From contig PLZD01000031.1 in assembly GCA_003151975.1 (NCBI GenBank), forward strand, positions 202,488-266,487: a stretch of 64,000 bases of DNA, given 5' to 3'. This DNA is from Elusimicrobiota bacterium (lineage in GTDB: Bacteria > Elusimicrobiota > Elusimicrobia > UBA1565 > UBA9628). Both the position numbers and the translations under genes were made by a program. How positions within the stretch are numbered: the first letter of the stretch is position 1; each line of letters begins with the position of its first letter. Of this stretch, positions 1 to 64,000 are shown one piece after another. The notes under the pieces were generated by a model. It saw nothing but the letters and a program-made list of their open reading frames with translations. It was not told where the DNA came from and ran no database searches.

Positions 1-3
1 TCG

Positions 4-606
4 TTGTACAAGACGGTTCCAGTTCGCAAACCGCTTCCCGCTATGCGGGGCTGGGCGGCCTCGCCTGATTTCTGCTGTCTCTTGGCGTCAACAATAAATG
101 AGCATCACCCGCGGGTCATCGTGGAAACCGGGAGTGGTGTGTCGACCTTGATTTCCGCATACTGTTTTCAGCAGTTCAAGGGTGGACATATCTATTCATT
201 GGACCATGAGGAGGAATATGCTGAAAACACTCGGCATCAGATTGCGCTCCATCAATTGGAAGAATTCGCAACTGTTTTTCACTCCCCACTTCAGAAAACA
301 GATTTGGAGAACGGAAATTGGCAATACTATGACCTTTCCTGTTTATCTGCCATCGGTTCGATTGACATGCTTGTAGTGGATGGGCCTCCCAATTCCCTGC
401 AGCCGCTTTCCCGATATCCTCTGCTGCCGCTGCTTGCCGGAAAACTCAGTCCGAATGTAGTCATTTTGATGGACGACACTATTCGTCCGGATGAGAAACG
501 AATCGCGACGCTCTGGGCCAAAGCATTTGACCTATCGTTACAGGAGTTCCCTCTCGAAAAGGGCGCCATCCTTCTCCGAAGGCAAGCACGCTCTGCTGTC
601 AGCTAG
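4..606 (+). CDS. Class I SAM-dependent methyltransferase-like protein, possibly 5'-truncated
   Basis: The open frame begins at the window edge with a TTG, so the true start may lie upstream. Residues 41-48 (ETGSGVST) resemble the glycine-rich SAM-binding loop of Rossmann methyltransferases. They are followed by a strand with an acidic residue (IYSLDHE), and later by LVVDGPPN and VVILMDDT, which fit strands 4 and 5 of this fold. The substrate is unknown; location at the end of a glycan operon suggests a sugar or small metabolite. It converges on the glycosyltransferase at 599-1762 and the two coding ends overlap by 8 bp. Base composition is visibly lower in GC than the rest of the window. Confidence 0.6.
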   Translation: MYKTVPVRKPLPAMRGWAASPDFCCLLASTINEHHPRVIVETGSGVSTLISAYCFQQFKGGHIYSLDHEEEYAENTRHQIALHQLEEFATVFHSPLQKTDLENGNWQYYDLSCLSAIGSIDMLVVDGPPNSLQPLSRYPLLPLLAGKLSPNVVILMDDTIRPDEKRIATLWAKAFDLSLQEFPLEKGAILLRRQARSAVS

Positions 607-1762
607 GCCGCTCTGTTTCCCACGTCGCCATCCTGTCGCCCCTCAAGTACATCATAATGCCCAGGAAGAGTGCGTAATTGGAAAGACAGAAGAAGTGGAT
701 CATGTTCACCACGCGCGGTCTCCGCTGGTGAACAAAGCCGCCGAGGTATCCCAATGCGTAAAATCCCGCCTGCGCGCAAAGAAGCAGCTTAAAAAAGCTC
801 GATGAGCCCGACAAAAAGATATTGAGTATCACTAGGGCCGCCAACAGCAGGGGGGAAAGTATCCGCAGGACTTTGTGCGATATCAGCAGGACGGAAAAGA
901 GCCCGTGAGTGAAGACGTTCAGCAGGTCCCTACCGTACACCAGCCCCCGGATGTTCTGAACCGTGATCCGCGCCCGTTTGCGGACCTCCTGCGTCTCCGC
1001 GTGAACCGATACTTCGCGACAGATGGCCTCCGACTCGAGGACCGTTCTATACCCCTGCCGCACGACGACCAACGGCACGATCAAATCTTCCGCGAGATCG
1101 TTCGGCATATCGTTAGGAAATAACTCCTTCCGAACGGCGAAGAAGGTCCCGGATACCGAGGTCAAAGACGCCAGCCGGCTCTCGGCCTCTTTAATCAATA
1201 TGTTGTAGCTCCAATACGCTTCCTCGCCCTTGCCGATGCCGCCGTCCTTCTGCGCCACGAAAAACAGACGCCCTGTGACCGCTCCAACGGAGGAATCCGA
1301 GAAATTCCGAAGAATTGTTTTGATGCTGTCCCTTTCCAGTTGGCTCGTCGCATCGGAGAAGATCAGGATCTCTCCTGAGGCGCGCTGGATGGCGTTCTTA
1401 TAGGCTGCCACCTTGCCTCCGCGTTTGTCCGCTCTGAAGAGCTTGACGCCCGCCCCAGCGAACTCCCGCACGATATCGTCAGTTCTATCCGTCGACGCGT
1501 CCGAAGCGACGATGATCTCTAGAGACCCTTTTGGATAATCCAGCCGTAGGACGTTCTCCAGCTTGGAGCGAATGTCCGCCTCCTCATTGTACGCAGGGAT
1601 GATGAGGGACGCCGAATATGTCTTGCCTTCGGGTCCAGCGGCGGCCTGTTTCGCGGCCGTCCGCGGTGGGCAGAAAGCCACGGCGAGGCGCAACAGAAGC
1701 GGGTAGCCGAAATATGTATACATCAGCAGCAGGACAATTAGACAGAATAGGATGCTAGTCAT
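599..1762 (-). CDS. Membrane-anchored family 2 glycosyltransferase
   Basis: This is a 387-residue processive-type GT2. It has an N-terminal transmembrane segment (about residues 2-28), a GT-A domain from about residue 48 (LIIPAYNEEADI, then VASDASTDRT), and an acidic metal-site motif FSDAT near 135. EDLIVPLVVVRQGYR corresponds to the acceptor/ED motif region, and the C-terminus holds three or four membrane helices (about 295-380). The architecture resembles bacterial cellulose-synthase-like and polysaccharide-elongating enzymes. It is the last gene of the minus-strand glycan operon and starts inside the stop codon of its upstream neighbour (ATGA), implying translational coupling. The sugar donor cannot be read from sequence. 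Confidence 0.85.
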   Translation of the reverse strand: MTSILFCLIVLLLMYTYFGYPLLLRLAVAFCPPRTAAKQAAAGPEGKTYSASLIIPAYNEEADIRSKLENVLRLDYPKGSLEIIVASDASTDRTDDIVREFAGAGVKLFRADKRGGKVAAYKNAIQRASGEILIFSDATSQLERDSIKTILRNFSDSSVGAVTGRLFFVAQKDGGIGKGEEAYWSYNILIKEAESRLASLTSVSGTFFAVRKELFPNDMPNDLAEDLIVPLVVVRQGYRTVLESEAICREVSVHAETQEVRKRARITVQNIRGLVYGRDLLNVFTHGLFSVLLISHKVLRILSPLLLAALVILNIFLSGSSSFFKLLLCAQAGFYALGYLGGFVHQRRPRVVNMIHFFCLSNYALFLGIMMYLRGDRMATWETERPS

Positions 1763-2643
1763 CTATTTCGAAGGCGACGAGCAAGGGATCTCCTTAGATC
1801 GAGAACCCACTCCGGAAGGAATGCCGCCCAGTACTTCCTTGTTTCACGGTCGAATCCGAGGGCCCTCAACTGCTCCCTAACCGCTTGCAGCCGCCTGGTG
1901 CCGATCAGCTCCGGTAGGTACTCGATGCGCAAGCGCCGCTTCCGGCGCTCCACGGTTTGCCTATCAAGCTTTGCTAGTGTTGATATCTTGTCAATGTTCA
2001 ATAGTTCGGCCGCCAGCATCTTCTCAAGTTGTCCGCCAAAGTGACCTTCCGAGGGCTTGTACGCGTAATAATTTGGAGTACCGGCGAACCTGTATCCTCC
2101 GATAAGGAAACGAAGCCACAGGTTGTAGTCATCCACACCCATCAGCGCCCGGTCTTCATCGAACATCCCCAAATCGCGTAGCACCTCCGCGAGGATCATC
2201 GTCGAGCTTGGATTTCCGCCACAATTACGCTCGAACATGTCGCTGAATGTGACCGCATCCGTCCCAGGGAACTTCTCTGAGAACACGGCGCTGATGCCGG
2301 GACGAGCGTATTTCAGCTGCTGTTCGGTTTTATCGGCGTGCCAGGAATCATCATGATCGAGGAACGCGAGCCAATCACCTCCAGCCGACCTAGCGCCGGT
2401 GTTCCGGGCGCTTGCCATGCCGCCGTTCTCCTGATGAATCACGGTAACGGGGTAGCTCGCCGCCACTCGGGCTGTCTCGTCTTGTGATCCATCGTCCACA
2501 ACGATGATCTCGAACAAGTGGTGCGTCTGGCCGAGGGCGCTTTCGATAGTACCGCCAATAAACTTTGCGCAATTATAGGCGGGGATGATGGCGCTCACAA
2601 GAGGGAGCGATGCGGGGCGGCCGTCACTTTTCGATAGTGGCAT
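1759..2643 (-). CDS. Family 2 glycosyltransferase
   Basis: A soluble GT-A enzyme of 294 residues. The N-terminus has VSAIIPAYNCAKFIGGTIES and IIVVDDGSQDET (nucleotide-binding half). AFLDHDDSW near residue 95 is the metal-coordinating D-x-D variant. The region around DRALMGVDDYNLWLRF matches the catalytic-base segment of GT2 enzymes acting on polysaccharide repeat units. It overlaps the next gene by four bases. About 67 non-coding bases separate it from the gene upstream, so it may also be translated from its own initiation site. Donor and acceptor sugars are unknown. Confidence 0.85.
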   Translation of the reverse strand: MPLSKSDGRPASLPLVSAIIPAYNCAKFIGGTIESALGQTHHLFEIIVVDDGSQDETARVAASYPVTVIHQENGGMASARNTGARSAGGDWLAFLDHDDSWHADKTEQQLKYARPGISAVFSEKFPGTDAVTFSDMFERNCGGNPSSTMILAEVLRDLGMFDEDRALMGVDDYNLWLRFLIGGYRFAGTPNYYAYKPSEGHFGGQLEKMLAAELLNIDKISTLAKLDRQTVERRKRRLRIEYLPELIGTRRLQAVREQLRALGFDRETRKYWAAFLPEWVLDLRRSLARRLRNR

Positions 2644-2710
2644 AAGCTACGCTAGAGCGACACTGCCTCGCGCCGCCGGAAGCGCGGAATCATTGACTCT
2701 TGGGCATTGT

Positions 2711-3934
2711 TCAGACTTTCACCTTGCGCTTTAGAAACGGTTCCAGTATTTTCTTTACCGACTCCATCCGTTCTTGCCATGAATTGTGCCTTCCGATCTC
2801 CTGCCTGCGTCTTCTATTATCGGCAGAATCATTCGTCAAGCAAATATTTAGGTACCTCAGGAATTCATCTTTGTTGTCTGCGATATAGATTGAATCTTTG
2901 AAGTCTTCCACCCCTTGCGTTCGAGTTGAAACAATTGGGTTTCCGCTGGCAAGATAATCGTATATCTTGATGGGATCATTGCCCCGCGTGTATGAGTTGA
3001 CCTTATTTGGGATGATGCACACATTCAGCTTCGCCAGCACCTTTGGCAGCTGATGGTAGGGAACGGGATCCAATAGATGCACATTTTTGAGGTGCGGTAT
3101 CTTGCGTCCAAGCGGGTGAGGTTCCGATCGTGGACCCATGAAAACGAATTGCCATTCTGGCTTTGCTTGCGCGAGGAAATAAATAAGATCCTCATCTAAC
3201 CTGGCCCCGCCCAGCCAGCCGATATACCCGATGATTGGTGGTCTAAGTGCAGCCAATACGGGCGTCTTTAGCGCCTGAGACGGAAGCCTGTCGTCGAATG
3301 TAAAGAAATTGGTTGCGTTTCTTATCGTATAAGCATTCCCTTGATAAGCCTTTGCTCGATCGCGCAATTGATCGTTGATCGCAAAAACCACATCGGTATT
3401 TTTGCAATAAAATTCGCAGCTCTTCTCCAGCGACTCGCGCTCCGCCGAGTCTGCCGTGAATTCTTTAAAATCGTCCGACCAATCAAAAATCTTTACGGAG
3501 GAGCGCTGGAGAACATCCTTAATTACTCTGTGGCCCGGAGGAATCGGATCATTAACGATACATATAGTCGGCTTCGCGAGGTAATGTGCCAAGAGAGAAG
3601 TTTGAACGGACGCGCTAAATCTAGATACAAGCGGCAGCCTGTTTTGGAACGGAAGATACGTCGGTGTAAAAACGGTCACATTCTTCTCGATCTTCCGCGG
3701 GAGAATCGCTTTCCAATTATTAATGTGCGGCTCCCGGACCTCTCGCGCAAAATCACAGAATAAGTTTGAAACTCGGGCCTCCCGATTTATAAATAGCAAT
3801 TGATCGACCCATTCAGTCTGCGCCAAAAGATACGCCATGGTCTGATTGCGTTTCCAGAAGTGACTCCAGGGGTTGTACCCGAAGTTAATGATATTGAAGG
3901 GACCGTTCATCTTATTTGTAATGTTGACCTTCAT
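2711..3934 (-). CDS. GT-B fold glycosyltransferase (GT1/GT4-like)
   Basis: The start is taken at the ATG at 3934 (MKVNITNKMNG), preceded by a short GGGCTGGA-type SD. An upstream in-frame TTG at 3946 is possible. The C-terminal half has the GT-B donor-binding features: GYIGWLGGARLDEDL, WQFVFMGP, HLLDPVPYHQLPKVLAKLNVCIIPN and a KIYDYLASGNPIVST motif. The N-terminal half resembles TuaH/WsaF-type enzymes that read a partner sugar chain. The gene is clearly more AT-rich than its neighbours, which suggests recent acquisition. It lies in the EPS operon between two GT2 genes. Confidence 0.8.
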   Translation of the reverse strand: MKVNITNKMNGPFNIINFGYNPWSHFWKRNQTMAYLLAQTEWVDQLLFINREARVSNLFCDFAREVREPHINNWKAILPRKIEKNVTVFTPTYLPFQNRLPLVSRFSASVQTSLLAHYLAKPTICIVNDPIPPGHRVIKDVLQRSSVKIFDWSDDFKEFTADSAERESLEKSCEFYCKNTDVVFAINDQLRDRAKAYQGNAYTIRNATNFFTFDDRLPSQALKTPVLAALRPPIIGYIGWLGGARLDEDLIYFLAQAKPEWQFVFMGPRSEPHPLGRKIPHLKNVHLLDPVPYHQLPKVLAKLNVCIIPNKVNSYTRGNDPIKIYDYLASGNPIVSTRTQGVEDFKDSIYIADNKDEFLRYLNICLTNDSADNRRRRQEIGRHNSWQERMESVKKILEPFLKRKVKV

Positions 3935-3971
3935 CGTCCAGCCCAAAGGGGGCCAAAATGACTAATGCCGC

Positions 3972-6122
3972 CTAGTGGTATACCGCCTCAGGAAATTCCT
4001 TCGGCTGCGGCCTGCGGGGCAGCACGGAGGAAATCCCGCTCAGCCAGCCGGCGAATTCGACATCCGACAATGTCCACGTGTCGAGAAGCCTGGGCAGCAT
4101 CAGCGGATTCGATTTCCGCGAGGCCAACCCCGATTCGCAAGTGGTCGCCGAGATGACTCCCGATTCCTTCAGCCAGGGGAGAAATAAGGCGTTCGTCACC
4201 CCGCTCGGATAACAGAAGTGGGAGGCGGTCCTGCCCGTCATCTGTCTAATGCTGTTGCGGTTTTCTTCGATCTCGCGCGCGAAAAGCGTGCGGTCAAGCG
4301 GAGTCCTGTGACGGTGCGTGTGCAATTGGATGTCCACCCCGCTCTCGGCCAACTTCACGATCTCCTCGGCCGACAGATTGTGGAGGACTCGCTGTTGGAT
4401 CAGCGAGTCGTAATCGACGCCCAGATGTTTTGCCAACGAAGCAAGAAGCTCATCTTTCTCCTCGGCTTTCAGCTTCTGGTCGTGGGTGAATAGATATATC
4501 TGAAGCCAGGCGGCGGCGCGCGCGGCGCTGCTGCGAAGATCGATCACGGATTCGCGCCCGATGATCTTCTTGAGGTCGAGAACTCCGCCTTTTCCCTTCC
4601 ATAACAGGTACGAGCACATCAGGTCGAATACCGGACGATTATAGTGCGTGTAGAACGTCGTCAGGTAGAGCGAGACGGGAAAATTGAATTCCTGCAAGAT
4701 AGGGAATGCTTCCTGATAAAAATCGCGGCTCCCGTCATCGAAGGTTATCGCGACCGCTCGTTCGGGCAGGGAACCCGAGTAGAGACGGGAAACCGCTTCG
4801 TCGAAGGGCAAGACCGTGCAGCCGAATGCCCTGATAAGCTCCAGCCGACGGCGAAATAAACCCGCCTGCATGAAATAAGACCCGTTCCAAAGGTGTTCAT
4901 CCGTAAGGGAGATGCCGTGGTAAGCGAGAATCAAGAGGCGCCGCCGGCGCCACCGGCTGTCGGAGACGAGCTTCGCGGCTCCGGATTTCTTAAGGAGAAT
5001 GAGCGTCGCCTGTTTGATTCGCTTCAGCATCCCCCGAGGCGGAAGCGGGGCCAGACCAACGGCAATGGCTTTCTCTTTAGCGTCTGCCGACGCGTTCATC
5101 TGGAACAACGCAGCGCGCGCCAGCATCGGCAATTGCGATTTCGCCAGCAGTCTAAGCCGTTTGCCGAGTGGATAATGCCTCGAGAGACGCAGGATGCCCC
5201 TTCCGATGATCGGGGCGAATTGGGCGATCGTGAGATAAAACTGGATGCGCGCGTAGCCGTTCATGCGCTCGCGCGACATTTTCGGATCCCGCGGCCGGAG
5301 CATGGCCACCGCGGCCACCCAGTCCTCCACCTTCGAAAACAAGGCCATCGCCTCCTGACGGGAGGAGGGAGGGGGGTCCGGCAATCCGTAGAGCGTCAAA
5401 TGCGTTTCCGCCTCCTGATCGGAGAGCTGCCTGCCGAAGATCTCATGGAAATACCGGCACTGCAGCATCTTGAGGTTGGCTCGCATTCGGGTCCAGCTAT
5501 AGTGCGTGCTGGTATGGACCCAATATTTGATGAGCGGCTCGCGAAGTATGGCAAGCCGCTTCCCGGAGAAAACAAGTTCGAGCCACTTGGCGTAGTCTTC
5601 GGCGCAGTCGAGATCTTCGCTATACCCCTGTCCCATGGCGTTGCGGCGGATGCACGCGGAGGAGTGATAAAACGGGTTCTGAAATAGGATCATCTCCCGC
5701 ATTTCCGATGGCTCCGCCTCGGGAGAGAAGTAGGCTATGGGCTCGTCGGGATTCTCCGTGAACAGCTCGCACCAGCCGAATGCCCCATCCAGCGAAGGGT
5801 CTTGGTCAAGCGCAAGGACCTGCTTCTTGATCCGATCTGGAAGGGCGATGTCGTCGGCGTCGAGGACCACAATGTAATCCCCTTGCGAATTCTTCAGCGC
5901 CGTATTTCGCGTTCGGCTGATCCCCTGATTTTTCTCGTGTCGAATGATCTTAATCCGGGGGTCATCGAACTCGTTCAATACCCGCGGGGTGGAATCCGTG
6001 GAAGCATCGTCGACGATGATAAGCTCGAAATCGGTGAAGCTCTGGGACAGGATGCTCTGGACGGCCCGGGAGATCGTCGTCTCTCCGTTGTAGACGGGAA
6101 TGTTTACGCTGACCTTAGGCAT
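3972..6122 (-). CDS. Fusion: family 2 glycosyltransferase + polysaccharide deacetylase
   Basis: Two catalytic domains share one 716-residue chain. The first 260 residues are a GT2 GT-A domain (VSVNIPVYNGETTI, LIIVDDASTDST, and VVLDADD near residue 92 as D-x-D). Residues 395-716 are a NodB-type (CE4) polysaccharide deacetylase, with LILAYHGIS, AITFDDGSRDF near 457-467 (catalytic Asp and metal Asp), the metal-binding HTHRHRTP near 599, and a Tyr-Pro-Ser segment (CYPSG). The linker is rich in basic and hydrophobic residues. The fusion couples adding a sugar with N- or O-deacetylation, so the deacetylase may act on the residue just transferred. It sits three bases after the ABC exporter gene. Confidence 0.85.
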   Translation of the reverse strand: MPKVSVNIPVYNGETTISRAVQSILSQSFTDFELIIVDDASTDSTPRVLNEFDDPRIKIIRHEKNQGISRTRNTALKNSQGDYIVVLDADDIALPDRIKKQVLALDQDPSLDGAFGWCELFTENPDEPIAYFSPEAEPSEMREMILFQNPFYHSSACIRRNAMGQGYSEDLDCAEDYAKWLELVFSGKRLAILREPLIKYWVHTSTHYSWTRMRANLKMLQCRYFHEIFGRQLSDQEAETHLTLYGLPDPPPSSRQEAMALFSKVEDWVAAVAMLRPRDPKMSRERMNGYARIQFYLTIAQFAPIIGRGILRLSRHYPLGKRLRLLAKSQLPMLARAALFQMNASADAKEKAIAVGLAPLPPRGMLKRIKQATLILLKKSGAAKLVSDSRWRRRRLLILAYHGISLTDEHLWNGSYFMQAGLFRRRLELIRAFGCTVLPFDEAVSRLYSGSLPERAVAITFDDGSRDFYQEAFPILQEFNFPVSLYLTTFYTHYNRPVFDLMCSYLLWKGKGGVLDLKKIIGRESVIDLRSSAARAAAWLQIYLFTHDQKLKAEEKDELLASLAKHLGVDYDSLIQQRVLHNLSAEEIVKLAESGVDIQLHTHRHRTPLDRTLFAREIEENRNSIRQMTGRTASHFCYPSGVTNALFLPWLKESGVISATTCESGLASRKSNPLMLPRLLDTWTLSDVEFAGWLSGISSVLPRRPQPKEFPEAVYH

Positions 6123-6125
6123 CTC

Positions 6126-7931
6126 TTAAGCCGCATCCCCTTGAAGCGCCGGGCCGAGGTCCAATACCTGGCTCGCCGCCTTCAGAATACCCGCTCTGTG
6201 AGAAACGATAAGGACGGTGGTTTGGCCGGCGAGACGCTTGATCGTGTTGGCGATCTCGGCTTCGGTCGCGACGTCGAGATTGGCGGTCGCTTCATCCAGC
6301 ACCAGAAGCTTTGGCTTGCGCAAAAGAGCCCGGGCCAGCGCCAAGCGCTGCTTCTGTCCCGTCGATAGCCCTGTACCGTTCTCGTCAAGCCGGTATTCAA
6401 GGCCGCCGTCGAGCTTGCGAACCGTGTCGGCCAGCTGTGCTTGCTCGAGTGCCGACCAAAGCTCTTGCGGGGCTGGTTTCGGTGAGATTCCATACTCTAG
6501 ATTTTCCTCAAGGCTGCCATCCATCAGAAAGGGCTCGGCGCCAACATAGCCAAGGCTGTTTGCCGCGCTGTCGAAGTAAGACGACGGGAGGCTCCCATTG
6601 ATCTCTATCCTTCCCTCTGCGGGATCCACCATCCCGAGGATGAGAAGAAGAAGCGTGCTCTTGCCGGCGCCGCTTGGGCCTACGATCCCGGCGATATCGC
6701 CGCTGTTCACTTTCCAGGAGAGACGGTTGATGACCCGAGGCCGGTCGGACTCCCAGGCGAAAGAGACGTTCTCGAGGCGAATATCCGGCGGCGTTTGCGC
6801 GAGTGCTGTTGCGGGGGCGGCGTTTGATTGTCGGGAGCCGGCATCCAAGAGTTGCCGATAATTCCCGGGGTGGAACGAAAGCGCCGCGGCAAGCTCATCT
6901 TTGTCCAGCTTGTAAAAAAGCTCGACGGCCTCAGAGAACTGAGGCCAGAATTTCGTGACTGCGGCTACATACTGGCTCGCGTTGCCCATGTATTGCACGA
7001 GCCTCAGAAACAGATAGAGAACACTGATCAGAATCGAGGCCTTGGTCAGGAATATGGAGCGGCTCACATAAATGATTCCGGCGAAGAGGCAGATGCCGAA
7101 GAAGGGCGGCATTCCCAATATCATGGTATTGAAGGCGGACATACGCATAAGGACATTCGTGTATCCGAATATCTTGTCCAGGAGTCCGACGGATTCCCGA
7201 TTCTGAGTCCGGCTGATGCGCACAAAAAGCCAGTTCCGCGATACGCGCTCTACTCCCTTGGTGAAGCTGGCCTGGATCCCGGGGGCCAAGCGGGCGCTAT
7301 TAGCGAGACTTTGATTTGACATCGCCACGAGAATGCCGGTGATCCCGAAGCCCACAAGGCCGATCAAAGTCTCTTTCCACGCGAGATACAGCATGCCGGC
7401 GACCAAGAAAAAAGACTGGATCAGGGCGATGACGACGCTAAGCGCACTGAAGAGAAAGGTCTGGCTCTTCGGGTAGAGTTCGCCGACACGGTGATGCACG
7501 TCCGAGGCCGGCAGGAAATGGCGCCCTTTGCGCATCAGCATTTCGTACACGGTCACTTGTTTGAATCGGGCGCTGGCCATCTCCTGCGCGACGTCGTTGC
7601 CGTAAGCGGAGACGAAGAGCGCTATCGAACGGCAAGCTCCGATCAAGACCAGCATGCCGCAAAGTCCCACGGTGCTCAGCGAGACCAGCGGCAGCAGAAA
7701 GGCCGCTAACTGCGAGCGATCGAAATACCCAAGGCTGACCAAAAATAACTGGAGGAACGCGGCCAGTGCGTACTCGATCATGCTCAAGGCCAGCGAGCTC
7801 AAGAAACACGCAAGCAGCCAGCGCATGCCCTTGGGGCCAAGAACCCTGCGGAAACGAAACAGCGTGGAAAGGAATTCCGAGACTGAAAATTGACGAGGCA
7901 TTGGATTCGATTTTGCGCTCGATGCAATCAT
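6126..7931 (-). CDS. ABC transporter, fused permease and ATPase (MsbA/lipid-linked glycan exporter type)
   Basis: This 601-residue half-transporter has six predicted membrane helices in the first 340 residues. The nucleotide-binding domain follows: Walker A GPSGAGKST near 415, signature LSTGQKQR near 527, Walker B LLVLDEAT near 550, and H-loop VSHR near 580. It would work as a homodimer in the inner membrane. No Wzx flippase or Wzm/Wzt pair is visible in the operon, so this protein is the best candidate for moving the lipid-linked glycan or an attached lipid across the membrane. It starts within the stop codon of the upstream lipoprotein gene (ATGA). Confidence 0.88.
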   Translation of the reverse strand: MIASSAKSNPMPRQFSVSEFLSTLFRFRRVLGPKGMRWLLACFLSSLALSMIEYALAAFLQLFLVSLGYFDRSQLAAFLLPLVSLSTVGLCGMLVLIGACRSIALFVSAYGNDVAQEMASARFKQVTVYEMLMRKGRHFLPASDVHHRVGELYPKSQTFLFSALSVVIALIQSFFLVAGMLYLAWKETLIGLVGFGITGILVAMSNQSLANSARLAPGIQASFTKGVERVSRNWLFVRISRTQNRESVGLLDKIFGYTNVLMRMSAFNTMILGMPPFFGICLFAGIIYVSRSIFLTKASILISVLYLFLRLVQYMGNASQYVAAVTKFWPQFSEAVELFYKLDKDELAAALSFHPGNYRQLLDAGSRQSNAAPATALAQTPPDIRLENVSFAWESDRPRVINRLSWKVNSGDIAGIVGPSGAGKSTLLLLILGMVDPAEGRIEINGSLPSSYFDSAANSLGYVGAEPFLMDGSLEENLEYGISPKPAPQELWSALEQAQLADTVRKLDGGLEYRLDENGTGLSTGQKQRLALARALLRKPKLLVLDEATANLDVATEAEIANTIKRLAGQTTVLIVSHRAGILKAASQVLDLGPALQGDAA

Positions 7932-10900
7932 AGCTTTTCTTGATATTCGCCCGCTTTCAAAAGCCAGGCGGCGCTATTGACCCCATCCGACTGTGCCTCT
8001 TTGAGCAGAGCCTGGCCTTCGAGCTTAAGGGCCTCGTCCAAATCCTTGCGCTCTTCCAGGGTCCGCTTCAGCCCGAGCGCGACCCGGTAGTCGGTAAGCC
8101 CGCGAATCACGGTCCGATCGAGCTCGACAGAGCATCTCAGCTGCGCGTCTGTGGTCGACGAACACCAGGCCGCATCGCCCTCGCGGCCATCGAAATCAAA
8201 ATACGGGTTGCCCATATTCTGATTCCATATCCAAAGCAGACGATAGCGCACATCCGTCGATTGGCGCAGCCTGAACAGCCCTAGCCCTTCGTTATCGCGC
8301 GAGCTGTTGTTGTAGAAAGCCCAGGGAAACCGGATCTCATCCCGAGAAAACTCGTTCAAAAAGGGCAGGCCGACTTCGCGGATCAGATTCTTGATCGCCG
8401 ATGACGAGTCGCGCCCGATGCTCGTCGTGACGGACCACTGGACCGGCTGCTGAGCATCGACCTTGGGAAGATCCTTGAGCCGCTCGGAGAGCTCTTGGAC
8501 GGCGGCGCCGACAGGCTCATCGCATGCGATGAGCGCAAAGGGAAGCCAATCCCGAGCGCGGGCTTTGGCTTCAAGCAGATCGGTGAGCTGCTTGAGCCGG
8601 TCGGCTCCCGACAACACCGAATCCGCCTTAGGCCGCTCGCAAAGATTTTCCCCGCGAAACAAGTCGCCGTATCCGACCACGCCCCTAAATCCCAGCTCTT
8701 TGGCCATCGTCATCACGCGGTCGACTTCCGCGGTCTCCAACGAAAGCGTGCCGCCTCGAGCCGTGACTTGCATCCGAGGGGAGAATGAAAAAGCCGTTAT
8801 GCCCAGAGCCCGCATCTTGGACATGCTCTGCTTCTCGAGCTGCTCCGAACGAGGGCGGAGGACCGAATCGCCCCACCAATCTTCCGCTATGTTGCTGCCG
8901 AAAGGGCCGACCGGGAAATCCAGGTCGTCGGCTTGAGCTTTGAAAACGCGAAGCTCGAACGGAACTCGAACGGCCTGTCCCGCGCCGCGCGCGGAAACGA
9001 CAAGCACCGCAGGATAGAGGCCCGGATACGCGTCCTTCGGTGCCAGGAAACGCAGCCAAAGCCGCCCGAGATCCTTGTCTGGGAAAGTCCTCTGCTTCTC
9101 TTCCGTCACCCAGCGCTCCCTAACCGAATACAGGTTCCCAGTGTACGACTGCCTGAGCGCACGGTACTTGATCCAGCCTCCCTCGACCGCAAGAAAGGGG
9201 GGGAGCCCCTCGATGTGCCACCCGATCTCCGTGGGACCGCTTGCCTTCCAGCTCACGGCCGGGGCGAAGATTCCGTGCGAATTCCTGAAGATCGATAGCC
9301 GAGGTTTCGCCTGTGAAGCATCCGCGAAAGGCTGGACATCCGCCGCGCCAGCCTGGCTCAGGTCAATGTCGGCTGAAACGTTCCAGACCCGAAGCCCCGA
9401 AGGCATCGCGTCGAGACGGCCAGTCAGCGGCTTTGCCTTCAGCTGATACTGGCTGTGGAATTCCGCGCGCCGAGCCTCCCGCAATTGCGCGAGCCAGCGC
9501 TCGCCCAGCGTTCGCTCCGCGGGCGTATTGACCGGGAAGATGACGAGGGCGGAAAGGGCCAACCCAAAACAAGGTAGACCAATCTCTGGACAGCCGTGGT
9601 TCTCGAACTCGAGATCCAGATGTCCGTTTTCAACCTGGGTGTCGAAACTTTTTTCCTTTATGATCCTCGACCAGTAGAGATCGAAGAGATCGTCGCCCTC
9701 GTGGTCCTCGGCATCCTGCCATCTGAAGTAATCCGCCTTGGCCTGTTCAGGAGTCATGCGTTCGTCGAGAGCCAGCTTGCCCTGAGCTTTGACCGTCCTG
9801 CGATGATAATAGGGGTACTCGCCCCAGAAGCCGCCGGGATGATCGATGATCATCCAGACCCGGTAGGCGCCCGGCTTGAGATCAACGCGCAACTTCGCGG
9901 ATGCGATGGTCAGATTGCTGGCGGTCAGCTGATCGGGCGCCATGACACGATTGACTTGGGGGTAGGGCGCCCAGAAATTATGCTCAAGCCAGCCCCACTT
10001 CTTTGCCGGGTCGTAGGAAGTGTTCTCGTTAAGGGCTTCGAAGCCGTCGGGGACTCCGGCATCCTCGGGGCCGGCATGAAAAGCCAAGAGCCCCGGAACG
10101 CTTGTCTTTGCGGACCTCTTGAGCGCGATGCGACGGATTTCAACCGGCGCCCGATCGTTCTTATCGTCTCGGACAAGAGTCAACGAAACGACGTTCGCCG
10201 GATCAAGCTCCCGCCCGGGCCGGCCGGTCTCGCCGACCCTCAAGCGGGTAGGAATCTTGATCGATTGAAGCCCCGGTCCGACGATTTGCGGAAGATTGAC
10301 CCGCGTCCAGTAATCGTTCGATTGGCTGTCCTTGGCCTCGACGGTCAGGGGGATCGCTTGCGCGCCCGAATTGAAGAGTGTCATCTCCACGAAGTCGTAC
10401 GGAGACCAATCCATCGGCGCGGAGATCCCGCAATAGGCCTTCGCCCACACGATCACGCCATCGGAGCGGATTTCGAAGGTCCCGTTATTGATTTTATTGA
10501 TGCCCTTCGATGCGTCTACGATGACCATTTCTGCGGGGGAGGAGCGATCCCCGGAAGCATCCGTCTGGCCGGATTTCTTGAGCTCGATGCGCCGGATCTC
10601 GACCGGCGTACGATCATTCCCATCGCCGCGAGCGAGAGTCAACGAAAGGACATTCGAGTAGTCTAGCGCTCGCCCCGGCCTTCCTGTCTCTCCGACCCGC
10701 AGGCGGGTCGGCAGCTTGATCGTTTGAAGGCCGGGCCCGAGAATCTGAGGCAGGTTGACCCGCGTCCAGTAATCGCTTGATTGGCTGTCCTTGACCTCGA
10801 ATGTGAATGGGATGACTTGCGAACCAGGATTGTACAGGACCACCTCGACAAAGTCGAACTGGGACCAATCCATGGGGGCCGATATCCGGCAATAACCCTT

Positions 10901-11542
10901 CGGCCATACCAGCGTCCCGTCGGCGCGCTTCTCAACAGTTCCTTCGTTAACGTAATTGATGCCCTTGGATCCGTCAACGATGACTGGTCCGATCCGGAAA
11001 GACGAGCTTCCCGCGGCATCCATCTTGGAGGACTTCTTGAGTTCGATGCGTCGGATCTCGACGGGCGTCTCATCGTTCTTGCCTTCCCGCACAAGAGTCA
11101 ATGCGACGACTTTCGAGTCATCCAGCGCGCGCCCAGGCTTGTCGGCCTCACCGACCTTCAGGCGGGTGGGAAGCCTCATTGTTTGAAGTCCGGGGCCAAG
11201 AATTTGATGGGACAGGTTGACCCGGGTCCAGTAACCGCTCGATTGGCTGTCCTTGACCTCGAAAGAGAGCGAAATGGCCTGGGAGCCCGAGTTGTAGAGG
11301 GTCAGCTCCACATAGTCGTAGGGGGACCAATCCATGGGGGCGGAGATCCCGCAATATGACTTCGGCCACACGAGCGTTCCATCCGGGCGCGTCTCGCATG
11401 TCCCGTTGTTCACATGGTTGATTCCATGAGAAACGTCGACAATGACCGGACCAATGGGCTCGGAGCTGACACGGCATCCGGCCAGGACCGTGCACGCAAA
11501 AGCCCACAAGATCCGCCGCGCGCCGCCAAAGCTCGTCGTCAT
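7928..11542 (-). CDS. Large lipoprotein with three tandem repeats and DUF4091/GH123-like region
   Basis: The start is placed at the ATG at 11542, because it overlaps the TGA of the upstream GT4 gene (ATGA) and gives a short signal peptide ending in the lipobox LAGC. The mature protein would be about 1180 residues. Three near-identical blocks of about 140 residues follow the anchor, each running from VIVD.S.GIN to VEIRRI.LK and carrying ISAPMDWS and GPGLQ. They look like beta-sandwich carbohydrate-binding modules. The second half contains a large beta-rich region and a C-terminal segment resembling DUF4091 (GH123-like) barrels (FGSNIAEDWWGD, ALGITAF, LIACDEPVG). It is probably an exported glycan-processing or glycan-binding protein. 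Catalytic residues were not assigned. Confidence 0.72.
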   Translation of the reverse strand: MTTSFGGARRILWAFACTVLAGCRVSSEPIGPVIVDVSHGINHVNNGTCETRPDGTLVWPKSYCGISAPMDWSPYDYVELTLYNSGSQAISLSFEVKDSQSSGYWTRVNLSHQILGPGLQTMRLPTRLKVGEADKPGRALDDSKVVALTLVREGKNDETPVEIRRIELKKSSKMDAAGSSSFRIGPVIVDGSKGINYVNEGTVEKRADGTLVWPKGYCRISAPMDWSQFDFVEVVLYNPGSQVIPFTFEVKDSQSSDYWTRVNLPQILGPGLQTIKLPTRLRVGETGRPGRALDYSNVLSLTLARGDGNDRTPVEIRRIELKKSGQTDASGDRSSPAEMVIVDASKGINKINNGTFEIRSDGVIVWAKAYCGISAPMDWSPYDFVEMTLFNSGAQAIPLTVEAKDSQSNDYWTRVNLPQIVGPGLQSIKIPTRLRVGETGRPGRELDPANVVSLTLVRDDKNDRAPVEIRRIALKRSAKTSVPGLLAFHAGPEDAGVPDGFEALNENTSYDPAKKWGWLEHNFWAPYPQVNRVMAPDQLTASNLTIASAKLRVDLKPGAYRVWMIIDHPGGFWGEYPYYHRRTVKAQGKLALDERMTPEQAKADYFRWQDAEDHEGDDLFDLYWSRIIKEKSFDTQVENGHLDLEFENHGCPEIGLPCFGLALSALVIFPVNTPAERTLGERWLAQLREARRAEFHSQYQLKAKPLTGRLDAMPSGLRVWNVSADIDLSQAGAADVQPFADASQAKPRLSIFRNSHGIFAPAVSWKASGPTEIGWHIEGLPPFLAVEGGWIKYRALRQSYTGNLYSVRERWVTEEKQRTFPDKDLGRLWLRFLAPKDAYPGLYPAVLVVSARGAGQAVRVPFELRVFKAQADDLDFPVGPFGSNIAEDWWGDSVLRPRSEQLEKQSMSKMRALGITAFSFSPRMQVTARGGTLSLETAEVDRVMTMAKELGFRGVVGYGDLFRGENLCERPKADSVLSGADRLKQLTDLLEAKARARDWLPFALIACDEPVGAAVQELSERLKDLPKVDAQQPVQWSVTTSIGRDSSSAIKNLIREVGLPFLNEFSRDEIRFPWAFYNNSSRDNEGLGLFRLRQSTDVRYRLLWIWNQNMGNPYFDFDGREGDAAWCSSTTDAQLRCSVELDRTVIRGLTDYRVALGLKRTLEERKDLDEALKLEGQALLKEAQSDGVNSAAWLLKAGEYQEKL
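10112..10525 (-). repeat. Coding repeat 3 of 3
   Basis: Third copy, after a linker of about 15 residues. It ends in PVEIRRIALKR just before the LLAFHAGPED segment that opens the second half of the protein. Confidence 0.9.
10571..10993 (-). repeat. Coding repeat 2 of 3
   Basis: Second copy, separated from the first by a linker of about 12 residues. It is very close in sequence to copy 1 and carries CRISAPMDWS in place of CGISAPMDWS. Confidence 0.9.
11030..11455 (-). repeat. Coding repeat 1 of 3 (about 140 residues)
   Basis: First copy of the tandem module in the lipoprotein. It shares VIVD, GIN, PMDWS, YWTRVNL, ILGPGLQ, PTRL.VGE and PVEIRRIELKK with the other two copies. Confidence 0.9.
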
Positions 11543-12705
11543 ATGGTCACGCCCAGCTCCGCGTAGATTTCCTTCAATCGGCCCAGCCACCGCGCCTGCG
11601 AAAATTCCCTAGAAATCCGCTCCTTCAGCCTACGGCCCTGAGCCTCAAGAGTTACCTGGCCTTTCTCGGACAGGAGTGCCGCGATACGACGCGCGGACTC
11701 CTCAATGGGCTCGTGCGGCGCGACGCCGACGCCGTAGCGTTCGTCTGGGATCAAATCTTTTACTCCGCCGACGAGCGTGCTCATCACGGGGGTTCCCGCC
11801 CAACCGGCTTCGATCAAATTGATCGGGAGACCTTCCGCCTTGGAAAAAGACAGAAGCAGATCCAAGCCGGCCAATTCTCCACCGACGTTCTCCCTGTAGC
11901 CCATCCAGACGATGCGGCGTTCAAGCCCGAGCCGGCGTGCCTTTTCCCGTAAGGGACGCTCCAGGTCACCGAGCCCGAATATCAGGCATCGCCAATCCGC
12001 CGGGCAGCCGTCTTTCTCCAGGCGCGCCAGGACCCGCAGCAGGCGGTCATGGTCCTTCTCCGCGGAGAGGCGTCCGACGACGCCAAAAAGAAACAGGGAT
12101 TCGGGCGAGTTTTCCCGCGGAAGCCAGGCCGCGCGGATTTTCTTGCCCTCATCGCGGCGTCGGTCAAAGTCGACTATGCGCCCGTCGACGCCGTTCAGGT
12201 GGAGGCGAAGCGCGTCCGCGCCGACGCCCGAAGCGCGCACCGTCTCGTAGTCTTCCGTCGAGACGCATAGGACGCGGTCGAAGAGGCGCAGAAAGAATCG
12301 GCGGTAGAGAATTTCATAGAGGCGGGTCTTGAAATCGGGCAGGCCGCGCACGCCGTGATGGGTGGAGACCATTGGAGGCGCCGGGCGCAGGCCGCGGCGG
12401 CTGAGAGCGGTGTAGACGGAGGCCTTCAGCGCGTGGGCATGGACGAGTTCGGGTTTGGCTTCCGCGATAAGGGCGCGCAAACGTCGAATCGCGCCGCCAT
12501 CCCACCGGCCGCCGACCGGAACGGCGGCGTAGGGCAGGCCTAGGGACCGACTCAGGTCTTTCAGAGGGTCGCTCTCGCGCAGCCGCTCCAGCCGCCCTTC
12601 CAGCAGGTTCACGATCATGAAGCGGCCTCGATAACCGGCCAATGGGGGCAACACCAGCCGTTCCGGGCCGCTGATGACGCTGGTGTTGAAAACGTGAATG
12701 ATCAC
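11539..12705 (-). CDS. Family 4 glycosyltransferase
   Basis: A GT-B enzyme of 388 residues starting at GTG (12705), which overlaps the TGA of the small remnant upstream (GTGA). The N-terminal acceptor domain has VISGPERLVLPPL and VHAHALKASVYTALSRR. The donor domain has FGVVGRLSAEKDHDRLLRVL, LIFGLGDLERPLREKA and the E-x7-E-like motif KAEGLPINLIEAGWAGTPV. Enzymes of this type are retaining GTs that act on lipid-linked oligosaccharide at the cytoplasmic face. Its first and last segments match the two ends of the 38-codon remnant at 13864-13980, so the two genes were paralogues. Confidence 0.88.
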   Translation of the reverse strand: MIIHVFNTSVISGPERLVLPPLAGYRGRFMIVNLLEGRLERLRESDPLKDLSRSLGLPYAAVPVGGRWDGGAIRRLRALIAEAKPELVHAHALKASVYTALSRRGLRPAPPMVSTHHGVRGLPDFKTRLYEILYRRFFLRLFDRVLCVSTEDYETVRASGVGADALRLHLNGVDGRIVDFDRRRDEGKKIRAAWLPRENSPESLFLFGVVGRLSAEKDHDRLLRVLARLEKDGCPADWRCLIFGLGDLERPLREKARRLGLERRIVWMGYRENVGGELAGLDLLLSFSKAEGLPINLIEAGWAGTPVMSTLVGGVKDLIPDERYGVGVAPHEPIEESARRIAALLSEKGQVTLEAQGRRLKERISREFSQARWLGRLKEIYAELGVTI

Positions 12706-12890
12706 AAATCCGGATGTGCGGCTATCTCACGATAAAGTGGGCTCGCATTTCCTGGCTTTTTACAGGTTTCCCGCCCGGACGGCTTCCATTGGTCGTCGGA
12801 GTCCAAGAACGCCACGGAGTTCCCCGTCGCCATGCGCAGACCATCCTGCGGTGCGTCGTTGACGACGACGCCGACCAGATCGACCTTCAT
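12702..12890 (-). pseudogene. Gutted GT2 glycosyltransferase remnant (62 codons)
   Basis: The frame starts at an ATG overlapping the stop of the upstream GT2 gene (ATGA) and ends at a TGA overlapping the GTG of the downstream GT4 gene (GTGA). It encodes MKVDLVGVVVND, then SVAFLDSDDQWKP (the GT2 D-x-D region), then PLYREIAAHPDL. The usual segments between and after these pieces are missing, so it cannot be a working GT-A domain. I read it as a GT2 gene that lost internal parts while keeping both coupled ends. A functional microprotein cannot be excluded. Confidence 0.65.
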
Positions 12891-13867
12891 GAGCCTCGCC
12901 GCCCGGCGCGCCATGCCGCAGCCAGCAGGGCATGCGCGCGGGCCAACCCGAACGCCGCGTGCAGCAGTGTCAAAGGGATAAGATAGCCCCATTTCCCGCG
13001 TCGAGCCGCGAGGCGCATGCTGAGGAGAGCCGCAGGCGCCATCAGCGCCGCGACAAAGAACGCAGGCGCGGCGGGTCTTCCCGACCGGAAGGCCAGCACC
13101 GCCCCGATCGCGAAGCCCAGAAGGCATATCAGAGTGTAGGCCCCGAAAAGGATCGGCCGGGGATTGGTGATTTTCGGAAGGCTGCGCAGAAAAACGCGCA
13201 GGCCGTCGGTCGCGCGCCAAAGATCCTTCCTGTAGAACTGAACCAATGTTTGCGGGTTGTCTAGGTGCACCACGGCCACGGCGGCGTCGCCGACGACGCG
13301 CAGACCGGCGGCGCGCACGCGCTCGCACAGCTCGCAATCCTCGTTGGTCTGGATCGACTCGTCGAAGCCGCCGATGCGCTCGAACGTTGCGCGCGTCATG
13401 ATCATGTCGCACCCGGGAACCCACGCGAGATCGCCTTGCCTCTCGGCGTCCATCCCTTCATACCAGGACCGGGCGACCCAGCTCGACTCCTCGGGAACGC
13501 GGAAGTGAGCGCCCAGCACCCCCGCGCCGTCGCGCGCCAGGAGGTTCGTCGCCGTTTTCAGCCACTGCGGGGGTACGGCGCAGTCGCAGTCCAGGAAGAT
13601 GAGAATATCGCCGCGCGCCGCGGCCGCTCCAAAGTTGCGCACCGCGGAGACCCACACCCCGGGCTTGCGCAGGACGGTCAGGTTCAGCGACGATGAGAAC
13701 GACCGTGCGACCTCGAGCGTGCGGTCGGTTGAGCCGTTGTCGACGAATACGACCTCGAAAGAATCTTTGGGAAAATCCTGGAGCGCCAGCGATTGCAGGC
13801 AATGCCCGACGAAGCGCTCCTTGTTGAGGGCCGGGATGACGATCGAAACGGCGCAGTTCCGGCTCAA
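12887..13867 (-). CDS. Family 2 glycosyltransferase with C-terminal membrane helices
   Basis: The start is a TTG at 13867 that overlaps the stop of the remnant upstream (TTGA). The 326 residues begin with VSIVIPALNKERFVGHCLQS and VVFVDNGSTDRT. The D-x-D region is LIFLDCDCAVP. GGFDESIQTNEDCELCERVR is the catalytic ED segment. From about residue 225 there are three membrane helices (FGAYTLICLLGFAIGAVLAF onward) and a basic tail. This is the pattern of polyprenyl-linked glycan GT2 enzymes. Its N- and C-terminal segments are the parental type for the frameshifted remnant at 18584-18864. Confidence 0.87.
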   Translation of the reverse strand: MSRNCAVSIVIPALNKERFVGHCLQSLALQDFPKDSFEVVFVDNGSTDRTLEVARSFSSSLNLTVLRKPGVWVSAVRNFGAAAARGDILIFLDCDCAVPPQWLKTATNLLARDGAGVLGAHFRVPEESSWVARSWYEGMDAERQGDLAWVPGCDMIMTRATFERIGGFDESIQTNEDCELCERVRAAGLRVVGDAAVAVVHLDNPQTLVQFYRKDLWRATDGLRVFLRSLPKITNPRPILFGAYTLICLLGFAIGAVLAFRSGRPAAPAFFVAALMAPAALLSMRLAARRGKWGYLIPLTLLHAAFGLARAHALLAAAWRAGRRGS

Positions 13868-13980
13868 AGGGCGGCTCCCAGCTCCGCGTAATGATCCTTC
13901 AGCCGGCCCGCCCAGCCGCCTCTCGACAATCCAGCGACAACGCGCTCCGGCCCGCTGACAATGGCCCGCGATTCACTCAT
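13864..13980 (-). pseudogene. Gutted GT4 glycosyltransferase remnant (38 codons)
   Basis: It starts at an ATG overlapping the acetyltransferase stop (ATGA) and ends at a TGA overlapping the TTG of the GT2 downstream (TTGA). The first part, AIVSGPERVVAG, matches VISGPERLVLP at the N-terminus of the intact GT4 at 11539-12705. The second part, WAGRLKDHYAELGAAL, matches WLGRLKEIYAELGVTI at that protein's very C-terminus. So both ends of a GT4 remain, joined in frame, and about 350 internal codons are gone. Confidence 0.8.
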
Positions 13981-14657
13981 AGAGTCTTGACCACGCGCGC
14001 CGGGTTGCCGGCGATGATGCTGCGTTCCGCATAGGAACCCGCTAGGACGACCGCCCCGGACGCCACGATGCAGCCGCTGCCGATTCGCGCGCCTTTCAAG
14101 ATCGTGGCGTTGGCTCCCACCCAGACATCGTCCCCGATCTCCACGGGCTCCCCGGGGAAAGTCCAAACAAAGTCCTCCGAGAACGGAGCGTCCGAAAAGC
14201 GAGGACGAAATCCGGCGCAAATGGCTTCGATTTGCTTTCGCCGGGTTGCCGCGTCCACCGGATGCGGATCAAAGTCCTGTATGAAAACATTCCAACTGCT
14301 GATGAAGCGGCCTCCGATTTTCACGCCATATCTGGAAACGATCCGGATATCGCCCAGGATGGAGCACGGGCCGATGTCGATTCTCCCTTTGCCGTACGCC
14401 GCGATCTCCGCTTTCTCATAGATGATCGAGTGTTCGCCCACCGATATGCGGGCGTCCGGCCGCTCGGCATTGATGCAGCGGAACTTCTGAAGGCGTACGT
14501 TGCGCCCTAATTCAACAAGCTCTCGGTCGGGCCCGAAGAAAGGCATCAGCAGGGCCGTCCTTTGAAAGAGCGCGTAACCGCGGAGGTTGGCAAAAAATGC
14601 GGAGGGGCGATTTCGTAAGATCCAAAACGCCTTGCTGATCAATCCCTTCGGTTTCAT
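13977..14657 (-). CDS. Left-handed beta-helix O-acetyltransferase (hexapeptide repeat family)
   Basis: The start is set at the ATG at 14657 (MKPKGLISKAF), which overlaps the upstream TGA as ATGA. Longer in-frame extensions run into the neighbour and are unlikely. The 226-residue product has imperfect hexapeptide repeats (ISVGEHSIIYEKAEIAAYGKGRIDIG and later IGDDVWVGANATILKGARIGSG) and the common ending IIAGNPARVVKTL. FISSWNVFIQDFDPHPVD carries the His of the acetyl-transfer site. Such trimeric cytoplasmic enzymes transfer acetyl from acetyl-CoA to sugar hydroxyls (CysE/LacA/WbbJ group). Its role here is probably to decorate the repeat unit. Confidence 0.85.
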   Translation of the reverse strand: MKPKGLISKAFWILRNRPSAFFANLRGYALFQRTALLMPFFGPDRELVELGRNVRLQKFRCINAERPDARISVGEHSIIYEKAEIAAYGKGRIDIGPCSILGDIRIVSRYGVKIGGRFISSWNVFIQDFDPHPVDAATRRKQIEAICAGFRPRFSDAPFSEDFVWTFPGEPVEIGDDVWVGANATILKGARIGSGCIVASGAVVLAGSYAERSIIAGNPARVVKTL

Positions 14658-15865
14658 GACGCGTGATCCTCCGGACAGTATAAAAGTGAATACGCCCTGC
14701 TCATATGCGTCAACTCGTAGCGCAAACGGACCTCGCTGCCCTTCTGCCATGCCCGATTAAAGAAGTCCTCTCCACCAGCCGCGATTTCCTCCATCATCTT
14801 TTCCACCATGCGGGCCCCTTTGGCGGGATCTCCGAGCGGATATTGATAGCTGTATGCCTTAACGACTTCATGACCCGGGATCTCGGAGAGGACCAGCGGC
14901 AGGCCGGCTCCGGCCGCCTCGATGGGTCCCAGCGGCATGCCCTCGAACTCGGAGCAGGACAACGCGAGATCGGCGCAGCCCAGCCAAAGTTCCGGGTCAT
15001 GAGTCGTTCCCAGATACAAAATTCGCGACGAATCCGGCGCGGAAGCGATGCCCGATCTCAGCTGCTTCACCCGCCCAGCCTCGCTTTCCGGCCCGACGAA
15101 AAGAAGGACGCTTTTCTTGCGCAGGAGGGGGGACATCTGTCCCCAAAGTTCCAGGGCATGATCTTGACCCTTGGTCCTATGAAGGCGGGCCATGTAGAGC
15201 AGCCAACGGCAATCAAGGAAAGGGGCAAGAGCAGCCTGAGTCGATGCGTCCAGCAAGCCGAGCAATTCCTTCCTCTTTTTCCTTCTGCTATCGGCGCTGA
15301 CGGCGCCATGCTCCGGGAAGCGCACGCCATTGGAAACAATGTGGAGCCTTGTTCGTGGGATTCCGAGCTTCACATATGTTTCCTGAGTATCGGCCGATAC
15401 CACCGACAGTTCGTCGGCGAATCGCACGAAGAAGCGTTCGTAGTACTTGTATATCCACCTCCTGGATAAGTGGATGAATGAATGCTGCGTGTGGACCAAT
15501 CTCACGCGTCCGAAGGTCAAAAGCTTGGCGCAGGCGCCGTAGATCAGAGCGCCCAAGTCGTGCGTATGGATGACAGGAATCTTCTCAACGATCAGCTTCC
15601 GGCGGATATTTAAAACGGTGCGCAGTGAAAAGCCGGGTGGTTTCAAGAATCTGGTCACCGGGATCCCCGCGCTCGCGAACGCCGGCCCGAGATCGTTCTC
15701 CGGCCCCGCGTCGGGAATTCGATCGAAGACGAATACCTCGGGATCCCATTCGCCATGCGCCTTAAGCGCGCACGACAGATTGAAGATCATGCGCTCCAAT
15801 CCTCCCATATGAAGATATTGGGTCAGCATAAGAACCTTTCGGGGTTTCGGTTCTCGCTCAGGCAT
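14654..15865 (-). CDS. Family 4 glycosyltransferase
   Basis: The start is taken at the ATG at 15865 (MPEREPKPRKVLML); an ATG four codons upstream is also possible. The product is about 403 residues with a GT-B fold. MLTQYLHMGGLERMIFNLS is the glycine-rich N-terminal loop. LYMARLHRTKGQDHALELW and the donor motif SEFEGMPLGPIEAAGAGLPLV mark the C-terminal domain. It overlaps the end of the phosphotransferase-like gene by 8 bp and couples to the acetyltransferase by ATGA. It probably extends the same lipid-linked glycan. Confidence 0.88.
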   Translation of the reverse strand: MPEREPKPRKVLMLTQYLHMGGLERMIFNLSCALKAHGEWDPEVFVFDRIPDAGPENDLGPAFASAGIPVTRFLKPPGFSLRTVLNIRRKLIVEKIPVIHTHDLGALIYGACAKLLTFGRVRLVHTQHSFIHLSRRWIYKYYERFFVRFADELSVVSADTQETYVKLGIPRTRLHIVSNGVRFPEHGAVSADSRRKKRKELLGLLDASTQAALAPFLDCRWLLYMARLHRTKGQDHALELWGQMSPLLRKKSVLLFVGPESEAGRVKQLRSGIASAPDSSRILYLGTTHDPELWLGCADLALSCSEFEGMPLGPIEAAGAGLPLVLSEIPGHEVVKAYSYQYPLGDPAKGARMVEKMMEEIAAGGEDFFNRAWQKGSEVRLRYELTHMSRAYSLLYCPEDHAS

Positions 15866-18587
15866 CACGCGCCCCACCTTCAGCCGATCCCCTGATCAGC
15901 AGGAGTTTATAGCAGGCATAGCCGCAGGCTATGAGCACGAGCATCCCTCCGTGAAATACGACCTGAACCATGCTCATCGAAAGCCGTCTTTCGTTCGCGC
16001 CGTAAGAAAGCGCCAATTCAAGAGCGGCCTCGAGCAGAGAGGCCGTAACAAGGGCGAAGGATGTCGCGACCAGCCGTGTCTCGCCGCGACGGTACCGCGA
16101 GTTGTTGAAGGCCAGCGAATAGACCATTATCGAGGCGCAAAGCATCTTCCCCACCACAAGACTGACGGGCAACCACAATGCGACGTCCTTGCTCATGGCG
16201 GCGAACCCGCTATGAGTGTCCAGGTTGCCCAAGCTGTAGGGGGGGCCGCCGATATGCCCATAACTGTCCAAGATGCCGTAACGAATGTAGGCCAATACGA
16301 GCGCGCCGATGAGCACCACTGTGACATCGTCGGGTCCGCCGCCGTTATCGGTGCCGATGAAGAAGAAGGCCGAGCCGAACAGGAGCACTGAAAGAAAATC
16401 CACCCCCGGGCTCATCAAATAAAGAATGGAAAGCATCAGCGCCGAGACCGCCCGATGGTGGTCGCCGCAGGGCACCCAGCGAAGCGATATAACGGTCAGC
16501 GCTGCGACATGCCCCGCCAGACTGATCCAAAATGTGGCCTCCCCGGGGTATAAGTGGTAAAGGAGGGCCGTCCCCAACGGGACGATGCAGACGCGCAAAC
16601 TGTCCGTCGCCCAGGCAAAAGAGAATGAGGCTGCTCCCGCCAACAGCAGGGCCACGCTTTGCATCCTATCGCCATCCATCAAGTGTCCCACATTAATAAA
16701 ACCGAAGGCCCAAAGTGGAAGCAGACATAGGAGCGCCGGAACGAGCCAACGACGGGCGTGCCCGGCTTTGATGACGCAGAATCCGACCAGAATCGCCCCC
16801 GCCGCGAAGGCATATAGGTAACGCGTAAGCAGGCGTTCGCCGGCCCAGCCGAAGGCGAACCGCTGTGTGATCAGGAAAAACAATGAAAGCGCCGCGAAAG
16901 CGCCAGTTGTCTCGAGCCAGCTGCGGTGGTTTGAGCGCATCCCTACGACAACGACAGCGCAAAGGAGGACGGGGACTATTTCCAGGGGCTGCAGGATGCC
17001 CAGCGCGAGAAGCAGCAACGGGATGATGCCAAGCTCCGCCCCCGTCGGAAACGCCGGCACGCGGATGCGATTGGTCCGGAGGAGCCAATAAGCGCCGGCC
17101 ACGAGGACGGACGCCGCTATTCCGACTGGAGCGGCCAGATGGAACAAGAACTTTCCGCCCAGAGCGAATCGCAGACCGGAGACCGTCAAAATGACAATGG
17201 CTCCGGCCAGACAGAACATGGCACCTAGGCGTTCTCGCCTTTCGCGAAGTCCAAAGATCGCAGTCGACACAAGGCCGAGTTCGATCGAAGCGAGAAGACC
17301 AAGCGTGACCAAGCGAAAACTCGATGTGCTCGCCAGGATAAGGAGCAGAACACACCCTAAGCCGAAGCAAAGAGTCTCCCCCGAAACGGTCGTGATCGTT
17401 GTCAGATAGACCGCTGTCATCGCCAGGAAGAGAACGAGGATCCATCCGAGCATTCCCGGATCCGGTTTGGAACTGATGTCGACAGCGGCCATCAGCTGGC
17501 GCGCGGCCTTTTCGGATAGATGCATCGCGCCGCCGTAGTCGCCGCTGTCCAGGGCCTTTTGCGCTTCGGCCTCGGCGGCTTGCACCTCGGGATGGCCGAC
17601 ATCCAGGAAACCCGCCAGCGAATCGAGCCGCCGCAGGTTTGCCAGCGCCAGTTGAGCCTCTTTTCCGATGGGAAGGTCCAGAAAACCGGGGGGAAGAGGT
17701 TGAAGTATCCCTCCGGGAAGCCTCGTGCCAAGTAACACCGCCAGCGCCAGCGGCAGTTGACGGCCCGACATCTCAAAGTCGTGAATGGGACGGATGCCCG
17801 CCCCCAGAAGCACGAGCGGCACTCGGCGGTAGATATCGTCGCTGCCCCCGTGGCTGCCGTACCGGTCGTTGCCGTGGTCGGAGGTCACGATGAAGGTTGT
17901 ACCCGGATCAATGACATCGTCGAAAAAGCCCTTAAGTTCGGCGTCGACCTGCCGGATCAGATCCTTATACTGCTCCCTCTCCGTGCCATATTGATGAGCG
18001 ATAAAGTCGGTTCGCGCGATGTGCAGGACGACAAACGCCGACCGGTCCTTCGACAGTAGGCGCGCCCGGGCTTTGGACATCGCGACGGCGTCGTCGGCGA
18101 AAAAGTTATGCGATTCGGCACGGCCTGGTTGAGATTTGGCCCGATCTCCCAGGAGATCGGGCCATGAGTGGTCGCCGTAGAAGGCGACCTCCTCGCCGCG
18201 CGCCACGAGCTCGTCGAATACGGTCCAGTGTTCGAACGGCTTCTGGGCGAACAAGGCCAACGTATCGCGGAAGCTGGACGCCGTCCCGACGGTCATGGCG
18301 CGCACGCCGGCCGTCGTCACCGTTTCGGGCGGCGCGATCATGACTCCCGAGGCCCCGCGCGCGGCCAAGGCGACCAGATTGGGCATGATGGTCGGGTCTG
18401 TGCCCACGCGGACGGGCATGGAGTCCAATATAACTAGGACAACGCGATGGCTGAGCCGCGGGACTCCGCTTTCGAGCGGCGGCAACGCGCTCGGATCCTT
18501 GCTCTCGAGCTGAACGTGTAGCGCGTCCGAGAAGAACCCCACAGCGAGGAAAACCACGAAGACAGTGCAGGAAACCGTCGCTCTCAT
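15858..18587 (-). CDS. Alkaline-phosphatase-fold membrane enzyme resembling GPI ethanolamine-phosphate transferases
   Basis: The 909 residues begin with a signal-anchor (1-20) and an exported alkaline-phosphatase-superfamily domain up to about 330. The metal site starts at VLVILDSMP (Asp55), with a PPETVTTAGVRAMTVG segment near 87-101 supplying the Thr nucleophile. It closes with ARTDFIAHQYG (near 196), TSDHGND (near 235) and GSHGG. This motif set resembles eukaryotic PIG-N/PIG-O/PIG-G. The rest is a membrane domain of about 14-16 helices, also as in PIG-O. It probably transfers or removes a phospho-substituent on the glycan outside the inner membrane. Its ATG overlaps the stop of the upstream remnant. 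Confidence 0.75.
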   Translation of the reverse strand: MRATVSCTVFVVFLAVGFFSDALHVQLESKDPSALPPLESGVPRLSHRVVLVILDSMPVRVGTDPTIMPNLVALAARGASGVMIAPPETVTTAGVRAMTVGTASSFRDTLALFAQKPFEHWTVFDELVARGEEVAFYGDHSWPDLLGDRAKSQPGRAESHNFFADDAVAMSKARARLLSKDRSAFVVLHIARTDFIAHQYGTEREQYKDLIRQVDAELKGFFDDVIDPGTTFIVTSDHGNDRYGSHGGSDDIYRRVPLVLLGAGIRPIHDFEMSGRQLPLALAVLLGTRLPGGILQPLPPGFLDLPIGKEAQLALANLRRLDSLAGFLDVGHPEVQAAEAEAQKALDSGDYGGAMHLSEKAARQLMAAVDISSKPDPGMLGWILVLFLAMTAVYLTTITTVSGETLCFGLGCVLLLILASTSSFRLVTLGLLASIELGLVSTAIFGLRERRERLGAMFCLAGAIVILTVSGLRFALGGKFLFHLAAPVGIAASVLVAGAYWLLRTNRIRVPAFPTGAELGIIPLLLLALGILQPLEIVPVLLCAVVVVGMRSNHRSWLETTGAFAALSLFFLITQRFAFGWAGERLLTRYLYAFAAGAILVGFCVIKAGHARRWLVPALLCLLPLWAFGFINVGHLMDGDRMQSVALLLAGAASFSFAWATDSLRVCIVPLGTALLYHLYPGEATFWISLAGHVAALTVISLRWVPCGDHHRAVSALMLSILYLMSPGVDFLSVLLFGSAFFFIGTDNGGGPDDVTVVLIGALVLAYIRYGILDSYGHIGGPPYSLGNLDTHSGFAAMSKDVALWLPVSLVVGKMLCASIMVYSLAFNNSRYRRGETRLVATSFALVTASLLEAALELALSYGANERRLSMSMVQVVFHGGMLVLIACGYACYKLLLIRGSAEGGARDA

Positions 18588-18864
18588 TTTCGCACCAACG
18601 CATACACCAACGCATGCCCGCGCGCTAGGCCGAACGCCAAATGCAGCACCGTCAACTGGCCGACACTCACCCAGCTATTTCGCTTGGCCGCAATGATTCG
18701 GCGATCTCCACCGCGCGGTCGGTCGAGCCGTTGTCCACAAGGATGACCTCGAAGCGGTCCCGGGGGAAATTGAGCTTCGTCGGAGCCTGCATGCATCGCC
18801 CTATGACATGCTCCTCGTTGAGCTCCGGGATTTCGATGGAAACGCACCCGTTCAAGAGGCTCAG
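18584..18864 (-). pseudogene. Gutted, frameshifted GT2 glycosyltransferase remnant
   Basis: The first part reads VSIEIPELNEEHVIG and FEVILVDNGSTDRAVEIAES, the N-terminus of a GT2 like the gene at 12887-13867. After SEIAG there is a TGA. In the next frame the sequence reads WVSVGQLTVLHLAFGLARGHALVYALVRK, which matches the C-terminal helix of the same GT2 family (LLHAAFGLARAHALL). About 230 internal codons are missing. The TGA at 18669-18667 overlaps a GTG in the second frame (GTGA), and the final TGA overlaps the ATG of the next gene. The start is either a CTG overlapping the upstream stop or a TTG at 18855. Confidence 0.78.
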
Positions 18865-20273
18865 GACCCATTCTTCAGCTTCTCCCTGACGCCGTTGGAG
18901 GCGACGATGAGTCCCGTTAGCATATAGTTGTCCAAGGTGTAGGTATGGGATAGAAAGGTTATGCATGCGACGTACCCAGCCAGTGAGTAGAGTTGTTCCG
19001 GCCGTTCCTCTCTATGGCTCCAAGCTATGCGGAAAACCGATTTGAAATATGCGCAATAGAGGAATAATCCCACGAATCCAGACTCGCCGAGGGCCAGGAA
19101 CCAGCTGGAGTGAGCCGTTCTGCTGCCATATTCGTAGATCGTTCCGATCGCATACGACATATAGTTGTCATTGAACTGATGGTAGCCCACGCCCAAGAAA
19201 GGGCTGTGCAATGCCATGTTAAGACCTGAACCCCACAGAGTGATGCGGCTATCAGAGGACGTAGACATTTCCTCCTCGTCCCGGGGCACCAGCTTCATGG
19301 CCCCATAATATGCAACGCCGACGAAGCAGGCCATTAAAATCAGGCTCAGTCGAAGCCTCTTGGCCCGTGCGCGGCGGTAGACCAAGAATTGCACAGCGAG
19401 CCCAAGCATGGTGCCGCGGGAGCGCGTAAACCAGATCACGATTGCGGCAAAACCGGCATATAACAGCCCGCCCAGCCTCCCGAACGGATTGGCCCTTTTC
19501 TTGAACCAGGCCGCCAACGCGAAGGGCAATGCCATGACAATGATGGCTCCCAGATCGTTGGGATCCCCCAGCAAGTTGTAAGGCCTGCCGAATACAAGCC
19601 GCCCCTCCACCATTTCACCGGCAGCGAATTGGTATAGTCCGTTGGCCATGAGCAGGAGGCTGCTCAGTACCAGGGTAAGCTCGAACTCCCGCACGCTGCA
19701 TTCGCTTTCGATGAAAACGATTGCGATTCCCCAGACCGTGAGCGACTTGAAGTAGGTATTAAAATAATCCAATATCACCGCGGCCCTGCCCGGGACCTTG
19801 ATCGTCGTCAGTAGAAGCCAGCCGCTGAAACCGAGCAGATACATCACGCTGCGGATGTTCCGGCGGTCGAATTTGCCGCGCTGCTTCGGATGAATCAGGT
19901 ACGAAACGACGCAAAGGACGATAGTGAGCCGGGGTAAGATCGTCAGCAACGGATCCATGATATTTAGCTCCCAAGGCCTTAGCAGCATGAGATGGGCCAT
20001 GAAGCAAAGGGCGTTGACGGGGTGCAGCAGCGAGAGGCAAATACCCACGGCAATCTCGAGGCCTAACAGCGGATCCGTGCCCCGGAACACGCCCATGAAT
20101 CCGAGGGCCATGAAAATGAAGCAAAGCGGCAGCCATTGAATCGGGGCCAACGCGCCATGCGCGTCGTAGTCGGGCGCCGCAGCGCGCATGAGCTGAAATC
20201 TCGCCACCATGATCAGGAAAAGGAGAATGACTCCCGTTTCCATGTGCAGGTATGCGACCTGGGTCGGATTCAT
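18861..20273 (-). CDS. O-antigen ligase/polymerase family membrane protein (Wzy/WaaL-like)
   Basis: A 470-residue protein with about 11 predicted membrane helices and one larger periplasmic loop near residues 330-400 (SRITLWGSGLNMALHSPFLGVGYHQFNDNYMSYAIG). The G-x-G-x-H/N pattern in that loop is typical of the O-antigen ligase domain. Such proteins join polyprenyl-linked glycan repeats (polymerase) or attach the chain to an acceptor (ligase) on the outer face of the inner membrane. It is the only polymerase/ligase candidate in the operon. A possible internal promoter (GCTACAAT) lies in the 64-bp gap just upstream. Confidence 0.82.
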   Translation of the reverse strand: MNPTQVAYLHMETGVILLFLIMVARFQLMRAAAPDYDAHGALAPIQWLPLCFIFMALGFMGVFRGTDPLLGLEIAVGICLSLLHPVNALCFMAHLMLLRPWELNIMDPLLTILPRLTIVLCVVSYLIHPKQRGKFDRRNIRSVMYLLGFSGWLLLTTIKVPGRAAVILDYFNTYFKSLTVWGIAIVFIESECSVREFELTLVLSSLLLMANGLYQFAAGEMVEGRLVFGRPYNLLGDPNDLGAIIVMALPFALAAWFKKRANPFGRLGGLLYAGFAAIVIWFTRSRGTMLGLAVQFLVYRRARAKRLRLSLILMACFVGVAYYGAMKLVPRDEEEMSTSSDSRITLWGSGLNMALHSPFLGVGYHQFNDNYMSYAIGTIYEYGSRTAHSSWFLALGESGFVGLFLYCAYFKSVFRIAWSHREERPEQLYSLAGYVACITFLSHTYTLDNYMLTGLIVASNGVREKLKNGS

Positions 20274-20302
20274 AGCATCGACGCGTTATCCATTGATATG
20301 GA

Positions 20303-20308
20303 ATTGTA
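20303..20308 (-). promoter_or_regulatory. Possible internal -10 element (TACAAT) before the ligase gene
   Basis: On the minus strand GCTACAAT lies about 30 bases before the ATG at 20273, in one of the few intergenic gaps of the operon. No clear -35 was found. Confidence 0.35.
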
Positions 20309-20337
20309 GCCCTTAAATGCTCGCTCCCGATAATATT

Positions 20338-21405
20338 TCATCTCTTTGGGGGCTTCCCGAGTGATCGGCGCATGAGGCCGGCAATCCGCGTGCGCACCCC
20401 AAGCGAGAGCATAGTCTTTATCAAGTCCTTCATCCGCGACAGGTCTCGAGGGTTGGCCCGGATGCTCTTGATAAAGAAGGCCCTCGCCTCTCGGATCAAA
20501 CCCGCTTCGAGGTGCTCTTTTCCGGCCCAGGCATACGCATCCGCCAACGCTTCGCGCATGAGGGCTGGAGACAGCGTGAGTCGGTCTCTGTCGAACGCCA
20601 GGGTTTGTTCCAAGGTGCTTAGGAAGCTAAGCGATATTTTAATCAATTTATCAGACGCAGTAAGAGCGTCGGCAAGACCGATCGTATAACGAACGGTCAC
20701 AGCATCGGCGTAGGCGACGGGACCCTCCTTGCAGGTCTTTAGATGGTAAGGGTAATCCTCGCCGGTCTCATAGCCTTCGTTGAAAAGCCCCACTTTATTC
20801 ACGCGCTCCCGACGCAGGAGCACGGTGGAGGTATGAACGAGGTTGCCCAAGGCCATGGGAGAAAAAATGTCGCCGCAGAAAGCCTCGACCCCGCCGATCC
20901 GTGTCTCCCTAAGACCATGGGCGAAGAGTTCCCGAGAGGTGGGATAGTACTTGTAGGCGGAGTACATCTTGTGAAGATAGCGTTCATGAAGGATCCGGCC
21001 GCCGCCATCGACCGCCGCCATGTCCGTCCAGACCATGCCCGCCTCGGGAAAGCGTCGCAAGCATTCAAGCTGAAGAATCAGCTTTCCCGGCAGCCAGACA
21101 TCGTCGGCGTCCAGAAATGCGATGAACTCGCCGCGAGACTCTCGAAGGCCCAGGTTCCGCGCCGAGGATACCCCGCCATTGGCTTTCGGGATGCAGCGGA
21201 CCTTGGGGTTGCTCCCGTAGGTCTTCGCCATCACCGAGGCCGTTTCGTCCGTAGATCCATCGTTGATGACGAGCACCTCTACATCGCGATAATCCTGGGC
21301 CAAGACGCTTTCGACGGCCGCGCCGACGAGCTTGGCTCTGTTGTAGGTCGGGATGATGACGCTGACCAACCCGCGCGTCGCCTGACGGTTCTCAGCGCCA
21401 GGCAT
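20338..21405 (-). CDS. Family 2 glycosyltransferase
   Basis: The 355-residue protein starts with VSVIIPTYNRAKLVGAAVES and VLVINDGSTDETASV and has the D-x-D segment EFIAFLDADDVWLPGKL. A helical C-terminal domain (from about 250) contains DAYAWAGKEHLEAGLIREARAFFIKSIRANP, which looks like a TPR-type helix pair and may contact a partner. The start codon lies 14 bp inside the end of the deacetylase gene. It is a probable cytoplasmic enzyme adding a sugar to the lipid-linked intermediate. Confidence 0.87.
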   Translation of the reverse strand: MPGAENRQATRGLVSVIIPTYNRAKLVGAAVESVLAQDYRDVEVLVINDGSTDETASVMAKTYGSNPKVRCIPKANGGVSSARNLGLRESRGEFIAFLDADDVWLPGKLILQLECLRRFPEAGMVWTDMAAVDGGGRILHERYLHKMYSAYKYYPTSRELFAHGLRETRIGGVEAFCGDIFSPMALGNLVHTSTVLLRRERVNKVGLFNEGYETGEDYPYHLKTCKEGPVAYADAVTVRYTIGLADALTASDKLIKISLSFLSTLEQTLAFDRDRLTLSPALMREALADAYAWAGKEHLEAGLIREARAFFIKSIRANPRDLSRMKDLIKTMLSLGVRTRIAGLMRRSLGKPPKR

Positions 21406-22399
21406 TGGCGCGCAGGGCGATGCGAAACCGCCAGGTCGTTCGGTCGATGCCGTCGTCGCTGTAGCGAAGCACGTCGTACGGTCGGATTTTGCCGGGGATG
21501 TTCATTCCCGAATAATAAGAAAAAGCGGTGGAGTAGCGGGCCTCCATTAGGGCTTTGAAGGTCTCTTCGTTGAAGGTATCCGCCTGGCCGTCCGGGTAGG
21601 CCAGCGTGTCGATGGTCCGGCCCAGTTCTCTCTCGAGTATCTGGCGGGATGTCCGAAGTTCCTCGAACTGCCCCGCATAGGGCAGCTTGCTGAGAATCGG
21701 ATGCGTATGCGAATGGGAGCCGAAGCACATGCCGCGCTCCTGCATCCGGCGCGCCTCGTCCCAATTCATAAAACAGCGCTCAGCGCTGCCTGCCGGGCGC
21801 TTGACGCCGCAGGCGTCCTCGAGGCCCCGCATGAACCGCTCCGGGTCCGTCGCGGACGGCGACTTGAACATCTCCTGAATCTTGACGATGGACCCCGCAC
21901 GGCGGGCGGGCGTCAAATCGAACTCCGACCGCTCGGGGTAGTCGAGCGAAATCCGGTCTCTAGCCGTTTTTTTGACTATGAAGGCGACGACATCCCACCA
22001 GGGCAGCACATTCGTGCCGACGAACGAGGTCGTCAGAAAAAACGTCGCGGAGGCCCCGTGAGCGCGCAGAACGCCAAATGCGTCGTCGAAGTTGTCGCGA
22101 TAACCATCGTCGAAGGTCAGCAATACCGATGCCCGGAGCGGTTTTGCCCTGCCGTGAATGATATCGAGGGCTTCCTCGAGGTTCACGATAGGGAAGCGCC
22201 GCTTGAGAGAGCCCACCTGCCAGTCGAATTCAGCGGTGGTGCAGGAAAAAGTGTCCGAGTCGTACGGGGTGGCCTGCGCGTCGCCGATTCGGTGATAATT
22301 CAGTATCAGCAGCGCTGGCCGGCTCGGGAGGGACTCGATCAACCGCGTGAGGCCAGTGTAGAATCCCACTCGGGCGGCTATTTTCTCCTTGCCGCGCAC
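21392..22399 (-). CDS. Polysaccharide deacetylase family protein (NodB/CE4 fold)
   Basis: The start is a GTG at 22399, seven bases after the sugar transferase stop. In 335 residues it has LLILNYHRIGD, VLLTFDDGYRDNFDD (catalytic and metal Asp pair near 113-117), CFGSHSHTHPILSKL (metal His pair) and LAYPDGQAD. It resembles the deacetylase subfamily found in exosortase/PEP-CTERM-type EPS loci. It is the second CE4 domain of the operon, besides the one fused to a GT2 at 3972-6122. It would remove acetyl groups from the nascent polysaccharide. Confidence 0.88.
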   Translation of the reverse strand: MRGKEKIAARVGFYTGLTRLIESLPSRPALLILNYHRIGDAQATPYDSDTFSCTTAEFDWQVGSLKRRFPIVNLEEALDIIHGRAKPLRASVLLTFDDGYRDNFDDAFGVLRAHGASATFFLTTSFVGTNVLPWWDVVAFIVKKTARDRISLDYPERSEFDLTPARRAGSIVKIQEMFKSPSATDPERFMRGLEDACGVKRPAGSAERCFMNWDEARRMQERGMCFGSHSHTHPILSKLPYAGQFEELRTSRQILERELGRTIDTLAYPDGQADTFNEETFKALMEARYSTAFSYYSGMNIPGKIRPYDVLRYSDDGIDRTTWRFRIALRANAWR

Positions 22400-22406
22400 C
22401 GAGGAA

Positions 22407-23825
22407 TCAGGAGAACGTCGGTTCCGGGGTCCCGAGCTTGTACTTGCGCTCGTACGTGGTGCTCAGGTCGAGGACCCACCCAGCGTCGGCAGGCAGCGGC
22501 ATCACCGGGGACGGGATCGCGTTGACCGTGGCATCGCTGATCAGCACGCGCTTGATGGTCTTCAGGATAATGCTGACATCCAGCCCGAAGGACCAGTTCT
22601 TGACGTAATAGAGGTCGTAGTGAAGCCGCTCGATGGCGCCGGTGACGGTCGTGGTGGCGCGGTATCGCACCTGGGCCCAGCCGGTCAGGCCAGGCTTTAC
22701 CAAGTGCCGCAGATGGTTGCTGGGCACGGATTTCTCCAGCGTTTCCACCTCTTTCATCCACATCGGGCGCGGTCCCACGAGGGACATATCTCCCTTCATA
22801 ACGTTCCAGAGTTGGGGGAGTTCATCGAGACGGAACCTCCGCAACATGTCTCCCAACCAGGTCACGTGGGCATCGTGAGCGTTCTCGCCGGGCAAGCCAG
22901 ATCGAGCATCGGCTCCAGCTCTCATAGTGCGGAATTTCCAAAGTGTGAAGGGCTGACCCAAAAAGCCGGCGCGCTGCTGCGTGAAGAAAATCGGCCGGCC
23001 GTCGCAGATGGCGATGAGAACGGCGGTCACGGCCATCGCGGGGGCCAAGGCCAGCGTCAGCAGGATCGCGCCGACCACATCTATGGTCCGCTTGGCTACC
23101 GAGTAGACGCCGTGGCGCTTGGGCATGATGAACTCCAGCGCCCAAGAGGGGCTTGCCGCATAGTAAGGCGAGACCTTGCCGAAAATTGATTCGTAGAAGT
23201 CTTCCATCGTGACGATGGGAACACCGCGCGCCATCGCCGCAAGGATCACGTCGCGGGCCGCCTCCCAGTTTTGGTCGACCCAAGGAGCGTCGGCCACCAC
23301 GATGTCGACGCCGGGCCATTGCCAGGGAACGACCTTAAGACCGGTGTCGCGAGTATGGTGGTGCATGCCTTTTTCGATCTCGCGCAGATGCTCCTCGTCG
23401 CCGAGGAAGACGAAGCGCTGGTCTAGCAGGTCGAAGTTCAGCATCCACAACCAAGCCCGGCGCCAGACGAAAATCAGCGCATGGGAAATGACGACCGCGA
23501 GGATCAGGTGGGTCTTGGGCTTGAGCTCGGTGGCGATAGCGTAAAAATAGGTCATACCCAGCAGCATGCACGCCGCCATCGAGAAGAGCAGGTTCCGGAC
23601 GAGCGCAACGCTGTCCCGGGCCACGCGGAGTTCGTACAGGCCGACGGTGAAGATCGCGGCGATCCAGCTCAAGAACAAGGGCAGGAACAACAACGCCGTC
23701 GTCAGGTTTACGAGCTCTGGTTCCCGGAAGCTCAGCGTCATCGCGAGGGCGAGATAGAAAATGATGAAGTCAACGACCGGCGGAAGCAGCCAGCGCCAGG
23801 TGTACCGGCTTGCAAAGCTGCTCAT
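22407..23825 (-). CDS. Polyprenyl-phosphate sugar-1-phosphate transferase (initiating enzyme of EPS synthesis)
   Basis: The 472-residue protein has four N-terminal membrane helices, a Rossmann-like middle region (RFVFLGDEEHLREIEKG), a fifth hydrophobic segment (about 245-270) and the C-terminal catalytic domain. Diagnostic motifs are FFTQQRAGFLGQPFTLWKFR, RRFRLDELPQLWNVMKGDMS, LVGPRP and KPGLTGWAQVRY. It belongs to the WbaP/WcaJ/CpsE polyisoprenyl-phosphate hexose-1-phosphate transferases, which load the first sugar on undecaprenyl phosphate. As first gene after a good -10 box it opens the operon. A C-terminal extension of about 40 residues is not part of the usual domain. Confidence 0.92.
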   Translation of the reverse strand: MSSFASRYTWRWLLPPVVDFIIFYLALAMTLSFREPELVNLTTALLFLPLFLSWIAAIFTVGLYELRVARDSVALVRNLLFSMAACMLLGMTYFYAIATELKPKTHLILAVVISHALIFVWRRAWLWMLNFDLLDQRFVFLGDEEHLREIEKGMHHHTRDTGLKVVPWQWPGVDIVVADAPWVDQNWEAARDVILAAMARGVPIVTMEDFYESIFGKVSPYYAASPSWALEFIMPKRHGVYSVAKRTIDVVGAILLTLALAPAMAVTAVLIAICDGRPIFFTQQRAGFLGQPFTLWKFRTMRAGADARSGLPGENAHDAHVTWLGDMLRRFRLDELPQLWNVMKGDMSLVGPRPMWMKEVETLEKSVPSNHLRHLVKPGLTGWAQVRYRATTTVTGAIERLHYDLYYVKNWSFGLDVSIILKTIKRVLISDATVNAIPSPVMPLPADAGWVLDLSTTYERKYKLGTPEPTFS

Positions 23826-23884
23826 ATCGCCCGTCCGTTTGCTTCAGCGCATCCGTTGGAGGTGCTTGAAATCTTCATATAAAA

Positions 23885-23890
23885 ATTATA
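23885..23890 (-). promoter_or_regulatory. -10 element (TATAAT) upstream of the EPS operon
   Basis: On the minus strand GATTATAATTTTTATATG lies about 60 bases before the sugar transferase ATG. No good -35 is visible at 17 bp. The preceding 60 bp contain repeated GGCCCTATTGGCCCTG and a CCTTCG/CGAAGG inverted repeat that could bind a regulator or end the upstream transcript. Confidence 0.55.
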
Positions 23891-23980
23891 ATCGGAACCG
23901 GTCTCTCCAGACAGGGCCAATAGGGCCTTCGCGGCGGGGGCCGAAGGACCTAGTGGCAGTCCCGTCCATAGGGGCGTAAT

Positions 23981-25246
23981 CTAGAATTTCAGCGCCGCCT
24001 GCCAAGTTACCTGGTTGTCCTCGAAGCCGAATTGACCCGACATCGTGGAGTCGCGCTCGCGGTGGTTGAAGGCAACGCCCGTGAACAGCCACTTCTGGAT
24101 GTCGTACGTGATCCACGCGCCGACCTGGTAGTTATCGTCGCGCCTTTTCGATATGGAACCGCTCGCATCCACGATCTGGGCGAAGGGATATTGGTCTAGC
24201 TCAAAGGAGGCCTTAAGGCCTGCGGAGAACTTCCGCGGGAACTGATGCGCCAAATCAAGAGCGATCACATTTTGGAAGTAGAGCGGGTTCGACGCGTCGA
24301 TGGACTCTTGGGCGGACCGGTTCAGGTCTAGCTTCACAGTTGTGAATTTGTCGGCCTTCCAGGTTACAGCCGCCGAAACGGTCGCCGAAATGAAAACGCG
24401 CGAGTTGCCTGACGCCGTGGCGACGTCGTATTGGCGGTCGCTGACTCCGCCCTCGATCTGTCCTTCGAGTTTCGGCGCAAGCTCACCGATTACGCCAAGA
24501 CCTACGTTATGAGACCGGTTGTCCTTGTCGAGGCCCAACTCCGGGATTGTATAATGGATGATGTCGCGATGATAGGCAATGTAAACCTTCGTCTTGGGCC
24601 GCACCATATATCCGACGTTGAAGCCGAAATTGTCTTCGTACCGGTTCAACTGCTGGGCAAAATCCGGCCGGATATACTTGTCATTCTTCTGACTGGCGTC
24701 CAAGCCTCCGGCCAGGCGGCCATTGCGAGGGGTATAATCCAACGTGCTGTAGACGCTGTTCTGCCAGCGCCATTGCCTTCCCGTCAGCTGAGAGAAGGCG
24801 GGGTCGGTCGTGTTGACGTAATTGTCACCGGCCTTGAAGGTCAATCCGTAGGCCCCGGCGTAGGTGTATTGGCCGTGAGCGGTCTGCCCTATCGCGTTGT
24901 TGATGTCCGGCTGCGTGGAGTAGATTTGGGATTCGAAGTCGTAGCCCAAAGATAGGTCGTGCAGCTTATGCCACGGGAGGTCGGTTTCCAGGCCTATGTT
25001 GTTCTTCGTGATCCAGGATTCGCGGTGGCCGTTTCCGAGGATGGCGCCGTTGGCCTGGTCGCGGGGAACGAGGTAGATGTTTGAGTCGTACATTTCTGAA
25101 AAAGCGTAGGAGGGGTGGATTGCGAGCTGGCCCCAATGCATGTTCGGCGTCTGATATTGCGTCAGCCAATTCAGGCTATTCCAGGAGGCATGGGCAGTGC
25201 TTGAAAACATGCTGATGGAAACGATGATGACGGCGAGTCTTCTCAT
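23981..25246 (-). CDS. Outer-membrane beta-barrel protein
   Basis: A 421-residue protein with signal peptide 1-20 (cleavage after AHA). The mature part is made of alternating amphipathic strands (KFTTVKLDLNRSAQES, PKTKVYIAYHRDIIHYT, and many similar), with a final aromatic strand ending in TWQAALKF, as expected for a terminal beta-signal. It resembles the BBP2_2-type barrels that occur in EPS and exosortase loci. It may form or stabilise the outer-membrane exit for the glycan encoded downstream. It reads toward the EPS operon with 155 bp between, and has its own upstream terminator. Confidence 0.75.
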   Translation of the reverse strand: MRRLAVIIVSISMFSSTAHASWNSLNWLTQYQTPNMHWGQLAIHPSYAFSEMYDSNIYLVPRDQANGAILGNGHRESWITKNNIGLETDLPWHKLHDLSLGYDFESQIYSTQPDINNAIGQTAHGQYTYAGAYGLTFKAGDNYVNTTDPAFSQLTGRQWRWQNSVYSTLDYTPRNGRLAGGLDASQKNDKYIRPDFAQQLNRYEDNFGFNVGYMVRPKTKVYIAYHRDIIHYTIPELGLDKDNRSHNVGLGVIGELAPKLEGQIEGGVSDRQYDVATASGNSRVFISATVSAAVTWKADKFTTVKLDLNRSAQESIDASNPLYFQNVIALDLAHQFPRKFSAGLKASFELDQYPFAQIVDASGSISKRRDDNYQVGAWITYDIQKWLFTGVAFNHRERDSTMSGQFGFEDNQVTWQAALKF

Positions 25247-25278
25247 TGTTTATCCGATAATTTTGGGTTGTGAGATAT

Positions 25279-25315
25279 AAAAAAAAACAAAAACCCGTGT
25301 CCAGAGGACAGGGTT
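25279..25315 (-). terminator. Rho-independent terminator
   Basis: On the minus strand AACCCTGTCC-TCT-GGACACGGGTT forms a stem with one small mismatch region and is followed by TTTGTTTTTTTTT. It ends the transcript of the small protein gene at 25351-25764 and separates it from the beta-barrel gene. Confidence 0.85.
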
Positions 25316-25350
25316 CTTGTTAGATGACGCTAGTAACGCATGCGGCGTTA

Positions 25351-25764
25351 TTACTGAGGCCCGGACGGAGAGAGAACGGGAGGTTGCTGCGACGCGGGGC
25401 TGGGATTATTGCCCCCGTTGCCGCCGCCATCATTTGTTCCGCGGGGATCAGGGCCGCCGTTGCCGGTGTTGCCGTTATTGCCGCCCTGCGGATTTCCGGT
25501 CTCGATGGCGGGGCTCTGCGCTACGGAGTCCTTTAGATTGTTGTCATTCTCGTCTCCGAGGCTAAGAGACGACTGGCCACGGTGCCCGAAATTGCGGCTC
25601 GCGTTCTGGGCGACGGAGTCGCGCAAATTCTGGTCGAGAGTCGAAGGGAGAATGCGGGAGTTTCCGCGCTTCCCGCCGAGATTCTTGTACGCGTAAGTCC
25701 CAAGAAGGAGGATCAGTAGGACGGCAATCGCTTCCTTGTACTTATCTTTGTTCTTGTCTTTCAT
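25351..25764 (-). CDS. Small inner-membrane-anchored protein with Asn/Gly/Pro-rich tail
   Basis: The start is the ATG at 25764, preceded by GGAGAG at SD distance; the longer frame upstream has no support. The product has 137 residues. Residues 11-27 (EAIAVLLILLLGTYAYK) form a single membrane anchor after a charged start. The rest is low-complexity, with two NL.DSVAQ units (near 48 and 80) and a disordered tail rich in G, N and P. I do not recognise the family. Position next to the barrel and phosphatases suggests an EPS accessory or regulator. Confidence 0.7.
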   Translation of the reverse strand: MKDKNKDKYKEAIAVLLILLLGTYAYKNLGGKRGNSRILPSTLDQNLRDSVAQNASRNFGHRGQSSLSLGDENDNNLKDSVAQSPAIETGNPQGGNNGNTGNGGPDPRGTNDGGGNGGNNPSPASQQPPVLSPSGPQ

Positions 25765-25800
25765 CAACTCTCCAAACGCTTGACTATCGGCGCTATAAAG

Positions 25801-25809
25801 ATTATAGCA
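25801..25809 (-). promoter_or_regulatory. Extended -10 promoter element (TGCTATAAT)
   Basis: On the minus strand TGCTATAAT lies 36 bp before the small-protein ATG at 25764. A weak TTGTTT -35 is present 16 bp upstream. Confidence 0.65.
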
Positions 25810-25911
25810 AAATCCAAGATTTAAACAACGGCCAAAGGACCTAGGAGCGTCTAGGCCCCGGGGTTTCCTGACATCTGCGGCACGCGCAAGAATGCTAGGC
25901 TCGCGCGAGAG

Positions 25912-25920
25912 TGCTATAAT
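25912..25920 (+). promoter_or_regulatory. Extended -10 promoter element (TGCTATAAT)
   Basis: TGCTATAAT ends 10 bases before the phosphatase ATG at 25931. Transcription would start within a few bases of the start codon, giving a leaderless or nearly leaderless mRNA. Confidence 0.7.
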
Positions 25921-25930
25921 CGACCCAATC

Positions 25931-26401
25931 ATGGCGCAAGCAAAAAAAATTCTGTTCGTGTGCACCGGCAACATCTGCCGCAGCGCGATGGCCGAGCATC
26001 TGCTGCGCCACCTCGCCAAGACGCGCGGGCTCGCCCTCGAGACGAGTTCGCGCGGCACGGCCGCCGAGAGCTATTACGAAGTGCCCGAGGTCGTCCGCTG
26101 CCTGCTCGCCGCCAAAGGCGTTCCTCCGTTCGAGCACAAGGCGCGTTTTCTCACGCGCGAGGCGCTGAGTTGGGCCGACGTCGTGTTCGCGATGACCGAG
26201 ATGCACGCCGAAACCATAACGGACGCGTATCCGGAATTCACGTCCAAGGTCCACCTCTTCCGCGAGGCCGCGGGCTTCGGGCCGGGCGACGTGGAGGACC
26301 CGATGGGCCAGCCCGACGAATTTTACGAGAAGTGCCTCGCGATCATTGAGGAGTCCCTCGAGGCCCTGATCAAGCTCGGCTTCGAGCCGGCCAAGGCGTG
26401 A
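25931..26401 (+). CDS. Low-molecular-weight protein-tyrosine phosphatase family protein
   Basis: The start is the ATG at 25931 (MAQAKKILFV), just after an extended -10 box; upstream in-frame codons would precede the promoter. The 156-residue protein has the P-loop VCTGNICRS (Cys11, Arg17, C-x5-R) and the general-acid Asp123 in VEDPMG, so it should be active. In Gram-negative EPS systems such phosphatases (Wzb/Etp type) dephosphorylate the tyrosine kinase that controls chain length. No such kinase is in this window. A second, diverged paralogue lies head-on at 26545-27015. Confidence 0.9.
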   Translation: MAQAKKILFVCTGNICRSAMAEHLLRHLAKTRGLALETSSRGTAAESYYEVPEVVRCLLAAKGVPPFEHKARFLTREALSWADVVFAMTEMHAETITDAYPEFTSKVHLFREAAGFGPGDVEDPMGQPDEFYEKCLAIIEESLEALIKLGFEPAKA

Positions 26402-26526
26402 GCGACCCCGTGTACCGCTCTCCTGACATCGAGGCCGGGGGTGAAGTCGACGTCGATATGCCCTTGCTGATTCGGCAGCGTGGGCTGGGGCAATTGCTGG
26501 CTACACCCGGCGGATTCGAGATCTAG
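26398..26526 (+). CDS. Possible 42-codon coupled ORF or gene remnant
   Basis: A GTG overlaps the phosphatase stop (GTGA) and opens a frame of 42 codons ending at TAG (26524-26526). The peptide begins with SDPVYRSPDIEAGGEVDVD and continues with LLIRQRGLGQLLATPGG. I do not recognise it. Its size and coupling resemble the gutted remnants in the EPS operon, but no parent family is evident. It could be non-coding. Confidence 0.25.
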   Translation: MSDPVYRSPDIEAGGEVDVDMPLLIRQRGLGQLLATPGGFEI

Positions 26527-26544
26527 CCATCTTTTAGGGGAAAG

Positions 26545-27015
26545 TCAGCGTGCAGCGACCTCGGAGAGGATCTGCTCCAGCGCCTCCTTGATGCGCACCG
26601 CGGCGAGCTCGTAGTCTTCCTTTAATAAGCCCATCGGATCCTCGACGTTGGGCTCTTTCTTAATGCCGGCGAAGGGGCGCAAGGCATGGACCTTGAACCG
26701 GAATTGCGGGTACATGTCTACAAGGACCGAGTGATGATCCTCGGTCACGGCCAGCACAACATCCGCCCAGAGCAGAAGCTCCTGGCTGACGGGAGTCGAA
26801 ACGTGCTCGAACGCCGGCACCCCGGCCTGCGCGAGGATCTCAAGGATCTCGGGGGGAACTTGGTAGATCTTTCGCGCGGCGACGCCGCAGGAGCGCGCCT
26901 GCAGGTCCAGCCCTTTCGCGGCCGCCATATGATTAAAGAGCTTCTCTGCGAGCAAGCTGCGGCAGATGTTGCCCGTGCAGACGAACAGGAATTTCTTGGG
27001 CACCTTCCGCGGCAT
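26545..27015 (-). CDS. Low-molecular-weight protein-tyrosine phosphatase family protein (second copy)
   Basis: A 156-residue protein with P-loop VCTGNICRS (Cys13, Arg19) and general acid Asp126 in VEDPMG. It shares layout and length with the paralogue at 25931-26401, but the two differ over most of the sequence, so the duplication is old. It may act on phosphotyrosine proteins or, as in some LMW-PTP relatives, on phospho-arginine. The start ATG lies exactly six bases after a TATACT -10 box, predicting a leaderless transcript. Confidence 0.9.
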   Translation of the reverse strand: MPRKVPKKFLFVCTGNICRSLLAEKLFNHMAAAKGLDLQARSCGVAARKIYQVPPEILEILAQAGVPAFEHVSTPVSQELLLWADVVLAVTEDHHSVLVDMYPQFRFKVHALRPFAGIKKEPNVEDPMGLLKEDYELAAVRIKEALEQILSEVAAR

Positions 27016-27021
27016 GGCCTC

Positions 27022-27050
27022 AGTATAGCTTCTGGACCGCCGGCTTGCAA
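27022..27050 (-). promoter_or_regulatory. Sigma-70-type promoter of the second phosphatase gene (leaderless)
   Basis: On the minus strand TTGCAA, a 17-bp spacer and TATACT are followed by GAGGCC and the ATG. The expected transcription start is at or next to the ATG. The block is duplicated upstream of etfB. Confidence 0.8.
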
Positions 27051-27072
27051 CGCGCCTCGATTCTGCGGAAGC

Positions 27073-27909
27073 TCACTTGGCATTCCAGGTTCTTGAACGG
27101 CACCAAACAACCACTCGCTGGAACATCCGCTCGCGGTCGTCGGCGAAAGTGTAGGTGTGATCGGCGTTCGGGTAATAATCCACCTCGATATTGCCGCGTG
27201 GGTCCAGCCCCTTGAATTGGTCGAAGAACTGGCCGGCATAGTTATAGTAGTCTTCGACCCCGCCGCTGTAGATGTAGAGGAATTGCGCGCCGCGATCGAC
27301 AAGAGATTGGATTTCCCGCTCCACCCGGGATCTTGGTCCGAACGGCTCCCGAAGCTGTTGGAGTGGTGAGACGCGGTTCCTAGGCGCTTCTCCCGAGCCA
27401 TAGAGAATGCGTCGAACGCGGTTTATCCATGTCTGGGCCCGAAAAACGCGGGGAAGGTAGTAATTCACGTAGCTTCGCGGCGTCCAGTAGCCATATGCAT
27501 CGAGGAGAACCGCTCCGGCGACGCGCGGGTCACGCAGCGCGACCTCATGAGAATTATCTGCGCCGGAACAGGTCCCGAAGAGCACGAAGCGGTGGATATC
27601 GTGCTCGCGTTCCAAAAAGTCCATCGCACTCTTGATGTCCGAGATGGTTCGATCCTCAGTGGATCCCGCATCAGTCGATACTTCGCTGTCGCCGTAGCCG
27701 CCCATATCGAAGCGCAAGCTGCGGATTCCGCATTCCGAGAGCCGATGCGCGAGAGAGACCGACATCCTGTGGGGCCCAACGCGGTGCAAAAGCCCCGCAT
27801 TGAGCATCAGCACGGCCGGGAAGTCCGGGCGCGCGTCATCCTTGGCAGGTCCACTTAGAATCCCGACGAGATTGAGCTCAGGCCCGAACTGGACAACGCG
27901 ATCCTTCAT
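27073..27909 (-). CDS. Alpha/beta hydrolase with Cys at the nucleophile elbow (exosortase-system hydrolase 1-like)
   Basis: The 278-residue protein has an alpha/beta-hydrolase fold: NAGLLHRVGPHRMSVSLAHRL, FDMGGYGDSE, nucleophile elbow FGTCSG (G-x-C-x-G with Cys114 where Ser is usual) and a late NADHTYTF giving the likely catalytic His251. The motif layout resembles the 'exosortase A system-associated hydrolase 1' group. Its ATG overlaps the stop of the upstream A-PCP-hydrolase gene. It may release or transfer an acyl or aminoacyl group from the carrier domain of that protein. The Cys suggests a thiol-based acyl-enzyme, as in dienelactone hydrolase. Confidence 0.75.
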   Translation of the reverse strand: MKDRVVQFGPELNLVGILSGPAKDDARPDFPAVLMLNAGLLHRVGPHRMSVSLAHRLSECGIRSLRFDMGGYGDSEVSTDAGSTEDRTISDIKSAMDFLEREHDIHRFVLFGTCSGADNSHEVALRDPRVAGAVLLDAYGYWTPRSYVNYYLPRVFRAQTWINRVRRILYGSGEAPRNRVSPLQQLREPFGPRSRVEREIQSLVDRGAQFLYIYSGGVEDYYNYAGQFFDQFKGLDPRGNIEVDYYPNADHTYTFADDRERMFQRVVVWCRSRTWNAK

Positions 27910-30620
27910 GACAGACTCTTCACCGCTTCCGCGACAGCCCGAATGATCGGGCCCGTCATGCGGCCTTCATAAGCTCCCTCTACGGTGTCCCATTCGACGG
28001 GATCGCCAATCGCTTGGAACGCCGTTCCAGGCCATCGGCTCCGCATCGTCTCGAGCAGCGCGCCGTATCGCGGCAGGTCCTCGGACACGATGAGGGCCGC
28101 TTTCTCGACATCCGTATTTTGCAGGCGGCGTGCGATGTCCACTCCTCGTATCGCGGCCCGAAGGTCCTGCGGAAACTGCATTCCCACCAATTCGTCCGAG
28201 GCCCCGAGCGGCGTCTTGCGAGGAGCGGCCATTCCCGCATTCAACTTCTCGATCGTGGAAAGATATTCGTCTCCGGACACGACGGGATCCCAGAGGACCA
28301 GGCATTTGGCGCTGATCTTCCTGCTCGCAAGCGCTTCGACGGCGAGCGCCGCGCCCATCCGCAACCCAACCAGCGCAAGATCCTGAACGCCGGAAAAATC
28401 GAGGAGCTCCTTTGCGGCAAGCGCGATGTCGTCGCTCCAGAGATCGAACTGGCCCGCGCCCACCTCGCCGCTGGAGTCCCCAGTTCCGTGATAGTCAAAG
28501 CGCAATACATGGAAACCATATCTCGCGAGCTGCGAACCGACAAGTCGGATCGCATAATGAGTGCGCATGTACTCCGTGGCTAACGGCGCGCACATCAGGA
28601 CTGCCGCTCGGCGCGCAACCGCAGCATTCGGCTGCGAATACACGCCAAAAAGCGGGGCATCGTCGGCTCCGAAATAGAAAGGCTTCATCGTCCGGAGCGC
28701 TTCCCGCTGCCGTTCGGACCGCGACTCCCGAGCGGGGCCGGCTTCTTCAAACTCTCGCGCGGGAGCATCTTTGAGACCGGCTTTTGTCAGGCAGGCGGCC
28801 AGGGACGCGATCGTCGGATTCTCAAACAGGTTCAGCACCGGCAGATCGATGCCAAGCGAATCTCGGATGCGCGCCATCACCCTGATCGCCAACAAGGAAT
28901 GTCCCCCAAGGTCGAAGAAATCATCATGGATTCCTATGTTCTCGAGCTTGAACAATTCCATCCAAATGGCTGCAAGCGCCGCTTCAGTGGAGGTGCGCGG
29001 CTGGGCCGAGCCCCGATCGGGCCGTGTTTCTTCGCGCGAAGGGGCCGGGAGGGCCTTGCGGTCGATCTTGCCGTTGGGAGTCAGCGGAAACGAATCGAGG
29101 TGAATAAATTTGGCCGGAATCATGTACTCCGGCAGCCCGCCTTTCAGGAAGTCTCGCAGCTCCTCGACCTCCGACGGCTTGCCTTCCCGCGCGACAAAAT
29201 ACGCGACCAGCTGCTTGTCTCCAGGCCTATCCTCGCGCGCTAAGACCACGCAGGACTGCACTTCAGGGCAACTCGCCAGAACGGCTTCGATTTCCCCCAG
29301 CTCGATGCGATAGCCGCGAACCTTAACCTGGTTATCAACCCGGCCCAGATACTCGATGATTCCATCTTCGCGATAACGGGCCAAGTCGCCGGTCTTATAC
29401 ATCCGGGCATCGCTCTGACCGCAAAATGGATCCGCGAGAAACCGCTCCTGCGTCAAATCCGGCCGATTGAGATAACCGCGGGCCACACCGGCTCCGCCAA
29501 TATACAGTTCGCCCATCGTTCCCGGCGGCACCGGTTCCAGGCTCTCATCGAGGATGTAGAGTCGCGTGTTGGCGATGGGACGGCCGATGGGGACCGCGCC
29601 GCTGCGCGGGTCCTCAGGCCTCACTTCGTATACACAGCAGCCCACCACCGTTTCAGTTGGGCCGTATTCATTTATCAGTCGCGTGGAGGGCGCGGACTCT
29701 CGCCATAGGCGCAGGCTCTCGGCGAGCAGGTTCTCGCCTCCAATGACGAATGTCCGCGTCATGCCCGCTACTTCTTCCGCACCGAATTGCAGGCCCAGAG
29801 CTTCCAGGTGGGCCGGAGTGATCTTGACCAGATTGCGGTCCTTCCTCCGGCGCAGCGCGGCAATCAGGCTTTGCGCTCCAACATCTTCGGCCAGCAGTTC
29901 GACCTCTCCGCCCGAGATCAATGCCGGATACAAACTGGTGACCGTCAGATCAAAAGAGATGGAGCTGTGAACTGGGACCGAGCCCCCGGCCTGAACTTGA
30001 TATGTCCGAACGGCCCACCATAGATAATTCACCAGCCCGCGGTGATGAATCATGGCACCCTTAGGCTTGCCCGTCGATCCCGAGGTGTACATCACATAGG
30101 CGAGATTCGAAGGCCTTGCCTCGGACGGGAGATCATCGTCTTTCTCCCGCGCGATCGTCGGCCAATCGGAATCAAGGCAGACTGCTTTCTCATGCATCGA
30201 AGCGAACAAATGCCTGCACCGCTCTTGAGTAAGCAGGACCTTGACGGAGGCGTCATTCACCATGAATGACAGGCGTTCCGCGGGGTAAGTCGAATCGAGC
30301 GGCACATAAGCCCCGCCTGACTTCCAAACGCCGAGCAGCGCCACGACCAGCTCTGTCGACCTCTGCAGGCAGACTCCGACCAGGACATCAGGCCCCACGC
30401 CGCGCTTGCGCAGGTAATGCGCGACCTGATTGGCGCGCCGGTTCAGCTCCCGGTAGCTGAGGCTCTTCCCTCCACCGACGACTGCGATCGCGTCAGGATC
30501 ACGCGCCGCCTGCTGCTCGAAGAGTTGGTGCACGCACATATCCGGGAAGTCGACCTGAGTGTCATTCCACTCATGCAAGATCCGATGGCGCTGGCTCTCC
30601 GTCAATACGGGACGACTCAA
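27906..30620 (-). CDS. NRPS-like fusion: adenylation domain - peptidyl carrier protein - alpha/beta hydrolase
   Basis: In 904 residues the adenylation domain covers about 5-525 (core motifs YTSGSTGKPKG, NEYGPTE, YKTGDLARY, PNGKIDRKAL). The carrier domain is at 545-615 with phosphopantetheine Ser575 in DLGGHSLLA. A hydrolase-like domain covers 645-904. There is no condensation domain. Manual alignment to GrsA gives pocket residues D224, L225, T228, K266, V292, G294, E318, V326, G327, K518 (DLTKVGEVGK), close to published Asn and Asp codes. The last domain has GLRMG (Arg754) at the nucleophile elbow, so it lacks the usual Ser. It probably activates one amino acid for modification, not peptide assembly. 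Confidence 0.85.
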   Translation of the reverse strand: MSRPVLTESQRHRILHEWNDTQVDFPDMCVHQLFEQQAARDPDAIAVVGGGKSLSYRELNRRANQVAHYLRKRGVGPDVLVGVCLQRSTELVVALLGVWKSGGAYVPLDSTYPAERLSFMVNDASVKVLLTQERCRHLFASMHEKAVCLDSDWPTIAREKDDDLPSEARPSNLAYVMYTSGSTGKPKGAMIHHRGLVNYLWWAVRTYQVQAGGSVPVHSSISFDLTVTSLYPALISGGEVELLAEDVGAQSLIAALRRRKDRNLVKITPAHLEALGLQFGAEEVAGMTRTFVIGGENLLAESLRLWRESAPSTRLINEYGPTETVVGCCVYEVRPEDPRSGAVPIGRPIANTRLYILDESLEPVPPGTMGELYIGGAGVARGYLNRPDLTQERFLADPFCGQSDARMYKTGDLARYREDGIIEYLGRVDNQVKVRGYRIELGEIEAVLASCPEVQSCVVLAREDRPGDKQLVAYFVAREGKPSEVEELRDFLKGGLPEYMIPAKFIHLDSFPLTPNGKIDRKALPAPSREETRPDRGSAQPRTSTEAALAAIWMELFKLENIGIHDDFFDLGGHSLLAIRVMARIRDSLGIDLPVLNLFENPTIASLAACLTKAGLKDAPAREFEEAGPARESRSERQREALRTMKPFYFGADDAPLFGVYSQPNAAVARRAAVLMCAPLATEYMRTHYAIRLVGSQLARYGFHVLRFDYHGTGDSSGEVGAGQFDLWSDDIALAAKELLDFSGVQDLALVGLRMGAALAVEALASRKISAKCLVLWDPVVSGDEYLSTIEKLNAGMAAPRKTPLGASDELVGMQFPQDLRAAIRGVDIARRLQNTDVEKAALIVSEDLPRYGALLETMRSRWPGTAFQAIGDPVEWDTVEGAYEGRMTGPIIRAVAEAVKSLS

Positions 30621-30648
30621 GGATTAGGGGCCCCGTCGTCGGGCAGCT

Positions 30649-31800
30649 TCAAAGCGAGCATCCGATGATCTCCTTCATCACTTCATTTGCACCGGCGTAG
30701 ATCCGACGCACACGGCTATCCGCCCACATGCGGGCCACGGGATACTCCGTCATGTATCCATAGCCGCCGTGCAGCTGAACGCATTGGTCAAGGATTCGCC
30801 CTTCGCAGTCGGTAAGCCAATACTTCGCCATGGCGGCGGCAGCCGCATCCAGTCGGCCGGCGATGAAATCCTGGATGCAGTTGTCGATAAAAACGCGCCC
30901 TATACAGGATTCCGTCTTGCATTCGGCTAATTTGAAACGCGTATTCTGAAGTTCGATCAGCGGCGCGCCGAAGGCCATCCGTTTCTTCACATACTTCGTT
31001 GTTATGAGCACCGCCCGTTCGGCCGTCGCGACCGAGGCCAAGGCGATCAGCAGGCGCTCATACGACAACTGCGTCATCATTTGCGAGAATCCGCTGCCTT
31101 CGGAAGCGCCGAGGAGGTCCGATGCCGGGACACGCATGCCGTCGAAGAATATCTCGCAGGTGTCCTGTTCATGCATCCCCACCTTCTCAAGAGGAGCACC
31201 GATGCTGTAACCGGAGAGGTTCTTCGGTTCGACAATGATCAATGAGATGCCCCTCGGACCGGGAGCTTTCGGGTCAGTCTTGACTGCGAGTCCGAGGATG
31301 CTGCAATGCCAGCCATTGGTGACGAAGGTCTTCGAGCCGTTGATGACATAGCTGGAGCCATCGCGAACGGCGGTGGTTTTGATGCCCTGCAGGTCCGAGC
31401 CTGCCCCAGCTTCCGTCATTGCGATGGCAGCCACCAGTTCACCGCGAGCCATTCGGGGCAACCAGCTTTTTTTCTGCTCATCGTTGCCGTATGCCAGGAT
31501 GTAATGCGCGACAATGCTTTGATTAAGGGAGCCGAAGTTGATTCCGGATTGAGCGAGCTCTTCAGCGATGACAGCCTCGTGGGCAATCGTTCCTCCTCCA
31601 CCGCCGTATTCTTCCGGGATGTCGGTCAGCAACAAGCCGGCGGCGCCCGCCTTCGTCCAAGCCTCCGCATCCGGGCGATGCTGCTGCCTCCAGCGGGCTT
31701 GGTGCGGCGAGAATTCTTCTTGAATGAAACGGCGGACCGTTTTACGGAACATCCGCAGTTCATCATTCATCCACGGCGATTCATAGGTCATAGTTGACAT
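30649..31800 (-). CDS. Acyl-CoA dehydrogenase family flavoprotein (LCAD/IVD-like active site)
   Basis: The 383-residue enzyme shows [20 protein letters not shown], the C-terminal [23 protein letters not shown], and [12 protein letters not shown] at the start. The C-terminal position that carries the base in MCAD reads IYAGANE (Ala). A Glu in SYERLLIA (Glu248) aligns with the helix-G base of long-chain and isovaleryl-CoA dehydrogenases. An AAGGA Shine-Dalgarno lies before the ATG. Next to an A-PCP protein and EtfAB, it could oxidise a carrier-bound aminoacyl thioester, as prolyl-PCP oxidases do; an ordinary acyl-CoA substrate is also possible. Confidence 0.85.
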
Positions 31801-31894
31801 TGTCCTTGATCTCGGAAGTGGGAGAGGACTTCATGCGATCATCAACGTGCGGCCTCCACGACGGCCGATCTTCGCGCCACTGATCCCATAGCTC

Positions 31895-31923
31895 ATTGTA
31901 TGGTAGTAAATTGCAAACTCCAA
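31895..31923 (-). promoter_or_regulatory. Promoter upstream of the acyl-CoA dehydrogenase gene
   Basis: On the minus strand TTGGAG, a 17-bp spacer and TACAAT lie about 95 bp before the ATG at 31800, inside the 224-bp gap after etfA. The rest of the gap (31801-31894 and 31924-32024) shows no gene. Confidence 0.55.
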
Positions 31924-32024
31924 ACTCCGACAGCGATGGCGCGGTCAGCACGCCACTCCAGATTATGTGATGGGTTCGGTGATCTCGGCCGATCGAGCAA
32001 AGAATTTCGCGGATCGATGGGCGC

Positions 32025-32990
32025 TTATCGCTTCACCGCCTTGATCGCCTCGGTGAGCGCCGGGATCAAATCCAGCTGGTCGCCAACGATGCCGTAGTCG
32101 GCCACTTCGAAGATGGGGGCGTCGGAGTCCTTGTTGATGGCGACGATGCACCGCGAGGTCTGCATGCCGACCACATGCTGGATGGCTCCGGAGATGCCAA
32201 CGGCGATATAGAGCTTAGGCGCGACGGTCTGGCCAGAGCTGCCGACCTGGCGATCCATGGGCAGCCATCCGTTGTCGCAGACGGGACGCGATGCGGCGAG
32301 TTCGGCGCCGAGAACTGCGGCCAGCTCCTGGATCGGGGGAAGGTTTTCCGCGGCTTTGATGCCGCGACCTACGCCGACGATTACTTGTGCGGTTGCGAGA
32401 TCTACGGCCTGCGAGGAGGCGCGGTAAGGCTCGCCAGGCCGGGCACGTATCTGTGCAGGGTCGAGCGTTGGCCTGAAGGTGGCGATCGTTGCTAAGGCTG
32501 CGGGGGGAAGATCGGCGGGAAAAGCACCGGACTGCACGGAAACGAAGCAGGGGCCCGTACCGGTGTGTCGATAAGTGCCGGTTAGGCGGCCTTGCATGAG
32601 CTGGCGAGTGAAGACGGGGCCCTCACCAATGGAGACCACGTCGCCGATGAGGACCTCCCCGAAGCGTGCGGCGAGGGCCGGAGCATAGTCGCGCACCTGG
32701 TAAGTGTGGGGGAGCACGACCAGCGCGGGGCCTTCGTTTTGGATGAGCTGCTGCAAAGCCAAAATGAAACCGTCTGCCGTATATCGCGCAAGCAGCGGGT
32801 GTTCGACACGGAGAACCGTGCCGAGTGCTTTGGCCGCGATCTCGGCAGAGACGGCTTCCTCTTGCGCGCCGAGGACGACCGCGGTTATAGAGTCCGGGGA
32901 GCCGAGTCGCTGTGCGGCGGCAAGGGCTTCCCAGCTGATGCGAGCGATTTTTCCCGAGCGTTGTTCGATGACTACGAGGATGCGGCTCAT
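32025..32990 (-). CDS. etfA: Electron transfer flavoprotein subunit alpha
   Basis: The 321-residue protein has the alpha-subunit FAD domain: [56 protein letters not shown] (shown here only as landmarks) and [21 protein letters not shown]. The [17 protein letters not shown] pattern is diagnostic. With EtfB it takes electrons from acyl-CoA-type dehydrogenases. Its start overlaps the end of etfB by four bases. The neighbouring dehydrogenase gene suggests a dedicated pair. No ETF-quinone oxidoreductase is seen nearby, so the final acceptor is unknown. Confidence 0.92.
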
Positions 32991-33757
32991 AGCACGCGCA
33001 CCTCGAATCTGAGTTTTTCTACGAGGGCCGCTGCGGCTTCTTTCGGCGTGCCCGTGAGCATTTGCGTCGATTTCTTCTTCTTAGGCATGGAGGTCTGTTC
33101 GAGGACGACGACTGGGACGGCGTCGACGGCGAGATCGGCCGCGGCGAGCCGCTTCACTTCCTTGGTCTTGGCGCGTTTGATGCCCATCAGCGTGGCGTAG
33201 CGCAGCTTGGTGCCCCCGGACTGCATGGTAAGGACTGCCGGTGTGGGAAGTTGGACGGTCTGGAACCAGCCCTCTTCGAGCTCGCGTTTCACTTCGACGC
33301 CGGTTTCGGTTTTTTCGATGCGAAGGATCATCGTGGCATGGGGGAATCCGAGCAGTTCGGCGACGATGACGCCCGTCTGACCAAGGCCGAGATCTTCCGA
33401 TTGCAGGCCCGTGAGGATCAGGTCGGGATTTTCCTGTTTTGCGGCGGCGGCCAGAAGGCGGGCAACGCCGAGAGCATCCCGAGAACCGAGGTCGTCGCAC
33501 AGGATGTGAATAGCGCGGTCGGCGCCCTTGGCGAGTGCTTCGCGGATGGTGGTCCCCACGCGCTCGGGGCCGGCGCTGAGCACGACGACTTCACCGCCAT
33601 GCTTTTCCTTGATTTGAAGGGCTTCCTCCAGGGCGTAGGCATCGGGTTCGTTGAGAGCATATTCAAGGCCTGACTCGACAATCCATTTTCCGACTGCGTC
33701 GATGTGGACCGGGGCATCGCGCCCGGGGACTTGTTTGATGGCGACGATCATCTTCAT
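32987..33757 (-). CDS. etfB: Electron transfer flavoprotein subunit beta
   Basis: The start is set at the ATG at 33757 (MKMIVAIKQVPG), the standard beginning of the family; the longer frame upstream is leader. The 256-residue protein has NEPDAYALEEALQIKEKHGGEV, DLILTGLQSEDLGLGQTG (nucleotide-binding loop) and LRYATLMGIKRAKTKEV, the recognition-loop region that docks partner dehydrogenases. It pairs with EtfA. The transcript begins about 95 bases upstream at a TTGCAG/TATACT promoter. No bifurcation-specific features were evaluated. Confidence 0.92.
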   Translation of the reverse strand: MKMIVAIKQVPGRDAPVHIDAVGKWIVESGLEYALNEPDAYALEEALQIKEKHGGEVVVLSAGPERVGTTIREALAKGADRAIHILCDDLGSRDALGVARLLAAAAKQENPDLILTGLQSEDLGLGQTGVIVAELLGFPHATMILRIEKTETGVEVKRELEEGWFQTVQLPTPAVLTMQSGGTKLRYATLMGIKRAKTKEVKRLAAADLAVDAVPVVVLEQTSMPKKKKSTQMLTGTPKEAAAALVEKLRFEVRVL

Positions 33758-33855
33758 GGTTCTGTGCTCCCACAAGCGCTGCCTTGTAGGAAATCCTGCC
33801 AAACCGCGGCTCGTCAATTTCCTTAACAATACAAACTGTACTGGGGTATGACCTC

Positions 33856-33884
33856 AGTATAGCTTCTGGATCGCCAGCCTGCAA
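33856..33884 (-). promoter_or_regulatory. Sigma-70-type promoter of etfB, copy of the phosphatase promoter
   Basis: On the minus strand TTGCAG, a 17-bp spacer and TATACT. The flanking 45 bp are nearly the same as at 27016-27060. The leader to etfB would be about 95 nt. Confidence 0.75.
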
Positions 33885-33900
33885 CGCGCCGCCGATTTTG

Positions 33901-33906
33901 TAGTAT
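33901..33906 (+). promoter_or_regulatory. -10 element (TAGTAT) before the Mpo1-like gene
   Basis: TTTTGTAGTAT is followed by six bases and an ATG at 33913. That ATG opens a nine-codon ORF ending in TAG, four bases before the GTG of the Mpo1-like gene. Confidence 0.5.
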
Positions 33907-33946
33907 TCCCACATGGCCAATAAGGCGCTCAAGGTCCGCTAGAGCG

Positions 33947-34279
33947 GTGGAGGGAGATTTCCGCTCGCTCGACGAGTTCTGGCCCTTCTACGTCTCCCAG
34001 CATCTCAATCCCACGACGCGGCGGCTGCATTTCACGGGCACGACGATCGGCCTTCTGTGCCTGGCCGCCTCGCTGATCTGGAACGCCGCCTATTGGGTGC
34101 CGGCCGGCCTCGTGCTCTCCTACGGCCTCGCGTGGATCGGGCACTTCTTCTTCGAGCACAACACGCCCGCGACCTTCGAGTACCCGTTGTATTCTTTCCG
34201 CGCCGATTTCCGCATGTACCGGCTGATGCTCCTCGGGCGGATGGACGCCGAAGTCCTGCGGCTTGTGCGCCGGCGCTAG
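33947..34279 (+). CDS. Mpo1-like (DUF962/YGL010w) membrane protein
   Basis: The frame starts at GTG (33947). It reads SLDEFWPFYVSQHLNPTTRRLHFTGT, the conserved opening of the DUF962 family, then has two or three membrane helices and FEHNTPATFEYPLYSFRADFRMY. Conserved histidines and the Asn-Pro-Thr segment fit the iron-dependent dioxygenase Mpo1, which degrades 2-hydroxy fatty acids in yeast; bacterial members are largely uncharacterised. The 110-residue length is normal. A nine-codon ORF (MANKALKVR) precedes it after a good -10 box, so translation may be coupled. It converges on the M48 gene, with the stop codons overlapping. Confidence 0.8.
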   Translation: MEGDFRSLDEFWPFYVSQHLNPTTRRLHFTGTTIGLLCLAASLIWNAAYWVPAGLVLSYGLAWIGHFFFEHNTPATFEYPLYSFRADFRMYRLMLLGRMDAEVLRLVRRR

Positions 34280-36309
34280 AACACGCCGAGCAGGCCGGCC
34301 AGGCCGATCGCCGCGCCCAGCGTGTACATGACGTACTTGGCCTCGAGCGCGTAGCAGGTGCTGGTCTGCCCGTCGCAGACAAACGAGCGCAGTTCGAGAT
34401 ACGGCACCGGAGCGCGTCGATACCAGCCGACGACGCTGACCTCGCGGCCGATCAAGGCCGGCACGCGCGAGATCGCGAAGATCCATTGGAAGATCGCCAG
34501 CGGCTGTTTGTAGTCGAGGAAGATGAAGCCCGTGGCGTCCTGCATGACCATGCTCGATGAGATGATGTAGCCCGGCACGCCGCGGCCGATGACCTGGCCC
34601 TTGAGCGCTATCGGTATGCCGCGCACGGCCGAGACCTTCACTTTTTTCAGCGCGGCCGACACCGTCATGTCGGGATAGAAGCCCGTCTTGTAGGAGAACC
34701 AAGTCTTGAAGAGGCTTCCCAAAGAGAAGCCCGCGACCACCCCGAGCCACACGCGGTCGGACGGCGCGCCGCGGTAATGATCGAGCGCCCACGAGCCTAG
34801 CGCGAGAGCGTAAGGCAGCCACATCACGCCGAAATCAACGAGGAACTCGTCCCAATAGCTCTCGGGCTGTTTTAAATCGAAGTTGACGAACGGGACCTGG
34901 CCGTACGCCTCGGCCTGCTGGCCTAACAACTCGAGCCGGTGCGCCGGCAAAGGATGCGTCGACTGCAGCTCGTAGTATTTCGCCCAGGGATTCCAGAGGT
35001 CCCACTGCATCGCGCCGAGAATGTTCTCCTTCGAAGGCGCTCCGGAGCGTGAAAGAGACGCGGCGACCAGGCCCATCGCGCCGACGGGATCGAAGATGCC
35101 CATGGCGCGCACGGTCTCATGGTTGGCGTCTTCCTCTTCTTTGCCTTCCGTGCGGTGGCCGGCCAGGCCGTAGGCGATCTTGACCAGCGCGGAGGCCAGC
35201 GAGTTCGGGTCGTGCGTGAGCTCGCCCGAGAAACGGTCGGCGTAGAGCTCGCGCGTGCGCGACAGGAAGAGCACGGTGTACTCGGTGATGTAGTAAAGAA
35301 CGAACGCGGCGACCGCAATCAGAGGGAAAGGATTGTTCTTTTTCGATTTGATGCGGATGCAGACTTTGTAGATCGTGTAGAGGACCAGCGGCACCAGCGC
35401 GGCCACGGTCATGACCAGCATGTCCCAGTGCACGACGTGGCCCATCTCGTGGCCGACGACGGCGTCGAGCTCCGCGGGTTCAAGCATGTCGATGACGCCT
35501 TGGGTGAGCACCAAGCGCGCGTTGCCCGGCACGTGGCCGTAGGTGAAGGCGTTGGGGTTGCCGTCCTCGAGTATGCCCACAGACGGAAACGAGATGCCGC
35601 GCGCCTGGCAGACCGTGTTGATGAGCTGGCGCACATGCGGGGGGAGGTCCTCGGGATTGGCCCAGTGGAACTGATGGAACCAGCGCAGGCTCATATCCAT
35701 GATCCAGGGCGACAATATAAAGGTAAGGACGACCTGGATCGCCGCGCCGATGAAAACAAAGTCCACCGGCAGCTTGAGCTTCCAGACCGCCAAGGCCGTG
35801 AACGCCATAAGCACCGCGTAGAGACTGCCGATCACCACGGCCGAGCGCAGGGCGAGACTTGGCAAAGCGACGAGAGTGGCCGCCGCCGCGCGCGCGATCG
35901 ACGGCTGAGACGCCGCGGTGGGAATTGGCGACGGCGACGGAGCCGCGGGCCCGGCGCCCGCCGCGGCTTGGCCGAGTTCCTTATCGAGCATGGCCTGCAC
36001 CGCCTGAACCTCGCCCGAGTCGAACCAGTTGCCTCCGCACTTGGCGCAGGCGTCGATCAGCGGGCCGGGCGCGGGGAACTGAGCCTGCAGCATCTTGACC
36101 GAGCAGCGCGGGCAGGAACGCTCGGAGGGGGAGGTGTGCTTATAAGCCTGAGTGTAATCCTGGAAAAGGCGCTGGGGGTCCTTGACGTAGTGATAGATCT
36201 CGCCCTTCTCAAGCCAGACCCCGCCGCAGGCGGCGCACAGCTCAATGATGATGCCGTGCGGGCCCATGCGCTGCTCGAGAGACGCTCCCGAACATTTCGG
36301 GCAGTTCAT
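34276..36309 (-). CDS. M48 family zinc metalloprotease with two N-terminal Zn-ribbons
   Basis: A 677-residue membrane protein. Two TFIIB-type zinc ribbons open it (Cys3/6/25/28 and Cys66/69/88/91), followed by a Pro/Ala linker and membrane helices (about 145-205). The protease domain has HEMGH at 287-291 and a third ligand Glu354 in RTRELYAD, with two more helices between (about 296-350). The C-terminal part has further helices and a beta-rich region (IALKGQVIGRG, IGREVSVVGWYRR) that resembles an OB-like NfeD/BOF element. HtpX-like proteases degrade misfolded membrane proteins. The ATG is six bases after TGTTATACT, predicting a leaderless transcript. Confidence 0.88.
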   Translation of the reverse strand: MNCPKCSGASLEQRMGPHGIIIELCAACGGVWLEKGEIYHYVKDPQRLFQDYTQAYKHTSPSERSCPRCSVKMLQAQFPAPGPLIDACAKCGGNWFDSGEVQAVQAMLDKELGQAAAGAGPAAPSPSPIPTAASQPSIARAAAATLVALPSLALRSAVVIGSLYAVLMAFTALAVWKLKLPVDFVFIGAAIQVVLTFILSPWIMDMSLRWFHQFHWANPEDLPPHVRQLINTVCQARGISFPSVGILEDGNPNAFTYGHVPGNARLVLTQGVIDMLEPAELDAVVGHEMGHVVHWDMLVMTVAALVPLVLYTIYKVCIRIKSKKNNPFPLIAVAAFVLYYITEYTVLFLSRTRELYADRFSGELTHDPNSLASALVKIAYGLAGHRTEGKEEEDANHETVRAMGIFDPVGAMGLVAASLSRSGAPSKENILGAMQWDLWNPWAKYYELQSTHPLPAHRLELLGQQAEAYGQVPFVNFDLKQPESYWDEFLVDFGVMWLPYALALGSWALDHYRGAPSDRVWLGVVAGFSLGSLFKTWFSYKTGFYPDMTVSAALKKVKVSAVRGIPIALKGQVIGRGVPGYIISSSMVMQDATGFIFLDYKQPLAIFQWIFAISRVPALIGREVSVVGWYRRAPVPYLELRSFVCDGQTSTCYALEAKYVMYTLGAAIGLAGLLGVF

Positions 36310-36315
36310 GCCAGG

Positions 36316-36324
36316 AGTATAACA
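36316..36324 (-). promoter_or_regulatory. Extended -10 element (TGTTATACT), leaderless start of the M48 gene
   Basis: On the minus strand TGTTATACT is followed by CCTGGC and the ATG at 36309, exactly six bases away. Confidence 0.7.
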
Positions 36325-36356
36325 GGAGAGCCGGAGAAATTCAATGAGACTTTAAG

Positions 36357-38024
36357 TCACTGCGCCGCGGTGGCGCCGCCGGCCAGCGCGCCGCCGCCGG
36401 CCACCATGATGGGCGTCGCCGCAACGCTGGTGTACGTTCCGGGGGCAGCTTGGGTAACATAATCTGCGGCGTTGTCCACCCAATCATTCACATCGGTCGA
36501 TTCGTAATTGTACCACGCGACCGCCGCGACCGCCGTCATGATCCCGCCCATGATCACGAACAGCTTGCCTTCCGGACCCGCCTCTCCGCCGTAGCCGCCG
36601 ATGCTGATGCCCAGCATCAAGACGATGGCGGATAGAAGGGCGGCGATGCCGCACAGCCACATGGCGGCCATGCGGACAATAGCGGCGGCCGGCGGCGCGA
36701 GAGAGATCATGTTGGCCATCACGCCGAGAGCCGTCGCGACCGCCAGCAGGGCGGCGACGGTCATGGTCAGCGCCTTGGCCGCGTTGACCAGGGGCTGCCA
36801 GGGCGTCGCGTTGGTGTGCGCGACCGACGAGCACGACCCGCCCGTGCTGTCCTGTCCCGGAGGGCAGACGCAGCCGCCGCCGGGGCTCGAGACGAAACCG
36901 CCGGACGGGAAGACCGAATCGCACATCCCAAGGCCGCTGGTGTCGACGGTTGCATTCGGATTCTGAGGGTCGGAGCCGCCGCCGGAGCCGCCGCCGGAAG
37001 ACGAGGTCCCGCCTCCCGAGGCCGCGTTCGAGCCGCCGGGTGCTCCCGCCAACGCGGTGTCGCCCCCGACGGGAGGCTGAAAAGCATTCGTCGCATCTTG
37101 AGACGCCGTTTCGTTGACGTTCGACTTGACCGCCGACGCCGAAAGTTGGGTAGCGCGGTTGAGCTGATTGAAGCCCAAGCCGCGGCCTTTGCCATTGACG
37201 CGGCCCGCCCGCGAGCTCATCCGCGGAGCCGGCTGGGCCGCCACCAACCCCTGGGACATGCCCGTCGGGGCTCCTTTGACGGCGAGGCGGCCGCCGATTC
37301 CCATCTTCTCGCCGAAACCCCAGCCCGTCAGGCCCGAACCGGACGCGCCGCTGTCGCCCGCGGCTTTGCTCTTGAAACCCGAGAGCGGAGACTTGTTCTG
37401 GCCGAGCTGGCCGGTCTGGGCCGCGATCAGGTCGGCGACGCCAGCGTTGCCCGCCGCGGGGCCCGCCCCTGCGGCCGCGGCGGCGTCCGCCTGGGCCTTC
37501 GCGTCGGCGGCGGCCGCGGCAGCCGTTGCCTTGGCGTCGGCCTCAGCCTGGGCCTTGGCCGCGGCGGCGGCTTCCTCCGCGCGCTGGGCATCCGTCTTTC
37601 CGTCGCGGGCTTCCCGCATCAAAAGCCCGACCGAATCGCCGCCCTTGGCCAGCTCCGCGTCGGCCGCCGCGGCGGCCGCGGCGCCCTCCTTAGTCGCGAA
37701 AACTTGCGGCTTATCGTCGTGACGCGTGGCCTGCATAACGGCCTGGCGCTTGACCAGACGCCCGACGGAGTAGGCGCCAATCGCCATCGAGGGCACCAGC
37801 GCCGCGACCAAGAGCTTCGGCAAAAGGAGAAACAGTTTTTGGCCCAGGACCCGTTGGAGGAGCCCGAGCACCCCGCGGCCGGCGCTCTGGGTACCCGCCG
37901 CATAGATCGCGCTGCCCGAGTTCCCGCTTTCGGCGAGCCAGCCTAACCCGGCTCTTTTCTTGTCGCGTTTGCGGTCTTTCCCGACCTTGGAAAGCTTGAT
38001 TTCAGGCAATATCGCGGTAGGCAT
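36357..38024 (-). CDS. Ala/Gly-rich multi-domain membrane protein of unknown function
   Basis: I do not recognise this 555-residue protein. A basic N-terminus (KVGKDRKRDKKR) precedes a membrane segment at about 64-84 (LFLLLPKLLVAALVPSMAIG). Next come an Ala-rich, probably helical region (about 112-190), a Gly/Ser/Gln-rich disordered stretch with a Cys-rich patch (SVFPSGGFVSSPGGGCVCPPG), and three C-terminal membrane helices (about 415-510). AGGAGG lies 12 bases before the ATG. It may be a periplasm-spanning structural protein. It is in line with the DUF2332 and helicase genes on the same strand. Confidence 0.6.
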   Translation of the reverse strand: MPTAILPEIKLSKVGKDRKRDKKRAGLGWLAESGNSGSAIYAAGTQSAGRGVLGLLQRVLGQKLFLLLPKLLVAALVPSMAIGAYSVGRLVKRQAVMQATRHDDKPQVFATKEGAAAAAAADAELAKGGDSVGLLMREARDGKTDAQRAEEAAAAAKAQAEADAKATAAAAAADAKAQADAAAAAGAGPAAGNAGVADLIAAQTGQLGQNKSPLSGFKSKAAGDSGASGSGLTGWGFGEKMGIGGRLAVKGAPTGMSQGLVAAQPAPRMSSRAGRVNGKGRGLGFNQLNRATQLSASAVKSNVNETASQDATNAFQPPVGGDTALAGAPGGSNAASGGGTSSSGGGSGGGSDPQNPNATVDTSGLGMCDSVFPSGGFVSSPGGGCVCPPGQDSTGGSCSSVAHTNATPWQPLVNAAKALTMTVAALLAVATALGVMANMISLAPPAAAIVRMAAMWLCGIAALLSAIVLMLGISIGGYGGEAGPEGKLFVIMGGIMTAVAAVAWYNYESTDVNDWVDNAADYVTQAAPGTYTSVAATPIMVAGGGALAGGATAAQ

Positions 38025-38109
38025 GATAAGAGTTTGCCTCCTGGGAGCGTTTTCGTCAATAGAAAAGCGCTTTCTTTTCCAATTTTTTACTCTTCCTGAG
38101 GCGGGCGGC

Positions 38110-39189
38110 TCATTCTTTCCACCAGGCGCTGAAGATTTTCCTCCTCTTCGTGAGCGGAACCCCGAGGAAGTCCAAAGTCCTCTGCAGATCGACGTAACTC
38201 TTTTTCGCGGAGAAATCGGCTCGGCTGACCTCGAGGCAGCGCAAGAGGCCTTTGTCGACCTTGTTCAACCGGTATTGCAGGACCGTACCGGCCTCCTTGT
38301 CCCTTTGGTTTTCGACCTCCAGCCAAAAGGCGCGGTCTCCCCACGGAGTCAACAGCTTGAGCATTTCTTGCAGGAAGCCCGCATAGTCCGCGTTGGACAT
38401 GCGGCCGGTGAGGGAGATGTTGAAGACGAGCAGTCCCACATCTTCCTCGACCGGGATATTCTTGGCGATGTAGGCCGGCTGCAGCGCCGTCGGGCACTCC
38501 ACGAGCTGCATGAAGGAGGGGTCGGCCTTGAGCAATGCTTTGACGCGGTTGATCGCCTTGTCGAGGGCTGCGAGCACGGCGTTCTGGTCCGGCAGGATGC
38601 AGGCGGCCAGCCAGCGCACGTGCTCCATCGTTTCGAGCGAGAGAGACCGCTCGTCGAGGCCGATGCGCGCCTCGATGAAATCAGGGTCGACCATGTTCCC
38701 GCTCGCCGTCTTGTCCGAGGCGAGGTTGAGTCCCGCGCCCGCCCCGAATTCCACTAGATAGTAGGAGAGCCCGCGCTGTTGGAAATGCATCGCCGGGATG
38801 TGCCAGGCGCGCGCCAACGCCTCGGAATAGTAGCGGCGCTGCGCGCCGGACAGATGGGTAATGAAGCTTTCCTCGAATCCTGACAGCGCCGTCGCGGGAC
38901 CGAGTTCGCCCTTGAACGACCCGCCGCAGGACGGAAAGACCGCGTTCAACGGATTGCCCTCATCGGCGATGACCTCGTAGTGGATGGAGGACAGCAGCAA
39001 CCCCCATGCCTCGCTCCAGGCGACGAAGCTCCGGTTCTTCCAGGCCCCCTGCGCCTGCAGCCACCAGCGCGGCTCGCCGGCGCGCAGCTGCGCGGCGAGC
39101 TCCTTGAGCAGAGCCGAGGACAGCGCCAGCTCGGGGACGGAGGCGGCGCCTTTGTCGAGCTGGGCGATGAAATCAGTCTTGCTGATCAT
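38110..39189 (-). CDS. DUF2332-family methyltransferase-like protein
   Basis: The 359-residue protein has LVEFGAGAGLNLASDKT near residue 145. This matches the glycine-rich E-x-G-x-x-x-G-x-N motif of DUF2332, a group related to Rossmann methyltransferases. ALARAWHIPAM and DPSFMQLVECPTALQP are also in family positions. No activity has been firmly assigned to the family, as far as I know. It lies 49 bp downstream of the helicase gene on the same strand. The tail (KRRKIFSAWWKE) is basic and aromatic. Confidence 0.65.
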   Translation of the reverse strand: MISKTDFIAQLDKGAASVPELALSSALLKELAAQLRAGEPRWWLQAQGAWKNRSFVAWSEAWGLLLSSIHYEVIADEGNPLNAVFPSCGGSFKGELGPATALSGFEESFITHLSGAQRRYYSEALARAWHIPAMHFQQRGLSYYLVEFGAGAGLNLASDKTASGNMVDPDFIEARIGLDERSLSLETMEHVRWLAACILPDQNAVLAALDKAINRVKALLKADPSFMQLVECPTALQPAYIAKNIPVEEDVGLLVFNISLTGRMSNADYAGFLQEMLKLLTPWGDRAFWLEVENQRDKEAGTVLQYRLNKVDKGLLRCLEVSRADFSAKKSYVDLQRTLDFLGVPLTKRRKIFSAWWKE

Positions 39190-39238
39190 TCTTGACCACG
39201 GACCATGACCACTGTTATATCTCCAAGGTTAAAGAAAT

Positions 39239-41194
39239 TCAAGGGGCGGCATCTTTCTGCGCCTGCGGCGGGCGGGTCTCGCCTGCGGCGAGACCTTTAA
39301 AAAAATCAGCCAATTGTTCCAAGTTCGAGAGCTTCTTGCAGCGGGGCAGGGCCTCGAGGAAAGCATGGCCGTAGCCCTTCTTGGTGATGCGGGAATCCAA
39401 GACGACGACGGCGCCGCGGTCGGTCGACGAGCGGATCAGGCGGCCGAAGCCCTGCCGGAACTTCATGACCGCGCGCGGCAGGCTGAAGTCGGGGAAATAC
39501 TCCCGGCCGTTCGAGTCGTACCACCTGCGGCGGGCCTCTTCGACGGGCGAGCCGAACGAGGGAAAAGGGAGCTTGGCCATCACCACGCAGGACAGCGCGC
39601 CGCCCGAGACGTCGACGCCCTGCCAGAAAGTGTCGACGCCGAGCAGCACCGCGTCGCCGGCCTCGATGAAATGCTCCATCAAAGTCTCGTGGCCGGTGTC
39701 GCCCTGCATCCACAGCGGCCGGCCTTTCATGCCCCGCTTGAGCTTGGCGTGCACCGCGCGCAGGGATTTCCAGCTCGAGAACAGGATCAGCACGCCGCCC
39801 GGCACCGCGGCGACGATCTTCTTGCAGCGCGCCGCCAGCGCCGCCGTGTATTTCGCGTCGTCGGACGGCGGAGGAAGGTCGTCCATGATCAGCAGGGCCG
39901 CCTGGCTCGGATAGTCGAAGGGGGAATCTAAAACGAGTTCCAAGGCCTCCGGGCAGCCGACCGTGGCCTTGAATTCCTTGAGGCCCCGGCCCGAAGAAAG
40001 CGTCGCCGAGGTCATCACGACCGGCACGCCCTTGGCGAAGAGCCCGTCGGACAGGCGCCCGGCGACCTCCAGGGGTGCGGCGCGCAGCGCGGCATGGCGC
40101 TCGCTCCATTCAAACCAGCGCGCCGTGTCTTCGGAGGATTCTTCGAGGATCGACTTGACGTCGCCGCGGAGAATCGAAGCTCGCGCCGCGAGAAGACGCA
40201 GCTGGGTCTGGAGTTCCTCTTTGGGCGCGTTTTCGGCGGCCGCCAGAAGCGCCGTTTCGAGCTTGTTCAGCGCCGGAGGAGAGTCCGCGCCGCTGTCGTG
40301 CTTGAGCAAGCGGCCCCCGGATTCGGTCTCGCCTCTGCCGTGAGCGGCGCCCAGCGCCCCGAAGAATGCGCCGGCCTGTTCAGACAACGCGGCGCAAGCC
40401 TTGGCGACGTCCTCGGAAGCGCCCGCGATCCCGCGCGCTTCCTCGACGATCGCGGAAAATCGCGCCGGCGAGACCGTCACGCCGAAATGAGAGACCGCCG
40501 TCTCTTCGAGGTTATGAGCTTCGTCGATCACCAAAGCGTCGTATGAAGGCAGCCGGGCTCCGGAAAGCAAAAGAGCGTGATTTACAACGACGATGTGCGC
40601 GCGCTCGGCGCGCTCGCGGTCCTTGCGATAGAGGCACGAGGTCCAATACTTGCTCCCGGGACCCATGCAGACATCGGGATCGCGGCTGATCCGGCTCCAA
40701 AGGCCTTGCGGCACGAGGTTCGGCAGGGCCGAGCGGTGCCCGGTCTCGGCCGTGCGCGCCCAATCCCAAAGCTCGTCGACGACGCGCGCCGAGGCGCCGG
40801 GCAGAAGCTCCGGCTGAGCGTGCAGGCGGTCGAGCCTCTGCACGCACAGATAGTTGTCGGCGCCTTGCAGCATCGCGTAGCGCAGCGAGTGTCCGAGCAG
40901 CTTCATCACGCGGGCGGCCATGGGAAGGTCCTTCTCGAGCAGCTGCTCCTGCAGGGCGCGCGTGTGCGTCGAGACGAGAACGCGCCGGCCGCTCTCCGCC
41001 GCCCACAGCGCGGCCGGAAGAAGGTACGCGAGCGATTTGCCGACGCCGGTGCCGGCCTCGACGGCGAGGCTGCGCCCGCCCTCGAGGGCGCCGGCCACCG
41101 CGCGCGCCATGTCGAGCTGCTGCGGCCGCAGTTCGAAGCGGCCGTCGACCCGCGAGAGCGGCCCGTCTTCCGCGAAGAGTTGGTCGACGTCCAT
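39239..41194 (-). CDS. DinG/XPD-type superfamily 2 DNA helicase
   Basis: The 651 residues contain Walker A EAGTGVGKS (46-54), Q-motif region LRPQQLDMA, motif Ia STHTRALQEQLL, DEAH box at 224-227, motif IV FSSWKSLRAVH, motif V QGVDVSGGALSCVVMAKLPF and motif VI QGFGRLIRSSTDRG. It is a 5'-3' DNA helicase of the DinG/YoaA group for repair or R-loop removal. Of the four Fe-S cysteines, Cys117, Cys176 and Cys187 are present, but the second of the triplet is Ser181. The ATG is nine bases after TGGTACAAT. Confidence 0.88.
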   Translation of the reverse strand: MDVDQLFAEDGPLSRVDGRFELRPQQLDMARAVAGALEGGRSLAVEAGTGVGKSLAYLLPAALWAAESGRRVLVSTHTRALQEQLLEKDLPMAARVMKLLGHSLRYAMLQGADNYLCVQRLDRLHAQPELLPGASARVVDELWDWARTAETGHRSALPNLVPQGLWSRISRDPDVCMGPGSKYWTSCLYRKDRERAERAHIVVVNHALLLSGARLPSYDALVIDEAHNLEETAVSHFGVTVSPARFSAIVEEARGIAGASEDVAKACAALSEQAGAFFGALGAAHGRGETESGGRLLKHDSGADSPPALNKLETALLAAAENAPKEELQTQLRLLAARASILRGDVKSILEESSEDTARWFEWSERHAALRAAPLEVAGRLSDGLFAKGVPVVMTSATLSSGRGLKEFKATVGCPEALELVLDSPFDYPSQAALLIMDDLPPPSDDAKYTAALAARCKKIVAAVPGGVLILFSSWKSLRAVHAKLKRGMKGRPLWMQGDTGHETLMEHFIEAGDAVLLGVDTFWQGVDVSGGALSCVVMAKLPFPSFGSPVEEARRRWYDSNGREYFPDFSLPRAVMKFRQGFGRLIRSSTDRGAVVVLDSRITKKGYGHAFLEALPRCKKLSNLEQLADFFKGLAAGETRPPQAQKDAAP

Positions 41195-41203
41195 CAGTGG
41201 CTG

Positions 41204-41212
41204 ATTGTACCA
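41204..41212 (-). promoter_or_regulatory. Extended -10 element (TGGTACAAT) of the helicase gene
   Basis: On the minus strand TGGTACAAT lies nine bases before the ATG at 41194. It is divergent from the response-regulator promoter 20 bp away. Confidence 0.6.
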
Positions 41213-41232
41213 AACGCCGACCGCATATTTTG

Positions 41233-41238
41233 TATCCT
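41233..41238 (+). promoter_or_regulatory. -10 element (TATCCT) of the response regulator gene
   Basis: TTTGTATCCT lies seven bases before the ATG at 41246, so little or no 5' leader is expected. Confidence 0.5.
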
Positions 41239-41245
41239 GGGGCGC

Positions 41246-41653
41246 ATGGCGCGCATCCTGATCGCCGACGACGACGAGCCAACCCTGGCGGTATTAGAAG
41301 CCGCGGTCTCGGGCTGGCGCCACGAGACCACGCTGGTGCGCGAAGCCGCCGGTGTGGCCCCAACGGTGCGCGCCTACAAGCCCGAGCTCATGCTGCTCGA
41401 CTACCAATTCCCGACGGCCTCGGGCGCGCAGGTGCTGCAGCGCGTGCGCACGATGCCGGAGGGGGTGGATTTACCGGTCATTTTCATCAGCGGGACGCCC
41501 GTCGACCTGATCCGCTTCAACGTCGACGAGAGCCCCCTCGTGCGCATACTCGCCAAGCCCGTCAGCCTCGACAAACTGCGCTCCACGATCGAGGAAATGC
41601 TCAACGCCGGGCCCGCGGGTCCCGAAAGCCAGGGAATTGAGATTCTCAAATAG
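41246..41653 (+). CDS. Single-domain response regulator (receiver)
   Basis: The start is the ATG at 41246 (MARILIADDDEP). The 135-residue protein has the acidic pocket DDD at 9-11, phosphoacceptor Asp55 in LMLLDYQFP, a Ser/Thr in IFISGTP and Lys in LAKPVSLDKL. There is no output domain, so it acts by protein contact. No histidine kinase is adjacent. Promoter and start are within seven bases, implying a leaderless mRNA. It is divergent from the DinG-like gene. Confidence 0.87.
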   Translation: MARILIADDDEPTLAVLEAAVSGWRHETTLVREAAGVAPTVRAYKPELMLLDYQFPTASGAQVLQRVRTMPEGVDLPVIFISGTPVDLIRFNVDESPLVRILAKPVSLDKLRSTIEEMLNAGPAGPESQGIEILK

Positions 41654-41700
41654 CCGTATTTTGTAACATCGCGGTTATTGCCCCGGAGAGCTTCAGCCCT

Positions 41701-41706
41701 TATACT
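41701..41706 (+). promoter_or_regulatory. -10 element (TATACT), leaderless start of the secreted protein gene
   Basis: TATACT is followed by ATCGGT and the ATG at 41713, six bases away. Confidence 0.65.
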
Positions 41707-41712
41707 ATCGGT

Positions 41713-42267
41713 ATGAAACCGGCACGATCCTTTATTCTGTTCTCAGCGGCGCTCGCGATCAACGCGAGTTCAGCTCTGGCCTCCACGGTCGCGGCCGTCG
41801 CTCCCGCCCGACAGGCCCTCATCGAATCGCACATGCCCAATTGGACGGCGGTCAAGGACAGATCCGGGAAGATGAAGGATAGCTTTCTGTCCGGCATCGG
41901 AGGGGCCAACGTCAACCACAACTCCCTGAAGGCTCAAGTCTCCACGGCCTGGAAGGTCTGCCTCTCCCGCGAGCAGAAAGAGACCGCGCGCCAGCAGCGC
42001 CTCGCGATGCAGGTGCCCACGGGCGCGGCGGGATCGGCGCGCATGGCGGCGCTCGCGAAGGTCTTTCAACTCAGAATGCTCTACAACTACGGGACTCTGC
42101 TGCCTCAGATGATCGACACGAGCATCCAGTCCTTTGGCCAGTCGCAGGGACACCAATACGCCGGGGCGCAGTGGCAAGTCGAGATGAACGACGCCGAGAT
42201 GCAGGCCATTCTCAACCAGTATCAAGCCGCCTCGGGCTTTCCAGCCAGCGCTTTCGAAGGGGATTAA
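41713..42267 (+). CDS. Secreted protein of unknown function
   Basis: The 184-residue protein has a signal peptide (MKPARSFILFSAALAINASSALA, cleavage near 23). The mature part is helical: KVCLSREQKETARQQRL, then a region ending with SQGHQYAGAQWQVEMNDAEMQAILNQYQ. I do not recognise the family. It converges on the giant gene and their stop codons overlap by 4 bp. It may share the envelope compartment with that protein. Confidence 0.65.
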   Translation: MKPARSFILFSAALAINASSALASTVAAVAPARQALIESHMPNWTAVKDRSGKMKDSFLSGIGGANVNHNSLKAQVSTAWKVCLSREQKETARQQRLAMQVPTGAAGSARMAALAKVFQLRMLYNYGTLLPQMIDTSIQSFGQSQGHQYAGAQWQVEMNDAEMQAILNQYQAASGFPASAFEGD

Positions 42268-45200
42268 CGGCCGAACGCGGCCATCGCGTAGAGGCGCGGC
42301 GCCAGCGGGAAGCCGGGCAGAGAGGCCTTCGGGGTCGCCGCGTCGGCCGCGGCGCGCAGCGCGAGCCGCGCCTCTTCCGACTGGACCAAGGCCAGCTCGG
42401 CCCGCGCGATCTGCTCGAGCTCATCGGCGGGCGGCGGCTCGAGCTTGCGGTCCTGAACCTTCTTGAGGTACTCCGCGTAAATCTTGCGGCGCTGAGCCTG
42501 TTGAGCCGCGCCGAGTCCCACTTGGACCGCGACCTTGACCGTGTCGACGCCGAGGCCGTCGGGCCGCGCCGCGACCGCCCCGTCGCCGGAGGAATCGGTT
42601 TGGTTTCCGATCGCGTTGAGCGTATTCTCCACGGCGAGCCGGCCGGTCTGATGGTCGACCTTGGTCTCCGCGTACTCTCCGGCGCGCCCGCGGACCGCCT
42701 CGACGAAGCTGCGGCGCACGCTGCCCTGGAAGCTGCCCAGAATCTGGCCGCGCGCGTCCTCCATGTCCTCTTTGGCCCAGCCGACTTCCCGCAGCAGTTC
42801 GCCGTGGCCCAAGAGCACGTCTTTCTTGCCGTCGGTCGTCGTCGGCGACTTCTGGTGCTCCCACTGGCCGGGCTTGATCGGAGAATCGTTGTTGACGCGG
42901 TTGGGGAACTGCGACGGATCGTAGTACCGGTCGACGGGGTCGGGCAGGATCTCGAAGATGTCGATGAAATGGACGATCTTGCCGAGCGCGTTGCGGTGCG
43001 CGGTCGCGCCGCCGTCGACTTGGTGCTCGTAGACGCGGCCGATGTAGCCTTCCTGGTTGGGATCGCGGCCCGTGATCATCTCGATGGGATCCTTGATGAT
43101 GCCGCGCGGCGTCTCGAGGATGATGTTGCCCCAATTCCACGGCATGTACGACCAGCGGTCGTTGGCGCCCAGGCCTTTCTGCGCGCCGGTCAGGCGTTGT
43201 GAAAGAATCGGGCGTCCCAACGTGACCGCAAGTCCCGTCGCGGGATCGATGTAGCGCTTGAGGCGCGCGGTCGGAGAGATGTTCTTGTCGGTCTGCTTCC
43301 AGACATTGCCTTCCATGTCCTCGATCCACCACGCCGGCGACGCGCGCTCGAGCTCGTCCTTGGAGTGGAAAACTTTCTTGACGCGGCCTTGCCCATCGAG
43401 CTCGACGGCCCAGATGTCGCCCTCAAGCCAGGAGAGCGCAGCACCCCCGCCGAGCTTGAACGTGGTGCCCGGAAACGAGACGACGACCACGGCGCCGTCG
43501 GTATCGAGACCGAGGCGCAAGTCCGCGGCGAGCTGGAAGGTCCACGCATGCTCGGGCGCTTTGGAATCTTTCGCGTGGTCCTTGGCTTTGCTCAGCTCGT
43601 CCTGATCCATGTACACGGCCGCGATCTCGCCGTCCTTGTCCAAGGCGTAGGCGAAACCCATGAGCTTGAGATTGAGCCAGCCCTGGCGGCGCGCCTGCAG
43701 TTCGTCGCGGCCGGCCTCGTCGAGCAGCGCCTTCGCCCCGGCCGCCCCGAACTCGGCGCGGCAGAACTCGCCGGAGTAATCCGAGGCTTCCAGCGACTCG
43801 AAGCTCGGGAAGGTCCCGGCGGGCAGGGCGTCGCCCTTGACCTGGACCATGATGATCAGCTCGTCGGGGCTGCGCCAGCGCGCGGCCAGCGGATGCACGG
43901 GCAGACGCAGGCCCTCGCGGGGATCGGGCGCCGCGTTGAAGTAGAGCACCTTGCCCTGGCGCTCGAGCGCGCGCAGCTCGGCCAAGGTGAAGGTGCCCGA
44001 GAGCTTTCCGGTTTTCTCGCCGGTCGTCGCCGTCACCACGATGTCGGAGCCGGTCAGCGCTTGATCGACTTCGGCGCGCCGCTGGCGCTGGGCCGCCTTG
44101 TCCTTGAGAGCCTGCAATTCCTCGCGCCGCGCGTCGACGCCGGCCACGATTTCTTGGCCGCCCGCTTTGCGCGCCTCGTCGGAAGTGGCAGGCTTGGCGC
44201 CGACGAAAGTCGCCGGCATCAGGTAGCGCTTGCCGTCGACCTCGACGATCCGCTTTTGCTCCTTGAGCCACTCGAGGTCCTTGCTCGTCAGCCACTGAGG
44301 CTCGTCGCCTGAGACTTGGTACAAGGCGGGCAAAGACTCCGGCTTGGCGATCCAGCGCTCGCGCATCTGCCGCAGGAAAGAGAGCGACTCGGCGGCAGGC
44401 TCGATCTCATCGCGCGCCTCGGGCGATGCCCGCAGGGCCTGCAGGCGCACCTGGCCGAGCGTGATCGCGGCGTCCAGAGTCACGATCCCGCGGCCGTAGC
44501 GCAGCATATCGCGGCGGCGGTCGATGCTGGCCTGAAGGCCGAACATCGCGTTGAGCGCATGCGACCACTGCGGGTCCGTGCCGACGTCTTTCATCGAGAA
44601 GGTCTTGATGACCTCCTGGTCGTAGGCGATCAGGGCCTTCACGTAGGCCTCGAGCGCCTTGTCCTTCAGAACGTAGTCCTCGGGCTTGAGCTTCTGCTGA
44701 AGGTAATGATGCAGGGCCTCTTCGCGCGCGTCGTAGACGGCGTCCTTGAGCTTCGTGAGCCGGTCATAGGCTGACTCCACGGCCGGCGGCGCCGGGACGG
44801 CGCGCCAATAGGCCTCGCGCATGCCCGTCATCTCGTCTTTTTGGCGAAGCACGTCGCCCTCGGCGACGACCTGCTGAGAATCGACGTCCGTGCGCATGAA
44901 CGTCATGAGCTTCGTCCAGGCGTCGGCGCCCTGCGGCCCCTGCGCCTCGAGCTCCTTGAGCATCTGGTCGAGGTCGGTCTCGACGCGCCGGCGGCGGCCG
45001 TCGAGATCGACCTTGGTCAACAGGTCGAATTTCTCCTGCGTCGAGAAATCCTTGCTCAAAATGGCGTCCTTGTTCTTGGCGGCGGTGCGATAGCTCTCCA
45101 GCTCTTTTTTGAGCGCCTCGCGCAGCGAGGGGGAGACTCCGGTCAGCAAGTCATCGACCTGGCCCGCGAAGTTCGGATCGAGCAGGCGCTGGGCCAGGTA

Positions 45201-48200
45201 GGCCAGCAGCTCCTGTCGCGGCGTCTTCTCGGAGGAGGGAGCTGCGCCGCCGCCCACGCTCGCGCTCGCCGTCCCCAAGGTCGCCTGACCGGTGTAGCCC
45301 AGGGCCTCAAGCTCGGTCACCAGGCGAATGAAGTCGAGCCTCAGCGCGTAGACCGTGCGCACGTATTCCTCATCGGCGGCCGCCGTCTCGGCCTCGGCGG
45401 CCGCCACATCCGCGCTGGTGCCCATTTTCGCGCGAAGCTTCTCGGTCGCGCCGAGCAGGTTGCGGCGTGTGATTTCGACGCGCGAGCGCTCGGCCTCGAG
45501 GAGCTTCACCTTGTCGGCCACCGAGGCCATCAAGGAGTGCAGCATCAAGGACAAGGTCTTGAGCCGGTCCTGCGACTCGAGTTCACGACGAAGTGCATCA
45601 TTCAATATGCCCTCGAGGGTCTTCTGAATCTTCTCGGGATCGGGCGCCTGCAGGAAAATCCCGCCGACCCACTTATTCTGGAACATGCCGAAGGCCGCCA
45701 CCGGCGTGAAGCCCTTGTAGCTCATGCGCTCGGCGATCAGGTTGGCCTGCATCTGCGAGAGCGGATCCTGCGCGGCCGAGATTTCCTCGGGCAGGCCCTC
45801 TTGGAACAGCTGGCGCTTGAGCAGCTCGAGATCCGCGTTGCGCGCTTCCTGGAGGTAGCGGTCCACGGCGGCGTCGAGGCCTTTTTCGTCGGCGGGGATG
45901 ATCTTCAGGAATTGATCGAGCGTCACCGCCGCGGGAAGACGGAGATGCGCCGCGACTTCCGCGAAGTCGCGCTCGAGGTTCTGCCGCGCCGCGGCGGCGG
46001 CCGGCGCGTCGGGCTGGCGCGAGAGAGCCGCCTCAAGCCGCATGCGGGAGATGAGGATGTCCGCTTCGGCCTCGGCCTGGGCGTTTTCGGTGCGCGCGAG
46101 CTGGTCGGCCTTCTCTTTCTGAAGGTTCGCCAGGGCCACGAGCGCCTCGGGCGTCGTCGCGGGACTGCGCAGGCGCACCTCGATCCAGCCCTCGAGGAAC
46201 TGCTTGCCGACCGGCGTCCCGCCCAAAGTCTCGCGCAGGTCGTAGTAGCGCAGCGTCCCTTGCGAGTCGAAGGGAGCCTGCTGCGGCACCGAGCCCTGGA
46301 CCGAGCCGATGTCGGGAGCGCCGGCCTCGGAGCGGAACGCGTTCTCGAGGCGGTCCTTGAGATCCGAGAAGCTCGCGGGAATCACGCCGTCGGGTTCCGA
46401 GGGAGCGCCCTGGCCGCCATAGGCGAGCAGCATCGCCTTGAGTCCGTAAATCTTATTTTGGAGCGCGATGGCTTTCAGCCGGCTTTGCCCGTCGGTCTTG
46501 CCGTCGAGCTCCTTGAGCTCGCGCTGAGCGGCGGTCAAGTCGAAGCCCCAGCGCGAGCGCAGGACCGGCAGCTGGGCGTCGAAAGCGCGAAGATTGCCCT
46601 GCGCTGTCAGCGTCTGCTCGCGCGCCAGGGCCAACAGCTCGGGAGAGGCCAGACCGTCGCCGGAGAGCGCCGAGACCAAGCGCCCGAGCGCGCGGCCGAT
46701 CAGCGAGATCGGCTCGACGCGGATCGTCTGGACGGTGAGGTTCTTGTCGACGATCGTCTCGACGGATTGCGCGACCTTGACGCGCGAGGCCAGCACGTCG
46801 CGGCTGGCGGTGAGCGGGTCGGCCTTGGCCAGCTTGGCTTGCAGTTCGCCCAGCGCGGTGTCCATGTCGTCGCTGAGCTTGATGGCTGAGTCCAGGGGCT
46901 GTCCGAGCAGGTAGTTGAGTTGGGATTGCGCCTGTCGGGCGTCGCCCTCCATGGCCTTCTCGCGCAGGCGCGCCTGATCGAGTTCCATGGCTTTCTGCGT
47001 CGATCCGTCCTGGCCCTTCTCGAGCTCCGGGATAATCTGGTTTTGGAAAACCTGCAGGGAGGCGATCGACGAGCGGTAGGCGGAGTAACCCGAGAACAGC
47101 TGCAGCGCGAGATCGCCTCCGACCTTGTCGTGCAGGCGCGAGTACATCTGCGCCTCGCTGCCGTGGCGCTCCACCGAAAGATCCTTGAGCTCCTCGGGCT
47201 GCAGCGAGACGTTGAAAATCGGGAAGACGGCCAAGCCCGTGATCCCGAAGGCGGGCAGCAGCGCCAGGCCCGTGGCCGTCAGGTTGCTGCCGATCACGAT
47301 GTCGGCGGAGACGTTCTGGAAACGGTGCGAGGCTTCCTCTGTTAATTCCTGGGCGGCTTGCGAGCGCTGGGCCAGCGCGTCCCAGCTCGACGAGTTCTTC
47401 AGCGCCGCGTCGATGCCCTCGTTGAGATTGGTCGGCGCGGGGCCGCCGTTTGATCTCACGGCGGAAGATCCGTCCGCCGAGCCTTGATCCATGACGCTCC
47501 AAGCGTCCTTGAGCGCCGACTGCGCGCGCGCCGTCAGCTGCGTGCTGACCAGCCAATACCAGCGCCGGAAGCGCGCCCACTCCTCGGATTGGGAGATGAG
47601 ACCGTTGCGCCACTGGCGGATGCCGTCGGCGAGGTCCGAGCGGACCTTCGGGCTGTCTTTTTGAAGCATGAAGAACTGCGCGTCCCACGCGTCGGCGAGC
47701 TGCCGCTCTTGGCGCGCGCGCAGGGCGAAGTCCTTGTAGGAGGCCAGCATTTCCAGGATGATCGCCTTATCCGAGAAGACGAGCGCCTTGTCCCGGAGCT
47801 TCGAGCTCGGGTCGTAAATCGGCAGCGTCAGCGTGAGGCCCGCGCTGAGCGCCTGGCTCGACAGCATGTCGGAAAGCTGGGAGCCCAGCGAGAAGCTGAT
47901 CTTCTCGAAGATCGGAATCCAATCCATCAGGTTGAAGCCGGGCTGGGGCACGTCCATCTGACCCTTGAGCGAACCGATGAGCAGAGCCAGCCGGTCGGGC
48001 CGGCTGAGCGCCTTCTGCAGCAGCGCGCAGAAGCCGTCGATGTCCTGCGGGCTGAGCGAGTCGATGACCGCCGTATCGTCCGGGCCGCGGCCGGTCAGCG
48101 CGTTGTACTTGAGGAGGGCCTGGCGATGGCGGTCGGCGGCGTCCAGCGCGCGCGTCTGCGCCTCGGCCTTGATCACGGGGTCGTCGGCGTTGGCGTACAT

Positions 48201-51200
48201 CCAGGCGGCCAGCGTCATGTCCCAGCGCGAGTCGACGAGCTCGACGAGCGCGCTCTGCCACTGTTTGGTGAGACCGAGAAGGCGCATCTGCAGCGCGAGG
48301 CCTTCTTGGTAGATCGAGAGGATTTGGTTGTGGATGACTTCCTTCTGCGTCTTGCTCATCGTCATCTGCGTGACCGTGCCGGCCTGGAAGCCGCCGCCGG
48401 TCGCGAGGCTCGCGGGGTCCGTGGCGACGGGGTTGCTCACGAAGCCGACCATGCCCGTGATCTTGGTGTTGTCGAGGATCGCGCCGGCCTTGATGAGCAC
48501 CTGGAGGTCCTTGGTCATCGAGCCGATCTCGAGCGAGATCAGCTTCTTGCCCACGTCCGAGTCGAAGACGCGCTTGAGCTCGGCGATCAGCTTGTCGTCG
48601 GGATCGGCCTTCTTGAAGAAGTCGTCGACCGATTGGTTGAACTTCTTTAAAGTTTGTCCGCCTTGCAGGTCGTTGGCGGCGCCGCCGGCCACCAATTGCC
48701 AAAGCTGGCCCAAGGTGAAGGAGGACTGCGTGCCGATGGTGAGCCGATTCTGCAGGCCGATGTATTGGCTGCCGTAGGAGATGAAGGCGTCGGTGTTCGT
48801 CCCGAGCTTTTTCTTGAGCTCGACGAAGTAGGTCTCGGTGTTGCCCATCATCTTGCCTTGGGCGGAGAGCACGATGCCCTGCTTGGGAAGCTCGAAGCTG
48901 ACCTGCCCGGCCAAGGTGTTGTACTGCTGGCCAAGCTCGCCGGTGCCCGACATCGTCGTGTTGACCGTGGTGCCGGCGATGTCGAACGAGAAGCCCTTCA
49001 CGATCGTCGTGCCGATCGCGGCCTGGTTGATGTCGTCGGTGCCCGTGATGCGCGAGATGTAGAAGTCGACCTTGAAGGCGTTCTTGTCCTGCAGGAGCTT
49101 GGCCATGTCGATGCCGACGCCGATCTTGTCCTGATGGTAGAACTTGTTGTCGCCCGAGGCGGTGATCGGGAAATTCTGGTTGAGATCGGGATTGAAGCCC
49201 GTGAAGTCGAGGTTGACGTTCTGCAGGAACTGACGCGGGTCCTTGACGAAAAGCGCCGACTCCTCGGCGTTGAGGCTCAGGACCTGCGTGAACTTGACGC
49301 TGGCCTTCAAGTTGCCGCCGTAGTAATAAGGATTCTGCGCCGCGTTCTGGGCGGCGAAATCGGCGAAGCCCGCGGCGCCGAAATAAAGCTTGCCGCCGGC
49401 CAGCATCAAGGCGTAGTCGTCGAAGATCATCATGCGGTCCTGGCCGACCTGCGAGGCGAAGCTCGTGTCGGTGGGAGCGTTGTTCAGGAATTTATGGAAG
49501 GTCACGTCGAGATAGTTGACGGAATTCTTGCCTTGCAGCGATTCGACGTCGGCCGAGATGCCTTGGTCGCCGAAGGGCGCGTTGATGTTGGAGGGAGGGC
49601 TCTCGAACTTGTAGCCCGTCAGCGAGACGTTGTTGCCCCAGAGATTAAGCACGTTGCCCAAGGTCACCTGGCTCGAGGTGGCCAGGCCTCCCGGCGTCGA
49701 GAAGTCCGTCTGATAAACGAGATAGAAGCCGTCCGAGCCTTGGCCGACCTCGATCATCTTCGTGTTGGGCAGCAGCTGGGCCAGGGCCATCGGGTTGGCC
49801 AGGATCTGCGCGGATAAGGAAGCGATGTCCCTCGACGTCGAATCCGTCGAGATCGAGCCGAAAAGCTGGGACAGGAAAGTCGAGAACTGCGACTTCGGAA
49901 TGATGAGCGTCTGCGGGCCGCCCGCGCCGGTGGCAAGCCATGAGGAGCCTTGACCGGAGACCGCCTGTACGCGCGCGGCCAAATCCGGCGAGAGCTGGCG
50001 GAGGTCCCCGACGGTCTCAAGTTTCTTCGAGAGCACGACCTGCTCCGTGCCGAGGCCGTTGAGCGAGTCCTGCAGGGACTTCTGCGCCTGCTTGTACTGC
50101 TCGGTGAGCTTTTGGAAATCGATGTTGGCCTCGAGCACGGCGCGGGTCTTGTCCTGGATCGTGTCGATGTTCTCCATGACGCGGCGCAGCGCGCTCTCGT
50201 GCGGGTCGTTGAGCTGCGCGAGCCAGCTGTTGAGGTTCTGCTGGCTGGCCTGCAGGCTCGAGAGCGTGCTCTGCAGCGAATTCATCATCGTCTGGTCGGC
50301 CGTGACCTCGCCGCTGTTGGTCGACTGACCGCCTTGGTAGATCGTCTGCATGGACGAATAATAAGTGCCGATCTGGTTGATCGTCGAGATCGAGCCCTGG
50401 TCCCAAGTCGTCTTGAGGCCGAAGAAGGAGATCGCTTCCCTTAAGAAGGCGTCGAGCTCCTGGAATGAAGCGATCTCGCGCTGATAGACGTGGGCGGGGG
50501 ACTCGTTGCTGCCGTTGGCGTCGACGTACGCGTCGTTGGTCGCGGTGTCGTTGACGGCGTCGCCGATCGCCTTGATTCCATCGGCCACGAATTTCTGGGC
50601 CGGCGGTATTTGCGTCGTCAAGGCCGATTGCGCGCCGGTGACCACGGCGTTGGCGTAGAGGAAGCGCGCGATGGCGTACGAAGAGGACGATTCGTCGGGG
50701 TTCTGCTGCTGAAGGCTGCTCGGCGCCAGCCGCCGCGCCGCGTCGAGCGCGAGCAGGGCGATCTTCTGCGCGTTCGAGACGGTGATCGGCGGCTGAGTGC
50801 CGACCGGTACGGTCCCCGAGGTGCCCCCGACCGGAAGGGTGATGCCCGCATTGGACGGGACCGAATTGCCGATCGTCGTCAACTGCGAGGCCAAGTTGGT
50901 GATGGTGCCGTTGTTGACCGCGGCCTGAACCTTGTTGACGCCGGAAGCGTCCGCCGTCACGCCGACCGGAAGCTGATAGGATTGGAGGTTGTACTTTCCA
51001 GCGGAGAGCGTCTGGATCTGGGCGAGGATCTGGTTGATCTGGCCGTCGTTGGTGTTGATCTGCGCGGCGCGCGTGACCATCTCCTGCGTGTACTGCGAGA
51101 TCTTCCTCGGCAAACTATAAGGCTGGAGCTCGCCGTAGAGCGTCTCGGTGCCGGCGTAGTTGGGATCCTGGCGCTCCTTGATCTCGGTCTGGTATTGCAG

Positions 51201-53813
51201 CAGGCCCTCGACCTGATTGCCGCTGGCGTCCTTGTAGCCGTTGAGATTGTTCTGCAGCTGCGTGCGCCAGGAGGCGATGTGCGCGTGGGAATCTCCGGCG
51301 TTGCCGTAAGCGCCGCCTTGCGTCGCGATCGCCCAGGGCACGGTCTGATTGTAAAGGCTGATGGTCTGGTTGATCAAAGTCAGCTCGGAGCTGAACAAGG
51401 TATTGAGCGAACCGCCGGGCGAGACGGACGCGATCGAGCCCTGCTGGTAGGGGATCAGCACGTTTGTGATCAAGGCCTGCGCGTCGTTGAGCGGCGGCAG
51501 AATCTGCTTTTGCAGGAGATTGGTCTTGCGGTTGATGAGCTGCTGATTGCCCTCGCCGGAGGTCCCGTTGAGGTAGGCGACGTCGGCCGCATCGTCAGCC
51601 AAGACGTTCTGAAACATCGCGATGAGCTCGTTGAGCTTGGCCTGGGTGACGGGCAAGGTGTTGGTCATCGCGGCGTTGATGTCGGCGATCGTGGCGCTCG
51701 CCTCGGACCACAGCACCACGTCGTGCGCGGCGCGCGGCAGGAGGTCTGCGATGGCGAGTATGTCCATCGTCGCGGCGTGGGAATCGGGAGTCTGCTGGGA
51801 GGGGAACTTGACGGCGACGACCTGCGAGGCGTACGACTGCAGCGCGGTCTGAAGCTGCGCCAGCGGCAGGCCCGACAACGGCGGCAATGAGGACCCGAGT
51901 TTCTGATTGACGTCGGCGGCCATCTGATCGATCTGCGTCAGATAGGTTTGCGCCTGGGACTGCACCTGCGTCAGCAGATTCTGCTGCTGCTGGCGGTACA
52001 CGGGCAGCGACTGCGGCGTCACGCTGCCGAACTCGTCGGTCGTCGAGGCCGTGTTGCCCGGGTTCATCATGTTGTTGACCGAGGTCAGGTCGGTCTGGAT
52101 GCTGGCCATCTGCGAGGTCCAGTAAGTCTTGCGGTCGGCGAGAATCTGAAGAAGCTGCGCCTTGGTCGGGCTGTTGACGGTGACCGCGGGGCCCGGGATC
52201 AAAGCGACCAGCACGGCGGCAAATTCCACGGGCACCGTGGGCATCTGCGCCAGACCGCTCTGTGCCTGGGAGATGTAGCCGTTGACTTGCGTGAGCAAGG
52301 TTTGGAAGCCGGCGATGGAGAACGCGTTCGGGTTGCTGGGGTTGCCGTTGGTGCGCCAGGCGACGACCTGCGGCAGCAGGTTGATGCGGCGCTGGTACTC
52401 GGCCGCGGCGTCGACGCTCTGCCCGCGGTCGGACGCGTTGATGCTGGCGATGAGGCCTGAGACGTCGGTCTGGAAGGCCGTGAAATGCGAGACGGCGCTG
52501 GCCGCCTCGGCCTCGTTGGTCACCATGCTCTGCTGCTGGGCTTGGTCTGAGGCGATGACGGCCTTGGCCTGGTCGGTCCAGGCGCCGAGCTGTCCGGCCA
52601 TTTGGTTGGCGGCGTTGAGGCCCTGCTGATTCTGCTGCTGGGAGGCCGAGATCGCCGCCAGCCGGGCCTGCAGCATCGCCTGCATGCCGGCGATGGCTTT
52701 CTCAGCCGCGGTGATCTCGTTGAGCGCCAGCGACATGTCGACGACGGCCGCCAGTCGCGAGAAATTCTTGCGGAACTCGAGCATGTCCTTGCCGTTGCGC
52801 CTCTGCTGGAGCGCCTGGTCGCGCGCTTTGTCGGAGACCGCCAACAGGTTGGCCAGCGCGTCGCGCGCGGCGATCTGCGCCTGCACGCTGCTCTTGAGAG
52901 TCTCGATCTTCGAGACTTCGTCGGCGATCTCCTTTTCCTGCTGGGTGCCGGCCAGCACCGGCTTGATCGAGGAATCGCTCGGCGCGGGCTGGCGCAGGTC
53001 GTCGAACATTTTCTTCAGAGCGTCGAGCGTGGCGGCCTTGAGCTCGGTCGACTGCGTCGAGCCCGGAGCCGTCGTCGTCGGGCCCGTGAGCATGTCCTGA
53101 TAATTTTGCGCGAGCTTCTCGAGCGCGGCGAGCTCCTCCGCGTTCTTGGGAGCCTGCTCGAGATCCGCGCGCTGCCCGAGCTTGTCCGACGCTCCGCCGT
53201 CCGCGGGCACTTCCGAGGGATTCTTCGCGGGAGCAGGCGAGTAGACGGGAGAAGCTGGAACCGAGGCCGCGGGAGAAGGCACGACGGCGTCGATCTCGGG
53301 CGGCATCGCCGCCGACAGACCCGCGGCCAGCCGGGCCGCGTCGCGCATGGCGCCGTCGGTCCCCTTGGAGCGGCGCACGGCCGCGGCGGTCTGAAGCAGA
53401 GAGCGCAAGGCGTCGAGCCCGCTCTTGGCCGCTTCGAGGCGCGCGGCGTCCGGAACCTCGGCGTCGCCAAGCCCCGTGAGCGCGGCCTCAAGCCGCGTCG
53501 AAACCCAAGCCGCGGCTTCTGGGCCGGCACCCGCCGCCTTGAGCTCGAGCGCGGCGCGGCGCAGGTCGCCCGCGTTGGCCACACCCGCGGCGTTGAGCAG
53601 GGCCGACAGGGTCTGAAAAGCCTGGTAGAGCGAGGCGTCGGTTTGCGCGCCCTGCACCGCGGGACGAACGGGAACAGGGGGAACGACGAGTTCGGCGGCC
53701 AGCGCGGGGCTGGGAAGGACCAGGCAAACCGCAACGGCCGCCGCGGTCAACCGGCGACCGAGACGGGCCAGGGTTTGGACTCGGCGAGAGGGGTAACCCA
53801 TTAGGCCTATCAT
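42264..53813 (-). CDS. Giant secreted/envelope protein (3849 aa) with coiled coils and TolC-like segments
   Basis: A signal peptide (about 1-39, ending SPALA) leads into roughly 1300 residues of mostly helical, Gln/Asn-rich coiled-coil sequence. Residues about 1350-1700 are beta-rich, with barrel-like strands (TDAFISYGSQYIGLQNRLTIG). Three segments then resemble TolC outer-membrane efflux units: about 1970-2060 (LTLTLPIYDPSSKLRDKA), 2170-2450 (LALLPAFGITGLAVFPIFNVSL) and 2690-2850 (VAAFGMFQNKWVGGIFLQAP). The last 900 residues mix helices with short beta segments. No catalytic motif was recognised. It could be an outer-membrane channel, adhesin or periplasm-spanning scaffold. Start at ATG 53813 has a GGCGAGGA SD; an ATG four codons later is possible. 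Confidence 0.8.
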   Translation of the reverse strand: MIGLMGYPSRRVQTLARLGRRLTAAAVAVCLVLPSPALAAELVVPPVPVRPAVQGAQTDASLYQAFQTLSALLNAAGVANAGDLRRAALELKAAGAGPEAAAWVSTRLEAALTGLGDAEVPDAARLEAAKSGLDALRSLLQTAAAVRRSKGTDGAMRDAARLAAGLSAAMPPEIDAVVPSPAASVPASPVYSPAPAKNPSEVPADGGASDKLGQRADLEQAPKNAEELAALEKLAQNYQDMLTGPTTTAPGSTQSTELKAATLDALKKMFDDLRQPAPSDSSIKPVLAGTQQEKEIADEVSKIETLKSSVQAQIAARDALANLLAVSDKARDQALQQRRNGKDMLEFRKNFSRLAAVVDMSLALNEITAAEKAIAGMQAMLQARLAAISASQQQNQQGLNAANQMAGQLGAWTDQAKAVIASDQAQQQSMVTNEAEAASAVSHFTAFQTDVSGLIASINASDRGQSVDAAAEYQRRINLLPQVVAWRTNGNPSNPNAFSIAGFQTLLTQVNGYISQAQSGLAQMPTVPVEFAAVLVALIPGPAVTVNSPTKAQLLQILADRKTYWTSQMASIQTDLTSVNNMMNPGNTASTTDEFGSVTPQSLPVYRQQQQNLLTQVQSQAQTYLTQIDQMAADVNQKLGSSLPPLSGLPLAQLQTALQSYASQVVAVKFPSQQTPDSHAATMDILAIADLLPRAAHDVVLWSEASATIADINAAMTNTLPVTQAKLNELIAMFQNVLADDAADVAYLNGTSGEGNQQLINRKTNLLQKQILPPLNDAQALITNVLIPYQQGSIASVSPGGSLNTLFSSELTLINQTISLYNQTVPWAIATQGGAYGNAGDSHAHIASWRTQLQNNLNGYKDASGNQVEGLLQYQTEIKERQDPNYAGTETLYGELQPYSLPRKISQYTQEMVTRAAQINTNDGQINQILAQIQTLSAGKYNLQSYQLPVGVTADASGVNKVQAAVNNGTITNLASQLTTIGNSVPSNAGITLPVGGTSGTVPVGTQPPITVSNAQKIALLALDAARRLAPSSLQQQNPDESSSSYAIARFLYANAVVTGAQSALTTQIPPAQKFVADGIKAIGDAVNDTATNDAYVDANGSNESPAHVYQREIASFQELDAFLREAISFFGLKTTWDQGSISTINQIGTYYSSMQTIYQGGQSTNSGEVTADQTMMNSLQSTLSSLQASQQNLNSWLAQLNDPHESALRRVMENIDTIQDKTRAVLEANIDFQKLTEQYKQAQKSLQDSLNGLGTEQVVLSKKLETVGDLRQLSPDLAARVQAVSGQGSSWLATGAGGPQTLIIPKSQFSTFLSQLFGSISTDSTSRDIASLSAQILANPMALAQLLPNTKMIEVGQGSDGFYLVYQTDFSTPGGLATSSQVTLGNVLNLWGNNVSLTGYKFESPPSNINAPFGDQGISADVESLQGKNSVNYLDVTFHKFLNNAPTDTSFASQVGQDRMMIFDDYALMLAGGKLYFGAAGFADFAAQNAAQNPYYYGGNLKASVKFTQVLSLNAEESALFVKDPRQFLQNVNLDFTGFNPDLNQNFPITASGDNKFYHQDKIGVGIDMAKLLQDKNAFKVDFYISRITGTDDINQAAIGTTIVKGFSFDIAGTTVNTTMSGTGELGQQYNTLAGQVSFELPKQGIVLSAQGKMMGNTETYFVELKKKLGTNTDAFISYGSQYIGLQNRLTIGTQSSFTLGQLWQLVAGGAANDLQGGQTLKKFNQSVDDFFKKADPDDKLIAELKRVFDSDVGKKLISLEIGSMTKDLQVLIKAGAILDNTKITGMVGFVSNPVATDPASLATGGGFQAGTVTQMTMSKTQKEVIHNQILSIYQEGLALQMRLLGLTKQWQSALVELVDSRWDMTLAAWMYANADDPVIKAEAQTRALDAADRHRQALLKYNALTGRGPDDTAVIDSLSPQDIDGFCALLQKALSRPDRLALLIGSLKGQMDVPQPGFNLMDWIPIFEKISFSLGSQLSDMLSSQALSAGLTLTLPIYDPSSKLRDKALVFSDKAIILEMLASYKDFALRARQERQLADAWDAQFFMLQKDSPKVRSDLADGIRQWRNGLISQSEEWARFRRWYWLVSTQLTARAQSALKDAWSVMDQGSADGSSAVRSNGGPAPTNLNEGIDAALKNSSSWDALAQRSQAAQELTEEASHRFQNVSADIVIGSNLTATGLALLPAFGITGLAVFPIFNVSLQPEELKDLSVERHGSEAQMYSRLHDKVGGDLALQLFSGYSAYRSSIASLQVFQNQIIPELEKGQDGSTQKAMELDQARLREKAMEGDARQAQSQLNYLLGQPLDSAIKLSDDMDTALGELQAKLAKADPLTASRDVLASRVKVAQSVETIVDKNLTVQTIRVEPISLIGRALGRLVSALSGDGLASPELLALAREQTLTAQGNLRAFDAQLPVLRSRWGFDLTAAQRELKELDGKTDGQSRLKAIALQNKIYGLKAMLLAYGGQGAPSEPDGVIPASFSDLKDRLENAFRSEAGAPDIGSVQGSVPQQAPFDSQGTLRYYDLRETLGGTPVGKQFLEGWIEVRLRSPATTPEALVALANLQKEKADQLARTENAQAEAEADILISRMRLEAALSRQPDAPAAAAARQNLERDFAEVAAHLRLPAAVTLDQFLKIIPADEKGLDAAVDRYLQEARNADLELLKRQLFQEGLPEEISAAQDPLSQMQANLIAERMSYKGFTPVAAFGMFQNKWVGGIFLQAPDPEKIQKTLEGILNDALRRELESQDRLKTLSLMLHSLMASVADKVKLLEAERSRVEITRRNLLGATEKLRAKMGTSADVAAAEAETAAADEEYVRTVYALRLDFIRLVTELEALGYTGQATLGTASASVGGGAAPSSEKTPRQELLAYLAQRLLDPNFAGQVDDLLTGVSPSLREALKKELESYRTAAKNKDAILSKDFSTQEKFDLLTKVDLDGRRRRVETDLDQMLKELEAQGPQGADAWTKLMTFMRTDVDSQQVVAEGDVLRQKDEMTGMREAYWRAVPAPPAVESAYDRLTKLKDAVYDAREEALHHYLQQKLKPEDYVLKDKALEAYVKALIAYDQEVIKTFSMKDVGTDPQWSHALNAMFGLQASIDRRRDMLRYGRGIVTLDAAITLGQVRLQALRASPEARDEIEPAAESLSFLRQMRERWIAKPESLPALYQVSGDEPQWLTSKDLEWLKEQKRIVEVDGKRYLMPATFVGAKPATSDEARKAGGQEIVAGVDARREELQALKDKAAQRQRRAEVDQALTGSDIVVTATTGEKTGKLSGTFTLAELRALERQGKVLYFNAAPDPREGLRLPVHPLAARWRSPDELIIMVQVKGDALPAGTFPSFESLEASDYSGEFCRAEFGAAGAKALLDEAGRDELQARRQGWLNLKLMGFAYALDKDGEIAAVYMDQDELSKAKDHAKDSKAPEHAWTFQLAADLRLGLDTDGAVVVVSFPGTTFKLGGGAALSWLEGDIWAVELDGQGRVKKVFHSKDELERASPAWWIEDMEGNVWKQTDKNISPTARLKRYIDPATGLAVTLGRPILSQRLTGAQKGLGANDRWSYMPWNWGNIILETPRGIIKDPIEMITGRDPNQEGYIGRVYEHQVDGGATAHRNALGKIVHFIDIFEILPDPVDRYYDPSQFPNRVNNDSPIKPGQWEHQKSPTTTDGKKDVLLGHGELLREVGWAKEDMEDARGQILGSFQGSVRRSFVEAVRGRAGEYAETKVDHQTGRLAVENTLNAIGNQTDSSGDGAVAARPDGLGVDTVKVAVQVGLGAAQQAQRRKIYAEYLKKVQDRKLEPPPADELEQIARAELALVQSEEARLALRAAADAATPKASLPGFPLAPRLYAMAAFGR

Positions 53814-53854
53814 GTCCTCGCCTAAGGTCCCAGTTCCTCAGGTCCGGACGGCCT

Positions 53855-53863
53855 ATTCTATCA
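53855..53863 (-). promoter_or_regulatory. Extended -10 element (TGATAGAAT) upstream of the giant gene
   Basis: On the minus strand TGATAGAAT lies about 41 bp before the ATG. The leader contains the SD AGGCGAGG. The spacer from here to 54011 on the plus strand shows only a CCCCGTC/GACGGGG inverted repeat (53964-53996). Confidence 0.5.
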
Positions 53864-54008
53864 TGGGTCCATTGGCCAAGTCAAGTGCCGCGCATTAACA
53901 TCGATCCTATCGACGGTGATCCATCTTTCAATGTCTGGCACAAAGGCCTTGTCCACCGCTTAGCCCCGTCGGGGGAACAAGCCCCGCTTGACGGGGAAAC
54001 TCTTTCAT

Positions 54009-54017
54009 TGCTAACCT
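54009..54017 (+). promoter_or_regulatory. Extended -10 element (TGCTAACCT), leaderless start
   Basis: TGCTAACCT is followed by TTGCTC and the GTG at 54024, six bases away. Confidence 0.55.
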
Positions 54018-54023
54018 TTGCTC

Positions 54024-54356
54024 GTGGAGAAAACCCCCGAGAAAGACGTCGAGCGCCTTTGGCAGGCGGCCCGGTTTCTGCCCCAGAGCGTTCGCCTCTT
54101 GGGCACGCGCTATCGCTCGCTGTTCGTGGCCTACGCCCGACAGTTCTCCGTGCAGGGCGACGCGCCGGCCGTGGCCGACGCCCTGGCCTTCGTCGATTTT
54201 ATGTTCAAACAGAACCGCGTGGGTCTGCTCGATCCGGAACAAAGGGCCCTCAAGCGGGACGGGAAAGCCCTGCGGCGCGTCTATCGGCTGAAGCGCCAGG
54301 GCGAATCCGTCACGGCGGTCGAAAAATGGAAGATACTGCAATGGTTGAGCTTCTGA
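54024..54356 (+). CDS. Small basic protein of unknown function
   Basis: The start is the GTG at 54024, six bases after a -10 box; a TTG two codons upstream is the alternative. The 110 residues are helical and basic (DVERLWQAARFLPQSVRLLGTRYRSLF as landmark in parts; DFMFKQNRVGLLDPEQRAL; VYRLKRQGESVTAVEKWK). No family was recognised. Codon bias is like that of the neighbours, so it looks real. It overlaps the start of the O-methyltransferase gene by about 16 bp, which suggests an operon. Confidence 0.6.
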   Translation: MEKTPEKDVERLWQAARFLPQSVRLLGTRYRSLFVAYARQFSVQGDAPAVADALAFVDFMFKQNRVGLLDPEQRALKRDGKALRRVYRLKRQGESVTAVEKWKILQWLSF

Positions 54357-55084
54357 AGAAGGCGAAGAAATCGGCAGCGCGCCATTCCGCTTCATCCGGC
54401 GTCTCCCACCACTCCGGCGTGGGCCGCGGCGAGTACCGCAGCGAGGCGCTGCTGGGCTTCGTGCGCGAAGCGCTGGGCGGCGAGGAGGCCGCGTTCCGGC
54501 GCATCCGCGAGCAGACCCCGAAGAAAGGAATTCCGCCAATCAACATCGGTCCCGACGAGGGGCAGATTCTCTCCTTCCTCGTGCAGTCCTGCGGCGCCAA
54601 GAAGGCCGTCGAGGTCGGGACTTTGGCCGGCTACTCCGCCTGCTGGATCGCGCGCGCCCTGCCCGACGACGGCGTTCTGCACACGATCGAGTTCGACCCC
54701 AAGCACGCCGCCGTCGCGCGAGAGAACATCAAGTCCGCCGGCCTTTCCAGCAAGGTGACCGTGCATGTCGGCAAGGGCTCCGAGATCCTGCCGACTCTGG
54801 ACGGCGAAGGGCCCTACGACATCTGCTTCATCGACGCGGACAAAGTGAGCTACCCGGTCTATCTCAAATGGGCCGTCGAGAACGTGCGCTCCGGCGGGCT
54901 CGTCGTCGGCGACAACGCCTACCTGTTCGGCAAGGTCCATCTCAAGCCTTCCGAGGCCGGAGAAGACGCGCCCGGCGTCCCCGCCATGCGCGCCTTCCTC
55001 AAAGGCCTCGCGGACCAGCGCTATTTCTCATCCTGCGCGATGATCCCGACCGGGGAGGGAATGGCCGTCGCCGTCCGCAAGTGA
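54341..55084 (+). CDS. O-methyltransferase, family 3 (caffeoyl-CoA OMT-like)
   Basis: The start is taken at ATG 54341 (MVELLKKAKK), inside the end of the preceding gene; ATG 54326 is possible. The 247-residue protein has AVEVGTLAGYSACWIARAL (SAM loop), LHTIEFDPKHAAVARENI, and FIDADKVSYPVYLKWA with the metal-binding Asp, then VVGDNAYLFGKV. This order is typical of cation-dependent OMTs of the SafC/CCoAOMT group. The substrate is unknown. A basic, Ser/His-rich N-terminal extension of about 30 residues is unusual. The stop overlaps the next GTG (GTGA). Confidence 0.88.
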   Translation: MVELLKKAKKSAARHSASSGVSHHSGVGRGEYRSEALLGFVREALGGEEAAFRRIREQTPKKGIPPINIGPDEGQILSFLVQSCGAKKAVEVGTLAGYSACWIARALPDDGVLHTIEFDPKHAAVARENIKSAGLSSKVTVHVGKGSEILPTLDGEGPYDICFIDADKVSYPVYLKWAVENVRSGGLVVGDNAYLFGKVHLKPSEAGEDAPGVPAMRAFLKGLADQRYFSSCAMIPTGEGMAVAVRK

Positions 55085-55368
55085 GCCCGAAGGGCTCGAG
55101 CGCGCCCTATATAGAGGAAAGAACCTCGGATACGGACGCAGGTTCCGGCTGGAAGACCATCCTCTTCAACTGCGAGTGCCATTCGTTCGACGAAGTCGAG
55201 CGGCAGCTGCTCAAGGCCATCGGCTGCTCGCTATCGCGCGCGCGCGCCATTTCCTCGGAGGTCCACACCAAGGGCAGCAGCACGGTCTTTGAAGGAACGC
55301 GCGAGCGCGCGGAGGCCGTGGCCGACGTCTTGGGGTCGATCGGGCTTTTGGTGAAAGTCGTTCAGTAA
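55081..55368 (+). CDS. ClpS-like adaptor domain protein
   Basis: The start is a GTG overlapping the OMT stop. The 95 residues align with ClpS: WKTILFNCECHSFDEVE matches the strand with the N-D-D pocket, and SSEVHTKGSSTVFEG matches the VH-x-x-G segment. Asn30 and His62, which contact the substrate amino group in ClpS, are kept. The adjacent positions are Cys31-Glu32 in place of Asp-Asp, so binding specificity may differ from the classic N-end rule. No clpA is nearby. It ends 7 bp inside the convergent membrane-protein gene. Confidence 0.7.
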   Translation: MSPKGSSAPYIEERTSDTDAGSGWKTILFNCECHSFDEVERQLLKAIGCSLSRARAISSEVHTKGSSTVFEGTRERAEAVADVLGSIGLLVKVVQ

Positions 55369-56096
55369 TCGGCCCAAAGCCGGCCCGCGAAGTCCTTGTG
55401 CGTGCAGTCGATGAAGACCTGCCCGAAGCACGGGCTCTTCGGGTCTTGGACGTAGCCCCAGCGGCCCGTGTCGCGCAAGCTCACCGGGGAAATGTGCGCG
55501 TTGGTGGACCCGCGGCAGACCTCGTTGCCGTAATGCTCCACGCCGGACCCGGGCGGGTGCGGGAACAGGCGCCGCGCGTAATCCGACTTGGAACTCCAGG
55601 CCGGAGGGATCGCCGCGGGCAATCCCTGGATGAGCAGGCCTTCCAACCGCGGCGGGTATTCCCCGGCGTGCAATCTGCGGTACTCGGCGATCTTGTCGCG
55701 AGTCAGAGCGAGATCGAAGACCATCCGCCACCTGAGGTCTCCGCCGACGGTGGCGTTGAGAATGCCCCCGGCCAGCGGCTGCGAGAGCGCGAGCCAAACC
55801 ACGGCCAGAAGGACTCGCGCGGCGCCCCGGCTGAAATCCGGCGGCGGCGACCAGGCGAATATGAAATCCTTCCGCTCCTGCGTGAGCAGTCCCGACTCCC
55901 AAGTCGATGAGACCGCGTAGATCAAGGCCTGCGCCTGGATCAGCCCGAAAGCCGCCGCCGCGATTCCCGCCGCGGCCTTGATCGAGACGAGGTTCGGCAG
56001 GAAGCGGCCCCCGAGCCAAACCACGGCGAGCAGGGCTCCACCCAAGGGAGCCGTCGACAACAGGCACAAGAACCAATTCCGCCATAGCGAAGGCAT
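55362..56096 (-). CDS. Membrane protein with pseudopilin-like C-terminal domain
   Basis: The 244-residue protein has three or four N-terminal membrane helices (about 8-30, 38-60, 88-108). The exported tail contains RDKIAEYRRLHAGEYPPRLEGLL and ends RWGYVQDPKSPCFGQVFIDCTHKDFAGRLWADY (landmarks GYVQDP, FIDCTHKD, LWADY). That ending looks like type II secretion/type IV pseudopilin C-terminal domains with a disulfide pair, here without the usual prepilin N-terminus. The ATG is six bases after TATATT. Function is unknown. Confidence 0.6.
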   Translation of the reverse strand: MPSLWRNWFLCLLSTAPLGGALLAVVWLGGRFLPNLVSIKAAAGIAAAAFGLIQAQALIYAVSSTWESGLLTQERKDFIFAWSPPPDFSRGAARVLLAVVWLALSQPLAGGILNATVGGDLRWRMVFDLALTRDKIAEYRRLHAGEYPPRLEGLLIQGLPAAIPPAWSSKSDYARRLFPHPPGSGVEHYGNEVCRGSTNAHISPVSLRDTGRWGYVQDPKSPCFGQVFIDCTHKDFAGRLWADY

Positions 56097-56102
56097 GACC
56101 GG

Positions 56103-56108
56103 AATATA
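56103..56108 (-). promoter_or_regulatory. -10 element (TATATT), leaderless start
   Basis: On the minus strand TATATT, then CCGGTC, then the ATG at 56096. Confidence 0.55.
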
Positions 56109-56137
56109 CTAAATTTGCGGAGCCGTCCAATTCTTGC

Positions 56138-56143
56138 TAAATT
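56138..56143 (+). promoter_or_regulatory. -10 element (TAAATT) of the aldo/keto reductase gene
   Basis: TTGCTAAATT directly precedes an ATG at 56144. A second in-frame ATG at 56150 is six bases away, matching the spacing at other genes. Confidence 0.5.
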
Positions 56144-56149
56144 ATGCGC

Positions 56150-57160
56150 ATGCCCGGGCCGAAGACTCCCGTCGTGAAAATGCATTACCGCCCCTTGGGC
56201 CGCACGGGCATCGAGGTTTCCGAGGTCGGCTTCGGCGGCTGGGGCATCGGCAAGTCGATGTGGGGCCGCACCGACGACGCCGAGTCCATGCGCGCGCTCC
56301 ACGCGGCATTGGATGCCGGCGTCAATTATTTCGACACGGCCTTCGCCTACGGCCACGGCCATTCCGAGAGGCTCATCGCGCGCCTGCGCAAGGAGTCCGG
56401 CGCAAAGTTCACCGTTTCGACGAAGATTCCGCCGCGCAACATGGAGTGGCCCGCGCGCGCGAGTACGCCTTTGACGATCGCGTTCTCGCCCGAATGGATC
56501 CGCCTCTGCGTCGAGCGCTCGCTGCGCAACCTCGCGCTGGACTGCCTTCCGCTTTACCAATTTCACGTCTGGACCGACGCCTGGCTCAAGGACCCGCTGT
56601 GGCCCGAGGTCGTCGAAACTTTCTCGGCGTTAAAAAAGGAGGGGAAGATCAAGTTCGCGGGCGCTTCCATCGGCGACGACGACCCCGAGACCGCGCTCGG
56701 GCTGGTCAAGTCGGGCTTCGTCGATCAGATTCAAGTCCTCTTCAACATGTTCGACCAGCGCCCGCTCGACAAGCTGTTCCCGCTCTGCAAGGAGAAGGGC
56801 GTGGCGGTCGTCGTGCGCTGCCCGTTCGACGAGGGAGGGCTCACCGGCCAGCTGCGGCCCGACACGAAATTCGAGGCCGAGGATTTTCGCAGCCACTACT
56901 TCGGAGGCGAGCGCCTCACCGAGACTTGCCGCCGCGCTGACGGACTCGAGAAGATCGTGGTCGGAGACAAGGCGCGCAATTTGCCCGAGGCGGCTTTGAA
57001 ATTCTGTCTGAGCTTCGACGCGGTCTCCACCGTAATTCCAGGCATGCGCAAGGTCTCGCACGTCGCGGCCAATGCCGCGGCTTCCGACGGAAAATATTTC
57101 GGTGCCTCGGAGCTCAAGTCCATCGCGGCGCACCGCTGGGTTCGGAACTTCTATCAATAG
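56150..57160 (+). CDS. Aldo/keto reductase
   Basis: The start is placed at the second ATG (56150) because of the six-base spacing to the -10 box; ATG 56144 adds two residues and ATG 56180 would remove ten. The protein of about 336 residues has the (beta/alpha)8 signature: GRTGIEVSEVGFGGWGIG, DAGVNYFDTAFAYGHGHSE (catalytic Asp and Tyr), KIPPRN (Lys position), YQFHVWTD and VIPGMRKVSHVAAN. It is an NAD(P)H-dependent oxidoreductase of the YdjG/Tas type. The substrate is unknown. The BON protein gene follows at once. Confidence 0.9.
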   Translation: MPGPKTPVVKMHYRPLGRTGIEVSEVGFGGWGIGKSMWGRTDDAESMRALHAALDAGVNYFDTAFAYGHGHSERLIARLRKESGAKFTVSTKIPPRNMEWPARASTPLTIAFSPEWIRLCVERSLRNLALDCLPLYQFHVWTDAWLKDPLWPEVVETFSALKKEGKIKFAGASIGDDDPETALGLVKSGFVDQIQVLFNMFDQRPLDKLFPLCKEKGVAVVVRCPFDEGGLTGQLRPDTKFEAEDFRSHYFGGERLTETCRRADGLEKIVVGDKARNLPEAALKFCLSFDAVSTVIPGMRKVSHVAANAAASDGKYFGASELKSIAAHRWVRNFYQ

Positions 57161-57182
57161 AAACCTCGCGCCGCTTCTGCTC

Positions 57183-57500
57183 GTGCTCTCCGTCTGCATG
57201 GCGTTTTGGGGCTGCTTGGCCGCGGCCGTCGGCGTCGGGGGCGAGGCGGCCTACAGCACGACGCGCAAGGACCGCACGGCGGGGCAAGTCGTCTCGGACC
57301 AGTGGATCTTCGCCAAGGTCCGTTCCTCGCTCGACTCCGACTCGCGCATCGTCTCGCGCAACATCACGGTCAGGGTGCGCAAGGGCGTGGTCACTTTGAC
57401 CGGGTCGGTGCCAACCGACGACCAGCGCGGGCTGGCGGCGAAGGTCTCGGGCGTCATCGACGGCGTGAGTTCGGTCGTGAACAAGCTCACGCTCGACTAG
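57183..57500 (+). CDS. BON-domain envelope protein
   Basis: The start is uncertain: GTG 57183 is used, but GTG 57102 (inside the reductase gene) would give a longer signal peptide and ATG 57198 a shorter one. A hydrophobic start (LLLVLSVCMAFWG) precedes a region typical of small BON proteins: DRTAGQVVSDQWIFAKVRSSLDSDSRIVSRNITVRVRKGVVTLTG (landmarks VSDQWI, ITVRVRKG, VTLTGSV) and VSSVVNKLTLD at the end. BON proteins such as OsmY bind phospholipid in the periplasm. It ends nine bases before the convergent transpeptidase-like gene. Confidence 0.75.
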   Translation: MLSVCMAFWGCLAAAVGVGGEAAYSTTRKDRTAGQVVSDQWIFAKVRSSLDSDSRIVSRNITVRVRKGVVTLTGSVPTDDQRGLAAKVSGVIDGVSSVVNKLTLD

Positions 57501-57508
57501 GCTTCAAG

Positions 57509-58456
57509 TCACTTCGAGTCGAAGTTGTCCTTCTTGAAGCCGATCTTGTCGTAAAAATCGTCGAAGCTCTTGAGCTGCATCTTGTTGGCCGGCGCCTGCT
57601 CGATCATCATCTGAGTCAGGTTGACCGGCGGGGGCATGCGGTCGCGGCAGTCCATGACGTCCTTGGCGTCCGTGCACCGGCGCGGAGCACCCCGCGGCTC
57701 GATCTGGTCTCGGCAGCCATCCCATGAAAGGAAGAGCGTTCCCTTGCGCGTGATGTAGCCGCTGCGCTTGATGTAGTCGTAGTCGGCCACGGACAGGTTG
57801 AAGCAGCCGGGAGACGAGCCATTGGCGAGGTTCTGGTCGAGAGCCACGTCCGAGAAAGGCACGGCCGTCGTGCCCGAGGTATCGGCCGCTTCGGAGCGCC
57901 GCGTGTAGACGCGGTCGCTCTCGTGGAAATGGATGCCGCGCGTGTAGACGCAGGCGTTGCGCTGTTCGAGGCCTTCCACTTTATAAGCCTGGATGTCGGG
58001 ATAGTGCGACATCTGATTGCCGCCGCCGTCGCCGAAGACGCGCATGCAGCCGCCGGGAGACGAGGCCGTGCCCCAGCCGTCCTTCGCATTGTCGGTCACG
58101 CCGACCGCGTGCCCGTCGGTGGAGCCGTTTCCCTGGCCCTGGCCCAATCCTCCGCGCAGAAGGATCGTCGACTTCGCCGGGTCGCGCTTGTTCCACTCGA
58201 GCACGTAGAGACGCACGAGGTCGCCCCGGACGCCGTTGTAGTTGCCGATGATGACATACTTCGAGTCGACCTTGTCCTGGAACGTCGCCAAACACTGCCG
58301 CGCGTAGTCGAGCGCTTCCTTAGGAAGGGGATTGCATTTATCGAGGGGGACGGGTTTGGTCGAGCCGTACCATTGCCCGCAATCGGGATCAAAGCCCACG
58401 GAAAACGCGGGAACCGCGAGAAAAACTGCAAGCAAGGCCCGAGCGGGAGCGTTCAT
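57509..58456 (-). CDS. Murein L,D-transpeptidase-like secreted protein (YkuD_2 type)
   Basis: The 315-residue protein has a signal peptide (MNAPARALLAVFLAVPAFS). Conserved landmarks are YVIIGNYNG, DAKDGWGTASSPGGCMRVFG-type loops, the RGIHFHES segment (His) and SSPGCFNLS with a Ser-x-Gly-Cys catalytic motif. The His and SxGC arrangement fits the YkuD_2 group of L,D-transpeptidase-like enzymes acting on peptidoglycan. Several more Cys suggest disulfides. TATACT lies 15 bases before the ATG with an AAGGA SD between. Confidence 0.72.
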   Translation of the reverse strand: MNAPARALLAVFLAVPAFSVGFDPDCGQWYGSTKPVPLDKCNPLPKEALDYARQCLATFQDKVDSKYVIIGNYNGVRGDLVRLYVLEWNKRDPAKSTILLRGGLGQGQGNGSTDGHAVGVTDNAKDGWGTASSPGGCMRVFGDGGGNQMSHYPDIQAYKVEGLEQRNACVYTRGIHFHESDRVYTRRSEAADTSGTTAVPFSDVALDQNLANGSSPGCFNLSVADYDYIKRSGYITRKGTLFLSWDGCRDQIEPRGAPRRCTDAKDVMDCRDRMPPPVNLTQMMIEQAPANKMQLKSFDDFYDKIGFKKDNFDSK

Positions 58457-58471
58457 GGGGTCCTTGCCATG

Positions 58472-58477
58472 AGTATA
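58472..58477 (-). promoter_or_regulatory. -10 element (TATACT) of the transpeptidase-like gene
   Basis: On the minus strand GGCTATACT lies 15 bases before the ATG, followed by an AAGGA motif at SD distance, so here a short leader is expected. Confidence 0.5.
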
Positions 58478-58504
58478 GCCGGATTGCGCCGTCTGTCAAG
58501 ACGG

Positions 58505-58999
58505 TCAGGCTTGGGAAATTTTGGAGAGGTCTCGCTTGCGCAGGACGCGGGCGGGCACTCCGGCGACGACGGCGCCGGCCGGAACATCCTTCGTGACGAC
58601 GGCTCCGGCCCCGATGATCGCGTGGTCGCCGACCTTGACCGGCAGCAAGGTCGCGTTCGAGCCGATGCGCACGAAGTTCCCAACCGAGGTCTTCTTCATG
58701 TTGTAGGCGCCGTTGGGCAGCGGGACATCGTAGAGATCGTTCGTGAACATCACGCCGTGGCCGACGAAGCAGTCGGAGCCCACGGTCACGCCCTCGCAGA
58801 GGAAGGAATGCGAGCTGATGCGAGTCCGTGGGCCAACTCTGGCACCGCGCTGAATCTCGACGAAAGGTCCCACGAACACGCCGGCACCCACCTCGCACTC
58901 GTAGAGGTTGGTGAAGTCCATGATCTTCGCCGTCGGGTCGATCTTGCAGTCGCGCTGTTTTTTCAGCGGCGACCCCGCGGGCTTCGGAGAACGTTTCAC
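58505..58999 (-). CDS. Hexapeptide-repeat acyltransferase (WlbB/WbpD-like)
   Basis: The start is taken as GTG 58999 (VKRSPKP) because TATAAT lies exactly six bases upstream; an ATG at 59017 would lie before that promoter. The 164-residue protein is a left-handed beta-helix: [38 protein letters not shown] (landmarks [15 protein letters not shown]), [33 protein letters not shown] and [11 protein letters not shown]. The MFTND segment is close to N-acetyltransferases that act on UDP-amino-sugars. It may supply acylated sugar nucleotides for the surface glycan. Confidence 0.82.
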
Positions 59000-59005
59000 G
59001 CTTCC

Positions 59006-59011
59006 ATTATA
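59006..59011 (-). promoter_or_regulatory. -10 element (TATAAT), leaderless start of the acyltransferase gene
   Basis: On the minus strand TATAAT, then GGAAGC, then GTG at 58999, six bases away. Confidence 0.65.
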
Positions 59012-59081
59012 TATCATGCGACCCTCTTCCTTTTATAGGCCGGCCAGGACTTGAATATTTAATATTTTTCCAGTACCTTTC

Positions 59082-62075
59082 ATGCAGATGATGCAAACCA
59101 AGCGACTTTTCGTCGCCTGGACGGTTCTGTCTCTAACGCTCGGCGCCAACGCCGCGCCGTCGAACATCGCCGCCCGTCGCTCCTTCGATTACGCGCAAGA
59201 GCGCTTCCTCATGGGCGATTTCAAGCGGGCGCTCGCCGAAGCCAACAACGCCGTGACCGATGATCCCGGCATGGCGCCGGCGCTCGCCTTGCGCGCGCGG
59301 CTCTGGGCCGTCTTGGGAGACGCCGACAACATGCGCAAGGACTGCGACCGGGCCATGGACAAGCTCGGCGCGTCGGTCTCCTCTCTCGACATCGAGCAGC
59401 TCGTGGCCCAAGGCACGGCGCTCCAGCTTGAAGGCGCGACCGAGCAGGCCATGGCGAGCTTCGACGCCGCGCTCCAGCTCAACAACCGCAGCGCGGAAGC
59501 GCTGGCCGGGCGCGCGCGGGTTTGGCGCGCCAAGGGACTCAACGAGCGGGCGCTCGACGATCTCAACGCTGCGATCGCGCGAGAGAAGGACGTCCCGATC
59601 TATCTTTACGCGAGGGCCAACGCCAACTACGAGCTCGGGCAATACGACGCCGCGCTGGCCGATCTCACGAGCGCTCTGCGTCAGAACAAGAATTTCTATC
59701 CGGCCTACGGCCTCGTGGGAGCGTCGCTCGCGCGCAAAGGAGACGCCAAGCGCGCGCGCAAGGCCTACGACAAGGCGCTGAGCCTCAACGCGGAATACGA
59801 CTTCGCGTATCTGGGCCGCGCCGCGCTGGAGCTTTCCGCGGGCCAGGAGCAGGCGGCCTTCGGCGATTTCGACGAGGCCATCCGCGTGGCGCCGCACGAC
59901 TACGCGCCGTATTACAATCGCGCCGAGGCCTATTGGCGGCGCGGCAACCGCGAGGAGGCGATGGGCGACTATCGCAAGGCGCTCGACGCCGTTTCGCTTG
60001 AGCCCGAGTTCGTCATCTCGATCGGCGACCGTTTTTCGCAGATGGTCCTCTACCGCGAGGCGATCGAGTCATACACGCGCGGCTACGAGCTGGCGGGGGG
60101 AGCCACGAATCGCGCGCCGGCAGGCAAGTCGGGAGACCGCCGCGCGACTTTGTCCCAGGCGGGCATTCGCGCGCTCCTGCGCCGCGCGGCCGCTTACGAA
60201 GGCATGAAGGATATCAAGGCGGCCATGGCCGATCTGACGGAAGCCGTCAACCGCGATCCGTCGTCCCCTCAAGCCTGGGCCGCGCGCGGAACCATGTCGC
60301 TGAAGATGGGCCTCGACGATCAAGCCCTCGGAGACCTCAACCAGGCCGTCCGCCTCGATCCAAAGAACGCGGAGGTCCGCGTGGCGCGGGGCAGCTACTA
60401 CTCGCGCGTCGGCAAGCCGAAGGCGGCGATGGAGGACTTCAACGCGGCGCTCAAGCTCGACGACACGCGCGCCGACGCCTACAACGACCGCGGCACGCTC
60501 TACTCCAACGCCTTCAACCAGCCGGAAAAGGCGCTCGCCGACATCGAGAAGGCGGTGAGCCTCAGCCCGCGGGACTACAATTTCCTCTTCAATCTGGCGA
60601 TGATGCGCCTCAAGCTCAGGGATTACTTGAAGGCCATCGCGCTCTTCAACGACGCCCTCAAGTACCAAGGGCCGCCGGCGCGCATACTGACGCACCGCGC
60701 CGAGGCCTACGCCCAGCTCGGCGACCACGCCAACGCCCTCGCCGACATTCAGACGGCCCTCGAGAAAGAGCCGAAGTACGCCCCTCTCTACGACGCCTTG
60801 GGGACTTTGCGGCTGAAGGGCCAGGATTATGAGCAGGCCGTGCGCGACCTGACCCAGGCGCTCGAGCTCGACCCCGAGAACGCCAACGCCTTGGTGCATC
60901 GCGGCCAGGCTTACGGGGCGCTGGGCTCGCTCAAGCGCGCCGTGAAGGATTTCAAAAAAGCGGTCGACATCGATCCAAGATCCAAGGAAGCCCTGACTTT
61001 TTACTGCCAGGCCCTGCGTCTCGACGGAGACGCGGGCGACGCCGTGAAGGAGTGCGGCAAGGCCGTCGACCTGGACGCCTACTACGCCCCGGCCTATCTC
61101 CAAAGGGGCCTCAGCTTCTTGGCCATGCGCCAAGCGGAAAAAGCGGTCGCCGACATCAGCACCGCTTCCCAGCTGGGGCTGCGGCGCGCCGAAGGGTATC
61201 TTGCGATGGCCGTCGCCCACACGGCCGCGCGCCTCTATAAGGAAGCTCACGACGATTTCGAGAACGCGGCCCAATACGACTCGGGCGTCCACTCTCCCGA
61301 GATCGGGCTGCGCTATCCTCACGGCGACAGCGAGGAATATTTCAACGCGATCGCCGACCTCGAGCCCCTGCTGCGGCGGGACTCATCGAAGGCCTACGTC
61401 TTCATCGTGCGCGGCGACGCCCTGCTCAACGCCGAGCACTTCGACAAGGCCGTCTCCGAGTATACTAAGGCCCTCGAGCTCGACGGCTCCGTGGCCGACG
61501 CGTACCTCGGTCGGGCGTCCGCGCTGATCGGCCAGGAATCCTACGATTCCGCCGAGCAGGACCTGCTCAAGGCGCTCGAGCTGCGCGCCGACGACGCTTC
61601 GGCGCACGTGCGGCTGGCCACCGTGTACACTCTCAAGCGCGACTACCAAGGCGCTTTAGGGGAAGTCGCCAAAGCCGTCAAGATCGACGGCAGCAACGCG
61701 GAGGCCTACCTGCGCGCGGGCAATGCCCACTACTTCATGAAGAATTACAAGAAGGCCCTGCAAAATTACGAGCTCGCGGTGAAGGCCGACCCGGCCAATC
61801 CCACCGCCCACAACGCCGTGGGCATGGGCCATTTCGCCATGAGGCAGTACGACGAGGCGCTTGAGAGCTTTAGTAGAGCCATCGCGCTTGACCCGACCTC
61901 CGACCGCTACTACCGCAACCGCGCCTCGACCTACTCGAACATGCGCCAATTCGTCAACGCGGCCGCGGAATTCCGCAACGCGAGCGCGCTCAACACCGAT
62001 CCCACGATGGTCGACGACTACAAGAAGCTCATAGACGAAAGCGAAGCGCAGTCGGTGTCGGGCGGCAAGAGCTGA
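59082..62075 (+). CDS. Large TPR-repeat protein, probably exported
   Basis: The 997-residue protein starts with a signal peptide (VAWTVLSLTLGANAAPS). The rest is tandem tetratricopeptide repeats, more than 20 units with typical W/L-G-Y-A-F-A-P spacing (for example ALDLDPENANALVHRGQAYGALGS-type units, NPTAHNAVGMGHFAMRQYDEALESF). ATG 59082 is used; ATG 59088 and 59091 follow. It is likely a periplasmic or outer-membrane scaffold; partners are unknown. Repeats are intact over the full length. Confidence 0.85.
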   Translation: MQMMQTKRLFVAWTVLSLTLGANAAPSNIAARRSFDYAQERFLMGDFKRALAEANNAVTDDPGMAPALALRARLWAVLGDADNMRKDCDRAMDKLGASVSSLDIEQLVAQGTALQLEGATEQAMASFDAALQLNNRSAEALAGRARVWRAKGLNERALDDLNAAIAREKDVPIYLYARANANYELGQYDAALADLTSALRQNKNFYPAYGLVGASLARKGDAKRARKAYDKALSLNAEYDFAYLGRAALELSAGQEQAAFGDFDEAIRVAPHDYAPYYNRAEAYWRRGNREEAMGDYRKALDAVSLEPEFVISIGDRFSQMVLYREAIESYTRGYELAGGATNRAPAGKSGDRRATLSQAGIRALLRRAAAYEGMKDIKAAMADLTEAVNRDPSSPQAWAARGTMSLKMGLDDQALGDLNQAVRLDPKNAEVRVARGSYYSRVGKPKAAMEDFNAALKLDDTRADAYNDRGTLYSNAFNQPEKALADIEKAVSLSPRDYNFLFNLAMMRLKLRDYLKAIALFNDALKYQGPPARILTHRAEAYAQLGDHANALADIQTALEKEPKYAPLYDALGTLRLKGQDYEQAVRDLTQALELDPENANALVHRGQAYGALGSLKRAVKDFKKAVDIDPRSKEALTFYCQALRLDGDAGDAVKECGKAVDLDAYYAPAYLQRGLSFLAMRQAEKAVADISTASQLGLRRAEGYLAMAVAHTAARLYKEAHDDFENAAQYDSGVHSPEIGLRYPHGDSEEYFNAIADLEPLLRRDSSKAYVFIVRGDALLNAEHFDKAVSEYTKALELDGSVADAYLGRASALIGQESYDSAEQDLLKALELRADDASAHVRLATVYTLKRDYQGALGEVAKAVKIDGSNAEAYLRAGNAHYFMKNYKKALQNYELAVKADPANPTAHNAVGMGHFAMRQYDEALESFSRAIALDPTSDRYYRNRASTYSNMRQFVNAAAEFRNASALNTDPTMVDDYKKLIDESEAQSVSGGKS

Positions 62076-62104
62076 GCCCGCCCCTGGCGCGCGCCGCGGC
62101 GGAC

Positions 62105-62113
62105 TGCTACACT
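62105..62113 (+). promoter_or_regulatory. Extended -10 element (TGCTACACT)
   Basis: TGCTACACT lies 15 bases before the ATG at 62129 with GGAGG between. The position implies a short leader. Confidence 0.5.
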
Positions 62114-62128
62114 AGGGCGGAGGCGTCG

Positions 62129-62929
62129 ATGGAAGAATCACCCGAGCCCGGCGAGGAGAAAAAGCGGAAGAAGTCGCGAGCCGCGTCGGCCTTGGCGGCC
62201 GTCCTCTTCTTTGTGTTGGTCTTGCCGCTTTTCCTCCTGCTGCGCAAGCGGCCCGCCGCGATTCCGGAAGTCGAAGACGGGATCAGCCCCATCGCGCAAT
62301 TCTCGGGCCGCGAGCACGAAGTCCCGCGCGTCAAGCTCGCTCTTCCTCCGGAGCCGCCAAAACCGGCTCCCAAGCCAGCATCCGCGCCTAGACCGGCGCC
62401 GCCGATGGCGGCCCGCGTGAAGCAGGCTCCGGCTCCGCGCGCCATCGAGGCCCCGGCCGCGGCGCTGGCCTCGCTCGTGTCCCTGCCTACCTGGGTCACC
62501 GAGACCGCGAGGCCGGCGCCTTCGGCCTCCATGACGCTCCCCGCGCCCCCGACGGTCCGGCGCGCGCCCGTCTTGGCCAAGAAGAAGCCCGCCGCCAAAT
62601 CAAAAATGACGGCGCGCCGGCCGCCGGCGAAAGTTCCCTTGGCCCCGTCTCCGGCGCAGGTCGTCCCGGGCGGTTCGGAGAACGACGTCTGGTCCGCCCC
62701 TGCCGCGCCCGCAGCGCCCCAGAAGCCGGCTTCCGTCTCGCACGTCCACGGACGGCGCGCGGAGCAGCCGCCCGAGATTCTTCCCGCGGCCCCGCCGGCC
62801 GACGATCCCGACGCGATCAAGATCGGCCAAACGCAGGAGGGGGAGAGCCCAACGCCTTCGCCCGCAAGCCCGAAAAAATCCGACGGCCCCGCCATCATCA
62901 TCGAACACGTCTCGAAAGACGCCCCATAA
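62129..62929 (+). CDS. Pro/Ala-rich single-pass membrane protein
   Basis: The 266-residue protein starts with an acidic then basic stretch (EESPEPGEEKKRKKSR), a single membrane helix (about 17-38, SALAAVLFFVLVLPLFLLL) and a long Pro/Ala/Lys-rich region of TonB-like composition. It lacks a folded C-terminal domain that I recognise. It may span the periplasm as a linker protein. A GGAGG SD and a -10 box lie upstream. Confidence 0.6.
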   Translation: MEESPEPGEEKKRKKSRAASALAAVLFFVLVLPLFLLLRKRPAAIPEVEDGISPIAQFSGREHEVPRVKLALPPEPPKPAPKPASAPRPAPPMAARVKQAPAPRAIEAPAAALASLVSLPTWVTETARPAPSASMTLPAPPTVRRAPVLAKKKPAAKSKMTARRPPAKVPLAPSPAQVVPGGSENDVWSAPAAPAAPQKPASVSHVHGRRAEQPPEILPAAPPADDPDAIKIGQTQEGESPTPSPASPKKSDGPAIIIEHVSKDAP

Positions 62930-62936
62930 GTTCTTG

Positions 62937-62945
62937 TGCTACAAT
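62937..62945 (+). promoter_or_regulatory. Extended -10 element (TGCTACAAT) of metF
   Basis: TGCTACAAT ends 11 bases before the ATG at 62957, so the leader is at most a few bases. Confidence 0.6.
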
Positions 62946-62956
62946 CGTTGCACCGT

Positions 62957-63826
62957 ATGGACCTCCCCGAGCTTTTTACGCGCCCGGAACCGGCATTTTC
63001 GTTCGAGTTCTTCCTGCCCAAGGCCCCGGCGGACGTCGCCGGCTTTCTCGAGGGCGTCCGCGAGCTCAAACGCCTAAAGCCCGCGTTCGTCACGCTGACT
63101 TACGGCGCCGGCGGCTCCGCCCGCTCGCAGACCATCGAGACGGCCGGCCGCATCCAGAATGAGGTCGGCATCACGACCGCCTGCCACATGACGTGCATCA
63201 CGCACACCAAGGCCGAGATGGCCGACAACCTATCTCGTCTGAAGGCCGAGGGAATCAACCACATCGTGGCCCTGCGCGGAGACCAGCCGAAAGACGCTCC
63301 GGCGCCGCCTCCGGAAAAAAGAGATTTCGGCTATGCGCGCGATCTCGTGGCGTACATCAAGGAGCGGGGGGGCTTTCGCATGGCCGTCGCCGGCTATCCG
63401 GAGACGCATCCGGAGTCGTCGTCCCCGGAAGCCGACGTCAAGAACCTCGCCGAGAAGGTCGCGGCCGGCGGCGACTGGGTCATCACCCAGCTCTTTTTTG
63501 ACAACGCCAAGTATTTTGATTTCGTGCGCAGGGCCAGAGCCGCCGGCGTCTCTGTCCCGATCGTGCCGGGCATCATGCCGGTCACCGGCTACGCCCAGCT
63601 CAAGCGCTTCACGGCCATGTGCGGGACGAGCATACCTCACGAGCTGGCCGAGCGTTTGGACAAGGTTCAAAACGACCCGGAGGCGGTCATCCGGCTGGGC
63701 ATCGAGCACGCGGCGAAGCAGTGTCACGAACTGCTGAGCCGCGGCGCGCCGGGAATACACTTCTACACGCTCAACCGAACGCGCTCCACCACAGAGATTC
63801 TCTCCCAGCTTCGGCGTTCGGCGTGA
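62957..63826 (+). CDS. metF: 5,10-methylenetetrahydrofolate reductase
   Basis: The start is the ATG at 62957 (MDLPELFTRPEPAF), after a -10 box. The 289-residue TIM-barrel flavoprotein has FSFEFFLPKAPAD (catalytic Glu in FEFF), FVTLTYGAGGSARSQTIETA, ACHMTCITHTKAEM, HIVALRGDQPKD, GDWVITQLFFDNAKYFDFV and PIVPGIMPVTGYAQL. It reduces methylene-THF to methyl-THF for methionine synthesis. The stop overlaps the next ATG (TGATG). Confidence 0.95.
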   Translation: MDLPELFTRPEPAFSFEFFLPKAPADVAGFLEGVRELKRLKPAFVTLTYGAGGSARSQTIETAGRIQNEVGITTACHMTCITHTKAEMADNLSRLKAEGINHIVALRGDQPKDAPAPPPEKRDFGYARDLVAYIKERGGFRMAVAGYPETHPESSSPEADVKNLAEKVAAGGDWVITQLFFDNAKYFDFVRRARAAGVSVPIVPGIMPVTGYAQLKRFTAMCGTSIPHELAERLDKVQNDPEAVIRLGIEHAAKQCHELLSRGAPGIHFYTLNRTRSTTEILSQLRRSA

Positions 63827-64000
63827 TGCCGGCGGCGCTTCTACTCCTCGCTCTGGCGAACGGCGCTCAGGCGCTGCCGCCGGCGCCCGCCGTGATCCCC
63901 ACCGGAACGATCGTCTCGGTCTCGACCGCGGTCCAGCCCGTGATCGCGACCGTGCGCGTCGAGCGGGCTAACGTCTTCGACCCGACCGCTCCGGGAGAGA
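63826..64000 (+). CDS. Partial secreted protein, cut by the window end
   Basis: An ATG overlapping the metF stop opens a frame that runs past the window. It begins MPAALLLLALANGAQA, a signal peptide, followed by LPPAPAVIPTGTIVSVST and VIATVRVERANVFDP. It is probably an envelope protein; the family cannot be named from this fragment. Confidence 0.6.
   Translation, partial: MPAALLLLALANGAQALPPAPAVIPTGTIVSVSTAVQPVIATVRVERANVFDPTAPGE

Follow-up and report, generated by a model that had tools for sequence, protein, structure and literature searches.

In streptococcal capsule (cps) loci, remnants such as the 5' remnant of aliD and, in 33X, orf1 (wcrG/wzx) have been ascribed to recombination together with gene loss (PMC5111408, PMC10782959). 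Functional gene pairs are known to be coupled by termination-reinitiation at ATGA or TGATG overlaps (PMC6728339, PMC10666635, PMC12548453), and in Haloferax a premature stop abolished downstream translation in nine gene pairs tested (PMC6728339). A dead gene serving as a link in such coupling was not found in the literature searched. Here, we describe three short glycosyltransferase (GT) remnants that sit among intact genes of the same (minus) strand in a long polysaccharide operon in the window, i.e. the whole stretch of 64,000 nt that was analysed (genome G000, contig C53, positions 202488-266487). Like the streptococcal cps remnants, they are short leftovers of larger genes within a polysaccharide locus; unlike in streptococcal cps, two of them keep both ends of one gene, all of them overlap both neighbours in register, and for two of them the operon still contains an intact relative. 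The 4-nt overlaps that join the remnants and their neighbours are identical to those of termination-reinitiation pairs; however, those pairs are functional genes, whereas the overlaps here involve gene remnants.

The operon and its remnants

Because a polyprenyl glycosylphosphotransferase is encoded in it, the operon is of the exopolysaccharide type. This gene is followed by genes for a deacetylase, a GT2, a Wzy-type protein and a 909-aa phosphodiesterase-like protein and, after the latter, by genes for a GT4, a hexapeptide transferase, a GT2 (P0003) and a GT4 (P0001) (Table 1). P0001 starts with GTG exactly where its homologue in G050, a relative of the same class, starts with ATG. We note that a 1220-aa protein without a Pfam match is encoded downstream of P0001 (window 7928-11590), and that the region upstream of the operon (window 27906-32990) encodes an NRPS-like adenylation protein (27906-30620) together with an acyl-CoA dehydrogenase and an electron transfer flavoprotein subunit.

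Table 1 Remnants and operon genes, with positions in the window
Feature	Position	Strand	Basis or remark
Polyprenyl glycosylphosphotransferase	22407..23825	-	TIGR03025 above cut-off; PF02397
O-antigen ligase/polymerase-like gene (Wzy_C)	18861..20273	-	Adjoins remnant 3 on the upstream side
Remnant 3, N-terminal part, 65 GT2 codons + TGA stop	18667..18864	-	Pfam + homology
Remnant 3, C-terminal part, other frame, last GT2 helix	18584..18694	-	Homology to P0003 C-terminus
909-aa protein, phosphodiesterase/metalloenzyme-like domain	15858..18587	-	Downstream of remnant 3
Intact GT4	14654..15877	-	Domain match; 36% to G050 gene in same cluster
Hexapeptide-repeat transferase	13977..14750	-	Upstream of remnant 2
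Remnant 2, GT4 pseudogene, 38 codons, in frame	13864..13980	-	SGPER segment + C-terminal GRLK..YAELG segment
Intact GT2 (P0003), remnant 3 paralogue	12887..13867	-	TTG start overlaps remnant 2 stop
Remnant 1, GT2 pseudogene, 62 codons	12702..12890	-	Pfam match; overlaps both sides
Intact GT4 (P0001), remnant 2 relative	11539..12705	-	GTG start

The sequence-only reading had taken remnant 3 for the start and the last helix of a GT2 like P0003, and the comparisons bear this out. Specifically, the N-terminal part (18670-18864) matches Pfam Glycos_transf_2 (E 4.8e-9) and the N-terminus of P0003 (53% over 57 aa, E 5e-16), and the C-terminal part (about 18587-18694) matches the C-terminus of P0003 (54% over 35 aa, E 3e-7). 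Remnant 2 had been described as joining the ISGPER and GRLK..YAELG segments of a GT4; both segments match, the N-terminal part by the motif SGPER[LV]V, which is common to P0001, and the C-terminal part by its similarity to the C-terminus of P0001 (48% over 27 aa, E 2e-4), but the first six codons are not homologous to a GT4 start. The motifs at the ends of remnant 2 are those of P0001 and of the G050 GT4, and the GT4s that adjoin the GT2 in Terriglobia-class genomes have ends unlike it. At the DNA level, remnant 2 forms a 51-nt direct repeat (73%) with 11539-11589. Both ends of one full-length family with the middle missing were, therefore, found for remnants 2 and 3.

In remnant 1, the GT2 core reads ATGNSVAFLDSDDQW, and Pfam Glycos_transf_2 (PF00535) matches residues 16-38 only, with an E value of 5e-4 that is below the curated cut-off. 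Homology support is limited to the N-terminal half, and the sequences examined contained no protein homologue of the last 24 aa; that remnant 1 also keeps its other end is unproven. We note that its tail (12709-12749) resembles an intergenic stretch on another contig of this genome (C40, 52710-52749; L002 1501-1540) over ~36-40 nt (85%, BLAST E 3e-5), and that the 15-nt exact core of this match occurs at only those two sites in the genome. A shared repeat or RNA element was considered for this tail; the searches gave this intergenic match and no Rfam family.

Relatives, paralogy and proposed history

In G050, a homologue of the Wzy-type gene (43%) is directly followed by an intact GT2 (L015 12121-13053) in the position of remnant 3. 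This GT2 is 57% identical to remnant 3 and about 55-57% identical to P0003, and further along the same cluster lies a GT4 that is 58% identical to P0001. Full-length orthologues were sought in 341 genomes of the phylum and found in G050 alone. Thus, the full-length counterpart that the sequence-only reading had proposed to look for in related genomes was recovered at the matching position for remnant 3, but no syntenic relative was found for remnants 1 and 2. The tree places remnant 3 as the sister of P0003 (UFBoot 90), apart from the G050 and Terriglobia-class homologues, and this grouping assigns both genes to this lineage. Identity between the remnants and their paralogues at the DNA level is only 61-68%, which is too low to resolve microhomology at the deletion joints.

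The GT2 subfamily is rare in the phylum (two of 341 genomes). Among 399 genomes from the class of a Terriglobia genome, 11 carry it, there with a different GT4 partner. Because the GT2 of G050 is nearer to the Terriglobia-class gene (67% to the GT2 of genome G435, L123 9146-10030) than to P0003 (55%), the comparison suggests that the glycan module was transferred horizontally between distant lineages. We also observed that in G050 (C74, L015 9535-13107) the GT2 by the Wzy homologue and a glycoside-hydrolase-123-like region lie in one frame of 1190 aa, possibly as a fusion protein of the GT2 or owing to a lost stop codon.

The homologies between remnant 3 and P0003 and between remnant 2 and P0001 imply that a GT2 and a GT4 were each once doubled and that one of each was gutted. 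Beyond the observed homology, positions and overlaps of the remnants and the paralogy of remnant 3, we infer an intact ancestor at each remnant site. Our working hypothesis is that internal deletions gave rise to the three GT pseudogenes in an exopolysaccharide operon whose genes overlap tightly, as follows. The operon would have acquired two copies each of one GT2 and one GT4 subfamily, of which one copy each was gutted (giving remnants 3 and 2, respectively) while P0003 and P0001 were kept intact; remnant 1 would be what is left of a third, separate GT2. The deletions would have been tolerated because the copies were redundant, and, judging from their intact relatives in the operon, this redundancy of remnants 2 and 3 may be the cause of their loss. 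The deletions would have halted before the gene ends, which hold the stops and starts of the neighbours and, after remnant 2, an RBS, with polarity on downstream genes presumably adding pressure against loss of the ends. We consider it probable that such a recent pruning of redundant GTs, with the ends pinned by overlapping neighbours, explains the remnants, and the locus at present would then be a snapshot of redundancy pruning in a polysaccharide operon.

Overlaps, coupling and random deletions

Direct reading of the DNA confirmed six four-base overlaps. Remnant 1 shares ATGA (12887-12890) with the upstream gene and GTGA (12702-12705) with the downstream gene; remnant 2 shares ATGA (13977-13980) with the upstream gene and TTGA (13864-13867) with the start of P0003; and remnant 3 contains an internal GTGA (18667-18670) and ends in ATGA (18584-18587). 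The GTGA restart proposed for the frameshifted remnant 3 was thus found, with GTG at 18668-18670 as the possible start. The assertion that all remnants keep ATGA, GTGA or TTGA overlaps is correct for these six junctions but not for the entry of remnant 3, where the sequence at the stop of the upstream Wzy-type gene is CTGA, not TTGA, and the closest in-frame codon of a usual start type, a TTG, comes only three codons later. Except for this CTGA entry, same-strand stop/start overlaps of 1 or 4 nt are present at the remnant junctions. The wider description of gutted GT genes with both coupled ends, therefore, stands as far as GT identity is concerned and holds for most junctions, but not for the CTGA entry or the first codons of remnant 2, and it is unproven for the tail of remnant 1. 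Among same-strand gene pairs sampled in this genome, 93 of 311 overlap by 1 or 4 nt.

The sequence-only reading had gone further and invoked selection on operon translation, in which case only deletions that kept a path for translation survived and the remnants act as coupling linkers. Indeed, all three remnants retain a path from the upstream stop to the downstream start, remnant 3 by way of its GTGA restart, and strict coupling at overlaps is known in other organisms (PMC6728339). SD pairing after remnants 1 and 3 (-3.3 and -2.8 kcal/mol) is no better than random (median -2.8 kcal/mol) and, because this pairing is poor, the genes after these two remnants plausibly depend on coupling, a dependence with which the poor pairing agrees but which it does not prove; SD pairing before the start of P0003, inside remnant 2, is -6.5 kcal/mol. 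However, when 20,000 internal deletions were placed at random in each of five operon genes, 33% of the deletions were in frame and 14-28% gave a coupled restart, so that in 47-61% the way to the native stop stayed readable by one or the other route. When frameshift deletions like that of remnant 3 were simulated in P0003, a coupled restart resulted in 47%. With this baseline, a path kept in three of three remnants has a chance of about 10-22%, and the remnants thus do not significantly exceed random deletions in keeping the path. Because a TGA stop that follows A, G or T always gives ATGA, GTGA or TTGA, a GTGA restart is nearly free, and the outermost bases are kept because the start and stop codons of the neighbours lie in them. 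We conclude that the kept ends alone do not show selection for operon translation.

The open frames might still have been maintained after gutting, and their age bears on this. A codon model that divides the remnant branch into a constrained and a neutral phase gave a neutral change of 0.07 substitutions per codon (upper limit about 0.6) for remnant 3 and of about 0 (upper limit about 0.5) for remnant 2, and the expected number of stop codons was about 0.08 and at most about 0.7; of note, 80 codons (remnant 3) and 31 codons (remnant 2) with saturated synonymous sites make a weak clock. Because the model puts little neutral change after gutting, the open frames need no selection, and they would be too young to reveal maintenance. 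On loss of constraint at the protein level the signals differ: there is a surplus of amino-acid changes against the paralogue, contrary to a short neutral phase, and in amino acids remnant 3 has a branch 2.7 times as long as P0003 (0.85 vs 0.31), which could mean a longer unconstrained period. A short age of the guttings is thus supported but weakly so.

Surveys of other sequence also bear on selected linkers. Tight packing of a short ORF between same-strand genes was seen only four times in 442 kb of this genome, and remnants 1 and 2 account for two of the four, which is more than expected by chance. A survey of 783 kb, mostly GT-rich and largely from relatives, likewise gave four such short ORFs, none of them a recognisable remnant, and gap blastx in the GT loci of relatives added no clear coupled remnant. 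A general habit of the clade was, therefore, rejected, as neither the short-ORF survey nor gap blastx gave anything comparable, and no second case supports linkers in these related loci. The three remnants in 6 kb are a local event, an oddity of a known kind. Given the simulated deletions, the young frames and ends forced by the neighbours, we regard selection for translation through the remnants as unlikely, and slightly more doubtful still that genes in tightly overlapping operons are lost by interior deletion such that the dead gene stays as a translatable bridge, with three selected linkers here. Were selection responsible for the kept ends, the way in which bacterial genes die would be set by operon architecture, and a remnant would count as evidence of coupling; as it is, the locus is a warning that chance alone yields matching overlaps and restarts in G+C-rich operons.

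Assembly and coding capacity

The sequence-only reading had considered that collapse of strains during assembly could give the same pattern; collapse of strains or paralogues in a metagenome bin would yield joints present in no cell. The draft genome consists of 68 contigs and has an estimated contamination of 3.62%, and a recent loss, as inferred above, is compatible with strain variation. However, the longest exact match of a remnant spans 14-15 nt elsewhere in 442 kb and 8-14 nt in the GT genes compared, including the paralogue; because exact matches are at most 15 nt, no k-mer of usual length could bridge joints there. Moreover, the remnants diverge from the intact paralogues along their whole length, and three independent false joints would be needed within 6 kb of a 301-kb contig. 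We conclude that the remnant joints are probably real and that an artefact is very unlikely.

That the remnants encode functional small proteins, as might be suggested by open frames that span 38-65 codons and overlap a gene on either side, is the least credible explanation, because most of the GT fold is absent, remnant 3 has a frameshift, residues of the hydrophobic core are changed (VSIVIPALN to VSIEIPELN), and the coding scores of remnants 1 and 2 are 3.9 and 3.3 as opposed to 15 and 35 for the other two double-coupled small genes.
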